From Chrysopilus asiliformis (Eukaryota > Arthropoda > Insecta > Diptera > Rhagionidae), in contig OZ035961.1 in assembly GCA_964034945.1 (NCBI GenBank), positions 88,926,124 through 88,990,123 of the forward strand: a stretch of DNA of 64,000 bases. The letters run 5' to 3'. The notes beneath the pieces are model-generated. The model was given only the letters and a program-made list of their open reading frames with translations. It had not been told where the DNA came from and did not search any database. Made by a program: the position numbers and the translations under genes. Shown here in pieces: positions 1-64,000 of the stretch (its first letter is position 1; every line of letters starts with the position of its first letter).

Positions 1-180
1 TTATTATAGGGGTATTCACGCTTTGCTGTATCTGGCTTATTGTCGTATATGAACAAATGTGAAATTGAAATGTGATGAGAAACAAAATAAAATATGCGAT
101 AAAATATCTGGGGTTATCCATAAAATACGTCACGCTTATTTTCGCCTTTTCGAAAATGCTAATAAAACCAGTAGGGGGTT

Positions 181-320
181 AATTGATCACGAATCTGATG
201 TTGAAATTACAAAATTCGGCACACAAAGTCCTGAATAAGTTTTAAAGTTTTTTCTAGGTTTTTTTTGGTGCGAAAAATTTTTACGAAAAAATTTGAACCT
301 GGCAACGCCGGGTCTGCTGG
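181..320 (+). mobile_element. 3' end of a Helitron-like element
   Basis: The stretch ends with a small GC hairpin (ACCTGGC-AAC-GCCGGGT, about 297-313), followed a few bases later by CTGG and then T. This is the layout of a Helitron 3' terminus (hairpin, CTRR, T). The same internal wording (ATCACGAATCTGATGTT...) recurs at about 29,985-30,100, and a related terminus ends at 12,858. No protein is encoded. The 5' boundary is not visible, so the start is approximate. Confidence 0.4.
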
Positions 321-427
321 TGTACTTATATAAATGCAATAGTAAGCCTCGAGATACAAAGCGTAAATACCCTTATTATTACTAAACATTTACTTCAAAA
401 TCGTTATTCTAATTGATATTTTTTTAG

Positions 428-490
428 TTTGTGAAACTGGAACGAATATTGCAGCGAAAATATGGATGTGAAAAGAAATTTGCAACATCT
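428..490 (+). CDS. candidate internal exon, possibly of the receptor gene ending at 1441
   Basis: This is a 63-nt phase-0 open exon. It is preceded by a T-rich acceptor (TTTTTTAG) and followed by a strong donor (GTAAGT). It encodes 21 residues, mostly basic and polar (VKLERILQRKYGCEKKF...). It is on the same strand as the gustatory-receptor-like exons at 1194 and 1355, and its phase is compatible. Its content does not match a receptor motif I recognise, so its membership in that gene is only a guess. Between 491 and 1193 I see no further convincing exon, only AT-rich sequence and a GC-richer, non-coding patch at about 640-960. Confidence 0.3.
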
Positions 491-1193
491 GTAAGTCGAG
501 ATATTATTTTTTTTATTAGAGAAGGCAAAACAAGTTTAGTGTTTTATTTAAATTAATTAAGAATCTTTGTAAGGTACTGTCCATACAATACGTAATGCTA
601 ATTGCGTCCTTTTAGTTTTTTTTTCAAATTTCCAACCACTCGACGCTTATCAACTATTCGACACTTATCAACAATCACCCATTTGTGACTTAAGTTACAA
701 CTTGACCCTGGTCGCAAAGTGGCGGTTGCAAATACGTTTATATTTATAACGGCTACCTTGCGAGCGTTCGGTAAAAACCGGTTTCAATTTGGTTACTTTG
801 TAAGCGGTCACAAATTAACCATTAAAATTTGATTGCGTTACGACACAACTGAGCAAAAATGGTTACAGTAATGTTACAGTACTGCTACAGTAACGTCACT
901 GTGACCAATTTATGACCCCATATATTTCGCAACGTCAGGTTACTTGGATAGAAATCCTGTGTGCAGGGTTTCTAAAGTTTTAAAAATCAAATGTTCTTTT
1001 TATAATTTTTAAACTGCAAAATATTTAAAAATTCAACATTTTTCTCAATTATTTTTCAGGTATTCTAAAAGTAAATTTTTTTTTTCTAATTTTCCATAAT
1101 TTCTGGATAAAAAAATTGAAAGAAAAAACTTTATCCCATCCCATTTCAAAAATTTGTATAATCACATCCCAACACTTTTTTTACTCTTTTTAG

Positions 1194-1441
1194 ATGGAAC
1201 TTTTACTGCTAAAACTTCAACACATGGAGAGCCAAAAATACATCACAGCACATGGATATTTAGTGATCAACAAACAACTTTTACAACACGTTGGAATTTT
1301 TTTGAAACACAATTTTTAATTTAATTTTTTTGTTAATCAAAAATTAAATTTCAGATTGTTTCCGTCCTCACAACGCACATGGTCGTCCTTATGCAATTTC
1401 AGCAGTGGGATGAGGAAGTTCAAAATGATCATCCCCAATAA
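1194..1441 (+). CDS. gustatory-receptor-like protein, last two exons (partial gene)
   Basis: These are two exons, 1194-1289 and 1355-1441, separated by a 65-nt intron with a weak GTTGGA donor and an ATTTCAG acceptor. The first encodes LLLLKLQHMESQKYITAHGY followed by LVINKQLLQH. The second encodes IVSVLTTHMVVLMQFQQ, then an acidic tail and a TAA. Insect gustatory receptors end with a TM7 helix carrying the TYhhhhhQF signature, here THMVVLMQF, preceded by a loop of the form ...Q...(T/A)xG(F/Y)...(N/D)..LL. That loop is also visible, and the intron before TM7 is typical of the family. These proteins are seven-transmembrane ligand-gated cation channels of sensory neurons. The rest of the gene lies to the left or outside the window. 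AATAAA overlaps the stop at 1437-1442. The closest subfamily cannot be told from about 60 residues. Confidence 0.6.
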
Positions 1442-1556
1442 ATAAATATTGAATAAGAAAAGTGTGACCATTGTAAAAATAAAATATTTATTTTTTTAGT
1501 ATAAAAAGGAACTTTTTTCGTATTTTTTCTAAACTTTGAAAATTTAAAAATTATAA

Positions 1557-2063
1557 TTAGTTGCTCTCAAGTTTTTTCCGTTCAGAATATGCTAGCCTAT
1601 ATTGAAAGACCGGTCGGAAAATGTTGATTTCCGCCACTTCTAAATCGTCGTCGACATCGTCTGGACCTGGATCGGCTTCCCGGAAACTTCTTTTCACTAA
1701 TTTTGAACGTTTTACACTCGTTGGGTAATCATGATTTTCTGTATTAAATAACAACGCGGCAAGTATTTTTCGTTCTTTGTTTTTGTCGTCGGAAACTATC
1801 TCCACTGGACATCGATTGTCATAGTTTTCCGGAAAACTTGGACGGCTTAAAACACTTTGGCAGATTAGTACTAGGAGTGAAAATTGCAACAACTGAAAAT
1901 GAAAAGAAAAACAGTTGAAAATTAGAAATTTTAATTGAATATAAAGTAGTTTTTTTTTTTAAGAATTTTCACGCTTTAACATTTTACAACATTCACAAAC
2001 TTAAAATATTTATACGGTGATAAATCTTTAAACTATTAAACTTACTATTATTGAACTCTCCAT
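1557..2063 (-). CDS. small secreted protein with dibasic sites (possible peptide precursor)
   Basis: This is a two-exon minus-strand gene. Exon 1 (2063-2046) is only six codons (MESSII) and ends at a strong GTAAGT donor. Exon 2 runs 1892-1557 after a TTTTCAG acceptor. The 116-aa product starts with a clear signal peptide (MESSIILLQFSLLVLICQSV) and probable cleavage near Leu-Ser-Arg. The mature part has one Cys, Lys-Arg pairs around residues 67-74 (SVKRSKLVKRS), an acidic block (DPGPDDVDDDLE) and a conserved-looking C-terminal stretch, INIFRPVFQYRLAYSERKK. The layout (signal, spacer, KR sites, terminal domain) resembles neuropeptide or hormone precursors, but I cannot match it to a known family. 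No amidation glycine is present at the KR sites. TTTATT on the plus strand near 1488 gives a minus-strand AATAAA below the stop. It is convergent with the receptor-like gene, 115 bp apart. Confidence 0.65.
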
Positions 2064-3589
2064 AATAACAATGTAAAAAATTAAATCACAAACTAATTAT
2101 TTGGTCTTTATTCGTCAAAAGCTTATCCCCAATTCAATGCTCGTGCGACATCCAAATTATTTTATATCTTTCTAACTCGCCGGCAATTAACGAGATTTCA
2201 AAATTAATTAGCAAAGTTCTTGATAAAATCGCACGTTTTTCTGTTTATATCTTACTACGAATTGGCACCTTTTACACACTTTGTAAATATAATTTTTAAA
2301 ATAATTGAAATTTCGCACCTGAACAGCGTCATTGTGCTATCAATTTGCATTTTGCACTTTACTAAAACTGGGCGATTTTCAAATACCTACACAAATTTCC
2401 AAATGAAAAACTCTTTTCACGGTATAACTATTATTTCTAAAATGTAAGTAAACACTTATTTCCAACTGCTCGCATTTTATTTCAGTTCTAACTGGAAAAT
2501 TTGTTTTTCCCAAAGTGTTATGATGTCACTCGCGTATTTTCCAAAAGATTTTCACTTTCTTCCTGAAAATTTATCAGTTATGGTAATACAAAAAACAAAT
2601 ATTTGCCACACATTAGGTTGTATGATATTTCACGTACACATTACAAAACCTTAAGAATTTTATTTTCTAATTTCCTTAAAATAATTTCAATTAGAAGATA
2701 AAGAAGATGCCATCTTAAATGAATTATTTACATTTAAAATATATAAACTGTAAAACCTTAAATACTTTTTGTTGTGTGACTTTCTTAGAGGTCAGTATTA
2801 TTTATTAGAATAATTAGTAAGTTATCACAAGTTTTAAGTATTTACAATCATTTAATGCAATTTGAATGCATCAACGAATTTCCTGAAATGCAAAGTCAAA
2901 TGTTTGATAGTGCCACCACACTCTTCCCGAATATTGACGAATCGGAGTCTCGGCTGCCAACAACTTCATCTTTTGAAAGTCACAGCGTATGGTGGTCACG
3001 TACTCACTGGTGAGTTTGTTTTGACAGGTATGAGTAAGTCGACAATGTCTGCTCCAAAGTCTACATTGTTTACACCAACTCTATTATCTACGCTATTCAC
3101 TCCTATTCTAAGATACCGCGTTGCGGTTGTTTATTCAATATTCATTCGATACTCGACAATCAATAATCGAGCAGAAACGAACGCTTTGCTATGCGTTGCT
3201 GGAAACAAGTGACAGTTTCACCAAACTGTCACAGTTTACCTAAACTTTCACTTGTGTTCTGCAAGGCATAACAAAGCGTATAAAGGGTTTTATTTTAAAT
3301 ACAAGTGCGAAGAGTTTTAATAAAAAGTTTTATTTCAAATAAAGTCACGGAGAATGAATAATTCGAATTTTCAATCACAAGAGTGAAAAAAATCGCTTTT
3401 TTGGGACAACATAAAATTGGAACTAAGAAGCTTAGATCCACCCAAAAAATACACTACAGCATGGAAAAAGGTGTTGAATCCATTTTTCCTTCAAACTTTA
3501 CAAAATAATTAGCAAATAAATCACATAAGAACAATCCACCGGTCTTTGACAATGCATTTGCATGCGATGCTTTCGCCGTTTTTGAGAAC
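2064..3589. other. AT-rich intergenic DNA
   Basis: No supportable gene. A 116-codon plus-strand frame at 2862-3212 has no recognisable domain, signal peptide or splice context and is probably chance. Confidence 0.5.
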
Positions 3590-3597
3590 ATCAGGGG

Positions 3598-4803
3598 CAG
3601 TGATGCTATATCGAGGGGAATTCCCCTTTTTGCGGGGAATTTGACTACAAAAATTGTTAATAGGGGAAAAGGGGAAAACGCTTCAAAACGAGGGGAAACG
3701 ATTAAAAACGAGGGGAAAATCTTCGCCTTTCAACTAAATCCGAAATACTTTTAAAAAATTACGGAAAAGTAAAAATACAAATAAATAAAAACAATAACAA
3801 TCCAATTCCAAGCTTAGGCAAAGGTAAAGAGTGAAGAAAATGCCCTTATTTATGCATTTGCCACTTTATAATGATCTTATTGCAATTGTAAAGTACATAC
3901 CAATCTTTTAAACGAAAGCACTTTAAAAGGGCTTTGGAATGTACGTTTAACCGATTTTTCAGTGTAGGTACTTTTTAACCGCTTTGAAAAAAGCACATTA
4001 AAAAGTACCATGTCTCATGTTATTCAAAGTAATTACTTTAAACTACTTTAAAAGACTTTGATGGAAAGTAGTTTCCATGAAAGTTCATTGACAAATATTT
4101 TTTGTTCGTTTTTCGGATTTCTTAAATATATTTTCAATAGAAATATTTTAAATTGTAAATCAACAGAACTGCTTTGTTTAAAATATGTAAAAATCAAATT
4201 AAATCGGTAATTTCTTGTTCATCTTTAAAATTTGGCTTAATGTACTAATTTCGACTAATATTCACAAGAAGAATGCATGGACCAGTGGCAAAGTGCCCGG
4301 AGTAACAAAAATCGAGTTCCAGTCGCGACTTGATTTAGTTTTTTTTTTCCATTTTTTGATATTTTTATATTTTTTAAATTCAAAATATGAAAATAATTTT
4401 TACCGAATTTAAGGAGGACAGGATCATTTTAAGCTCCAAAGCAAAGGAACTACCTTGATTTATAAATTTGTGACTTGCTTTGATTATTATCCAATTGTGA
4501 ATCCCGACTTCTTTTCATATCGTATTTGACCGTGAAACTGTTATCGGGAATACAATTAACGAGTATTTTGTTAAAGCTTTCAAAAATATAAAATTATTTC
4601 CTAATTTGTGCTATTTTCTCTTAAAAGACTTTAACATGAGTCCAGAGGACAATAATTTTTGGTTTTAATAAATGAATTCTTCATTTAAAATTCGTTGTTT
4701 TTATAGGGGAAAAACGAGGGGAATTTCGTCATTGAAAAAGGGGAAAAAGGGGGATTTCGTCATTTGGAAAGGGGAATTTCACTAAAGGTACATAGCATCA
4801 CTG
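3598..4803. mobile_element. non-autonomous hAT-type element, 1206 bp, with 8-bp TSD
   Basis: The ends are inverted: CAGTGATGCTATAT at 3598 and its complement ...CATAGCATCACTG ending at 4803. The element is flanked by identical 8-bp direct repeats ATCAGGGG at 3590-3597 and 4804-4811. CAG-type termini with an 8-bp target duplication define hAT transposons. Both subterminal regions are packed with GGGGAAAA/GGGGAATT words, likely transposase-binding repeats. The interior has no transposase frame, so it is a deletion derivative or MITE mobilised in trans. The perfect TSD suggests a fairly recent insertion. Confidence 0.85.
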
Positions 4804-5079
4804 ATCAGGGGGGCTATTCTCGGAACGTTTCGGATTTTTCGTTACGTTACGGATTACGAATCTCGCCGAAATGTTTTTTCCATAATCTAAATCCGAAACG
4901 TTTGAAAGATCGTATTCTGGTAACGAAATGTTTATGTTTCGGAATTATATTCACCATATTCACCTCATTCTGAAATGTACGTAGAATAGAGCTGTCAAAA
5001 CGGAAATATTTGAATAGTTTTGTTTTGTTTATATTTATTAACTAGTGTTTAACTTGTATTAGAGCAATTTTTCACTAAT

Positions 5080-5370
5080 TTAATACCAGTTAATAATATT
5101 TGACTAGTGTTCAATATTTGACTAGTGGGGGAGGGAGTGGTTTGATTGAATTTTTATGTATAGAGTTATGTAAAATCGTATTCTAAACATATTTTACATT
5201 TATAAATTTTTCGATATGAAGCGCCGTTTTTGAGACAATTGTAAAAAACTGTTTTATTTGAATGGCGGAGGGGGGAAGGAGTGGTCCGATTTTCCCCGTC
5301 CAATAACTTAGCCTTACTGTTTACGAGAAACGCAACTGTACGAAATTTCAAGTCTCTGGCGTTACGTTTA
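5080..5370 (-). mobile_element. truncated DINE-1-like element, family A
   Basis: This carries the family A body, including GTTATGTAAAATCGTATTCT, the GTCCAATAACTTAGCC segment and TTTCAAGTCTCTGGC. It resembles the full copies at 21,770-22,392 and 61,775-62,200. The microsatellite core and the terminal part are missing, cut off near the inverted-repeat element that begins at 5445. Confidence 0.55.
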
Positions 5371-5444
5371 GCCTCTGAAGTATATCTCAGAATAGGCTTT
5401 ATGCCCAGGCAAGGTAGATAGACAATGTAGACAATTAAAGTATA

Positions 5445-5982
5445 AAGAGCCAAATACAATGATACCCACACAACATTTACGGCGACATTTCAGGTTTTAA
5501 ACTCATAGGACTCTGTGCTTCTATATACAATGAATCCGACCAACTTTGTCGTCGTAAAAAGTTCAATTGAATTTAACTTTTGTCGGCCAGCTCGCATACA
5601 AAATTTCATGGTTGATTCAAAATGAAATCTTATGGGGATGTCATAAAATCTAAATTTCGTCATTTAAAGGAAGTATTAGGAAATATAGTTCGTATGCTGT
5701 GTTGCTTAGATTTTATGATAATTGGGTACAAAAAATGTTATATGTAGCTCACTGACTGTCACAATTCAAATGAAAGAAATAAAGAATAATCAAGACCAAG
5801 AAATGAAAAAAATGAATTTCGAAGAACAATTAATTGAGTGCGTGCGTGAATAAAAAGTTTTATCTGTGAAAAGCAAATTATGTTCAGAACAACAAAGTGT
5901 GTGCCATTGTATATGGAGGGCGACATTGTCGCCGTAATCTGTAGCCGTAAATGTTGTGTGGGTATCATTGTATTTGGCTCTT
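5445..5982. mobile_element. inverted-repeat element (MITE-like), 538 bp
   Basis: The arms are about 42 bp and nearly identical: AAGAGCCAAATACAATGATA... at 5445-5486 and its complement at 5941-5982. Inside lies a second inverted pair, CATAAAATCTAA near 5643 against TTAGATTTTATG near 5706. There is no coding potential of its own; open frames on the minus strand simply run through the arms. No clear target duplication is visible. Confidence 0.6.
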
Positions 5983-6352
5983 AAGCCTAAAAGAACAACT
6001 TTCATTTCGGACGCAGCCCCTAGTATAAAAAACGAAAAATTGTCTACAATAAATGAAAAAAAAACTTACAAAATCTACAAAGAATAAAAATATCGTTAAA
6101 AATAAATTTTGCAAATGAAATTTTGTATTTAGAATCCCTCAACTAAATGATATGAATTTTGCATATATACCAGGCGCGAGATACTTTTGACCTAAAAGTA
6201 TACATTGAGTTAAAACTTTGCCATGAAAACATGAAAAAAGCAAAATTAACAAAGCACAAGGGATTTTCAACAAAACAACGAAATTTTTCAATAAGTTATG
6301 TATGTATATTTAATCAAAAAAATCCAAATCGAGAAATAAAACAGATCACATT

Positions 6353-6682
6353 TTAACCATAGTAAGGATTATAGAATGGCCTATATGCAGGATAATAAGG
6401 ACGGTAAGAAGGACGATAGTATGGACGGAAATAGGACAGTGGTCGGTACCCAAAAGCGAATTGTTCAGCACCCTCCAAATCCGATCCTTTTTCTTCTTCA
6501 GCAACTCCTGCACCGGCTGGCTGATCCTTTTCAGCTGGAGCAGCACTGATCACAGCGGCGAACACAGCCAACAAAAGAGCGAACTACAAAACGGATATTT
6601 TAGAAAAAAAATTATTTCATTTTTCCAAAAAAATTGAATTTAACAAGAAATGACTTTCACTTACACTAACGTAGAATTTCAT
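6353..6682 (-). CDS. secreted Tyr/Pro/Arg-rich small protein
   Basis: This is a two-exon minus-strand gene encoding 82 aa. Exon 1 (6682-6665) is six codons, MKFYVS, ending at GTAAGT. Exon 2 (6583-6353) follows a TTTGTAG acceptor. The signal peptide is MKFYVSFALLLAVFAAVISA, with cleavage near AA-AP. The mature chain has an acidic linker, then the hinge SDLEGAEQF, then a tail of FGYRP/RPYY/RPFY repeats ending YYG. There are no cysteines, so it is unlikely to be a disulfide-stabilised toxin or defensin. The same two-part layout is seen in the three genes at 11.1, 16.6 and 17.9 kb. Likely an extracellular structural (cuticle, lining or silk-like) or GY-type antimicrobial peptide; which one cannot be told. 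A TATA box lies upstream at 6810-6817. Confidence 0.75.
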
Positions 6683-6809
6683 TTTTGAATTTAAAACGGA
6701 TTCGATTTTTAAAAGTTTAGTCAAATAACTTGGGAATTTCTTCACTTGAGTTGTAATTGAGTTCAGATCACGTACTCGTTTGTGATTTCCGTAGTCCATG
6801 TAGTCGGCT

Positions 6810-6817
6810 TTTATATA
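6810..6817 (-). promoter_or_regulatory. TATA box of the 6353-6682 gene
   Basis: On the minus strand this reads TATATAAA, about 130 bp upstream of the ATG at 6682. It would place the start of transcription near 6780-6785 with a short 5' UTR. Confidence 0.55.
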
Positions 6818-6829
6818 TTTTCAAACTAC

Positions 6830-8515
6830 CACTTCAAACTGTAATGAATTTTTGTTAGCTTCCTATTAGTAATGAGGTAAAACGTTGCGCAAAAACCAGT
6901 TCCCATGGATGTAATTTGTCATATCTGCATCTTTCCTTTAGAAAAAGAATTAACACAAAAAAATTACTTTGAAATACTATTTATCTAACCAAAAAAAAAC
7001 CTAGCAAATTCTATTGGTCTTTGGATTTCCCCGCATTACGGCTACTAGTATCGAAATATACCCCAAACACTGTCCAATGATCATCATCACATCTTAGGCA
7101 CTTTGGGGATTCTAAAGATTAAAGGAGAACAATAATTATTATGAGGTAAGTTCAATAAGTAGCACCTGAGTAATCCCCTCGCCCGATGACGACCGTTAAA
7201 TTATATGACTTTGCCAAAGAGCACATGCTCGGTCGTAGATATTTAGTAATCACCTCAGTTCTGTAGCAGGTGTAAAGTGCCTCAATTTAATAGCAAGGTC
7301 AGGTTAGATGGGATTACCAGACACTGATGGGAGTAGTACCGAGACCGACCACACCTCAAGGTCCAAATAATGAAAACGATCTTAAAGATGTTATTGTTGT
7401 TGCACTTTGCAAAAAAAAAAAACAAATGTGCTCAAATTCACTTGTACACATTGTTTGGAAAACCTAAAACCAAAATGTATGAATGAAAAGTGAACACACA
7501 ACACAACAAAAAAAAATTAAAATAAATAAATACAAAAAGGAAATAACCAAACTAATCCCAGCATAATATGTTCAAATTTTTTCCTCTATGGGCAGTTACG
7601 AGGTGTTAATTTTTAACATGAGAAACCTATAGCCTGAGGTGTAATTTTTTTTTAAATTTTTTTTCGGCTGTTGATACTAACTAATTGTATTTACTCTACG
7701 AGACGAAAATCTAAATTAAAATAACTAGGTGATTATTTATGATTCATAAGTGACTTTAGTTAACATTTTTTTTCAGTGCCTTTCCTTTTGGCAGTGTGGT
7801 AATTGTTACGTTGACTATATTTTATAGTCTTTTCTTGAGATAAATACAACAACCTGTAGATTAACAAAAACAAAATTAAATTGGAAATAATATTGCGGTC
7901 AATAAAGGTCATGTGCAAACAATAGAGCCAAAATGAACAATTGTGAAGTGAAAAATTCAATAAAAACCAATTAAATTTTTCATTTTACTGTAAAATTGGG
8001 ATGATTAAGCAAAGTTGGGGTATTGAAATAAAATAAAATATATAAACTTTGGTTCTTTGAATTATTGACCTAATTTTACTAGAGAGTGGTCATAAAAGTC
8101 GTTACATTTTTGGGGAAAAATAGGGGCTTCAATTGCATGACAGAGTTTAAAAAATGAACTCTTAAAACAACACATAGTCATGGGAGAGTCGAAGAGGAGA
8201 GGAAGAGGGAACAGGTTTTTCGAAATTTCTAAGCGTTTTAACAATGTTTTCATTCGAGACATTATGAAAATTTTAAGGCTCCAGCACACAAACACATTAA
8301 CAGCTACTGTCACAATATTTAACACAAATGTATCGTTATTCTTGGAAATGGTTCCCAATACCCCTTTCCCTCTCCCCCAGATAAATGCCGATTAAAGGTA
8401 AAAAAATACATACTTAAACCCAATTATACAGGCCGTTTCCAAAAATGATATTTGCCGAAATTTTTCAACGAATTTTATTCCGCAAATTTTACTCATCTGT
8501 CGCAGGTATCGTCAC
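6830..8515. other. intergenic DNA without supportable genes
   Basis: AT-rich, with a moderately GC-richer patch at about 7,160-7,370 that is not open in any frame. The small frames near 7,760-8,395 overlap on opposite strands and show no domain. Confidence 0.45.
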
Positions 8516-8518
8516 TTA

Positions 8519-8906
8519 GAGATCGTTTACATCTACAACTTTATTCCGCGAATTTTATTCGTTATTATTAAACAAAATCCAGAATTGAAAGATGCCAACA
8601 CTCGCATTTTTTAAACAAAACCGATTTTAACAACTTTTGCTAAGTGAATTTACTCTACGATAGATTAATTAAAATTCGCAAAATAAATTCTTCGCAGAAA
8701 AATTCAAGAAAAAATTGCAATTGTAAACGGAGCCTTAGCAAAAGTTCTCACAATTTATTCCAACAATTTTATATGGAAGAAATATATAAAGTGCCTATAA
8801 GTAAAAAGTTTCAGAATTTTGTGTTGTAGTGTAAGGGTTTGGAAAACGTGAATTTAGTGTCGCAAAATAAAATTCGCAGAATAAAGTGTCAGATGTAAAC
8901 AATCCC
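8519..8906. mobile_element. PIF/Harbinger-type MITE, 388 bp, TSD TTA
   Basis: The terminal inverted repeats are about 40 bp. The left starts GAGATCGTTTACATCT at 8519, and the right is the complement of GGGATTGTTTACATCT ending at 8906. Both continue with ACTTTATTC(C/T)GCGAATTTTATT. The flanks are TTA at 8516-8518 and 8907-8909, the TWA-type target preferred by PIF/Harbinger. No coding capacity. Confidence 0.7.
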
Positions 8907-8909
8907 TTA

Positions 8910-9756
8910 GTTATATGAACATTTGACTTCTAATCACCAAAAACTACGTCAACTTCTTCAATTAAACTCAACAAATTAGTTTTTAAGCTTAATTACAAAA
9001 TTTCCCTCTGTGTTACGCTGATGAGCGAAAAATTGCAATTCATTGTGAAGATTTATTTAGAATGAAATCACTTTGTATTATTTTTTTACGATTATTAAAT
9101 CGTTTTGGGATAGTCAAGCATAAAGAGTATAAATATGAAAAATTCTAACAAATATCCGCATTCTATCAAAGCTTATCTAAAATGTTAGTCATTTGCATAT
9201 AGTGCTAAGTTGCTAAGCAATGGTAGAAAAAAAAACTCGTATAATATATAAACGAAATGTAATGTATGATACGTCACACTTTTAGTGGGGAAGGGGTAAA
9301 AAAAAACGTGGCGAGGGTGGGAGGTCAACAGGGGTCGATAATACAAAAATTGGAATGGCGTATTTTATGGGCAGACCCTGGTGAAAAAATCGTAGCCGCT
9401 TAATATATTTTGAATTGTATTAAAAGTTATGAAAAGTAAATTTAATGGAACTAAATAAATGTAGAAAATTGGGATACACTCTTCTTACAATAATCACCTA
9501 TTGTCGTGGAATAGTTTCCATAATTTACACTATTTTACGATATAGAATTCTATAATCATTAAAAGATTTGAAGAAAATGTTGATTTTTTTTTTGTTGCCG
9601 CTATTTTTGATGCGCAAACTATTTTATGTTTTGCTCACAGAATTCTATGAAAGATAGATTGCGCTATGTCGTATCAAATTACAAAATAAAATGATTCCAG
9701 GCATATCGTTATCCTTTATATTCATTGAAATTGTGCGTTGTCAGACTGAATATAAT
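8910..9756. other. intergenic DNA
   Basis: No gene seen. It contains the widespread insect-repeat wording ACGTCACACTTT...GCGTATTTTATGGGCAGACC near 9,270-9,380. Confidence 0.4.
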
Positions 9757-10036
9757 ATTATATATTTATTCCTATATTAGATTTGGTATACCGTTTGTAA
9801 CACATCGAACCAATCATCGGACACAAAAATGAACTACATTTCAAGGAAGACAAAAGATTTTGATTTCCGCATATCCGTCCGTCTGTCCGTCTGTCCGTGA
9901 ACACCATAACCTTTGAAAGAATTGAGCTAGAGCCTTGAAATTTTGTATAGTTGCATTTCTCGTAAATCGCTAGGCTAAGTTCTTGAATGGGCAAAATCGG
10001 ACCATTTCTTTTGCCTTCCCCCAGGCTTTCAATAAC
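9757..10036 (+). mobile_element. DINE-1-like element family A, cut by a Tc1-like insertion
   Basis: The 5' part reads ATTAGATTTGGTATACCGTTTGTAAC. It is followed by CATATCCGTCCGTCTGTCCGTC (the tetranucleotide core), GAATTGAGCTAGAGCC and CGTAAATCGCTAGGCTAAG. The copy stops abruptly near 10,036, where Tc1-like terminal sequence starts. Confidence 0.65.
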
Positions 10037-10037
10037 A

Positions 10038-10530
10038 TTTAAAGTGAGTGGAAAAAGTCATCGTACGGTCACGATTTTTAAATAAAATACTAAATATCTC
10101 AAACACTATATTTATTTTTCAAATTCTGGTTACAGGATTTTGTTGCCTGGACAATTCTTTAGAGATCTGTAAAAAAAGAGATAAAAAAAATAATAATTTA
10201 TTACTTAATTTTATTACTTTAACTAAAAATATGCTTGTTTAAGAGTGTAAAAAGTGTTCGTACGGCTATTAAAACAACCAAAAAATATGGGCTAATTTAC
10301 CATTAGTATTTGGTTGGGTATCCATTAGATCGAATTACTGCTTGAAGTCGCCTGGGCATCGATTCTACCAACTTTCGGGTCACTTCCGGGGTTATTTTTG
10401 CCCAATTCTTCTTGCAACACTGCCTTAAGCGTTTTCTCGCTAGTAATAGTGTGGCTGCGGATTTTCTTCCCAAGCAAGTCTCATAAATGTTTGAGGGGGT
10501 TTATATCAGGAGAATGGGCTTGCGTTTAGA
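10038..10530 (-). pseudogene. Tc1-like transposon fragment with decayed transposase 3' end
   Basis: On the minus strand, 10,520-10,290 translates with frame changes into the C terminus of a Tc1-family transposase: a HSPDINPL-like motif carrying the catalytic D, then a segment reading approximately EEW/GKI...KLVESMPRRLQAVIRSNGYPTKY. The coding piece is followed by terminal sequence GTGTAAAAAGTGTTCGTACGG at 10,245. A related copy, GAGTGGAAAAAGTCATCGTACGG, lies 200 bp further out at 10,043. Two direct repeats within one end fit an IR/DR-type terminus. Frameshifts and a stop make it non-functional. The other end is missing. Confidence 0.6.
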
Positions 10531-11097
10531 AATATTTGGGAGTGTTGTAGAGCAGTATTATGCGTGTATTAAGTGATCTATGCTTCGGATGACTTTCAGT
10601 ATCATTTAATTAAATAATTAACATAAAAGTGGAATTCTTCAATCAAAAATCAGCCAAAAAATGAAAACATTTTTAAATATTGGGAATTTTTCACAATCTT
10701 CTAAAACCTTTATTCCATTGATCCATATTTTAGTATATTTCAAAAAAAACGAAAAAAACCTACCAACAACACACAGCTATTGAACTTTTAATGGGACTCG
10801 TAACACCTTTATGAAAACTATTTGATAATTTATGCAAATTGTTTCAAATTGTGACTAAGAGGGCGATAAAATTTATTACAAAAACCGTTTCATAAACCTC
10901 TAAAAACTGGTTTCACTAAATTTTTATCAATATAAAAAAGTTTTTCCTCGTTTCTCTTTCTCCCAACGCAAGCATTCTTCTTACTAAAAACAAATTTAGT
11001 TTTTCTTAACCACAGATTTACTTCGTTAAAATAAATTAAATTAAATAACACACAGTTTTTTGGAAACAATATAAAAGATTCTATAGAAAAATATAAT
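10530..11097. other. intergenic DNA, 3' flank of the next gene
   Basis: No independent gene. It includes the likely 3' UTR of the minus-strand gene ending at 11098, with a possible AATAAA on the minus strand near 10,870. Confidence 0.4.
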
Positions 11098-11510
11098 TTA
11101 ACCATAATATCCTCCATAGAAACCTCCATAGGGCCGGAAATATGGGCGATATGGCCTGTAAAATCCGTAATATGGCCTGTAAAATCCGTAAGGACGATAA
11201 AATCCGCCTCCATAAAATGGACGATAAAACGGTCGGTAGAAGGGCCGGTATCCAAATCCGAATTGTTCAGCGCCATCTAAATCGGATTTTTTGTCTTCAC
11301 CATCTGCTAGCGGTTCACTATCGCCGACTGGATCCTTGGCAGGATTTTCAGCAACATTTTCTTCTGGCAACGCCTCCGCAAATGCAACAGTCAACACCAA
11401 CACAATTCCAAAAATCTGCAATTTTTATTGAAAGAAAAAATGAAATCCTCTAAAACATTTAACAAATATTTTAATTTTAAATTCACACTCACGATTAAAA
11501 AACGCTTCAT
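11098..11510 (-). CDS. secreted RPFY/RPYF-repeat Gly-Tyr-rich protein
   Basis: This is a two-exon gene encoding 111 aa. Exon 1 (11510-11493) is MKRFLI, ending at GTGAGT. Exon 2 (11415-11098) follows a TTGCAG acceptor after a 77-nt intron. The signal peptide is MKRFLIIFGIVLVLTVAFAE. An acidic linker and the hinge SDLDGAEQFGFGYRP lead into repeated RPFY/FYRPY units and a GGFYGGYYG end. The hinge differs by one residue from the SDLEGAEQF of the gene at 6353, which strongly supports common ancestry. No cysteines. Role as for that paralogue: a secreted structural or defence peptide, not determinable here. Confidence 0.78.
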
Positions 11511-12009
11511 GTTGTTTACAAATTTTGAACACTTTTTATTTAAAAACCAGGCGCGCTTTTAAAAAGCTCTGAAGCTGTTGTTTAAAAAGTATGTAACTTT
11601 TAAGGTAAACCAAATGACAATGCGTAGCTATCGAAGCGTTCTAACGCTTTTTATATACTCGCTCATCAACTTACGTTTTTACCGGTCGGTGTCGTTGGCT
11701 GGTTTCAACATTAAATTGTATGAGCATAATAAGGCCCCCGCCTCAACAATAATCAGAACTAGTTTTTTTTCATCCAGCCAGACATTCATCTTTATTTTAA
11801 TATGATTAAAATATTTGTCTTTTTTGTGATTAATATTAGTTTAATGCATTGTCAATTATTTGTATTTTTTCTGATGATAAAAAAAGACGGACAAATCAAT
11901 GGTTTTTAGTTACAAGAGATTGGAAGTCTTAAGTTATTACATTCTTATACGTAGTATAATAAAGTATTGTATTCATGAAAAAATTGACCTGTTTATTTGC
12001 ATAAAAAAA
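11511..12009. other. upstream region of the 11098-11510 gene and spacer
   Basis: No gene seen. A TTTTAAAAG word on the minus strand near 11,556-11,565 could serve as a weak TATA element for the gene to its left. Confidence 0.3.
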
Positions 12010-12858
12010 ACATTTCCCGAGTACTCCTGAGTCGATTTGAGCATTCTTACAAAAATGTCTTTCTGTCAGTTCGTTTATCTGTCTGTTAGTCTGTCAGCAT
12101 GTGTATAAGATTTCTCAAAAGCTCATAGAGCTAGAACCATGAAATTTTACAGGAATGTTTAGTTCGGGAGTCAGAAGATTTTGTGAAAATCCGTTAATCA
12201 CTAAAATGGCGGCTTTCTAAAAATCGCAATTTCTTTTTCCGCGATTTATTTCAAAACTACGCATATTTTCAGTAATCTTAAAAACAATAAAATTTTGTAT
12301 TTTTATCTTTTAGATCTGCATAATCTCAAGCCGTTATCGAGATATACTGTTATTTTAAACAAATCAGTTTTTTTGTGATTTTCTCGAATAATATTGGTTT
12401 TTTATCTGGTTGTGCGTATGAAATTAATAAATGAGAATAGGATTCTCAACAATTTTGTCTTTTACCACTATCCGATATTGAGATATTTTCATTAAAATGT
12501 AAAAAATTAGATTTTTGTGAATTGAATGCAAATTAGCGGTTTTTCGAAACAGTTATTCTCTAGATTCCCTGTTTAGGGTAATTATTTCTAAACTGTTTTC
12601 GGGGATGAAACAGCTATGGCGCTAGGTCCCATATTCGGGAAAATTCAATAAGACTCTATATGATAACGGCAATATTTTTTTTGGAAAATTGTCTAATCCC
12701 GAACCTAATGTCAAAATTTAGAAATTTTTACCTGAAAGTCCTGTAAGGACATAGTCATTTTCTCGAAAGTTTTTAAGAAAGGGATTTTTAGGGTTTTTTC
12801 GTATTTCTAAAACCTGGTCAAAATACTTTAACCCAGTAACGACGGGTCCACGTTCTAG
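12010..12858 (+). mobile_element. Helitron-like repeat, family C
   Basis: It contains a degenerate GTCTGTTAGTCTGTC core and repeated (G/C)TTATCGAGATA(T/C) words. It ends in a decayed hairpin ACCCAGTAACGACGGGT, then CTAG at 12,855-12,858 and a T, as expected for a Helitron 3' end. The interior matches the sequence split by a Harbinger insertion at 39,125-39,207 and 40,474-40,900. No coding frame. The left boundary is approximate. Confidence 0.5.
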
Positions 12859-12859
12859 T

Positions 12860-14670
12860 AAGATCTGAATTATTTCAATAAAAAAAAACCCGCGTATTTA
12901 CCGAAATTTTCCAGTTCAATGTAGTTCATCGGAATTCTGCTAACTGCACAAATTTTTCAGCAAATATTTTGAAGAAACAATAACTAAAATTATAATATCA
13001 TAGAATTAGTGGTCATTCATCTGTGGAACATTCGATTACCAGACAAATTTTGTAAACAAAAATGGAAGCCAAATTGAGTGACGTCAAAGACTGCGTGTGC
13101 CACATTATCCCACCCGGAAATTTTTTATGAACAAACATTTGAAAATTCAACAGACTTTTCGAGATTCCACGCCTCTTCAATATGAAAACTGATACAGAAA
13201 TCCCCGACATTGAAAAATCTCAGCGGTTGATTTTTATTGATTCCATTTTCCATTTGTTGATTCATTGACGCGCCTAACTTTTATACAATTCTTTATTTGC
13301 CATCAGACGACGTGTGTCAAAGATGTTTTTGTGATGTTATTTATTGTCGCTCGAAAGAAAACTTTTAAGTGGCATATCATATTAAAACCAGCACATAATA
13401 AATGAATTGAAGATGATCTAATGTTGCACAGAATTTTGCACAGAATTTCGCACAATTTTTACAAATTCTCAGAAAAATACGGCTGGAAGTCATATAAAAG
13501 AAGGTGATCTCAAATGATTTTTTTTTATTTTAACAACATACTAATTGACACAGAAATTAAATGCTGTCGTCGGGGAATTACAGTGTCAAAAGTTTTGACG
13601 CGGAATTTCTGTTGTAAATAAAAAAGATTCCATAAACAACAAGACAAGTTGCAGTGCAAGATCATGGAAACCGTCTAATTGATGTAGCATGACTTTTAAC
13701 TTGATTACGTGAAGTTTGTCATGCCGGGTTTAATGTCGAACATAACCTAAACATCTTAGAAGCTGCTAAATCGTTTTTGAAACAAGAAAAAAACCAACAT
13801 TTCGTCTGATCTCCACGCGTTAAGCACGGTGGTCAATGGCAAGAAATTAACAAATCTTGAAAACACGACTCAAGGTCTCAATAATACGCGGTCTGATGAG
13901 TTGCAACATAACTTTGTTATGTCAGACACATTTAGCTGTAGCAATGCGTGAATCACCATTGGAGCGAAGCATCTTCAAAATTTAACGCGAAAAACCTTCA
14001 CAGGTAGAGAGATGTCCAAACAATTTGAAGTTCAGGTTCAAATCAAACTTGGGTGCTTCGAACTTTGTTGTGGTCAGTTTAGGAAAATTTATGGTCTAAC
14101 AATTGTTGTCCGGAAATCGCAAAGGTTTTTAATTGAATATCATTATCAGATTTACATTTGGCTTATAGAATAGAAATTTGATTTAAAAAAAAGTATGGTT
14201 GCTTTGCTGTCATTAAAGCATTTAATTTTAATGAAGTGTAAATAATTGCTTTATTGTGGTCAAAGATCTTTACACCGGCGACCTTTGCAAACTCTTTTGT
14301 TAATCTCATTGTCCAACTAAAGTTGTTGGAAAATTGCTTTTTCGGTAAATCCCGAATATCGTTGTTAAAAAAACACTCACAAAAGTATCTTTCCCTTGAC
14401 CTGTTTTTAAAAGCGAAATCGAAAGGAAGGTAATTTCACTTTCATTCAAGCAAATTGTTTTTTTTTTTTAATTTTGCGAATAAAAACATTTTAGTTCTAA
14501 AAACAATTTGCTTCATGAAACCCGATATGTAAAAGTAATTTAGTTTAAAAAAAATGAACTCTTTGTAGGAGCCAAACGACTTATTCTGTTTTATTGTTAT
14601 ATTTAAACAATTTTGGTTAAAAATCATAGTATTTTGTGCTGTTTAAAAGTTTAAATATCTAAAAACGATA
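12860..14670. other. intergenic DNA with an unclassified decayed repeat
   Basis: At about 13,600-14,110 the base composition rises and the text looks formerly coding, but every frame has several stops. I could not assign it. It may be a dead transposon. Nothing else is supportable. Confidence 0.3.
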
Positions 14671-14674
14671 TATT

Positions 14675-14888
14675 GGGCCGTATGTATAAAAAATGAGCAT
14701 TTATATACTCCACTTTTTTGGAGCAAATTTTCAAGTTTCTATGAATAAAAGTGGACAAATACGCTTTCAAAACTTTGGCAATGAAATCATGTTATCAAAA
14801 TACAACATTTGCTCACTTTTGTTCATTAAAATTGGAGACTTTGCTCCAAAAAAAGTTTAGTATATACTCATTTTTATGTATACGGCCC
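14675..14888. mobile_element. MITE, 214 bp, with about 50-bp terminal inverted repeats
   Basis: Termini are GGGCCGTATGTATAAAAAAT at 14,675 and the complement ...CATTTTTATGTATACGGCCC ending at 14,888. Pairing continues through TTTGGAGCAAA / TTTGCTCCAAA. Three-base flanks ATT occur on both sides (14,672-14,674; 14,889-14,891). GGG ends with a 3-bp duplication suggest a PIF/Harbinger relative. Confidence 0.7.
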
Positions 14889-15267
14889 ATTGACGCACTT
14901 AATTTAAAAAAAAAACTTTAATAAAGACAATATTTTCAAATCAAGGACATAATTAGCCGGGCATTCCACTTGGGCGCCATTTTCAAATTACTAATTATTA
15001 CCCTATCAAAAGATTTTGTGGTTTTAGAAATTTTTGTTCCGCATACACAGAAAAAAATTGAGTAGAAAAATTTTCTTGTTTTTTGGGCGTGAGAAATCTT
15101 TGCGGTTTCTTATGCTAATAAGATATTTTATTGATTTTTCTATTTCAGAAGTTACATTTTGACGACGTTTTTGTATATGATTATGGAAAATGTTTCTTGA
15201 ACGAGCGGAGGAGATGCTAAGCAAGGAATAATCTACTTTTTATTTCGCTTCACAACTTTTTTCTATA

Positions 15268-15690
15268 AAAATGTATATTTTTACTCTATATGAGATTCAT
15301 ATAGAAGTATATTAGATTTAGTATACCGTTTATAACGCATCAAACCAATCGTCGGACACAAAAATGACAAAATATTTTGATTTTCGCATATCAGTCCGTC
15401 TGTGTGTCTGTTGGCCTGTCCGGGAACATCGTCACTTTAGAAAAGAATTGATCTAGAGACTTGAAAATTTTACAGTCACGTTTCTCGTAAATAGTAAGGG
15501 TAAGTTATTTACCGCGGGTAAAGTTCCTTTTTCTCTCCCCCATACAATTGAAAAATTTTCTCGAAAACGGTGCATCATAACGAAAAATTCATAAAGAAAA
15601 AATGTGTTTACAATATGACTTTACATAACCGTTCCATACATCAAAATTCAAACGGACCACTCCTTCTCCCTCTCGCACATTAATTCTTTT
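15268..15690 (+). mobile_element. DINE-1-like element, family A
   Basis: It begins with TTTTTACTCTATATGAGATTCATATAGAAGTATATTAG (the 5' asymmetric repeat region, here summarised), then ATACCGTTTATAACGCATC, a short (GTCC/GTGT)n core and GAATTGATCTAGAGACTTG, with the body extending to about 15,690. Open frames inside it are incidental. Confidence 0.65.
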
Positions 15691-15699
15691 TTTAAATTC

Positions 15700-16551
15700 C
15701 TTTAAATGCGTAATCATACTTTCGTACAGCATGTTTTTTTTTGACATTCGATTATTGCAATTTCTCGATTTATGCAAACGGCTTAAAATTTGTCTTGTGC
15801 ATAAATCAAACTTGGACTGTACTTGCAATCTCGACTTCAAAAAAAAGTAATAAAAGAAAAATATACACGAAAAAAAACCTATTTATTTGAACAGCCTTTA
15901 AGCAATCCAAACCAAAATTCCCTACAAAAATTGGAATTCTTTTAAGTTGATCCTTCCCCGCAGATTTTTCTAGCGGTGGGCAAGGATATTTTTCAATCCC
16001 AAATTTGGTTTTTTGAATAATTATTTCATTGAAAGAATGAACTAAAAAATTTCTTGTATTATTCAAATAAGTCGTTGCTTCAATCTTTTTTCTCCCACCC
16101 GCCATTCTTTTGAGATATTTCAATCAGAAGTCTCGTAGTTGAATCTAAATGGTTTCGAGAGAAACAAAACTATTCCATGATCAAAATGATCAAAAAATTC
16201 AAATAGATTTCAAGATATCTACTTCTAATGCTCAGAATATTCTCCAATAATTTGTTTTAAATTTTTTAATACACTTTGAAATTTAATTTTAGAAAAAAAA
16301 TGTTCAATTCATATTACCAGTTTTCCAAAAAAAAAAACAGTTTAGTTTTTGCACTGTCTGTCGATAATAAAACAACTTTAAAGATGGAATTTTCTTGAAA
16401 AAAAATTTGCCCCTTTATTTTGAAAAAAGAGACCATAGAATTGATAAAACTTCCCACACAGTAAAAAAACGCTGAAATTAATAATAATAAAAAAAAACCC
16501 ATTACTTCTTTTTAGTTTTTTATTTTAAACTATCTAAAGAAAAACACATTT
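15700..16551. other. intergenic DNA
   Basis: A 105-codon minus-strand frame at 15,806-16,123 (ending in a hydrophobic segment) has no recognisable homology or splice context, so I do not call it. The 3' UTR of the next gene, with AATAAA on the minus strand near 16,520, lies at the right end. Confidence 0.35.
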
Positions 16552-17206
16552 TTAACCATAGAATCCACCATAGCCTCGACCATAATATCTGCGTCCATAA
16601 CCGCCATATCTGGAAAAATAAATATATTTTATGAAATTTTAAAAGGTAATTTCTTATGAACTTTTATTGAAAATGAGTGTTTAAAACTTAGAAAACAGTT
16701 AAAAAATTTTGCACAAAAACCAACTTTTTTTTCCAACAAAATTAATTAGCTCACCTTCCGAATCCTCCGAAACCCCCGTATCCGCCACCGTAATATCCAC
16801 CACCATAACCTCCGTATCCCCCATATCCCCCATATCCGCCATAAGGATTATAGCTTCGTCTGTAGAAGCTTCCGTAATATGGGGAGCCAAAACCTCCAAA
16901 CCCACCAAAGAATTGTTCTTGTGGCTCTAAATCTTCAGTTTTTTCCTTAGTATCCTCCGCAGGAACCACACTTGCCGCTGAACCTAAAGTTTAAGCCAAA
17001 CAAAAGTTTTTTTTAACGTTTATGTTTTTTCAATCCACTTTTAAGGACTACCTGAATCCTGACTACTTTGGCCATGGACAAAACAGACAAAAATGGCCAG
17101 CAAAATTGCAACTAAAATACAAAAAAAAACAAAACATTTATTCACTCTATGTTCAAATTACACTTTATAGTAAAAAAAATTTACCAATTCCAATGGTTAG
17201 CTTCAT
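16552..17206 (-). CDS. secreted YGG-repeat protein (four exons)
   Basis: Minus-strand gene encoding 122 aa. Exons: 17206-17185 (22 nt, MKLTIGI plus one base), 17111-17052 (60 nt), 16983-16755 (229 nt) and 16609-16552 (58 nt). Phases 1, 1 and 2 agree at every junction and all introns are GT-AG. The signal peptide is MKLTIGIVAILLAIFVCFVH, with cleavage near Gly-Gln. An acidic linker carries the family hinge as EDLEPQEQF, then GFGGFG and a run of YGG/GYGG units. The last exon adds YGGYGRRYYGRGYGGFYG and a stop. The arginine at the final junction is split across the intron (AG|A). The basic C terminus supplied by a separate small exon could be varied by alternative splicing. Function as for the other family members: extracellular structural or GY-type antimicrobial candidate. 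Confidence 0.75.
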
Positions 17207-17311
17207 TTTGCACCAATCAACTTAACTTTTGAAAATCCAAGTAAAAATACGTTATGAGATCAGCGAAATTTAAACAGATTACGTCTTTTGTGACAACGTT
17301 CGAAGTAGAAC

Positions 17312-17345
17312 TGAGGGCTCATGGTCCAAAATTATCACATTTATA
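17312..17345 (-). promoter_or_regulatory. core promoter (TATA plus Inr) of the 16552-17206 gene
   Basis: On the minus strand TATAAAT occupies 17,345-17,339, and an arthropod initiator TCAGTT follows with its A at 17,312, 33 bp downstream of the first T. The spacing is right for TATA/Inr promoters and predicts a 106-nt 5' UTR. Confidence 0.6.
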
Positions 17346-17857
17346 CTCTTCATCGCCCAATGGCACAGAACACTCCCCAAAAGAAGTTAACAACCTTTTA
17401 AAATGGTTCAACACCATAAGAAGAGTTCTTTTAGCATCACAAATCTATTCACATCAAATGGGTTTCATTCTTTATTTTTTCGATTTTCTTTTAGAAAACA
17501 CTTAAAAAAAACTTGTCTCATCCACGAAACGCTTCAAATACCTAAACTGTATCTGATTCTATTTTACGCAATCTTTCTTACATCGAAATTTAATTGAAGG
17601 ATTTATGGTAATTAACGCTTACTGGTGGTAATTCATTTATTGCGATTTACTATCAAAAAAAGCGGTTTGCTGGTAATTAAAGAAAAAAGAAAACTATAAA
17701 AATTTTAAAAAATGTGGAATTTCCAGTTCTTGTTTTATGGGATTGTTTTTTTTCAAAAAAGGCAATCAAATATTTTGAGTATTTTTGAGTTTTATTACAT
17801 TCTATTCACAAAATTTAAGTGTAATTTTTACAAAAAATTCACTTCAATGGTTGCGAT

Positions 17858-18541
17858 TTAACCATAATATCCTCGTCTTCGGAAAAAGCGTCGTCTTCTG
17901 AATCCTCCGAACCCGCCGTAACCTCCGTATCCTCCATAACCTCCATAGCCCCCGTATCCACCGAATCTTCTAAATCCCCCGTAGCCCCCGTACCCACCGA
18001 ACCTTCTAAATCCCCCGTAGCCCCCGTAACCTCCGTAGCCCCCGTAACCTCCATAGCCCCCGTATCCGATTCCAATTGGGAAGAAAGTTTCCTCAGAATT
18101 CAAGTCTTTATCGTTTTCGCCTTCAGCAGCCTCCGAAGGACCTTCACCATCTCCATCTAACGAAGCGGCTTCTTCATTCCTGGACTCAACATCTTGAGGT
18201 TCTTTCTTAACTTCGCCGTCCACAAGTTGACCCTCAATCTTCGAATCAATTTCACCACTTTCGTGGCTCGGAACGGAAGCTGGGGGTACTTCAGCACTTG
18301 CACCTGCAATAATGATTTTTCCCCAATTAACCTTTTTACTAGTTAACACTATAATACCCATTAAAATTCTTACCTAATCCAACACCATTTGTAGCTTCTT
18401 CAGCATAGGCCACCGACGATGTTAACAGAAAACATCCGACTATTTAAAAAGAATGAAATAAATAAAAACAATTTATAAAAATTTTCCAGTCATCAACAAT
18501 AAGTAAATACATTATTTACCCAAAAACAAGTTTAACCTCAT
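17858..18541 (-). CDS. secreted YGG/FRRFGG-repeat protein (three exons)
   Basis: Minus-strand gene encoding 177 aa. Exons: 18541-18520 (22 nt, MRLNLFL plus one base), 18439-18374 (66 nt) and 18303-17858 (446 nt). Phases are 1 and 1, and the splice sites are GT-AG. The signal peptide is MRLNLFLVGCFLLTSSVAYA. A long acidic, Glu/Ser-rich linker ends with the hinge variant KDLNSEETF. About 85 residues of YGGYGG with FRRFGG insertions follow, and the protein closes with a strongly basic FRRRRFFRRRGYYG. The 22-nt first exon and second-exon layout match the neighbouring gene at 16,552-17,206, so the two are the closest pair. The acidic linker and basic tail could neutralise each other before processing, as in some pro-peptides (inference). 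TTTATT near 17,790 gives a minus-strand poly(A) signal. Confidence 0.78.
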
Positions 18542-18644
18542 GATTATATTATTATTCAAACGATTCTCTGTATGATTCTTTTGTCGACTAACGCGGTTCA
18601 CTGACAAAAGTGAAACTAAAAGTCGACTAAGGAGGATTCAATCA

Positions 18645-18651
18645 TTTTATA
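18645..18651 (-). promoter_or_regulatory. TATA box of the 17858-18541 gene
   Basis: Minus-strand TATAAAA, 104 bp upstream of the ATG. A TCAGTG initiator-like word lies downstream at about 18,600, farther than ideal, so the exact start is uncertain. Confidence 0.5.
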
Positions 18652-18654
18652 GAT

Positions 18655-19438
18655 TCTAAATAGAATTTTTTACCCATAATCACCGAATGTTTATTTTACA
18701 TTAAGCTAAAATTCAAGTTTTGTAATAAAATCAAGCCACCAACACTCGAATTTAAAGTAGGGGCATATCGTTTAGAGGTAATGAAAAATTATCATCGCAA
18801 ATTTAAAAATTTTCGGTTATTTATTTGTTTTTCGATCTGTTTTTTTTTGTGTTTTATTATTTTTCTGTATGTCTGAAATCGGTCTTCGTCTCGAGTTAAT
18901 AACAGCATGAAAGATTACTATAATTATCTTAATGTTCTCGAATTGTTCTGGGAAAACCACAAACATTTGCAGGATTTTTTTTAATACTCGTACTAATAAA
19001 TTAAGTATACGTCTTTAAGACCCAAGTTTTTAAAGCATTTTTATTAGCATTGCTTCTTGGTATTTGTTACAAAGTCTTTTGCATCACAAATTAAAGAATT
19101 ATTGTGTACACCTGATGGTTTATATTAAACATAGTTTAGGGTTTTAATGAATGAAACCGAAGAAAATATGTTTTTGTTTATTATTTCGACGGCTTTAAAA
19201 CATTCACGGTAAACAATTTTTAAAATTAGATTTTTAAAAAAAAACTGAAATTGTGAATATTTGTGATTTACATCCTGTGGTCATCTAAATTACATGTGGC
19301 GGCTATATTTAATGCTTTGCGTAAAGGAATCTTTCGTCTATTTTATACGCAAGGCAAATTGCCGGGCATTTGATATTCCAGCATGGCACAGAATAATTTG
19401 ATTTTGCAGCTATTTTCACTGCTCTGTCAAAATATAGT
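18655..19438. other. intergenic DNA
   Basis: AT-rich; no gene, RNA or repeat recognised. Confidence 0.4.
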
Positions 19439-19640
19439 CAATCCAAGTAATTTCACATCCATTTGACACCATGAGAGCGAACGAGAACAAATACTTTTGT
19501 CCTGTGTATTAACGAGAAATAATACAGCCAATCGAATGCATGGATTTCTCTTTACCGCACCCGCCGAAATTACTTTCATCCGCACTAGTGCAACGTCATT
19601 TTGACAAATAATTTTGTATGAACTGAAACCACTTGGATTG
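19439..19640. mobile_element. short MITE, 202 bp
   Basis: 17-bp inverted ends: CAATCCAAGTAATTTCA at 19,439 and the complement of CAATCCAAGTGGTTTCA ending at 19,640, with two mismatches. No target duplication is clear and there is no coding sequence. Confidence 0.55.
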
Positions 19641-20325
19641 CCTACACTTTGTCTCTGTTATGCCAATCACGGATAGTTTTTTAATAAATCTAAAGCGGTC
19701 TTACTGTGCCTCAATTTTTAAACGGAAAATTTCAAGTAGTCACCTAGAATTTTCGTTGATTTTCAGCCAACTGCAAAAAAAACGAAAATTATAGATGAAT
19801 TTACTAAATTTTTTTTTTTTTTGTGTATAACAATTATTAAAAGAAATTGCGCCGCAGGATAATCCCCCCCCCCCCCCCCCCCGTGCCGATGCCCATGGCT
19901 ATATTTGATTTTGCCAGTCTGTCCACAAACGAATTTATTTATTAAATACAAAAATATCACGCAAATTAGGCCAGAGCATTAGGTTTTTTTGATCAGTTCC
20001 AAAAAACCTTTGAAAAATAATAATAATATCTTCATCTGCCATAACCCATCAAAAACTTGAGATATTGCAACTGGGATCATTTTCTACTAACTAAAACCGC
20101 CATGTTATATCGGTTTCTACTTGACCGATTGCTCTAAAATTTTATGAGCTAGTACCTTATATAGGAATACAGAAATCCATATCGGACATCCCCTAAGTCA
20201 ATGTTTCCCAATCTAAGTACATGTACTTCGGCTGGTTCCAGGGGCTAAGTTAAATTTGAAAAAAATTGCGACAACTAAATTTTGAAAAACTGGCAACGTG
20301 TTGTAATAAAAAAAAAGATCTTGAA
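19641..20325. other. intergenic DNA with a poly-C tract
   Basis: A run of about 20 C residues lies at 19,863-19,882, one of several long homopolymer C or G runs in the window (others near 43,410 and 55,960). No gene seen. Confidence 0.5.
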
Positions 20326-20333
20326 TTTATATC

Positions 20334-21749
20334 CAGTGTTGGGGCCAGATAATTATTTTTTTATCTAGATAAAGATAAAGATAAATGCTCGTAATGTTTA
20401 TCTAGATAAGATAATAGATAATGAAAATATGAAAGATAATAGATAAGATAAGATAAAAAGCCAAATTATCTAGATAATTTTTAGATAAATATTTATTTTG
20501 ACATTGCACAAAATTCAAAATTACGTACTAAAAAAAATAGCACAAAATTTTTTGCTTTTCTTGATTTCCAATTTAAATATAATAAGAAACGAAATAATAA
20601 TAAAAGAAAACGGATAAGAAACGTTATCGTAACGTAACGAAATAACGAAATGATTTTCGGGCTTTTTCTTCAAAATTACGTTATAATGAACGTTATAGAA
20701 ATTCAATTCCGTTACCATAACGAAAAACGAAAAAAATATTACGTTTTTTCGTTGTTTATTAGTATTTCCTTGTTTTGTTCAGTATTATTTTTTGTGAAAT
20801 TTCCCACAAAAGTTCATCAAGTATAACCCCACAGACATAAAATATAATCAAAAATATTGGAGTAGTGTTTTTAATCGTATTTTGATTCTAAATCGGATTT
20901 TGTTTTGGCCAGATTCACTCTATTTCTGGAGATACAAAAATGGAAATCTTCTAAGCAAGTTTTTTGGTAGCGAAAAGATTTTCTTTTTAGTAACTCCAGA
21001 AGTAGAGCGAAATTCTATAAAAAAATTCTATATCTTTGATATCAAAATCACGCTTTTGTGGAGACAGTTTTTTTAATGAACAAAACTTTTGTGTCACATT
21101 TTTTTCCGTTTTTATTTGTATTTTCTTTTTGCTGAGTTTTATTATTTGTTATACAATTTATTTTTATGGAAACTGAACTGAATTACTTTGTGATAAACCA
21201 TTATTACAGTGCGTTTTTTTGTTTTCAGTTTCAATACAATGTGTAACGGAATAATAACATTATAACGTAACGAAATTAAGTTTTTTATCGATACAAAACG
21301 AAATAACGTCACGAAATATAAGTTTAATTTTGCTACGTAAGGAAATTTATAACGTTATGATTTTTTATTTCGTTCATAGCCCGGTTTACACTTGGCAACA
21401 GTTACTGGCAGAACTTTTTTTTTATGGACAAGAGAAGAGAGGCGATGGAAAGAGTGACACTTCGCTTCCTTGTCCGTAAACAAAAATTGTTGCCAAGTAT
21501 AAAACTGTTCCTAAAAAAAGTTTTTAGGTTTTCAAAAGTATGCAGAAAACAATTTCGTTTCAGCATTTTTTCAGATTTAATTTTTTGATTTTCGGTGGTA
21601 ACGATTATCTCTAGATAAATGGGATTTTCCTTTATCTAGATAAGATAAAGATAACTTTTTTGGAGTGTTATCTAGATAAGATAAAGATAACATTTTTTTT
21701 TATCTAGATGATTATCTAGATAATTATTATCTAGATAACCCCAACACTG
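20334..21749. mobile_element. non-autonomous hAT-type element, 1416 bp, with 8-bp TSD
   Basis: Termini are CAGTGTTGGGG at 20,334 and CCCCAACACTG ending at 21,749. Identical 8-bp duplications TTTATATC flank them (20,326-20,333; 21,750-21,757). Both ends are crowded with TATCTAGATAA and AGATAAGATAA words for about 150 bp, an unusually dense array of GATA-type hexamers. The middle is full of AACGTAACGAAATAACG-like text. There is no transposase frame; a 64-codon frame near 20,882 is chance. Confidence 0.85.
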
Positions 21750-21769
21750 TTTATATCATATTCTAAAAT

Positions 21770-22392
21770 CATATTCTAAACAGATTTTAACTTAATAAAT
21801 TTTTCAATAAGCCGTTTTCGAGAAAATAGAAAAAAAAAGTATTCTATTTGTATTGGGGAGGGGATAAGGACTGGTCTAACTGGATTTTGATGTATATATA
21901 AGTTATGTAAAATCATACTCTAAACACATTTCATCTTTATAAATTTTTCGATGCAATGCACAGATTTCAAACAGGAAAAAGTATTCCATTTGTATGTTTA
22001 GAGGGGGAAATAGTGGTCCGATTGGATTTTGATGTATGGATGAGTTATAATTTTTTCAATATGACTCACCGTTTTCAAGAAAATCGCTAAAAACTGTTTC
22101 ATTTGTATAGAGGAGGGAGGAAAGACTGGTTCAGTTTTGCCCGTTCAAGAACTTGGTCTAGCCATTTACGAAAAATGCAACTATACGAAATTGCAAATCT
22201 CTATCTCAATCTTTTCCAAAGTTATGGTATTCACGGACAGACAGACGGACGGACATGCGGAAATCAGAATTTTTTGTCATCCCAACATCCTGGTGTAGTT
22301 CATTTTTGTGTCCGATGATTGGTTTGATGCATTATAAATGGTATACTAAATCTAATATACTTCTATATGATACATCATATAGAGTATAAAAA
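21770..22392 (-). mobile_element. DINE-1-like element, family A (long copy)
   Basis: Read on the minus strand it starts TTTTTATACTCTATATGATG near 22,390, followed by TATTAGATTTAGTATACC, a (GTCC)n core at about 22,235-22,255, and the conserved CGTAAATGGCTAGACCAAG body. Its inner half is duplicated. The upstream hAT element sits at its 3' side. Confidence 0.65.
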
Positions 22393-24290
22393 TCTGATTT
22401 AAAACCAAGAACTTAATTTTCCAGCGAAATTTTCCTGACTAAATTTATTAAATTCTCAAATTTTATTAATTTTTCATTATCGATCGACAAATATTAAATC
22501 TATTTGAGACAAACATTTTATACATACTGAATTCTAAATGAATTTTATCTCAAATATTTTTTTATGATCTAAAATATTATTTTTTTCACTCAAACATTGA
22601 GTACAAATCCTTGAAAAATCTTTAAAAAAAATTGAAAAATCATTGGGTCAAAAGTGTTTTTTGTTTCAAATTGGGAGCTTCTTTTGAGACGAACTTTTTT
22701 TTACTTATTCCTAGATTCGTTGCTAATTTACCACTTTGACTTTAGCCTCAGCAAATCTTATCAATTAAAAGTAGCAAAGCGAATAGAATAAAATTTTGAC
22801 AGCTTTTTGCTTTTTAATATCAATTATTTAGAAAAAATATTTCACGAAAAAATCGTGCCGCAAAAAGTGAAGCTAAAATTTATTTCATCTGTGATTTTAT
22901 TGCCGTGTTTTAACCAAATTCTTAACCTCACATTATTATTGTAAGGAGCAAGAAATATTCTAAAGCTATACCAAACCACAGTAAAAAAATATTTCTTGAA
23001 CGAAAAACATTAGTTTCCAACAACTGGGCGATGCGTGAATTTGTTTTTTGTTAATCTAACTTAGAACCTTTTAACAATAAAAAAAAACGTCTTAATAATG
23101 GTGGCCGACATTTTCCTGCCTGTTTATTTACCTTTGACGCAAAATGATTTAATGGCCACAATTTGAAAGTAATTACCAAAGTTTGGAGGCAGCAAAAACT
23201 TTTGCTTTTCATGAAATCAAACCTTTCTTACATTTGTTAGAACTTAGAACCCACTCCAAGATGGCGGAGGCCAGCATACGGGGCAACTGGTCAATTTGAA
23301 ACGCATTTTTTCATCTCAAAAACATTACTACTATAATTACTTGATGACTCATTTTGAGATAATGAATATTTTAGTAGCTCTTCATCGTTCCAAAGAATAA
23401 ATTATATTTCCTTAGTCGTATACTTGGACTCGTAACATTCTTGTGATTTTGCATTTTGGAGTTTTTACCGAATCGAATGGATTTTTGAAATTTGAAAACA
23501 CTCGCAGTTGTAGAAATGTTGCTGAAACTTGAAATCGTTGGGGATTCCCTCGCCCAAACTGCTCTAGCACCACTTTTTATTAACATTTTTTTACCTTCAT
23601 TTTATTGGAAAAAAAGTTAATTATATGCTTTAACCGATTGTGGTCGAAACTTACTCAAACTGGTTTCAAAATACGTGCGTGTTGTTGTTGCTTTTCCAAT
23701 TTTGCAGTCGTTGGGGTCAAATGAGTTTAACAGAATTGTGAAATCTCCAGAAAAACATAATTTATTCAATTAATTTTTTTGATCTTTAATCATTTTGCAT
23801 TTATCCCAACGTTTCCAGTTAGTCCTATTGATATATATTTTATTGACTGAAATAGATTCAATGTTTTTGTTTAAGTTTATTGACCAATATTTTGCTTTTT
23901 CAAATTTATTCGATGATAAATAACCAAAAAAAATATAACCGAAATCTTAGACAAAAAATATCCAGAACCTGATAAAATTGCATAACTTTTCTTTTGAAAT
24001 ACGTTAAAACTGGGATCGGAAAGTTGCATGAAATGTTATTCATAAAATTATTTTTCTTAAGTTGCAAATGTAAATAAACTATAGGCAAAAAATTCTTGCC
24101 TAATCGTCTAATGGCTCATTTACACTAAGAAAATCAGAGAAGTTCTGTTCTCAGTGAGTCGTTTTTAGAGTGGTGACATCTAAATTTCGTTTTGCGATGC
24201 ACGGAAATAATAAAATAGATTCATACAAAAAAATAGAGACACAAGAACCAAAATCGCTATAATTTTGTCAAACACTACAAACAGAAAAAA
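22393..24290. other. intergenic DNA
   Basis: No supportable gene. A 71-codon minus-strand frame with a genuine ATG at 23,586 (Ser/Lys-rich) shows no domain or splice partner. Confidence 0.35.
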
Positions 24291-24542
24291 ACTTTTTAAA
24301 AAAAAGTAAAAAAAACCGACTTAAAAATGCACTAAAAAGGAAAAAATAATTTTTTTTTGGAAGTTGGTGCCAAAATAGAAACAAACAATTTGCTCTCTTT
24401 TATTGTACAATATATAAAATTAAAAAATTTCTAATAAATAAAATTATTATTTATTGAATTGTACCAAAAGTTTTTGTTTTCTAATAAGTCACAGAGATGA
24501 GATTCAAACCAATTTTTTTTTACAGCCTACCTACATAATATA

Positions 24543-25603
24543 AACATAACAAAAGCTATATTTGCCAATCTGGCAATTATTGAAAACCCGTATGGTGATT
24601 TAAGTGAACTGGAGCGCGTTCGCCGTTGCAAAATAGTCAGCTATAGTTGACTATTTGTGACTATCGGTCGTTCGTGAACGCCGTAGCTGACTACTTAGCT
24701 ACAGCTCTGGTCGTTCGTGGATGCCAATAGTCGACTACGGTAGTTGACTATTTCTGACTATGCTCGGTGAGTAGAGTTAGAAATAGTCAAGCGTAGCTAA
24801 CACACACATAGACAGTGTGTAAATTATGTTTCACACATAAATGTCAAAATTCCAGCTTGAGTTTAGTTTTTAGGAAAAGAAAAAGGAAAATGAACATAAA
24901 AATATTTACGCAGATGAAAATTAATAGCGATATGCTTTAAAAAATTGGAGCTTTTGTTCATTCTTCAGTGTGTGTGTGAGCTGTCAATCGAAAAGCAACT
25001 ACGACTATGACTATGGTCGTTCGTGGTGCACATGACTATAGTTGACTACGGCGAGCTATGACAGATTGACGTCATTAGCTATTGCTAGCTACGACTACGA
25101 CTATCAATGCGTCGACGAACGCGCTCCAGTTGTACCAAAATTACACTTTGAAGTCAAAGTTTCCAATGAGATTTTTGAAAATTTGTTCCAATCGGATTTT
25201 GATGTATGGAAGTTTTATGTAGAATCATATCCTAAATAACTTTTGTTCTTGCACTTTTTTGATAAGATGCACCGTTTTTGAGATATTCGCAAAAAACGAT
25301 TTCGTTCGTATGGGGGGTACCCCCCCTAATGGACCGTTTTCGCCCATTAACGAACTTAGCCTCGAATTTTACGAAAAACGGATCTGCGCAAAATTTCAAG
25401 GCTCTAGCTCAATCCGTGCGTCCGCAATCGAGTTCACAGACAGACGGACAGACGGACGGACGGACATGCGGAAATCAAAATCTTTTGTCATTCCTAACAC
25501 ACTGGTGTAATTCATTTTTGTGTGTGATGACGGGATCTTGGCGTTACAAACGGTAAGGCAAAGTTAGTATACCCTTTGGTATTCCATACCATACGGGTAT
25601 AAA
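24543..25603 (-). mobile_element. DINE-1-like element, family B, interrupted
   Basis: On the minus strand it starts TTTATACCCGTATGGTATGG and has the (GTCC)n core at about 25,438-25,466. It ends with the palindrome TTGCCAGATTGGCAA and AGCTTTTGTTATGTTT. It is split by a 525-bp MITE at 24,607-25,131. Confidence 0.75.
24607..25131. mobile_element. MITE with perfect terminal inverted repeats
   Basis: AACTGGAGCGCGTTCG at the left and CGAACGCGCTCCAGTT at the right are exact complements. The interior repeats the theme ACTATAGTTGACTA / TAGCTACGACTACGACTAT on both sides. No target duplication can be fixed, because the ends fall within a similar word of the host element. Confidence 0.7.
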
Positions 25604-26062
25604 AATTTCAGCGGTATTGTTCCTTACTTGGCACGTTGCCCTTAACCCACGTCAACATTAACAAATATTCTTTTGTTTTTGGGTAAGCTCCGTTAAAATT
25701 AAAAAAATATTCTTTTGTCAGATGTCGTCACGAAAGATAAAATATTTTCATTTGGATAGCAGTAATAGAATTGGTGATAGCTGTAAAAGTAACACTCAAG
25801 AAATATGAATAGAAGTCCTCTTTAAGTTTCTATTTTGGCCCCAACTTCCAAAAAAATTATTTTTTCCTTTTTAGTGCACTTTTAGATTGTACAATAAAAG
25901 AGAGCAAATTGTTTGTTTCTATTTTGGCACCAACTTCCAAAAAAAAATTATTTTTTCCTTTTTAGTGCATTTTTAAGTCGGTTTTTTTTACTTTTTTTTA
26001 AAAAGTTTTTTATTTTATAATTTTTAGTGACTTTTGGTATTATACATATTATATAGATATAT

Positions 26063-26522
26063 TTAATGTTAGGAAATGGGTAGAGCTGCGCCCCACGTGC
26101 GAAAACGGCGTTACGAATCGATAGCCTTCAACCCCCTTAGTGACACTGGAAAGTTTCATTAAGATCGGACCAGCCAATTCGAAGATACCAGGCGAGGGGT
26201 ATCGAGGGGAGGGAAAAGTCAGGTTTTGTAGTGGAAAATCAAACCCCTTAGCCTTCTTAGTAATACTGTAAAGCTTCATTAAGATCGGACCACCGAATTC
26301 GAAGATACCAGGCGAGGAGTGTCGAAGGGGAATTTTCTCAGAGGGGATACCTATCTAGATCGTATTTTTGTCCCCGAAAATCCCTAACACCCAAGTTTCA
26401 TGAAAATCGTTAGGCCTGTTTTCGAGATCCATTGTGCAGACAGACAGACTGACAGACAGAAGGACGACAGTCCTAGTATTATATTATAGGATATACCTAT
26501 TTAATGTTAGGAAATGGGTAGA
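26063..26522. repeat. insert flanked by a 24-bp direct repeat
   Basis: ATTTAATGTTAGGAAATGGG followed by TAGAGC occurs at about 26,061-26,086 and again at 26,497-26,522. Between them are two related segments (each with AAGATCGGACCA...GAAGATACCAGGCGAGG) and a (CAGA)n tract ending near 26,470. The flanking direct copies look like a duplication caused by insertion or by unequal exchange. Confidence 0.45.
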
Positions 26523-26697
26523 GCAAAACTTTAATCGTTCCAAACAGCGAATTTTTAGGGATGGCAACAGTAAGTTGTAAACTAAATTTTAGAGGTCGAC
26601 AGCAAAAATTTTGGTCACCAACATTTTTTAGATCGACAGAAACCTTTCGTTAACCTTACAGACTTCTAAACATTAGAAATTTGAGGGTTGAAGGATT

Positions 26698-28150
26698 CGC
26701 TGCCCCCCAAAATATACGCATAAAAATTTTCAGACCGATCGGACCATCCGATTAGGGGACAGGGGAGGGGTTAAGAAGCGAAAGGGGTAGGGGAAAATAG
26801 ATAAGGGGAAAACACTAGCCGTCCCCCAAAATGTGAGCATACAAATTTTCAGATCGATCGGACCATCCGATTGGGAGTTGATAGGGGAGGGGTTAAGAAG
26901 CGAAAGGGGTAGGGGAAAATAGATAAGGGGAAAACACTAGCCGTCCCCCAAAATGTGAGCATACAAATTTTCAGATCGATCGGACCATCCGATTGGGAGT
27001 TGATAGGGGAGGGGTTAAGAAACGAAAGGGGTAGGGGAAAATAGATAAGGGGAAAACACTAGCCGTCCCCCAAAATGTGAGCATACAAATTTTCAGATCG
27101 ATCGGACCATCCGATTGGGAGTTGACAGGGGAGGGGTTAAGAAGCGAAAGGGGTAGGGGAAAATAGATAAGGGGAAAACACTAGCCGTCCCCCAAAATGT
27201 GAGCATACAAATTTTCAGATCGATCGGACCATCCGATTGGGAGTTGATAGGGGAGGGGTTAAGAAGCGAAAGGGGTAGGGGAAAATAGATAAGGGGAAAA
27301 CACTAGCCGTCCCCCAAAATGTGAGCATACAAATTTTCAGATCGATCGGACCATCCGATTGGGAGTTGATAGGGGAGGGGTTAAGAAGCGAGGGGTTAAG
27401 AAGCGAAAGGGGTAGGGGAAAATAGATAAGGGGAAAACACTAGCCGTCCCCCAAAATGTGAGCATACAAATTTTCAGATCGATCGGACCATCCGATTGGG
27501 AGTTGATAGGGGAGGGGTTAAGAAGCAAAAGGGGTAGGGGAAAATAGATAAGGGGAAAACACTGGCCGTCCCCCAAAATGTGAGCATACAAATTTTCAGA
27601 CCGATCGGACCATCCGATTGGGAGTTGATAGGGGAGGGGTTAAGAAGCGAGGGGTTAAGAAGCGAAAGGGGTAGGGGAAAATAGATAAGGGGAAAACACT
27701 AGCCGTCCCCCAAAACGTACGCATACAAATTTTCAGATCGATCGGACCATCCGATTGGGAGTTGACAGGGGAGGGGTTAAGAAGCGAAAGGGGTAGGGGA
27801 AAATAGATAAGGGGAAAACACTAGCCGTCCCCCAAAATGTGAGCATACAAATTTTCAGATCGATCGGACCATCCGATTGGGAGTTGACAGGGGAGGGGTT
27901 AAGAAGCGAAAGGGGTAGGGGAAAATAGATAAGGGGAAAACACTAGCCGTCCCCCAAAATGTACGCATACAAATTTTCAGATCGATCGGACCATCCGATT
28001 GGGAGTTGACAGGGGAGGGGTTAAGAAGCGAAAGGGGTAGGGGAAAATAGATAAGGGGAAAACACTAGCCGTCCCCCAAAATGTACGCATACAAATTTTC
28101 AGATCGATCGGACCATCCGATTGGGAGTTGACAGGGGAGGGGAAGGCCGG
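26698..28150 (+). repeat. minisatellite, 122-bp unit, about 12 copies
   Basis: The landmark GTCCCCCAAAA recurs at 26,821, 26,943, 27,065, 27,187, 27,309, 27,446, 27,568, 27,705, 27,827, 27,949 and 28,071, i.e. every 122 bp. Two units are 137 bp, extended by a repeated 15-bp piece (GCGAGGGGTTAAGAA). A diverged first unit begins near 26,698. Units are nearly identical, with variants GTGAGCATA / GTACGCATA, pointing to recent expansion. Each unit contains CAGATCGATCGGACCATCCG, which resembles wording common in Helitron-type insect repeats, so the array probably grew out of such an element. Confidence 0.9.
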
Positions 28151-28810
28151 GAAACGTCGGAGAGAGGGGAAATTAAAATGGGACCAACTAGGGAGTGAAC
28201 TCTGTCATCCACCAACGTTTCAACAAAATCCATGCAACGGCACCCAAGTACTGCGTGAACATACAGATATTAAATAAATAAAGTTGGACCAAAACGAATT
28301 GATAACCTCCTCCTTTTTTGGAAGTCGGTTAAAAAACAACTTCCGTAAATCAGCAACAAATGTTATAAATAACAATATTTTCGAAGGCACAATCACCATT
28401 AGTTGGGTTTCTACAAGGAGAATCAACAAAAATATGGCGCCAAAAAGAACGAGTTCCTCAAAACCATATAGAAATCGACGAGAAAGTGAAATTTTCCGGT
28501 AATGATTCGCAAACAAAAGAGAAATTCATGGCAACAAATAGGAAATTTTCGAAAAATGAAAAATTTCCCTATTTTTGGGGAATCATTGCAGAAGAGTCTA
28601 CTATCTTGTAAATTCCTATTTGGATTTTTTGTTTCGTAAATTCCTATTTGGACTGTCTCATAAATTTCTATTTGGAAAACATATCCGGACATACTTTCCC
28701 GTTCAACTCAAAAGGATGCGAGTGTTTTTACAAATATAGGGAAAAAATCAGTCAAAATGAATCCCGAAATTGGCAAACAAAACATCCACATCAAGAACGC
28801 ATTTAAAAAA
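28151..28810. other. intergenic DNA with a repeat end
   Basis: GATAACCTCCTCCTTTTTTG plus GAAGTCGGTTAAAA at about 28,300-28,335 is a repeat-terminus-like sequence. Overlapping frames on both strands at 28,220-28,690 have no recognisable product. Confidence 0.35.
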
Positions 28811-29357
28811 ACATAACAAAAGCTATAATTGCCAATCTGGCAATCATTGGAGACCCGTATGGTGATATTCGTATCAAAATTCGAACAGTTATACCAAAAT
28901 TCCAATTTGAACTCAAACTTTCCAAAAAGATTTTTTAAAATTTATTCCAATCGGATTTTGATGTATGGGAGTTTTATGTAGAATCATATCCTAAATAACT
29001 TTTGTTCTTGGACTTTTTTGATAAGATGCACCGTTTTTGAGATATTCACAAAAAACGATTTCGTTCGTATGGGGCGTACCCCCCCTAATGGTCCATTTTT
29101 GCCCATTAACGAACTTAGCCTCGCATTTTACGAAAAACGGATCCACGCAAAATTTCAAGTCTCTAGCTCAATCCGTGCGCCCGCAATCCGCGCCACAGAC
29201 AGACAGACAGACAGACGGACGGACATGCAAAAATTAAATATTTTTATCATTCTAAACACACTGGTGTAATTAATTTTTTTGTGCGATGACGGGATCTTGG
29301 CGTTACAAACGGTAAGGCAAAGTTAATATACCCTTTTGTTTCACCATACGGGTATAA
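28811..29357 (-). mobile_element. DINE-1-like element, family B
   Basis: Complete copy: hairpin TTGCCAGATTGGCAA near 28,829, inner inverted repeat ACCCGTATGGTGA near 28,853, (GACA/GACG)n core at about 29,193-29,225, and the opposite terminus TCACCATACGGGTATAAA at 29,341-29,358. Confidence 0.8.
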
Positions 29358-29419
29358 AAAAACAGAAATAAATTTTTTATGGATAAACTGGGAAAAATCA
29401 AAACAAAAATTGATACCTA

Positions 29420-29627
29420 CACAGAAAAAAAATAATTTTGTATTATTTACAAAATGGGTTTAACAAAAAAAAATTCGTAAATATTACTGAAGTTTTGTAT
29501 ATACTTCGTAATATTAACAAATATTTTTTCGTATAGTTACTAAAATTTGTTAATATTACGAAGTAATACAAAACTTCAGTAATATTTACGAATTTTTTTT
29601 TTGTTAAACCAATTATTTTTTTCTGTG
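29420..29627. mobile_element. foldback MITE, 208 bp, TA target
   Basis: Nearly the whole element is one inverted repeat: CACAGAAAAAAAATAATT ... AATTATTTTTTTCTGTG, with arms meeting near 29,530. TA flanks both ends (29,418-29,419; 29,628-29,629), as for Tc1/mariner-type MITEs. Confidence 0.75.
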
Positions 29628-29629
29628 TA

Positions 29630-30596
29630 GGAAAAATAGGAAAACGATTTCCAAAAACATAAAAAAAAATCTAGAAAAAAAAGATCGAAAAAAGAGGTTG
29701 TGTTTTAGGGGTTGTCCATACGTCATGCTAACTTTAACCTTTTCAGACTTCTCCCCCACCCCCACCCCACTGCTCTCTCTGGTGTAATTTTTTTGGAATT
29801 TTTATACAAAGTTTAGTACCGCCGAAATTTTTATGGCTCACTAAGGCGGAATTTTTCGAAATTTTATCCGAAAGGAGGTAAACGAGAGGTGGGTAGGGGG
29901 TTGGTGTTTTAAAGCATTTGTTTTTGTGATGAAACCTGCCCGTTAGGCGGCTGAGAAATGTCGTGCAGGTATTTTCGTTGTCACTTATCACGAATCTGAT
30001 GTTAGAATTTCGCAATTCGAAACTGTAAGAATATCGAAAACATACTTTTTCCTAGTTTTCATCGGAGAAGAGGGTTTCAGGGTCGCTGCGCTCAATTCTG
30101 ATGTTGGAAATTCAATATTCGGAATGGAAGTCCTGAAGGCATAATTTAAAGAAAATAACATTTTCTCCATTTTTTGCTTTAACAGTTTTCATGTGTCTCT
30201 AACGGTTCTCGAGATATTTGAAAAGATATTATTGTTTACATATTTTTTCCGAAATTAAATATTGCAGAGAAAAGTTTTGTGTTGATCACAACTGATATTT
30301 TTTTTATTGTGTGCCTTTGCCACAATACATAATAAGATTAATTTCTCACAACATTTGATTAATTTCTCACAACATTTCACCGCAAAGTGCCTTACATTTA
30401 TAATTTAATTTTATCAAACGTCTCAAAGAAATTATTAAACAATGCTGAAGTGTTTTTCGATATATTCCTATATATTTTACTGGCAACACCAAAAACTGCA
30501 CAGTCAGAAATTCCTTATCTACTGTTTGTTAAAAAAAATGAATAAATTGAGTTTAGTGATTACATGAAAAATTGCTCGAATTTATGAGGGTTTCAG
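29630..30596. other. upstream region of the kenny-like gene, with repeat fragments
   Basis: Fragments of family C Helitron-like sequence occur at about 29,985-30,130 (ATCACGAATCTGATGTTAGAA) and 30,180-30,310 (TAACGGTTCTCGAGATATTT). No independent gene. The promoter of the gene starting at 30,624 must lie here or in the last few hundred bases. Confidence 0.4.
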
Positions 30597-30623
30597 TTGG
30601 AATTGTTTCAAGCTAACTGTGAG

Positions 30624-33600
30624 ATGTGTGACGAGAAATTATTTATTATTTTGGAGCCAAATAAGATGTCACAAAAAGATAAAAAAGATTCTGCCTCAAA
30701 GGGTGAAGATTCCCTTTCGGAAGATGATTTTTGGAAGGATTTACGCCGATTAGATGAGATGGAAAGAGTAAAGATCGGAATTTCAGCAGAAAAACCTTCA
30801 GCAAATTCCACCATTTTTGTTGATGATCTATTAATGGTACGGCATTTTCATTATTTGTGATTTAAAAAGTGTATAGAAAAGTTAAAGAAAATTGATAAAA
30901 CGTCGTTATATTACAGTCCGATGATATAAAGCCATTAAACCGAGTTTCATCGGTAAGCAGCAACGAAATCGACTTACGGAATTTGTCGAGCGATGTAGAC
31001 CATATTAAAGGTTTGTCGTATCATATTGTATCAAATTCTGATAACGACACTTTCGTTATCTTATTTTATTTTTACATTTGAACCATTGAAGAAACCTTAA
31101 AACGAACAAATCAGTCACTCGATCAATACATTCTGATAAATCGAGAATGGAAACAACATATGCTGATGAAACTGGAAAGCTTTACCGAAGCAATTGAAAA
31201 GGCAAGTTTTGACGTTTTATTAACCACAAAAATTACAAAATACAATAATATTTGTAAACTACTAACTTTTTTGTCAACATTTGTAGCTTAAATTCGAGAA
31301 CAATGGCTTAAGAGCTGGTAAGAAATGTGAAATTTTAGTTTATTAACAGAAATTTTTCAAAAAATGCTGCATTTAACCCCTGCAAACATTCAGTTTGCCT
31401 TCCCCAACCACACCCCCACCACCTCCACAATTTGAACTAATTCCTACTATGCCTTTTAAACCACTTAACCGAACTTCACACCATTTTTGCAATTTAGTTG
31501 GGGATTTTAGGCAGGGTGACTATACAACAATTCAGAATTTAAAAAAAAGTTGTCCCGGATTCTTTAATTGAAGTTTATATAGTTATCAACCACTAAAGAA
31601 ACGTTTAGTTAACACGTAACACCTACCCACCTTAAGCTGAAGGCTGCGCTTAATTATAATCTTTTTGCCGCGTCGCATTTCTTTAAAAATATTTTATCGT
31701 ACGTCCATATGTCTCAAACATTTTAGCCTACGGCGCATTTCGCTTTTTCGGTATTTAAACAATTTCAGTTGCATTTATTTATCAAACAAAACTTTAAAAA
31801 ACGTGGAACGGTTTAACCCCCGTCGCACACTTCAGCTAAGCTATGTGAGCGAGGCTAGCTATCGTTACATAGCTTAGCTGGGTTAGCTCACATCGTTGCA
31901 CACTTGAGCTAAACTACGCGGCGATATTTAAATAAATGTATGCCATCAGTTGTATGCAATTGGCACTTACACATTTATGTCCACAAAATACTACACTTTT
32001 GCAAACACTGATTCTACACTGTATAACGCCGAAAGTGTGTGTATGTGAGTGTCAGCGATGCCAGCGAAGTCGTTCGCGTAGTTGAGGCATAGTTAAACTA
32101 TAGTTAGGAATCGTAGGGCTTTTTCCGTGTACCTACGTTGGAGTAAAGATAACCGATATACTCTGGACGCGGTTTTTCTTTCTTTCCTATGCGTAAATTA
32201 CCAACAAAACACAACACATGTAAAACCTAGCCATGTTTTCTTACACCACCAACACATGCAATCTCCCGCTGTCGGAAAATTGCATGTGTTGGTGGTGTAT
32301 GAAAATATGGCTAGGTTTTACATGTGTTGTGTTTTGTTGGTAATTTACGCATAGGAAAGAAAGAAAAACCGCGTCCAGAGTATATCGGTTATCTTTACTC
32401 CAACGTAGGTACACGGAAAAAGCCCTACGATTCCTATCTAGGTAATCTATGGTTGAGGTCTGAACTACGCGAGCGAGATTAGTCCGCGTCGCCCATGACT
32501 GGCGACGTAGTTTCATAGTTCCACTGAAGTGTGCGGTCGCCAATGCAAATGCAAATGAAAGGATTTTACTTTCAGCGAGAAACTTAGCTCACGTAGTTGA
32601 GCTCGCTTAGCTGAAGTGTGCCACGGGATTAAATCATTGCGGTGCATTTCGTTTTAAAATATTCGCACCCTTAAATTGTTTAAATACCAATTTTGCTAAA
32701 GTTTGATATAAAAAGAAAATTTGTGATTCTTTAGTATGCACACCAAAAGCTTTTTGAAAAAAGTTCTGGACTCTAAATCTGATTGAAGATAGAAATTAAT
32801 AAGAATTTTTCGATCCTAAAAATTCAAACCGAACGAAACTCCTAAAAATTTTCTGATTTTTGGTTTGATTACAGCATTTGTTTTAAAAACTGGCTTGGTT
32901 TTGGTTCGGTGCGCCCATTTTTCAAAAATCTGGTTTATTTTTGGCTCGATTCGGCCATATTTTTATACCCGTATGGTGAAACGAAAGGGTATATTAGATT
33001 TGCCTTACCGTTTGTAACGCCAAGATCCCGCCATCACACAAAAAAATGAATTACACCAGTGTGTTTAGAATGATAAAAAAAAGTTGAATTTAGCATGTCC
33101 GTCTGTCCGTCCGTCCGTCTGTCCGTCCGTCTGTCCGTCCGTCTGTCCGTCTGTCTGTCGGTCCGTCGGTCCGTCTGTCCGTTCGTCTGTGGCGCGGATT
33201 GCGGTCGCACGGATTGAGCTACAGACTTGAAATTTTGCGTAGGTCTATTTTTCGTAAAATGCGAGGCCAAGTTCGTTCATGAGCAAAAATGGACTATTAG
33301 GGTACCCCCCATACGAACGAAAACGTTTTTCGCGAATATCTCGAAAACTGTGCATCTTATCAAAAAAGTGCAAGAACAAAAGTTATTTAGAATATGATTC
33401 TACATAAAACTCCCATACATCAAAATCCGATTGGAACAAGTTTTAAAAAAATCTTATTGGAAAATTTGAATTCAAATGAAATTTTGATACGCCGTTCAAT
33501 TAAATCACCATACGGGTTTTCAATAATTGCCAGATTGGCAATTATAGCTTTTGTTATGTTTTAAATTTGGTTTGGTTTTGGCTCAGTTCCGTTCAAACAA

Positions 33601-34829
33601 CCGGTTTGCATCTCTGGTAGGAATTAAAAATTTGTAGAAAAAAACCTAAGAATTTAAAAAGTAAAATTAATTTTGGTTGTTTTCCTAGATGTTTCCAATA
33701 AAGACCTTTTAATGAAATCTTTTACGAAAAAAAAATTAAAATCTTTTATTTGCAGCCAAAGTTGATTTAACCGTGAAATTAAATAAGCAGACGGAAATCG
33801 TTCAAAAACTATGCTTCCAAATGGGAAAAGTTCACCAACAGGCAAGTTCTTAGAATTAATTGAAAATAGCAGATGGATATTTTGTACTAGAATTAAATTT
33901 AATTTTTCTAAGCCATTGTTTATGTAACCTAGAAACTATAGAACCTCGTTACTTCGGTTTATGAACAGCGTTTCGGTTCTTGAACATAATTTCAATCCTT
34001 GATTTCTTACCTCCATAAGTGTTTTGGGTTATGAATACTAAGAACAGAACAACCTTCAAGAGCGAAAAAGGTTTATAAACCAAAGATTATCTGTAAAAAA
34101 AATTAAAACGAATATTTGTCATATTTTCTTACACTACTCTTGCATAAAACGTCTAATTTTTCATACCATTATTAAGCCTATTAACTTAAATTAAAAAATA
34201 TTTTTAAGTAAAAAAATCTTATCGTTATTTGAATTTTTTAAAATTATTTCTATAATTAAAAAATTTACATTAAACCATTTCCTAATCACTTTTTATTTTC
34301 AAAAACTTAAAAAGAAAATCCCTTGCAAGATTCTGCATTTTAAAACCACCGTTTATCATTTTAGCTCGGAATTGATGCACCAAGGAAACCAGAAAACATT
34401 TCTGTTGCCGAACACAACTTTTTAATGAATCAAATGAGAGCACAAGTTACAGAAGTAGCGCAAAATCTTGTCGGTCAACAGAAGCCAAACTATAATAAAC
34501 CCAGACAATTTAATGGACCTCCATTCAAAAAATTCGACCATGAAAAATCCGAGAGGTTCCAAAAACCCAATGAAGGTTTCTCAAAAGCTGGAGACGTGAA
34601 AATTTCAGCTGAAACGCAGAAGACAGAAAAGACAAGTATAAAAATCAACAAAACCAAAAAATGGAAGAATCCAAATCCGGATGCAAAGGGACCTGGAGAG
34701 ACTTCTGTCGAGAACAAATCGGAAATCCATAAACAATTCAAACAAAAGACAAAAACTAAACAACCGGAAGCAACCATTCAAACTTCAAAGGAAAATGTTA
34801 TTAACATTTGCATTAAAAATATTGAGTGA
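30624..34829 (+). CDS. truncated kenny/NEMO paralogue: coiled coil, no UBAN or zinc finger
   Basis: Six exons: 30624-30836, 30917-31010, 31092-31201, 31287-31317, 33756-33841 and 34365-34829. The product is 332 aa and phases 0,1,0,1,0 agree throughout. The start MCDEKLFIILEP parallels kenny's MSSEEESFVILG and gives a LIR-type F7-I-I-L10. A second canonical LIR, W37-K-D-L40, follows the acidic EDDF. Exon 3 (ETLKRTNQSLDQY...) parallels kenny exon 3 (DSLKNTNQAMRKY...). Exon 4 is 31 nt in both genes (LKFENNGLRA against LKNENEELRK). Exon 6 opens with AEHNFLMNQMRAQVTEV, matching kenny exon 6 AEHNTLMREMRHQLSEV. All five intron positions and phases are shared. After that motif, exon 6 reads on into about 115 residues of Lys/Gln/Asn-rich basic tail and stops. 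The UBAN and CCHC finger are absent. Introns 3 and 5 use GC donors (GCAAGT). AATAAA lies at 34,836-34,841. Inferred role: IKK-complex modulator or autophagy-linked decoy; a decaying duplicate is the alternative, though the frame is intact. Confidence 0.72.
31817..32628. mobile_element. piggyBac-like MITE, 812 bp, flanked by TTAA
   Basis: It lies in intron 4 of the kenny paralogue. The left end is TTAA|CCCCCGTCGCACACTTCAG (TTAA at 31,813-31,816). The right end is CTGAAGTGTGCCACGGGA|TTAA (TTAA at 32,629-32,632). C-rich ends directly bordered by TTAA are characteristic of piggyBac-type elements. The repeats continue as CTTCAGCTAAGC...GTGAGC. No transposase. A 332-bp near-perfect palindrome is nested inside. 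Confidence 0.7.
32105..32436. repeat. near-perfect palindrome, 158-bp arms, 16-bp loop
   Basis: The left arm 32,105-32,262 starts TAGGAATCGTAGGGCTTTTT. The right arm 32,279-32,436 is its complement with only a few mismatches (e.g. CCATGTTTTC against CCATATTTTC). The loop is 32,263-32,278. Transcribed as part of the 2.4-kb intron, it would fold into a long double-stranded RNA hairpin. It probably arose as a foldback transposon inside the piggyBac-like MITE. The overlapping open frames on both strands are mirror images and not genes. Confidence 0.85.
32961..33562 (+). mobile_element. DINE-1-like element, family B, with expanded core
   Basis: Begins TTTTATACCCGTATGGTGAA. The (GTCC/GTCT)n core at 33,098-33,190 is the longest in the window. 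It ends with TCACCATACGGGTTTTC, the hairpin TTGCCAGATTGGCAA and AGCTTTTGTTATGTTT. Located in intron 4 of the kenny paralogue. Confidence 0.85.
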
Positions 34830-34841
34830 AATCAAAATAAA

Positions 34842-37106
34842 GGTTTGTGAGGTGTATTTTATAACCATAAAACTATTTTCCCTTATTATTGCTAATCCAA
34901 AGATACTAACTGTATTTTGATGATTGAATTTAACTTTTTTCTGATTACCAATTACAAACAGTGTAAAACAATTATCAATTTTACTTATATTAAAATGTAT
35001 TTTAAAAAATTTGACAAACTTTGTTGACTTTATTAATCCAAACGACAAGAGTTTTCGCTCATTTCAAACTTCCCGCCTTTCATTTAGACCGAGTTTACAA
35101 ATGCACTGCTAATATTTTGAATTCAAAATCTTGATGTTTGAAGCTTGATATTAGAAACAAACGAAAAGAATCTCGGGACAACCAGTAAAATTAGGTTTCT
35201 ATTGAATGGATCAACTATTAGAATTTAAAATTCAAATAAGAAATTGGAATTATCTTCATCATACAAACCTGTTGTTTTTAAAAGCCTAAAAAGCTTTAAG
35301 GGGTCCACATCTTCATATTCACATTTTTTGTATAATTTCTTAGCACAGAATTTTTTGTATAATTTCTTAGCACTTTCTTGCAAAATTTCAGATAAAAAGT
35401 TAACAAAAAAAAATTGGTTCAAGTTTTCCTTTCTAAAAAAATTCAGCTGAAGATTCCAAAACCGATTGAAATATCATACAAAATTTCAAGTATTTTCCCG
35501 AAAATTTCACTAAAAATTTATAGAATATGGTTCTATGGAAAAGAAAACTATAATTTAAAAATTAAAAAGGATGAACTCCCTTAAAGCTTTTGATAAAAGC
35601 TAAATAACACAATTCCGTTCGTCACAAAATAGGTCGGGAATTCCCCAAAAATAATAAAAAATGTAAAAATAAAAAAATTCAACATTCTAAATTTATATCT
35701 GTCTCAGTCGCACCTCAATTAGTTGTACGATCGAAATCAAAAGGAAAATATCAAATATTTATTGCGGCTTGAACAAAGGTTTGTGGCTTGTTTTAAATTA
35801 GTTCAAAAATATTGAAAAAAATTTTATTGAACAATTCAAAGTGCTATAAGTGTAGAACACAAGGGCAAATTAAAATAATAAGAAAAAAAGAGATTTTTTT
35901 TTTGAGAATTTGTGTTGTGGACGTAGTTTTTCCTTGAACAATTTTTTTACGCGATATATAAATATTTCATAGCAAGTTCTGAACAATTTTTGATTACTAA
36001 TACAGGTGAGAATTTTTTAGTTTAATTCTTGTTGAAACTTTTCATTCAAAAAAAAAAAACTAAAAGATTTCTTTGTTTTTGTTTGAATATTTCTCCCTAC
36101 GAAAAATCAATCTCAGCTAAATAAAAATCCGAATTTTTTTCACAAAACGTAAAAGAATTTTTTCAGACTGCAAAATTAGGCGAAATTTTAATCACAGAAG
36201 ACAGAAATGTAACAGTAAATCACGGTTTTTCTGCATATCTAATTTTGAGCTTGTTTTAAGCTTGTATTTTATTAAGGATAAATTTGTATCTTCAATGTCC
36301 TTCTCTTTAAAGGGCATTTTTATAATGTAGTTTCAATAAATCTGCATTCAAGGTTCGAAGGGGAATCCCCTAATTGTGTGTATTTTATGGCCTTTTACTT
36401 ATATTCTATGCGCCAAATCGTCTCCTTTCTTCGAATATTGACTTCGAAAAGTCCATCTTCAAAAATGCACTGTTGGAATTTCTGTGTACCGTGAGGATTT
36501 TTTCATTTTCTTTTTAATGAGTTTTTTACTGATATTAATCCATTTCAGTTATTATAACAAAGAATCAAATTTTTAAAGCTTTTTTTTAGCTTTTTTTCTA
36601 GATTATAGGCCTTTTAACTCATGTAAAAGAGAAACTAAAGTGCGTCGTTGAGGTACCCTGACTTTGACAAATATATTTGATGGTCTAAATGGCACCTAAG
36701 GAAAAAAAAACTCGTAAATTGAAAAAGTATTCACAGTATGCCCCCCACACACGGTCTAAATTGGCGTGCTTGGTTTCATGCCATCACTAGTGTGTTGCTG
36801 TCTGTAACTGCGCACATCTTCTTTTTGCTCGAACAACAACGCAACTAGTGTGAACGAGATGCAGTGATGTGGTGAAAAGAGACGTTATAAGTTTCGTCAT
36901 TCGCTCTTGTAGCCGAGAAGTTTCTTCTCATCCAGCAGCTGATGAAGTCGTTTTTGTTATTATTTGTCATTAGAATTTCGTTTTATTGCATCGGATTGGA
37001 TTGTACTTTTTTGTAATTAATTGTTTTGCATAGTTGGGATTGTCATATCGATATTCATTGCGTAGCAGCTACAGTTAGCAACCCGAATCGGTTTACGCTA
37101 GTCTAA
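34842..37106. other. intergenic region between the two kenny-type genes
   Basis: 2.3 kb, AT-rich, no gene. It includes a short tandem duplication (TTGTATAATTTCTTAGCAC twice near 35,328-35,370), a palindromic kappaB-like site (36,360-36,370) and the proximal upstream region of kenny. Confidence 0.5.
36360..36370. promoter_or_regulatory. palindromic kappaB-like site
   Basis: GGGGAATCCCC fits the Rel/NF-kappaB consensus GGGRNNYYCC. It sits about 740 bp upstream of the predicted kenny start site and 1.5 kb downstream of the paralogue. If Relish binds here, the IMD pathway would feed back on its own scaffold (inference). One 10-11-mer can occur by chance, and GGGGAATTCCCC-like text is also present in an unrelated hAT element. 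Confidence 0.35.
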
Positions 37107-37111
37107 TCAGT
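37107..37111 (+). promoter_or_regulatory. putative initiator of kenny
   Basis: TCAGT matches the arthropod initiator, 47 bp before the ATG at 37,154. No TATA box is obvious at the right distance, so this would be a TATA-less promoter. The assignment is tentative. Confidence 0.35.
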
Positions 37112-37153
37112 GTATTTGTCGGTAATTCCTTTGTTTCGCCACGAAATCACAAA

Positions 37154-40100
37154 ATGTCTTCAGAAGAGGAATCTTTCGTGATTTTGGGTTCAACTCCTAC
37201 CCCCTCGATGGAAAACTACACGAGCCTGGAAGGACCAATCACTAACGAAATCGCAAAACCAAAAGATTCCGATGTCGCTGCCAAAATGGAAGTATCCACT
37301 CCAATTTCCAATGATAATTTCAGCATCGTCAGCGAGTCGGCAGCAATGGGTAATTCACCGTCTTTAGAAAATGATTCAGCCGTGGACGCATTGAAATCAG
37401 GAACGATTAGCCAGGAGGAAATACGACTTCGCGATCAACCTTTGACGGTGGCGGCAGATGGCCCCACTAAAACGGAGGAGGCTCCGAAAAGCGACAGCAG
37501 CTTCATGTCCACTTCGATTCATGAAAATTTCGCCGCTAGCTTCTTGCTTGGCGACATCACTAGCAGCGACGTTCTTAAGGTAAATTCACGGCAAATTGCG
37601 AAATCAATAGTTTTGTAATTTCCCCGAAATCTTTCACGATCATTGTCTAATTTTAGATATCATGCGGAACAGAAATGATATCCAGTTATTATGTCGCAAT
37701 TTCTCATTTCATCTTCAACCTGTCCTTAGGATTCCTATTCTACCCATCCACTTGATTGAGTTTCCTTTCAAATCCTAGAAAAAAACATTTTATATTTCCC
37801 CAAAATTCAAGAACTGCTCCAAATTCTACCATGTTTATGATTCAAATTGGGCTCTTAAAATAAAATACGCCAAATATTTTCGTTTCAGGCAAATGTTTTC
37901 TCGCAGTTTCCAAGTTTGTGCTCCTCTGAGACTAGCGCCACAGATATCATCAAATTGCAGAATTTTATGTGCGAATATGTCGAGCTTAAAGGTAATAGCA
38001 GAAATTTTTAATATTGCCATCACCCCCTCCTTCCCCTAAATGTGTGTTGTATCTTATGTATAGTCGCTTTTTAACAAAAACTGAAGAATATGCGTTTAAT
38101 ATTTGACTTTTATTTATTTATTTATTTATTTACATACAGTCATTACAGAGCAACCTCATAGACATTTTAATCGTTAAACAAAATATATATAATCATTGTA
38201 AGAGCAATTGATTCTTTAATGCACTTGACGAGCAGTTGAAATCAATGAAATTGAAATATTTGTTAAACACATGACACATTAACGACAACGGTGCGTTTTT
38301 CCCATAGGATGTCCTTGCGAATTTAACGTAAAAGAAATTAAAGTTTCTTGTATTCCTCGGTTTAGTGTTAATGTCTAATTCTAGCAACAAATTAGGAGCA
38401 TCAACTTCATTTTTTTATTAAAAATGAAAATTTTTTCATTTTTTTATTTTTTTTTTATTTAAAGGTCCTTAGAAATCTAGATCTAATTTCCACATATTTT
38501 GTTTACATTTCAGATAGCCTAAAGAACACAAATCAGGCGATGCGAAAATACTTTCTAACGATACAAAAATGGCAAAACGAAACGAAAACGTATAAGGATG
38601 AACAATCCAAGCAAATGAAGGAATGCACCGAAATGATAGCCAAGGTATCTTCTAATCATATAAGCAATGATTTTATTATATTTTTCTGGATAATCACTTT
38701 CCTAAGGCCCGTTTCCATTACTATCTACTGAACGGCAAGTAGATGAAAAGACAGTAGGTCAGTCATCTACACGTATTCGGCACTTGCCAGACAATAATAT
38801 GACATTCTGTTCAAAAGTTAACTCGAAAAATTCCTTTATTTAGTATAAAGTGGCAACCGGAAAAAAAAATTATTTTACAGCAAGTGCAAAACTCACACAC
38901 AGTTGCCGAGCTGAATGTTAAGACTAGTTGATGAGATGCGGAGGAGGCTCCGAAAAGTTGCTGTCGGTTTTCGGAGTCTCCTCCGCATTAGTGGGGCCAT
39001 TTGTTCTAACTGTTTTGAGCAACTAAACCGATTTCCAGCTTCGCAGCAAGTAAACGCACACATAATCCCGACAAATACTATGAGACAAATCGCGTATAAC
39101 GACGAGCTACTTGCCGGCCAGTAGACAGCCAAGAAAACGGGCTTTTTAAAAATCGCAATAAAGTTTTCCGCGATTTCCTCCGAAAACTCGCGTTTTCGGT
39201 AGTCTTAAGCTAGCATCAGACGAGCACACAAAATGTTAACACGTGTGATGACTGACGTAATTTTGACGTCACAAAATTGTAACACCAGTTAACACCGTCT
39301 GATAACTTAAATTGTGACAGAATTTTTGTTTACACACTGTGTGATAACTGTGTTACGACAATTTTTTTGACGTGTGTTAAACGAATTTTGCCTCCGTCTG
39401 ATAACCCTGTGTAAAACGTGGTATGTGTTATGACATTTTTCGGTCTGTGTTAAGACTGTGTGTAAATGTCCCAATGTGTGAAGTGGCATGAATTCGTGCC
39501 ATTTCACACATACTGTGTTATAGCTAATATCTCAAAAACGGTGCATCTTATCAAAAAAGTGCAAGAACAAAAGTTGTTTAGGATATTATTCTACATAAAA
39601 CTCCCATACATCAAAATCCGATTCGGAGAATTTTAAAAAAATCTTATTGAAAAGTTTGACTTCAAAGTGGAATTTTGATACAACTGTTCGCTGTTCGATT
39701 AAACTTCAAATAATGCCATATCACCAAACGGGTTTTCAATTATAGATTTTGTTATGTTTCTATCTGCGACTTCACCAATTGTTAGCAAATTATCGAATTG
39801 ACCGACCGACATCCGTAAGAAATTCCGATACAATTCGGGTTCTTCAGAGCGCAATTCCACCATCAATTTGGCAAAGAAACCCTCCTTCTCGCGACGCGAC
39901 ACCCAATCCTTTGTCCAACAACTGCGCTTTCGAGCCATTGACTCGTCGTCGTCGTCGTCGTCGTCACTGCTTTCCAAAATATAGGCTGCCAAAATCCCCA
40001 TATCCATCATCTCCTCATATTTCCTTTTTGACATTATAATTTTATTTTATTTTTCTTCACAAATTGAAAATACCGCACAATTGCTTGTCAAAATTGCTTG

Positions 40101-43100
40101 AGAAAAATACACAAAATGTCAGAGAGCTATCACACCGTCTGATAGCAAATCAGTGTGTCAGACGATTTCGACTGCTGTCACACGTCTTTCATCATTACAC
40201 CTTTTGAGGCTTTTCACTCCGTCTGATAACTACTCAATCTGCGTTACACAGTGTGTAATTGTGTGACAAAATTTCGTGTGAAGACTAGCGACGTTAACAC
40301 GTTTTGGGACAAAAATCCGATTGTGTGGAAAAAAATTTCACACCGTCTGATAACAACACATTTCAAGTGTTAGGACGAGTAGTGTCAGATGTGTGTGAAA
40401 TGTGTGTTGAGTTTTTTTCGTGACGTCAGTCATCACACGTGTTAAGGTTTTGTGTGCTCGTCTGATGCTAGCTTTATGTATGACAGAAATTAGAGACAAT
40501 TAAGTTTCCTACATTTTTATCCCGTATTAGAACTCTGTATCTCAACCTGTTATCGAAATACACGGTTATTTCGAAAATTTCAGTCTGCGATTATCTCAGA
40601 AACTAACTGTGTTTTGGTAGTTATAAATATGAACGAATTGAAGAGAATAGCATTCCCGACAATTTTATCTTTTATCATTATTCGCTATCTTTTACCGTTA
40701 TCGAGATATTATCATTAAAAGTCGAAAAATGGATTTTTGCGAATTGCTTTCAAACTAACGGTTTTTCGAAGAAAAAAAAACACTAAAATGCAATTAAAAG
40801 TATTAAATTTTCTACATTTTTGCATTTTACCGTAAATTGATATCTTTTACCGTTATCGAGATATTTCAGTTTTTATGAAAAAATCATATTTTTATATAAG
40901 GTAATATTTTATTCGTCGGGCTATATTCTAAATTGCGTAAGACCGTAGATTTTGTATAAGAAAGTCATGTGCTGTTCACATCAGATTTATTTTATTTCTT
41001 TTTACTGTGGTTTTACTTCAATGAAAATATTTGTGTAAAATAAAATCTAATGATAATTTATTTTAAATTTCAGCTAAAAAACGAAAACGAGGAGCTGAGA
41101 AAAGGTACGTTTTTGAAAAAATTAACAAAAAAAAAATTGTTCCAAACTATGTTGAGTGACGAAACTAAAATTTATTCAAAACAAAACGAAGTTTAAGTCT
41201 TAGACTTCGTTTCCATTGAAGAAAACATGCAAAAGTTTTGCTTCATTTTGCAAGTAAAAATACTTATTGCGCATAAATTCAGATTCCGCTTTTTCTTTCA
41301 AAAAATCTGTCCTTTCTCCGTTTTGCTGTGGAGAATATTACGCTATGTGATGACACAACATTTCGAAATTCAATCAATGAATCATGCAGAGTAATTTTTT
41401 TTTCTCATGAATTCGATTTTAATATTCATTTGAATGCAATTTTATCAATTCTGTTTATTGTGGGTTTGTTTACAAACTTATCATCGGATAGTATTTCTGT
41501 TTACTGCTTACGGAATTATTCACCCGAATGACATTTATTCAATTAATTGGGGGAATCACAAAAAAATGCGACATGCAAAATGGTTTATTCGAATAAAATG
41601 AATCTCAAAACAATGAAAATTAATAAATCTTGCGATATCATAATTATTTTCAACGTGATAAGGCATTTTTTATAATCCAAACTGGCTTTTTTTTATCATA
41701 ATTTCGCAATTTTTTGTAGTACTACTTTTTTCAACATTTGAATAAATCTACATGAGCAATAGATTTTAACAAAAAAATGTTTCAATACAGAAATATTAAA
41801 TAAGCACCAGATAATTGAATTTCGAGTTTTTTTTAACTGATCATCACTTGAATTTCTATTTGTGGGAAATATTATCTTATCAGGGATTCATTGGGCTTCT
41901 GGGTTATCTTCTCAATTAAAGATAACAACTACCAGATAATAAGAGTTTGTTTGTATACAACTTTTATCGAGTGCAGATAAAATTTTGATGATTTATAGTA
42001 AATTTCAGTGAAACATTTTATGGACTCTCTGTTCACAGAGTAGCGATTATACGGAGGGGTCGAAATTGTTTCCAAGTAGTTTTTCTTCAAAAACATTGGA
42101 GTCTGAAGTTGGAATTATTACATATGGTTTATGGAGAATCAGCTTACTTGGTCGTATTGCGAAGGCTCAATTTTCGCCTTTGGCTTTAGAAAATTGGTAA
42201 AAATAATTACCGTTTGATGTTAACGATCAGTCTAGATTGCTATCATGTCGTCTGCTGTTGATGTGTTGCAACGTAAAAAAACCTTACAAATGTTGTGATT
42301 TATCTATGGTTCGCAATCCATGTAAAAACTGTAGGTGCAAAGCAGAGAAGAAATTGTTATGAAACCTCAACTGAGGAGGCCCAGGTTCTTCGAGAACTGT
42401 AGCGCCAAGGATGATATGTAGAACGAATTCACACTCAATAATATTGAACGAAAATCAGATTTCTTTGCATGCTTGTCGTTATCCGATTCATCGCTGCCGT
42501 TCCACAGAATTAGACATCTCATCCACAAGCATGCACAAAACGATCGAAGAGAAGAAAACAATCAACAATGCGTTAAAGTTCTGGAAACAGGCACGCAAAT
42601 TATGTTGGATTTTCGTTGTATTCTGAGACTTTACGATTTCTGTGGAGAAATTGTTTTATTGTTTCAGATTTAGCTGAAATCAATTTTTTTCAAAAATTCG
42701 TAGCTCGCAATCTCCTTATTGTAGATGCATTTATTTGTAGATGGTCTTTATATCAAAATCTTTAGCTTATATTGTTTGAAAGAATTTTCTCATAAAATTT
42801 TCCAGGATATAATTGAAATCATAAGCTTTTTGCCTAAGCTTTTCACAAAAAAAAATGTTTGAAAATGTTTTCCATATAAATTGTCCTGGATTTAATTAAA
42901 ATCCTAAGCTTTTGATAGAAATATTGTTTGTTTGAAAAAATTTTCTAGGGGAGGAAAAAGTTATAGGAAATCCCCCAGAAAACCCTTTTCCTTGCCAGTT
43001 TTCTAGCGCAATACGAATTTTCTTCTTTAATGTAAGGAGAGGGCTTACATACAGATATATTTTGCGTTTTTTAAATGTTTTTTAACTGTACCTCTTAGTA

Positions 43101-46100
43101 ATTTTAAATATGCGCATTTTAAACGAAATTTACTCACAACTCTTCTCTTTTCAGAACTCAACACTCGCATTGAACAGATCCAATTAACCGAGAGTTTGAT
43201 GAAAAAAGAAAATCAAGATTTGGTCCAAGTTGTTTCCGAAAAATCATCTTTAGTTAACAATCTAAGCACACAGATTGAGAAATTGGAGCGACAACATGTA
43301 AGATTTGTGTTTCATAGAAATAAAAACCAAAATTTTAAAAGATAAAATTCGGCACCTTAAAAGTGTGACGTATTTTATGTAGAATACATCAAAATTTCAG
43401 TTGCCTGAGGGGGGGGGGGGGGGGGATTTCTGCAGTAGTGTGACGGCAGTACTAAAATTCACACAAAAACATAACAAAAGCTATAATTGCCAATCTGGCA
43501 ATCATTGGAGACCCGTATGGTGATATTCGTATCAAAATTCGAACAGTTATACCAAAATTCCACTTTGAAGTCAAACTTTCCAATAAGATTTTTTAAAATT
43601 TATTCCAATCGGATTTTGATGTATGGGACTTTTATGTAGAATCATATCCTAAATAACTTTTGTTCTTGGACTTTTTTGATAAGATGCACCGTTTTTGAGA
43701 TATTCACAAAAAACGATTTCGTTCGTATGGGGGGTACCCCCCCTAATGGTCCATTTTTGCCCATTAACGAACTTAGCCTCACATTTTACGAAAAACGGAT
43801 CCACGCAAAATTTCAAGTCTCTAGCTCAATCCGTGCGCCCGCAATCCGCGCCACAGACAGACGGACGGACGGACAGACGGACGGACATGCAAAAATTAAA
43901 TATTTTTATCATTCTAAACACACTGGTGTAATTAATTTTTTTGTGAGATGACGGGATCTTGGCGTTACAAACGGTAAGGCAAAGTTAATATACCCTTTGG
44001 TTTCACCATACGGGTATAAAAATGTTTGATGAGAAGGGTGGGATATAGCAAGCCTAAAAGTAGCGTGACGTATTTTATGAGCAGCTTCTTATTAGTTTTT
44101 TCTTTCTTATAATCATTTTATCAGATCATGAATGACCTCTTTTTCTTATGAAAAAATTCAGAAAAAAATTGCTTTTGCTTTCAACAATCAAATTGTAATC
44201 ATTCATAAAGATTTGTTGGATTTTTCCAAATAATAATGTTGAAAAAAAAACTTGGATTTCAGATGTCATTCGAGTACATCAAGCGCGAAAAGGAAGCCGG
44301 AGATGGGAAAAATTCAACAGAACGTGAATACATTACAATGGCTGAACACAACACTTTGATGCGAGAAATGAGACATCAATTGAGTGAAGTCACCGCAAAG
44401 AATTTGGAATTTGAAGATATGGTAAAGTGGATTCTATGATTTTTGCAAAAAAAAAAAAAGTTTTAACAGACAAAAAAATTTTATTGAAAATTCCAGCGAA
44501 AGCAATACATCGATGAAATAACCTGTCTGAAAGTTAATTTAGTGTCAGCAGAGGAGCTTCTAAAGAAGGCTCAGGCAGATATTAAATCTCTGCAGTCCAA
44601 GGATACGGAAAAGAGTGGATTATTTGAGAATTACGAAAAGGATCGTCAAGCAATGAAAAATGAGATCGATTTGCTGAGAACTCAATTGGAAATCTATCGC
44701 AAGGACTTTGAAATGGAACGAAACGGACGACAGGAATTGAACCGCGAGAAAGATCAACTGACGACTGATTTGAAAATGCTTCAAAGACGCAATCAGCAGC
44801 TCATTGAGGAAGCACAGGAAAGGTTGGTATTTATTTTATTTTTTCTAAATTTTTTTCGGTTGTGGACTTAAGTATGGGCCACAACAATCAGTTTTCCATC
44901 ATTTTTTTTTGGCGAAACTGATTGGTGTGAACGTAAAATCAACCATGAAAAAATTTGTGGACGGATCAGTTTTTCTAACAAACTGGCACCCAACTGATTG
45001 GTGTGAATGTATCGCATCAGAACAGAACCAAATTTTATTATACCCGTATGGTGAAACCAAAGGGTATATTAACTTTGCCTTACCGTTTGTAACGCCAAGA
45101 TCCCGTCATCGCACACAAAAATGAATTACACCAGTGTGTTTAAAATGATAAAAAAAATTGAATTTTGCATGTCCGTCCGTCCGTCTGTCTGTCTGTCTGT
45201 CCGTCTGTCTGTGGCGCGGATTGCGGGCGCACGGATTGAGCTAGAGACTTGAAAGTTTGCACAGATTCGTTTTTCGTAAAATGTGAGGCTAAGTTCGTTA
45301 ATGGGCAAAAATGGACCATTAGGGGGGGTACCCCCCATACGAACGAAAACGTTTTTTGCGAATATTTAAAAAACGGTACATCCTATCAAAAAAGTCTAAG
45401 AACAAAAGTTATTTAGAATATGATTCTACATAAAACTCCCATACATCAAAATCCGATTGGAACAAGTTTTAAAAAAATCTTATTGGAAAATTTGAATTCA
45501 AATGAAATTTTGATACGCCGTTCAATTAAATCACCATACGGGTTTTCAATAATTGCCAGATTGGCAATTATAGCTTTTGTTATGTTTTTTTGACCTTAAT
45601 GCAATAATAATACTTAAATTAGCTCTCTCTTTAATATCCACCCGCATTTTTTTTTAACTCTGCAATCAAAATGAATAGAAACTTATCACAAAAATTGTCA
45701 GCTGCAATTGATAAATTTGAACGCTAATTAGATGTAAAAAATTGATGGGAAACTGAATCAGTTGCAACTGATGGAAAACTGATTGGTGTGGTCCCTACTT
45801 ATAGGAGAAACTCAGTTGCTCGTCCCTACTTATAGGAGAGACTCAGTTGCTCAAGTGCAAACAACAACCTTTAATTTTTGTACCTTTTTTGAACATTTTT
45901 ATACCCGTATGGTGAAACCAAAGGGTATATTAGATTTGCCTTACCGTTTGTAACGCCAAGATCCCGTCATCACACACAAAAATGAATTACACCAGTGTGT
46001 TTAGAATGATAAAAATAATTAATTTTTGCATGTCCGTCCGTCCGTCCGTCTGTCTGTCCGTCCGTCTGTCCGTCTGTCTGTCCGTCTGTGGCGCGGATTG

Positions 46101-46813
46101 CGGGCGCACGGATTAAGTTAGAGACTAGAAATTTTGCACAGCTCCGTTTCTCGTAAAATGCAAGGCTAAGTTCGTTAATGGGCAAAAATGGACCATTAGG
46201 GGGGGTACCCCCCATACGAACGAAAACGTTTTTTGCGAATATCTCAAAAACGATGCATCTTATCAAAAAAGTCCAAGAACAAAAGTTATTTAGGATATGA
46301 TTCTACACAAAACTCCCATACATCAAAATCCGATTGGAATAAATTTTAAAAATCTTATTGGAAAGTTTGACTTCAAAGTGGAATTTGGGTACAATTGTTC
46401 GAATTTTGATACGAATATCACCATACGGGTCTTCAATGATTGCCAGATTGGCAATTATAGCTTTTGTTATGTTTAAATGTTATTTTTGCATTTATTTTAG
46501 ATTAAATCAAAGCACCAAGATAGCTAATTCAACATCCCGAATAAGTCCAGCATTAAGAGGAACTCCATCTCCGCCAAGAGTTGTAAGTCACACACTTTTG
46601 ACAATTTAAACCCCTAACAAATTAAACATGAAAAACGCTTTTAAAAAAAAATTTTTTGAAATTAAAACTCGTAATTAATAAAAAAAAAATTAGTTTCCAC
46701 AGGAAGAACAAGTCTACAGCCGAAGCACTTACATCTGCCCGATATGTAATAAAACATTTTTAAATGTTTATTTGCTGGAGCATCATGTCCAAGTTTGTCT
46801 GGACAAAGCATAG
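37154..46813 (+). CDS. key: IKK-gamma/NEMO homologue (kenny), IMD pathway scaffold
   Basis: Nine exons: 37154-37579, 37889-37991, 38514-38644, 41074-41104, 43155-43297, 44263-44421, 44497-44822, 46501-46582 and 46703-46813. All introns are GT-AG, phases close exactly and the product is 503 aa. Kenny is the regulatory subunit of the IKK complex; it binds polyubiquitin and enables Relish activation in antibacterial immunity. Seen in the sequence: an N-terminal LIR (EEESFVIL, F8-V-I-L11), a Ser/Thr/acidic-rich stretch to about residue 142, and coiled coil from about 177 to 345. A UBAN motif spans about 385-433 (QLEIYRKDFEMERNGRQEL, with D401-F402 at the ubiquitin-contact position). A C-terminal zinc finger C479-X2-C482-X12-H495-X3-C499 is the NEMO CCHC spacing. 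AATAAA at 47,003. Introns 3, 5 and 7 are swollen by transposons. The tandem upstream paralogue shares the first five intron positions. Confidence 0.93.
38707..39142. mobile_element. MITE in kenny intron 3
   Basis: The terminal inverted repeats are about 35 bp: GCCCGTTTCCATTACTATCT and the complement of GCCCGTTTTCTTGGCTGTCT. Each is followed by ACTG..CGGCAAGTAG. Inside is a compact hairpin at 38,936-38,988. No target duplication is clear. Confidence 0.6.
38936..38988. repeat. short strong hairpin inside the MITE
   Basis: ATGCGGAGGAGGCTCCGAAA pairs with TTTCGGAGTCTCCTCCGCAT (21-bp arms, 11-nt loop). It is GC-rich against its surroundings and of a size that could be processed like a small-RNA precursor if transcribed in the intron. 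Confidence 0.55.
39529..39758 (+). mobile_element. 3' half of a DINE-like family B element, nested
   Basis: Starts mid-element (ATCTCAAAAACGGTGCATCT) and ends with CACCAAACGGGTTTTCAATT, a partly lost hairpin and TTTTGTTATGTTT. It lies inside the Harbinger remnant and truncates its transposase frame. Confidence 0.7.
39759..40034 (-). pseudogene. N-terminal fragment of a PIF/Harbinger transposase
   Basis: Reads MSKRKYEEMMDMGILAAYIL, a poly-Asp run (GAC/GAT repeats), then RKRSCWTKDWVSRREKEGFF and LRSEEPELYRNFLRMSVGQF. This is the start typical of HARBI1-like nucleases (Trp-rich WxxxW, EELYxxFLRM). The DDE catalytic part is missing, because the frame runs into the nested DINE-like sequence after about 92 residues. 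Non-functional. Confidence 0.75.
43409..43426 (+). repeat. poly-G tract in kenny intron 5
   Basis: An uninterrupted run of about 17 G residues, able to form a G-quadruplex, 110 bp after exon 5. Length polymorphism is likely. Confidence 0.6.
43469..44022 (-). mobile_element. DINE-1-like element family B in kenny intron 5
   Basis: Full copy with hairpin TTGCCAGATTGGCAA (about 43,488), (GACG/GACA)n core at about 43,855-43,887 and terminus CACCATACGGGTATAAA at 44,005-44,021. Very similar to the copy at 28,811-29,357. Confidence 0.85.
45036..45587 (+). mobile_element. DINE-1-like element family B in kenny intron 7 (first)
   Basis: Begins TTATACCCGTATGGTGAAAC, core (GTCC/GTCT)n at 45,171-45,212, ends with inner repeat CACCATACGGGTTTTC, hairpin and AGCTTTTGTTATGTTT. 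The 5' portion is almost identical to the next copy 300 bp downstream. Confidence 0.85.
45897..46474 (+). mobile_element. DINE-1-like element family B in kenny intron 7 (second)
   Basis: Same structure as the preceding copy, with the core at 46,031-46,087. Its last base is only about 26 bp before kenny exon 8 (46,501), so the element abuts the polypyrimidine tract and may supply or border the branch-point region. Confidence 0.85.
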
Positions 46814-49800
46814 AACTATTTGATTCACTATTCAATAGTAGCGAAGTGAATCGGAGTCAGTAGACAAGTCCGAAGCAACAACACCTCAGCCCCGCGTTCA
46901 TACTGCAAAAATTATCACTTTCACTCTTGCGTGTTTTAAACTTAGAACAATTTTTCGTTAGTCTATAAGAAGTTCTTTATTAATTCATAGCCATTTGCGT
47001 GTAATAAATTCAAAAATTAAATTTTACCTAACGTCAATAAAAAAACCAATTTTTATTTAAGTAAAATTTAATTTTATATGAATTTTTAGACCCAATGACT
47101 ATTTGAAAGCCATAATAAAATAATTTTAATTAGATAATTAATTTGGGATTAATTTTATGATTTATGTCTGTGGCTACAAACGAAAGTCGCTTTATTACAT
47201 TTTTGCGATAAGCCACTGTATTTGCATCTTCAAAACGAATAAATTGGCTTAAACTCACTTTTCGTCTAGACATAAATTTCGTCCATGTTCATGATTTGTC
47301 ACTAAACTGACAGATGGAGACGGTTTTCTTAGACGATTTTTCCCCAAAACGTAAAAAATATCCTAAAATTTGTTTTGTTCTCTCCACGAAAACTGTTAAT
47401 CGCAAAACACGAACATGAGTGACATTTATATCAAATCTAGACGAGTTATAAGAGATTATTGTTGGTAGCTACAAAAACGTTATTTTTTAATTTTTTTAAT
47501 AGTTCTTATCTTTATCGCAATTTTGACTTGTGAAAAACTTTTGCCTTATGAACGCAAACCTACAGGACAGCCGATGGGAAAAAAAAAATAAAGTCAAAAA
47601 ATTCTAATCCATAAAATGAAAATAAACTGCTTTTCTCAATCAGATGTATACAAAAGTTCACTTGTTTCAATCATTATGAATATTTTTTTCTTACCGATTA
47701 CTCTTTTGTATTCGTAACAAATTAATTTAATTCAGCAAAATGAGAGAGGCAAAAACAAATAACTTTTCAAACATTGAGAAATAAAAGCGTAAATTATTTT
47801 CCTCGATCAATGGAGTTAAAGAGAATCACTTGTTTTCCTTCCTTGTGGCAAAAGAAAAAAAAATGATTTGTTTTGTATAAAAGTGTACTTCATTTCTATA
47901 CAAATCTGTCAATTTTATGTATTAAAAATAAGAAATTAGTTATTAGGAAAAAAATTAAACAAATACGGGAAAATGTTTATAAAGCTATCACCTGTGGAAT
48001 CAAAAAAGGCACTAAACGATTTTAATTTAGCCAAATGGGACAAGATTATAATGAAAACGTGGAAAAGCGTGTTTTTTTTATTTAGCAAACAAAATTTTGA
48101 CCCAAAAATATTTTTTTTTATCATTTTTATTGAATTTGAAATTGATTTAGATATTCAACATTGAACAAAAATTAAGAAAAAATTTCTGAATTCGTAAAAC
48201 CACAGTTGATACGCTACTTGGATTAGACTAATAATAAAATTAACTAAATACAAAATTGAAAAATCTGTCATAAACCTTCGACATTAAAATAAAAATGTGT
48301 TATTCTGATGAATTGTTTTATTTAACCGAAGCTATATAAAAATTAAAAATCTTAAAAATGATTTTCCAGTGCGCGTTAAGCAGGTTCTGGCTTATCTAGG
48401 TTTATTTTCTATGAAAAACGTGTTCAAAATCCGGGGACTTTGAACAGCGCTCGGCTTTAGCAGTTTTGACGTGGATACGTCTTAGATTTTGGCTATAGGG
48501 GTACAAATTAGAAAATCTGCCTTGCTGCCATAACAAATTTGCAATCCATGATACTCGAAAGTTTGTGGTGACATCCGAACAGGAATTGTGTTATAAAATG
48601 CGTCCTACATTAAAGCATTGTTTAGGGTATTTTGTTATGTTCAATTATTTTTTTTTTAATCAAAATCTAGATTTTCACTGCCGCTGTTATGCTGTGTTTG
48701 CTGCTTGTAGTACAGATTTCACATTTATACTCTTTTTATGCTTTCTTTGTGTGAATTTTTTTATGCTTTCTCTTTCGTTCTCTAAAGAGAGAAATTTTGT
48801 GCTCCGCGGTACTGTTCGTAAGTGCGAACGCACACGCTTCTCGTCGCGGCGACTTTTAGTCCTCAAAATGCCTTTCCGACGTACCCGCTTCTTCACTTTT
48901 TAGCAGGAAAAACTTGTGTACAACAAGCGATCGCTCATGTGTGTGTGGTTCTCATATATGTGTTGTATTTCCAGCTCATTCCCTTCCCTAGCAACTTTGG
49001 CTCATCAGTTCTCTACACTATCAAAAGAAAAACGCACACAATTCAGTTGTATTTCAGTTGTGTTGAGCGAACATAAGGTGGTGTTATTTGTGAAAAAAAA
49101 CTTCGTAGTAAATGGATTTAAACGCTTTGAGTTTGACTCATCATGAGCCGTCCATGACTGATCATGTAATGTCGACGAGGCGATGCGTTCGGCATCGATT
49201 CGTAACCCACTTCATGTGTTTCCGAAGTTCGTTCGGTTTTACCGTTCACTCTGGAACTGAAATGCTTGAAAACGATTTATTTTCAGTCGCAGTTAAAGTG
49301 CAATTGGAGAAAGATGCTCATCAAGTTTAATATGCTTCAGTTCTTCAATTTTAGGTTTCATGAGTTCATCAATTTTGGTGAATTCATCAAAATAATGAAT
49401 TCATCAAAATGCTTACTGATCAGGCAGCCAATTCGACTAGACATGAGTTTACCAATGGGCAGTCATCAATACATCATCAGTACGGCGCATGAATCATTGG
49501 TACAAATGAGTATATAATGAGCAGTCATCAGTACGGTGCGCCATTATACTCATCGAGAGGCTCATGCGTAGGTCATCGAAGGAATCATGAGTAAAAATGA
49601 GTATATAATGACGAGCCATGATGACAATATTTCCCAGGTCTAGAACAAAAATCATCATGACTTTCACCTGTTCGCGATTATGAGCTCATCGATGAGCTCA
49701 TGATGATCGTGCTACTAGGGTTACTAGCTAGCACCGAGGCAACATCAATTGCCAAAATAGAAACTGCCAACAATAGAAGAATAAGGACTGGTCATTTGTT

Positions 49801-52640
49801 ATGGCATTTACTCGTTCCTACCTACCTGAAAAATAAAACTACCTGCAATTGGTTTGCATTCAATTTTTATTTATTTGGGATATGTTTATGAGTCGGTGGC
49901 TAAGCACCGACTGACTCAATGAAATTACGCACACATGCATGCTGACGTGCTACACGAGTGACTTCGTTTGTGTGCGTAAAAGAAGACGTAAAGAACACTT
50001 TTCAAGTGGCGACTTTTCTCCTCTTGCCGCACTCGTTTCTTTCCTACAATTTGGTGAGGCTGAGCCATCCTGATGACCGAAAGTTGCTTCGTGTACGTCG
50101 CCAGTAAGAGTCGGAACGATCAATGTACATCTTATCATAAACCAATTATAAATAAAATTACTTTTAAATAAAAATTTGTTTCCTAAATTTCCGTTTCACT
50201 AAAATTTCTTACGTAAATATCTATTGGCGATCGTCGTAGGCGGATCCACGTCTTTTGGCCGTCGAGACAGACACCTTTTTTCGGCTTACACAGGGTCGAC
50301 TTATACAAGTTTTACTGTATTAAATTTCAGAGAATCTGGGGTGGCTTCATTATTTTTGATCGACTGTTGAAAGCAAACTTTATTAGACCAAAAGTGATTA
50401 AACAGACCGACACTCGCTCTGGTGCACACGATATAAGAGTCTTTTCTGGGTAATTTGGGGTCGCTGAATCGCTGAATCCGAATATGGTACGAGTTTGGCT
50501 CTAGTCCTGTTTTAAGACTGGTTATTAATAAGGCTTTTCAAACGAAGAATCCACGATGGGCCAGCAAGGAGTTCTACCATTTATGATCGTTTAATAAAAC
50601 AAAATGCTTTTTTTTCAATGCTCATATATATTGTTTTTTATATTTTTTTTGTTTTCCCCGTATTACTGTTAATAAAAATATTTACATAAAATTTTCAAGT
50701 GTTTTTTTGATTTCTATTTATTTATAATCAGGTCAATAAATACAAAAAATTAATAATTGAACAATAAAAATCTATTTAGATGGAATTGTGTCTATTGCAT
50801 TTTTTTACTAGTGTTTTGTTTTTTTTACCGTTTGGTTTTCGTAGAAATGTGAATGGTTTTTCAATTATTTTAAATAAATTTACATAAATATTATTATAAA
50901 TTACTTAAAATAGGAATAAAAACGAAACATTGTTTAAAGATTCAATCGTCAGGTGAGAAGTTTCCTTTATTCATTATACAACAATTTTACGTATAGAATT
51001 AATGTTTTTTTTTAAACAAAACAACTTTTTAAAAGTATTAAACGTAAAAGATTTTTTTTGTGAAAGAAATTTTGATATGGTATAAAAGTAATTAAAATAC
51101 AAAATTTATTTTGCTTCGATTCAACAAAAAAAAAATTTAAAGGAACTCAGTTGAAGTGATTATAAGTAAAGTTTTAAAAAAGTACGTAGAAAGTATTTTA
51201 ACTCTTAATACAAAAGCGGGTAAAATCAGATTTTTTTTTTAAATTTTTAAGCGTTTTTGCTTTTATCCGGTTGATTTTTAATTATTCAGCACGGCATTTA
51301 TAAGAAAACCAAACATTTTGAGCAATTTTTGACGAACATTTAGATAAGTATTTTTTTCTAAAAAATTTTAATATCCTCGAGAAGTTTTTCTGATATTTTC
51401 AAAAGGAATGTGCCTGTTTTGAAGAAATTATTAACACAACGTTTGATTTGTTCAAGCTCTTCCATTTATTTAAAAACAAAAAAAAATTACAAAATTAGTT
51501 TATTGATAAAAGACTGGGTCCGAAATCTTTCAATTGTTTACAGTTTCAATTAAATTTGTACCATTTTAGCGCTTTTTTCATTTAATAAACAATTCAGAAA
51601 CAATTTTTTTTTGATAATATTTTAGCTTTAATGGCTACTTAAGTCCAGCTTAAAAATAAAATAATTACAAACACAATTACAGTAAAAAAAATCAATAATG
51701 GTACATTAAGATGTTGCTTGTTCTCTCGTTTAATATAAAAATAATAAAAATTAATTTTACGACTAGATCCAAAATAACAAAAATACTAAAAAAAATTAAT
51801 AATAAATTTATATATATATTTATATAAAATTAAAAAAAAATGTGAACAAAATTTTATTTACAATTGAAAAAAGTTTCGTATGCTTTTTATAAAATTTTTG
51901 TTGTTTTTCTTTAATTATTTTTGTATAGTGCTTAACTAATTTTTTTTTAAATATATCATTTATGTATATGAAGTGTATGTGTGTATGTGTGTGTGTTTTT
52001 TTTAATCTTTTTTTGTAACAATATGCAACTATATAATAAAATAAATAAGAAATATTTACTGATAATACATGTGATCGGTTTAATTAATATTTAAACTCAC
52101 TTTAAATGTCGTGTTTTTAAATGCAACACAAGCCAAAAGCCTAATAATTTTATTAACTTTATATAAACAGTAATTATTTTAAGAAAATTAAAATTAGATA
52201 TTAGAAATAATTAAAATTAAATAAAGGCTAATTAAGAGTTTTGTTCCGTTACACATTACTGGTTAAATATATTTCTGGGTTTTATACTTGTTTTTTTTTG
52301 CATGATTTCTTTAAAATTATTTTGCTTTACTTTATTGTTTAATTGACCTATTCTCAAATTGGAACTTTTGTTCTGTTTTTGTTTATTTTTTGTTTTTGTA
52401 ACATTTAATTGAATGCTGCTTAGTTTTGTTGATTTATTTTGATATCTATTTCCTTAAATGATGAGTTGTAAAAGTTGTCTATGTACAGTGGATGATTTCA
52501 GTGATTTTAATTGGTGCCAGTTTTAATTTCATTATTTTGGTATTTCTTGTTGTTGTTTTGCTGTCTAGTCCAGTCCGCTCATATTATTACTAAAGATACT
52601 TGAATAAATTTATAATTGATTAATATTCCTTGAAAGTTGT
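46814..52640. other. long AT-rich interval: kenny 3' end and 3' UTR of the next gene
   Basis: 5.8 kb without a supportable protein gene. An imperfect inverted pair at 47,262-47,445 (TCGTCTAGA...CATGTTC...) may be a small MITE. A GC-richer patch at 48,790-48,900 and a TCATGA/GAGTATATAATGA-rich stretch at 49,130-49,700 look like degraded repeats. From about 50,600 to 52,640 the DNA is extremely AT-rich and includes (GT)n near 51,975. It may be 3' UTR of the minus-strand exon at 52,641. Confidence 0.45.
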
Positions 52641-52752
52641 TCATTTCTTTTTTCCCAGCATGTCACGCCATTTTTGAAATTTGTCCATTTCTTCGTTGAG
52701 TAATAGTGCCTCAACACAGCCATCAAAGAAGTCAGTACCAAAGCACTCTTGC
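52641..52752 (-). CDS. alternative terminal exon II of an unidentified gene
   Basis: Minus-strand exon starting after TTTTTTAG at 52,752, with one base completing a codon, then QECFGTDFFDGCVEALLLNE and a further 16 residues ending GKKK, TGA at 52,643-52,641. It is clearly homologous to the exon at 54,402-54,528: C-F-x-T-D-(Y/F)-F-x-G-C-V-(D/E)-A-L-x-L is shared, with the same length to within five residues and the same entry phase. Two tandem versions of one C-terminal segment, each with its own stop, indicate mutually exclusive last exons. I do not recognise the protein. The upstream exons are to the right, possibly beyond the window. Confidence 0.7.
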
Positions 52753-53334
52753 CTAAAAAATTACGTGAAAAAAGATTCAAATTAGTTTATTTTTAGCATT
52801 GAATAAATTTTACGATAGCAAAATTTCTATCTGAATTTTTCAAAATACAAAATTTTCAAATTCAGCGCTAAAATTCGAGCCAAAAAAATATGCTTCGAGC
52901 GCTGAGAATTTGTTTTTAAAAATTGGTCCGAAAAAACTTATTGGTTTAGAGTTTAGAAAAAAGTTTGTATATGCGACCGAGTGAAAAGTTTAGAAAAATG
53001 TTTCTCAACAAAAAATTCAAGTGATGGAAACCAAAATATTTGTAGTAAAAAAAAATTGTAAAAAAATCAAAAATTATTTTCTGATAAAAAAAATCAATAA
53101 AAATCAAGAAAAAAAAATAATTTCATTCAAAATATTCATGTAAAAAATTCAATTAAATAAAAAATCAAGTATTAAAAACGTAATACTTTTGCAACTTTAA
53201 CCCTTATGTTAATGCCTGCTCTACACTCTCGCCATGAATCCCTGCAGGTGAATTACAGTCTCAGCTGTACGGTTTTTTGAAAATGTCGGATTTCACAAAA
53301 TTTTTATCGCCCCCTAATGCAGTTTCAGTTTTTG

Positions 53335-53485
53335 GACGACAATCACCCCGATTGCGAGTGTCGTGTCGTTTTCGACAAGAGTCGTTTCACGTATTGTTGT
53401 TAGTGTTTTTCTACCAACAACAACACGTAAAACGGCTCTTGTCGAAAACGACACGACACTCGCAATCGGGATGATTGTTTTCGTC
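53335..53485. repeat. long hairpin between the alternative exons
   Basis: Arms 53,335-53,403 and 53,415-53,485 are about 70 bp, with roughly six differences. The core GATTGCGAGTGTCGTGTCGT and its complement match exactly. The loop is about 11 nt. It is GC-rich relative to its neighbours. It could be a foldback MITE or a hairpin-RNA locus; if in pre-mRNA it lies in the intron separating the two terminal exons. Confidence 0.75.
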
Positions 53486-54401
53486 TCACTTACAAAATGC
53501 AAGTACAGTGAAAGCTCCCTTTGAACTCATGAGTGTCCGTTTATGGGAGTTTTCACTGTAAATAAAACACATGAATATTAATTCTAGTAGTGCTTTGGGA
53601 ATTTTTGACGATTTTCAAAAGTATTTAACAACCAAAAAAAAATCATGAATTCAAAAAAATCGAGCTTTGTGTTCGTTTTTCATTAAAAGGCGTTAAAGTT
53701 TAAAAATTATCAAAAATTATTAAAAAAATAATACAAATAAATGAACGAAACATACCATAAAATAAAAAGCAACAAAATCAAAATGAAGCTGTGTAACCAA
53801 ATCCAACGAGGAAATTAAAACTTTTAGTTTATTGTAATTGCAAATGTTTGGCTGCTGTTTTTTTTTGTTGTTTGTATTTTCTTGTAGAGCGATGAAATCG
53901 TTTGCTTGCCGTGGATGCGCTTCAAAATGCTTGATTTTTCGTAGTTCTTAAAATATGTTCTCTTTTCAAGAAATCACCAAAATCAGTATATAAATAAATA
54001 AATTTGATTTTCGGAGAAAAATCATAAAATCTCACAATAACATTTCTCTAACTTATATTTCTTCCCTAAAAAATCTCTTAAAGTTTTTCCTTTTTTTTAA
54101 TTTTCTATATTATAACATACTCATATATGTTCAACAAATACAATTGCAAAATAACAATTTTTCTCTCGTGTTTTTAAAACATTTTTTTATATCATTGCTC
54201 TTGGAAGAAATTCCCCCGTTTTTTTTTTAAATAGTTTTAATCCTTTTCTAAATATATATTTAATTATTTGTTTTTTTTTATAATCTGATGGTTTGTTTTG
54301 TTTTGCAATAAATAAGTAATAATAGATTATAAGAGAATTTAATAGTTTATAGATTTCCTTTTTAATTAATTAATTAATATAAATAACATAATTTATATGA
54401 A

Positions 54402-54528
54402 TTATGACGATGATGGTGGTGTGCCACCGTTAACAAGTTTTATATACTGTTTAAATCTTTCGATTTCATCGGTTAAATGAAGCGCATCCACGCATCCCTT
54501 AAAGTAGTCCGTTGTGAAACACTGGTGC
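54402..54528 (-). CDS. alternative terminal exon I of an unidentified gene
   Basis: Minus-strand exon after TTTTTTTATAG. One base completes a codon, then HQCFTTDYFKGCVDALHLTD, EIERFKQYIKLVNGG and TPPSSS, TAA at 54,404-54,402. It is the upstream member of the pair with 52,641-52,752, 1.65 kb away. The cores are strongly conserved while the extreme C termini differ (TPPSSS against GKKK), suggesting isoform-specific tails. Entry phase is 2 (two bases needed from the preceding exon). Family unknown to me; no signal, membrane or catalytic motif is visible in 41 residues. Confidence 0.7.
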
Positions 54529-57500
54529 CTATAAAAAAAAATAGAAAACAAACGGAAATAATAATAAAAAATATATTTTTACAATCAACAATTTTATTTT
54601 GTTTAAATTAAAGAAAAACTCCGCTTTAAATAAAAATGATTAACTTCGATTTCTGATTTTGTAAACAATATTCACATGTTTCACATTCCAAATATGATGT
54701 GCGACGACTGTTGAATGAGATTATGAGATTTCAAATTTGTATACAATTTAGAACAGATGTATTTTAAAATGTTAATGGGTGAAAATTTTATAAACGATTT
54801 GTAGTTCATTCTCATACGAATGGAATTTCATCTAAATATGTTTTTGATGGTAAAATTTATGAAAGATTAATTGTTCAGCGCAGTTTTATTTACGAATTTT
54901 CTAAGAAAAACTTGAAATATTTCAGGAATTTCAAAATATTATTAAGTTTTTTTCATGTTCTTAAATGCGATGAGTGTTCTGCAAGTAGAAGTTAATTGTT
55001 TGAATTGATAGATTTTAACACATGTTAATAAAATTAAAAAAAATGTTATTGTTTTCTAATTGAGTACCACATTTTTTGTAAGGTCATACAATCGGACATA
55101 TTGCATAGCTTTTGGCGTAATAGAAATGTTGCGAATGACTCAAATTTTTCAAGATTTTTACTTTCTTCTTCTTGTTTTTACTTTCTTTAGGCAAAGTATT
55201 GTTTTCATGACGGAGACAGAGTCGAGAATGGGGGGAAGATAGAAAATTCCTGATCAGTGCGAAATCCGTTTCAGGCAAAATTATGAGGATGTCCGCGCAT
55301 CTGTCTCTCAGTCTGTCTGTTGTATGTATCTTATATAACTCGAGAATGAGTTGACCTAGCGACTTGAAATTTTTTGTAAATTGGTTTTACAAAAATCGTA
55401 GTTTTCTATACTTTTCGGAAAAGTAACGGTTCCTGTAACGGTTATATCTCTAAGTTTTTTTTTTTTTTTTTTTTTGAAAAATACTGTTTTTTTTTGAAAA
55501 TGTCTCAAAGCCTAAGCACTTGTGTGAAAAAAATGAATATAACAAGACTTAAAGAATCTAAAATTTTCTACATTTTTTACTTGAAAGGGCTTTTTGTATC
55601 TCTAACGATTCTCAAGATATTTTAAGCAAATTAAGTTTTTTTGGAAATCTCTCGAAACTATGAAACTAAATATTGCAGAGGAAAGTTTTATGTTGATCAC
55701 AATTGATTTTTTTTTGTGGGTTTTATTTTTGTCAATGTATTTATCAGATGTAAATATATTTTATGGGAGGACATGCAGAGTCCTACAAAGTCTTTAACAA
55801 ATAAATAAATAAGAATCAAACATTTCTTCCTTTCCATATCCCTTCCATAGTGGAACAAAGGACACAATTTATTTGAGCAAAACAGGGCTCGCTTAAATCT
55901 TTTCTCCAGGAAAAAGTAAATCTTTTCTCCAGAAAGAGGTCAGGGAGGGAGTGGGCGGGGGGGGGGGGGGGTGGGTACGAAATTCGAATTTTTTCGAAGC
56001 AAAGTGAATTTTTGTTACCTGTTAATTTTTTGTTTGTTTTAAATAAAGATGTTAAAACTACTTTAAAAGCATTTAAATAAAAACAGCGTATTACATGATA
56101 TATTTTCCCATAAATAGGGTGACCACAAGTCCCGGAATGGCCGTTACAGCTCCGAATTTAGGCTTGTTGTCCCGGAAATTAAGTTTTTCTCCCGGATTTT
56201 TCAAATCAGTGGAATCAAAGGATATTCGCGTTATCCTTAAAGGACCTTAATGAATTTTGACACACTTGAAACCTAGCTCAATCGCGTTTGCGTCTCCGAA
56301 AACCGAAAGATGATAAATTTCATTAAATACGGAAAAAGGGGGTGTGCATGAAAGGCACACGTCGTGCTTTAACGTGTTAAAAATAGTTCGTGCCTTTTAG
56401 GGTTAAAAACTGCTCTACATTTTATTTTCAAAAATTTCGTCTACGGCGAAATGATTTTTTTTCCTTGGTTTTAATCTAAATAAATTTATAGAAAATTTGT
56501 TGCTCATCTTGTCCGGGATTGGCTCAATAAAAGTATTTTTACCCTATCCATAAAAGAACTTTTGCCCACCCGCCTGGAAAAATTCCTGATGACGCCCATG
56601 TATACCACCATGTTTAATACATGGCGCCATTTTTAAATACTGTCGAGAAGAATACTTAACAAATGTCACAAAAGGCTTTGATTTGCCTGATTACATTTTA
56701 ACGGTATATTTAACACCAGCAGTTATGTAATTTCACCGTCCACGAATTGTACAACGTTTCCAGGAGACGATATTACACCCAATAAAGATCAGTTCAAATT
56801 TTTCATCAAGAAATTGCCCTAGTAAAGAGGATTTTTTTAATTATGAAAAAATGTGTATCTTATGTATTTAATTCGATTGCTTTGAATACGGATAGCATTT
56901 TGGTATTATTATGGGGGCCCAGAAACTAACCTTTTGACCCGGATTATTTGATTTAATCAGGTATGGAAGACGAAAAAAAACCGTGACGTTATCAATTCGT
57001 TATATAATGAAATTTTCAATGCGTTATTTCGTTATATAACGATTTTCGTTGCGTTTATCTTATTATTTCGTTATACGGTATAAGAAAACCAATAATTGAA
57101 AAGAATTTCAAGTCAGTAAATATGCGTACAATTTAGTTTTCACGAATACAAAATTTTTGACTTATCACTGTATAACCAAAATCAAATATTTGGAATCTTT
57201 CTGGTGGTTATCCGAAATTCCAAGTTTAAAACACTTGCCAAAACAGAAAAAATTCTCTCCTGATGAACGCCACCAGCCAGTAAACTAGAAACAGTAGGAC
57301 TTTAATTTTCTTACATCTATTAGAAAACAAAATTTCGGATCACAAGCATTGGGATAACTACAATTTCCGCCCACTCCACTCTTTTAACACAAAATGTTTG
57401 TGGGTCTTTAAAAATTATTGTGATTAAATTTCCTTTCTGCGTGTGAAAATTTAGGATGTACCTTTTTTAAGATACCGAAATTGTCACAACCGAAGGTTTT

Positions 57501-58234
57501 TGGGAGTCTCTAAAATCTCAAACCTATGAAATTATTTTTCAAATGAGAAATGATGTGAGAAAAACTCTAGATTTTTTTCTTATGCAATATTTCATAAAAC
57601 GATTTGTACTGAAATACCACATCAAATATCAAGAATTTCTAGATAATCACACATCAAAGAATCACCCAAATTCCATCCAACTTTTTTTCTACTTTACAAA
57701 ATATTTTTCATAAATCAAAAAAAAAAATGGTGTAAAAATAAATTCTATTTTTAAAACAGAATTATTTTCGTGAACTGAATAAAAATACTTTTTTAACATA
57801 TTTTCCCATTAAAAGTTTTGCATAAGCAAAACATTTTTAAAAGAAAAAACTTCAAAAAATTTCGAATATGTCCAAATTTTTAAGTGGCATTTGACAAATG
57901 ATTAGAAGCTATTATGTTTGTCTGGTTTTTTTAATCATGAGAACAAGTCGGGCTATGAAAATGTGACAAGAAAAAAATGGTTAAGAAAGAATTTAAAATT
58001 CCACATGAACAAAAACAAATTAATTCTGATCTTAGCCCAAATATTTTGTTGTGATGCCACCAAGTCTAGGCCTTCTTCTTCCGAATTCTTTCTCGCTTCG
58101 CCACATCAATGTACGGCGAATTTGCGGACGCGAAGGTGAAGCCAAAGAAGAAACATATTTTCTTAAATGCCGGCCGATAATTAAAATGCTTGCTCGTTGA
58201 ATGGATTGAATGTAAAACAAGTTCAACAAATTAC
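54529..58234. other. intronic or intergenic DNA with repeats
   Basis: No exon seen on either strand. Contents: a family C Helitron-like fragment with a GTCTCTCAGTCTGTCTGT core at about 55,280-55,740, a poly-T run near 55,459, a poly-G run near 55,957-55,971, a fragment resembling other repeats (GTGACCACAAGTCCCGGAAT) at 56,118, and AACGTTATTTCGTTATATAAC-like text at 56,980-57,080 recalling the interior of the hAT element at 20.3 kb. Confidence 0.45.
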
Positions 58235-58262
58235 CCTCCCGCTTGTTTCGTCTGGCTGACAT
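58235..58262 (-). CDS. candidate first coding exon (28 nt)
   Basis: ATGTCAGCCAGACGAAACAA..., encoding MSARRNKRE plus one base, ends at a good donor GGTAATT. It could begin the gene whose alternative ends are at 52.6 and 54.4 kb, but it leaves phase 1 while those exons need phase 2. At least one unseen internal exon would then be required. A short conserved-looking GC-rich patch follows at 58,050-58,135. Weak evidence. Confidence 0.2.
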
Positions 58263-58694
58263 TGTGGATTGCGCTATTTTTAAACCGCTTACATGGGAAA
58301 TTATCTCAGAAATATTTCAACTTTTTTTTCTAAAAAGTAATTCAACAGATATACTGTCTACCACTGACATCAGAGCGAAAAATACGTTATTCATCCGCCA
58401 TGACATTGTGTAGTTTTTTTTCAGCGTTAAGTGAATATTTAGTGATCGTATGTCGTTTTTGTTCGAGAAAATTCCAAAATAAGCCAAGTTTTAGCTGACG
58501 TCACTTTTGAGCATCTCTGATCTACATTTTAGACCCAAAAGGACAACAGGTACAACATGGATTATGCAACATTGAAATAACGGACAATTTGTTTCAAACC
58601 CCCGGTTTTTAAATTTGCATAAACGTTATTTTTACAAAAATTGCTAAAAATCAAAACTTAATTTTCCACGATTACATTTCTCAGCTTTTAATGC

Positions 58695-58929
58695 TGGGCA
58701 CCAATCATGTATTCCGACGCGTCTCTGTCTTTCGACTTCGACGCAGCTTTTAACTCTTGACTTCGCCATATCTGCAGCTTGAAATTTCGCGGAATCGTCA
58801 CTATGAATCGAAGCGTGATTCTGACGGTCACTCCAGGAAATTTGAAGCTGCTGATATGGCGAAGTCAAGAGTTAAAAGCTGCGTCAAAGTCGAAAGACAG
58901 AGACGCATCGGAATACATGATTGGTGCCC
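58695..58929. repeat. foldback repeat with about 93-bp arms
   Basis: The left arm 58,695-58,787 (TGGGCACCAATCATGTATTC...) and right arm 58,837-58,929 are complementary with a few mismatches. TATGGCGAAGTCAAGAGTTA and AAAGCTGCG are exact. The spacer is 49 bp. Opposite-strand open frames here encode near-identical peptides simply because the arms mirror each other. Confidence 0.75.
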
Positions 58930-59531
58930 TGGTGTAAACTTCAAGTCCTGGAATGGCCGGGATCATGCCTGTAGCTTGTTGAGAGGAGGGAGCTAGGGTG
59001 GTGAAGCCTCCCCCCTTTCTTCCGCCTCGAAATTTATAAAACAAACATAAGAAAAACTACAGTTGCCAGGAACCAATCGTCGAATACTCTATATGATGAC
59101 AGACAACATGTTTATTTGAAAAAATCCATTTTTATAGGAGAGGGAGAAAGTAGTGCTCGGATTGGATTTTGATGTATGGAACGGTTATGTATATTCGAAA
59201 CTGATTTTATCTTTATAAATTCTGCATTACGGCTCACCGTTTTCGAGAGAATTGCAGAAAACGGTTTCGATTATATGCGGAAGAAAGCAAGAAATGGTCC
59301 GATTTTGTTCGTTTAAGAATATAGCCTTGCTATTTACGAGAAGCAATTGTAAAAAATTTCAAGTCTCTAGCTCAATTCTTTCGAAAGTTATGGTGTTCAC
59401 GGACAGACAGACGGACGGACGTCAAAATCTTTTTTCATCCCTAACACCCTGGTGTAGTTCATTTTTGTGTCCGATGATTGATTCGATGCGTTACAAACAG
59501 TATACTAAATCTAATATACTTCTATATGATA

Positions 59532-60099
59532 TCGGGTCTTTCAATAAGGACATAACAATTTTGTATTTAAATAAAACACAGAATAATTGAGATATCGGGC
59601 TGAAATTTATTCCAGGTGTAGTTACATTTAAGTATGAAATTCGATGTCGTTCATATGGCCACCGCGAGCACGTTTGCACTGATTGATTCTTTAGAGCCAA
59701 TTTTCCACCACTGTTCCACACATATCGGCCGGAACTTTGGCAATTTCGCGTTCGATATTGTTCCTCTAATGTTGTTGGCTTGTTGGCATAAACCAACGAC
59801 TTAACATAACCCCATAAAAAGAAATCCAACGGCGTTAAATCCAACGGTGTTAAATCGCATGAGCGAGGTGGCCATTCGACCGGACCATTTCTCGAGATTA
59901 CACGATTACCGAACTTCTCCTTCAATAGATCAATTGTTTGACCAGCTGTGTGGCATTGCTCGTTCGTGAACTTCACCATGATAAAAATGTAAACCTTGAC
60001 TGACGTTTTAGCATTGCCAGATCATAAAAACAGTTTTAGGGTGCTTTTTTATTATTATTAAAATACAAAATTGTTATGTCCTTATTGAAAGACCCTTTA
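59532..60099 (-). mobile_element. internally deleted Tc1/mariner element
   Basis: Terminal inverted repeats of about 35 bp are exact: GGGTCTTTCAATAAGGACAT continues AACAATTTTGTATTT on the left, with the complement ending at 60,095. TA flanks both sides. Length 568 bp against over 1.2 kb for an intact relative, so roughly half is gone. It carries a transposase remnant on the minus strand. Confidence 0.85.
59640..59979 (-). pseudogene. deleted mariner-type transposase
   Basis: Starts at a genuine ATG (59,979): MVKFTNEQ, the N-terminal few residues, joined directly to CHTAGQTIDLLKEKFGNRVI and WPPRSCDLTPLDFFLWGYVK-like sequence, which in this family follows the second catalytic Asp and holds the third acidic-residue region. 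The DNA-binding half and most of the catalytic core are missing. A 15-bp tandem duplication repeats DLTPL. A frameshift after TTLEE separates the last 40 or so residues (another frame reads a C terminus like RARGGHMNDIEFHT). Non-functional. Confidence 0.8.
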
Positions 60100-60120
60100 T
60101 ATCATATAAGTATAAAAATC

Positions 60121-61774
60121 CTCGGCAGTCAAACATTTTGTTCTAAGTTCTGCCTATAATGCATTTCTTTATCAAAAATGTTGGGAGTTTTTTTTTTTAA
60201 TTTCTGCATTTTTTTCAAAATTTGATTTTTTTTATATACCTAAGATGTCATTATATATTTTTATTTAGATAATCGCGAACAAAAATTGAGACAAACTCTT
60301 TCATCGCCCGTTCCGAATTTTCAAACACATTAAAATGCATTTTCATAATTTTTTTTTAGAAAGGGAGCGGGCGTCAACTACAGGACTAAGCATCGGACCC
60401 AATTTACGCCTTCCCCTTAATCCCGCCACTTCTCAGGCTACTTTCCAATAGGACTTCGTTGGACAAGGCCTACGACGAACACCCATGCCAAATTTTCAGA
60501 CAATCGGTTCAGCCGTTTTCATGTGAAAGAGGAACAAACAGATATACAGGCAGACACCAACTCATTTTTATAAACATATTTGTATGATGATGTAAAATTT
60601 TTTGTTTTGTTAATATTCCTTTTCAGCCACCCCCTCCCCCGATTATCTTGTCCCACATTAACTCAAGAGAAATATGGTTACCATACATATAGTCCAATAA
60701 AATCCTGTTACATTATAAGGAGATAGCCATACTGGTATACTGTTTACGTCAATCATCCCCTCCACCGCTAAATAAAATGTTTTTAATCCAAAACACCCTT
60801 TTAATTTCATCATAATGGGCTAATAATTACAAGTGCATAACGAAAGCCAGATGTATATTTACCTGAACCGCGAAAATAGCTCGCTAATCTTTAATTAAAT
60901 AGAATCAATATAATTATTAACTACATCCGCTTATGAGTACTTTCGATCTACTCGTGTTACTGTAATTTTCCCCCTCGATAAATATCTCGCAATTTTGATC
61001 CATTTTATACACAATTCCAATTAAAACGTCATCGTCACATAAAATAATTGCTCTCAGGTGAGTATCGCTAATTAAAAATAGGTAAATGCGAATCGTATGT
61101 TTTTGTTATTTTTTCAGGTGAATTTACCTATTTTTGAGTAATATTGCGAATGTTTTCATTTCAAATTATGATGTCATGCGAAATTATATCAATTTGATTG
61201 CAGTGATACAGCAATTTTGATTGAAAACTGTAGGTAAATAAAAATGTATTCACACATTTCTAAATTATTCCTGATAGAAAATATTTTCATTGTTTTCAAC
61301 AACAATGCGATTTTGTTACACAATTAGGTAAAAAGACGATTTCTTATGAATATTTAATGTAACTCTTAAAAGGTGAGTAACAATCATTAAATATTGATGA
61401 TGTCTACTACAGTTTAGGGACTAAATTAAGAAAACAACTTGTACGACATGATCATAAAATTGGAAAATTGGAAAAGTGTTAAGCATAGGAGTGTCTAGAA
61501 CCCACGTAACTATTGGTTAACATAAATTTTTAACTTATTGATTACTGTGACATTATTGAAATCTTTATTAATATTTAAGTGTAAAGGGATCCTGTTATTG
61601 AACCTTTAAAATCACTTAATTTAATTTATATTTTTCGTATTTGGAAAAACCTAAAACAAACTTTTGAGTTTTTCCTAAAGGTTAGGGTTTGATCATAGAT
61701 AGGGTAACCATATTTATTTTATCTCAATTCTGGACCAGATGGCAACGGGGGAGAAGTGTGGAATAACAATTTTA
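60121..61774. other. intergenic DNA with a repeat fragment
   Basis: 60,360-60,590 carries CAGACAATCGGTTCAGCCGT and AACAAACAGATATACAGGCAG, a common insect repeat tail. The remainder (60,600-61,770) is AT-rich with no exon recognised. Confidence 0.4.
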
Positions 61775-62200
61775 TATATAAAACATAAGAAAAGCTACAG
61801 CCAATCGTCAAATACTCTATATGAAATCCATTTGTCTAGGAGATCGGGGAAAGGAGTGGTCCGATTGGATTTTGATGTATAGATAAGTTATGTAAAATCC
61901 TATTCTAAACACATTTTTCCTTAATAAATTTTTCAATATGGCTAACCGTTTACAAGAAAATTGCGAAAAACTGTTTCATAGGTATCGGGGAGGGGAAAGG
62001 ATTGGTCCGATTTTGCCCGTTCAATATCTTAGCCTAGCCATTTACGAGAAATGTAACTGTACAAAATTTCAAGTCTCTAGCTCAATTCTTTTGAAAATTA
62101 TGGTTCTCACGGTCGGAGAGACGGACGGACATACGGAAATCAAAATCTTTTGGCATCCCTAACATCCTGGTGTAGTTCATTTTTGTATCCGAAAAATTTA
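61775..62200 (-). mobile_element. DINE-1-like element, family A
   Basis: End ACATAAGAAAAGCTACAGCC with inner repeat ATACTCTATATGA near 61,812, body GTTATGTAAAATCCTATTCT, short (GACG)n core near 62,120, then CATCCTGGTGTAGTTCATTT. The opposite terminus is lost near 62,200. Confidence 0.7.
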
Positions 62201-64000
62201 GTTCCTGAAACGCCGAGACAATATACCTAATTTCGGAACGTGTGGTCACCCTAGCATAAATGACTTTAACTCCAAAAAGACAACAAATAAAATTATGCAA
62301 ACCTAATGGAAAATTTTACCAGGAATTATTATACGCTTTTCTTTTTAATATTTTTTTTAAAAAACATTTTTTACACTTTTTTAAACCAATTCTCCGCCTG
62401 CCAAAAGTTACTAAAGTCAGAGAACAAATAATCTAGAGAATAAACTCTTAGAACAAATTTTTAGAGAAAATTTTTCCACTGTGAGGTGAAGCAAGAGGAT
62501 CCGATGTAACACGGACAAAATTATCCATTCGATTCCTCCATCTCATTGAATAGATACGACGAAAATGATTAGAAAATGTTCTCTCTGCTTCGTGCTCCCT
62601 AGTCTAAAAGTAATTAACTTTTAGGCCGTAGCTAGTGAATGATAGGGACATTTTTCCCCCCTTCGAAGGGGAAATTTGTCAAAAATTTGGTCGGCAGAGT
62701 TTTTTCTATATATTCCTTATTCTATGCTAAAGTGCAGAAACCTCAAAGCGACTACAGACAAATTAATTACATTTTGATTTTCACCGGACATATAAATCTT
62801 TTTGCAACAAATTTTAGAATAAAGAAATTAACCCGAAAACCTCCGACGAGCAAAATCTTTTTACAGACACGCTTGCCTTGGAAAATCAGATTTAAAATTC
62901 ATGTGAAAATCGTGAAAAAATTGCATGAAAAATGATCGGGAAGAATTAGGCGGCGCGTGGTCTCTCAATCGTGAAATCTTTAGATTCACATCGACAGATT
63001 TATTAGGAAATCTGGGAAATGTGCGCCTGATGGAGACCTAAAATGATCTCCATCAAAATCTCATCGTCTTGATGATCGTCTGTGAAACACTTTTGGGGGG
63101 AGATCCATCATCGATTTATGAATTCGCCAAGATTTAATGATTTCTCTGGATTTCTTAATTTCTTTCCATTTTTTCAATGATTTCCCGTGAATTTTAAATG
63201 TGGTGGCTGTAGGGAAAGATGCCAAAGGACCTCGTGCCAAACTTTGCACGAAAAAAAAAACTTTGGCGTATTTTTGTTTTCTTTCATATTTTAAAAGTTT
63301 CTCCATTAAGCATTATTAACTGAAATATCAAGAGATCCGATGAAAGATTAACTCCGAGGCGTTTATTTTTGATATCGTGCGAACATCCGGGCATGATGCC
63401 ATTTTCCAACATATCAAACATAAATTCATTTTGTAGCACTTAAAGCAGTTTTTCTTCTCTTCAAGGGGGAAAATCGGGAAACACCCGCGAAAATTTCCAT
63501 GCATATGCGATTCATTTTGTATGTAATTTCATATCCCAAATGCTTGTCTGGAATATTCTGGATGGAAAATCCACCACTCGAGAGTGGAGTGGAAAGGATG
63601 TACACCAAATGGGGTAGAATTGTTGTTAGGCGTCCATTAGAAAAGATAGAAGATGAAATGATGTTCGGTACATTTGCAAAAAAAACCAAAAGTATAGCAA
63701 GATAACAAACTTTTAGATGATTCACCGAAAATTCAACCCTTTCAAAAATATTGTTTCCCATTTAATAAAATCATGTCTTCGAGACTAATTGAAAAATGCT
63801 TTTAAGATATTCTCATTTAGTATCAAAGAATGTTAATCGTATAAATTGCAGATTAGCGCATCCTTCCTTGAAATTTTCAAAATTATCTTATTTTTGGTGT
63901 ATAAATAAATATCTGCGTACCTCGTATATCGAGAATATTTGCAAAGAATTAGATTTTTGATGTGGGTTCGACAGCATTCGAAATTGATATGAAGAAAATG
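62201..64000. other. right-hand end: no supportable gene
   Basis: Two opposing open frames at 63,426-63,761 (minus, 111 codons) and 63,499-63,705 (plus) lack domains, signal peptides or splice partners. A minus-strand frame at 63,061-63,306 is Lys-rich and equally unsupported. No RNA gene or repeat recognised. Confidence 0.4.

Follow-up and report, generated by a model that had tools for sequence, protein, structure and literature searches.

A predicted tandem kenny paralogue without the UBAN and zinc finger in Chrysopilus asiliformis, a possible brake on IMD signaling

Results

A six-exon gene upstream of kenny

The window, a 64,000-nucleotide stretch of contig OZ035961.1 from Chrysopilus asiliformis, carries an intact gene of six exons and 332 codons at 30624-34829 on the plus strand, with an intact kenny (37154-46813) as its downstream neighbor. 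A sequence-only reading of this DNA had described a six-exon, 332-residue frame 5' of kenny on the same strand, and this model was borne out, with all exons joining in frame. The features of the locus, all on the plus strand, are as follows.

30593..30627, plus strand: Inr TCAGTT with its A+1 at 30595; the DPE-type AGATGT (30622-30627, +28 to +33) overlaps the start codon of the duplicate
30624..30836, plus strand: duplicate exon 1, MCDEKLFIIL with F7xxL10, the remainder diverged from kenny
30917..31010, plus strand: duplicate exon 2, without the FPSLC block of kenny
31092..31201, plus strand: duplicate exon 3, with the coiled-coil stretch LKRTNQSL of kinase-binding type; GC donor AAG/GCAAGT
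31287..31317, plus strand: duplicate exon 4, 31 nt, LKFENNGLRA
33756..33841, plus strand: duplicate exon 5; GC donor CAG/GCAAGT
34365..34829, plus strand: duplicate exon 6 (last), ENISVAEHNFLMNQMRAQVTEV, then the lysine-rich tail and stop
34836..34841, plus strand: AATAAA polyadenylation-type signal, 7 nt past the stop of the duplicate
37154..46813, plus strand: kenny (IKK-gamma/NEMO), the neighboring paralogue, nine coding exons

All five introns of the duplicate carry GT/GC-AG splice dinucleotides, and its frame contains no stop or frameshift. Donors 3 and 5, previously taken as GT, proved to be GC, and the remaining site is near-ideal at both. With the dinucleotide itself excluded from the score, they are the top two of the 13 donors in the duplicate and kenny (range of the donors used, 0.98 to 8.87), and among the 1809 GC dinucleotides on the plus strand of the window only 4 reach such scores. 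A closer fit to the consensus is described for GC donors in PMC2490688. Donor 2 of the duplicate is weak, with a score of 0.98. At the point where kenny splices into its UBAN exon, exon 6 of the duplicate runs into a lysine-rich tail and a stop; this tail has 118 residues, with 24 lysines and 2 arginines versus 14 acidic residues.

The promoter scan used the consensus sequences TCAGTY (Inr) and RGWYVT (DPE). Their pairing occurs once in the window on scanning both strands, at the Inr located 29 nt 5' of the ATG of the duplicate. No kappa-B-like patterns were found in the approximately 0.65 kb upstream of either the duplicate or kenny, and the window gave no tRNA (ARAGORN, bacterial setting) and no Rfam match. 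At the level of the DNA, the predicted gene structure and open frame of the duplicate are firmly established.

Shared gene structure with kenny

The neighboring kenny encodes a product of 503 or 506 residues, depending on the last acceptor, in which the LIR (ESFVIL), the CC2-LZ/UBAN and the C-terminal zinc finger are all present. Its best BLASTP match is P0001 (46%); among the 29 rows of the tree, its highest identity is 50% over 465 columns, and Bradysia, Pseudolycoriella and P0036 form a supported clade that excludes it.

As the sequence-only reading had noted, the first five introns match between the two genes, with phases 0, 1, 0, 1 and 0 in both. The lengths of exons 1 to 6 in the duplicate and kenny are 213/426, 94/103, 110/131, 31/31, 86/143 and 465/159 nt, and exon 3 of the duplicate is shorter by 21 nt, exactly seven codons or one heptad. 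Exon 4 had been called identical, which holds for its length of 31 nt but not for its sequence (LKFENNGLRA versus LKNENEELRK). The length of this exon in kenny is partly built in because it was sought as a 31-nt exon, one of nine open GT candidates being picked by likeness. Independent support comes from the flanking exons, which require a length of 3n+1, and from LRNEN.ELR at the same place in other kennys.

Sequence similarity is concentrated in the coil

The duplicate matches the neighboring kenny by BLASTP with an E value of 3e-13, and this kenny is its best match among 121 proteins. Residues 1-213 taken together scored 143 against kenny (best of 1000 shuffles, 79) and 23.4 bits against a fly-kenny profile from which the kenny of the window was left out, compared with at most 12.0 bits in 4000 shuffles; the alignment to this kenny-specific profile spans residues 82-212.

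The exon-by-exon comparison, with 1000 shuffles each, localized the similarity. The proposed motif matches were recovered in exon 3 (score 54, best shuffle 45) and at the start of exon 6, the AEHN..LM..MR block (69, best shuffle 45). The match in exon 4 is suggestive (24, shuffle mean 12.7, best 25), as is the likeness in exon 5 (34, mean 21.4, best 39). No significant similarity to kenny was found for the entire exon 1 (31, mean 27), for exon 2 (19, mean 16.7), from which the FPSLC block is missing, or for the C-terminal tail (34, mean 32). At the very start of exon 1, where DEKLFIIL had been aligned with EESFVIL, F7 and L10 are kept and the serine is a leucine in the duplicate; with M1 anchored, the match of residues 1-10 to the kenny start was equaled by 3 of 200000 permutations.

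The expected profile similarity to NEMO N-termini was obtained with the kenny-specific profile but not with Pfam or solved structures. The Pfam NEMO family (PF11577) did not match the duplicate, and the kenny of the window also fell below its cut-off (19.5 of 23.2 bits). Searched alone against the PDB, the duplicate retrieved no NEMO or optineurin chain at an E value of 10, and NCBIfam gave one weak, irrelevant match. A profile of one duplicate and four kenny rows (A1) reached the optineurin N-terminal coil 5eof at 0.016 and NEMO 3brv at 0.49, but these matches say little because unrelated coils score alike (HEXIM1, 0.021). Gene structure and sequence together leave common descent as the secure reading of the resemblance between the duplicate and kenny.

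The ubiquitin-binding half is missing

The UBAN and zinc finger had been reported as gone, and indeed neither was detected in the product. PF16516 (CC2-LZ/UBAN) scored 72.8 bits in kenny and gave no match in the duplicate, and no UBAN or zinc-finger relic was found at an E value of 1 in the sequence downstream of the duplicate (34830-37078). For Drosophila Kenny, PMC6462001 describes a loss of M1 chain accumulation in mutants of the UBAN surface (F281; R285/R288/E289). The corresponding sites in the kenny of the window are F402, R406, R409 and Q410, in a region missing from the duplicate. These comparisons support the view that the duplicate is a tandem kenny paralogue predicted to lack both ubiquitin-binding modules.

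The kinase-binding-type coil is partly conserved

According to PMC9035715, the high-affinity IKK2 site of human NEMO sits in the N-terminal KBD, and the binding of Drosophila Kenny to ird5 is described as LIR-independent (PMC5668318). The duplicate keeps 16 of the 38 columns that are at least 70% conserved among flies, compared with 14 of the other 81 (Fisher p 0.006), and the conserved kenny positions retained include K102, L105, N109, L140, E143, N144 and L147. However, 14 of the 28 columns that are at least 80% conserved are altered, so kinase binding may be lost. A 3.5-residue periodicity is present in residues 88-150 (p 0.007); heptad periodicity is absent from residues 150-213 (p 0.22) and likewise from their counterpart in kenny (p 0.38).

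The autophagy motif lacks its serine

In Drosophila Kenny, F7 and L10 are required for Atg8a binding in vitro (PMC5668318). The duplicate has the same F7xxL10 core; an aromatic residue at 7 with L, I or V at 10 arose on its own in 2394 of 200000 permutations (1.2%). The core is preceded by serine in all 114 motif-bearing relatives and by leucine in the duplicate. Because of this replacement, KLFIIL breaks the formal xLIR pattern at position 2 and satisfies only the looser WxxL form, which weakens the proposed role of the duplicate as an autophagy adaptor.

Selection and distribution

In a simulation of a neutral copy, 0 of 1000 frames remained open at 0.2 or more substitutions per site, and 0.6% did so at 0.1. 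Identity between the duplicate and kenny is 56, 71 and 45% at the three codon positions, lowest at the third. The dN/dS comparison with kenny that the sequence-only reading had proposed gave approximately 0.4 over 119 hand-aligned codons, a value which mixes both branches and covers the alignable blocks only.

Among 1370 word-sharing candidates, the duplicate alone found no orthologue at an E value of 1 or better. Profile A1 matched 28 of 6248 candidate proteins at 0.1 or better, of which 26 carry PF16516; the other two, P0113 (261 residues) and P0120 (235 residues), were read as fragments of ordinary kennys. Neither search returned a protein with the architecture of the duplicate, and on viral contigs profile A1 gave 59 pattern matches, none of them confirmed. 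Since its own kenny is its best match and no orthologue was found, the duplicate looks lineage-specific. The claim that no insect gene like it is described stood in a literature search, where no kenny/NEMO duplicate appeared in the titles and abstract openings covered.

Discussion

The existence of the duplicate as a gene is well supported, and the alternatives that deny it or its separateness are improbable. That an unrelated coiled-coil coding sequence resembles kenny by chance is scarcely credible: coiled coils do inflate similarity, but the two genes have intron positions and phases in common, the profile score exceeds all 4000 shuffles, and the neighboring kenny is the best of 121 proteins. 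A decaying, recently dead pseudogene would fit the weak donor 2, the rarity of GC donors, the nearly unalignable exons 1 and 2 and the missing orthologue; it is nevertheless improbable given the undisrupted frame with GT/GC-AG at five introns, the promoter and AATAAA, and the excess of changes at third positions. We give an equally low standing to the duplicate as another 5' half for kenny, spliced to the UBAN exon to make an isoform with a second N-terminus. Its upstream position on the same strand, its equal intron phases and the phase-0 start of kenny exon 7 would permit this, but all of the 12 GT and 12 GC candidate donors in exon 6 score below 0 (best, -0.71), the in-frame stop is followed by AATAAA after 7 nt, and the own exon 1 of kenny intervenes.

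A weightier rival, though still unlikely, is a functional duplicate that has shifted to a new partner or role, such as a TBK1/IKK-epsilon homologue or a basic scaffold outside IMD. Strong divergence in an intact frame, the failure to detect Pfam NEMO or match a NEMO chain in the PDB, the lysine-rich tail and the loss of FPSLC all point this way, as does the human NEMO isoform without exon 5, which remains associated with IKKi (PMC8920334); the same paper also cites earlier work in which association was impaired. Against it stand the seven retained kenny positions from K102 to L147. Our preferred reading, tentative and at somewhat less than even confidence, is that the tandem kenny duplicate acts as a ubiquitin-blind IKK subunit and hence as a brake on IMD signaling.

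Under this brake reading, exons 1-6, which make up the 5' half of kenny, would have been duplicated in tandem, or the entire gene would have been duplicated and its 3' exons then lost. The copy would have become an independent gene that has a promoter and polyadenylation signal of its own, while the splice into the UBAN exon was presumably lost and replaced by the lysine-rich tail. Its kept kinase-binding-type coiled coil could pair it with either the ird5-type IKK kinase or Kenny, and the resulting complexes would not be recruitable to M1/K63 ubiquitin chains. The FIIL core may in addition pass IKK complexes to Atg8, and the net outcome would be a damping of IMD signaling. We infer the brake from architecture: without the ubiquitin sensor, the duplicate may serve as a built-in one. 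A bolder version is doubtful, namely that a separately promoted, dominant-negative IKK-gamma evolved in a fly lineage, blind to ubiquitin, keeping IKK off ubiquitin platforms and sending it constitutively to autophagy via the serine-less FIIL core. The serine before the FxxL of Kenny itself may be a regulator of the motif.

Among known proteins, the duplicate resembles Kenny/IKK-gamma/NEMO (Drosophila key, CG16910) in the position and phase of its first six exons, the FxxL at 7-10, the kinase-binding-type coil and the AEHN..LM..MR block. Unlike Kenny, it lacks the CC2-LZ/UBAN, zinc finger and FPSLC block, and it has a leucine before FxxL, an exon 3 one heptad shorter and a lysine-rich tail. 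With optineurin it would share a NEMO-family N-terminal coiled coil, seen as the weak match of the mixed profile A1 (E 0.016), but optineurin has a UBAN and is not matched by the duplicate on its own. Optineurin also has a zinc finger, and its LIR is a different one. Pirk and other IMD brakes are proteins unrelated to the duplicate that act at the receptor-Imd level; the common ground is the proposed damping of IMD only. Human NEMO-delta-ex5, as described in PMC8920334, is likewise a NEMO form with a missing segment whose kinase association and signaling output are altered. It is, however, a splice form of a single gene with another segment missing (PMC8920334), whereas the duplicate is a separate, diverged gene without the entire ubiquitin-binding half.

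Kenny combines three functions in a single protein: it binds the kinase, senses ubiquitin and engages autophagy. A naturally occurring copy in which these parts are uncoupled would make it possible to ask which of them sets the tone of IMD. If the brake is true, the locus would provide a genomic instance of a signaling scaffold that became its own antagonist through loss of a sensor; if the duplicate has a new partner instead, it would be an example of a repurposed NEMO coil.

Gene structure and expression signals

The six exons assigned by the sequence-only reading to the gene upstream of kenny, here called the duplicate (30624-34829, forward strand), join in frame to give 332 codons, and the neighboring IKK-gamma/NEMO gene kenny was reconstructed over 37154-46813 with nine coding exons. 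As that reading had claimed, the first five introns of the two genes have equal phases and agree in place in the alignment. The claim of a common 31-nt exon 4 stands as far as the lengths are equal, but the equality is partly built in, because the kenny exon (41074-41104) was selected by likeness among nine open 31-nt candidates with GT. A length of 3n+1 is demanded by the flanking kenny exons, and LRNEN.ELR is found at this place in other kennys. Exon 3 of the duplicate is exactly seven codons shorter than that of kenny.

An Inr lies 29 nt upstream of the ATG of the duplicate, together with a DPE at precisely the required spacing; the overlap of this DPE with the ATG makes part of its match easier. 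This TCAGTY+RGWYVT pair is the only one on both strands of the window, and a looser consensus gives three pairs from 228 Inr-type hexamers. AATAAA starts 7 nt past the stop codon. The donor dinucleotide of introns 3 and 5 is GC, which PMC2490688 describes as replacing GT in less than 1% of donor sites, with a closer fit to the consensus at the remaining positions and a link with alternative splicing. With the GC dinucleotide unscored, AAG|GCAAGT and CAG|GCAAGT have the top scores among the 13 donors of the two genes, a score attained by 4 of 1809 GC dinucleotides on the forward strand of the window. Two GC donors within a single gene is unusual and may be a sign of regulated splicing. The donor of intron 2 scores weakly (0.98), though scores of the kenny donors are low too (1.3-5.7).

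Common descent with kenny

The two products align by BLASTP with an E value of 3e-13 (27% identity over 199 columns with 47 gaps; one-sequence database, composition correction off). The predicted likeness to the NEMO N-terminal region was borne out by a profile built from the N-terminal parts of 99 kennys other than the one in the window, which gave 21.9 bits for the whole duplicate, 23.4 bits for residues 1-213, and 3.9 bits for the C-terminal piece; shuffling gave at most 12.0 bits in 4000 trials (2000 global and 2000 in blocks of ten). Taken singly, exon 3 and the first part of exon 6 are clearly similar to kenny, exons 4 and 5 give a suggestive signal, and the similarity of exons 1 and 2 and of the tail does not reach significance. 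With the start codon as anchor, residues 1-10 match the kenny start (3 of 200000 permutations). Pfam found no family in the duplicate; in kenny it gave 72.8 bits for CC2-LZ and 19.5 bits for NEMO, the latter under its cut-off of 23.2. Against the PDB, the duplicate alone retrieved no NEMO or optineurin chain at E 10, and kenny matched such chains chiefly via its UBAN region.

When the duplicate was compared with 121 proteins, its top score was with its own kenny (143, the runner-up having 121), and the lead was clearest in the exon-6 block (69, the runner-up having 47). This points to a duplication inside this lineage, followed by rapid change. A protein search with the duplicate as query gave no match; a search with kenny gave 107 matches, listed with CC2-LZ, among the 7995 candidates sharing most words. 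With a profile of one duplicate row and four kenny rows, 26 of 28 matches carry CC2-LZ and the remaining two resemble fragments. Since the protein searches reach only relatives with common five-residue words, absence elsewhere does not follow from them.

An intact open frame

The 332 codons of the duplicate contain no stop. Its exon 6 is open across 154 codons, a result also seen in 17 of 20000 sequences drawn from a first-order Markov model of that exon. In neutral simulations starting from the first 332 codons of kenny (1000 per level, substitutions only), the frame stayed open in 0.6% at 0.1 substitutions per site and in none at 0.2 or more. Over 119 hand-aligned codons, identity between duplicate and kenny is 56, 71, and 45% at codon positions 1, 2, and 3, against 28, 34, and 27% in randomly paired controls. 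The dN/dS between them is 0.39 (NG86) or 0.42 (LWL85), a value that joins both branches over the alignable blocks only and so bounds nothing for the branch of the duplicate itself.

Parts lost and kept

The sequence-only reading was right that the UBAN and zinc finger are gone: kenny exons 7-9 have no counterpart in the duplicate, and no relics of them were found at E 1 within 34830-37078. The kenny of the window keeps three (F402, R406, and R409) of the four UBAN residues mutated in fly Kenny in the work described in PMC6462001, with Q410 for E. The FxxL core occurs within the first 70 residues of 114 of 120 compared proteins, nearly all kennys, and is preceded by serine in 114 of 114. The duplicate keeps F7 and L10, which according to PMC5668318 Drosophila Kenny needs to bind Atg8a in vitro, but fails the xLIR pattern for this autophagy motif as defined in PMC5119064 because K-L stands before F. 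It also keeps 16 of 38 fly columns conserved at 70% or more, compared with 14 of 81 other columns (p 0.006), and 14 of 28 conserved at 80% or more. A 3.5-residue periodicity is kept in its coil at residues 88-150 (p 0.007) and is absent from residues 150-213 (p 0.22), as it is from the kenny counterpart of that second stretch (p 0.38).

Other elements in the window

The following repeats and open frames were recorded.

Dispersed repeats and open frames in the window
25132-25606, reverse strand, dispersed repeat copy
28808-29360, reverse strand, dispersed repeat copy
32957-33562, dispersed repeat copy
39523-39681, dispersed repeat, partial copy
43466-44023, reverse strand, dispersed repeat copy
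45032-45588, dispersed repeat copy
45895-46474, dispersed repeat copy
17858-18373, reverse strand, 171-codon open frame, one end rich in GGYGGYGGYGG
39699-40046, reverse strand, 115-codon open frame with an acidic run, in kenny intron 3
59491-60021, reverse strand, 176-codon frame containing CDLTPLDFFLWGYVKSLVY

The repeat copies, with CCCGTATGGTGA ends, GTCCGTCTGTC runs, and a mutual likeness of 80-91%, are found within the introns of the two genes and in their vicinity; weaker pieces occur elsewhere. By eye, the 115-codon frame looks transposase-like, the wording of CDLTPLDFFLWGYVKSLVY looks mariner-like, and the 171-codon frame resembles cuticle or silk proteins in composition; none of the three frames matched a Pfam family at E 0.1. 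A foldback or MITE-like element (31819-32627) lies in intron 4 of the duplicate, in which a 168-nt inverted repeat with arms 97% complementary and 4 nt apart is enclosed by outer inverted arms of 43 nt (77%). Kenny intron 3 holds a hairpin (38935-38989) with a 22-bp stem and an MFE of -46.5 kcal/mol over 111 nt (z -4.8; none of 200 shuffles reached so low a value). The 3' arm falls in a 42-nt segment with 90% complementarity to kenny exon 1 (37458-37499); the 5' arm contains an exact 19-nt sense copy of 37473-37491. The hairpin resembles a copy of this kenny exon inserted in inverted orientation into an intron of the same gene, possibly a young self-targeting small-RNA hairpin.

Possible implications for IKK signaling

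The duplicate is a genuine tandem paralogue of kenny, intact and strongly diverged, that lacks the ubiquitin-binding half. In Drosophila Kenny the UBAN is described as holding M1 chains (PMC6462001), and in human NEMO the kinase-binding domain as an N-terminal segment (PMC9035715). The chief rival explanation is that the product has acquired a new partner. The lysine-rich tail may serve as an acceptor of ubiquitin, or it may contact nucleic acid or membrane. On the most economical reading, a product that has the coil and lacks the UBAN would, provided that its coil still binds, form IKK complexes beyond recruitment by ubiquitin; we infer both the binding and the later steps.
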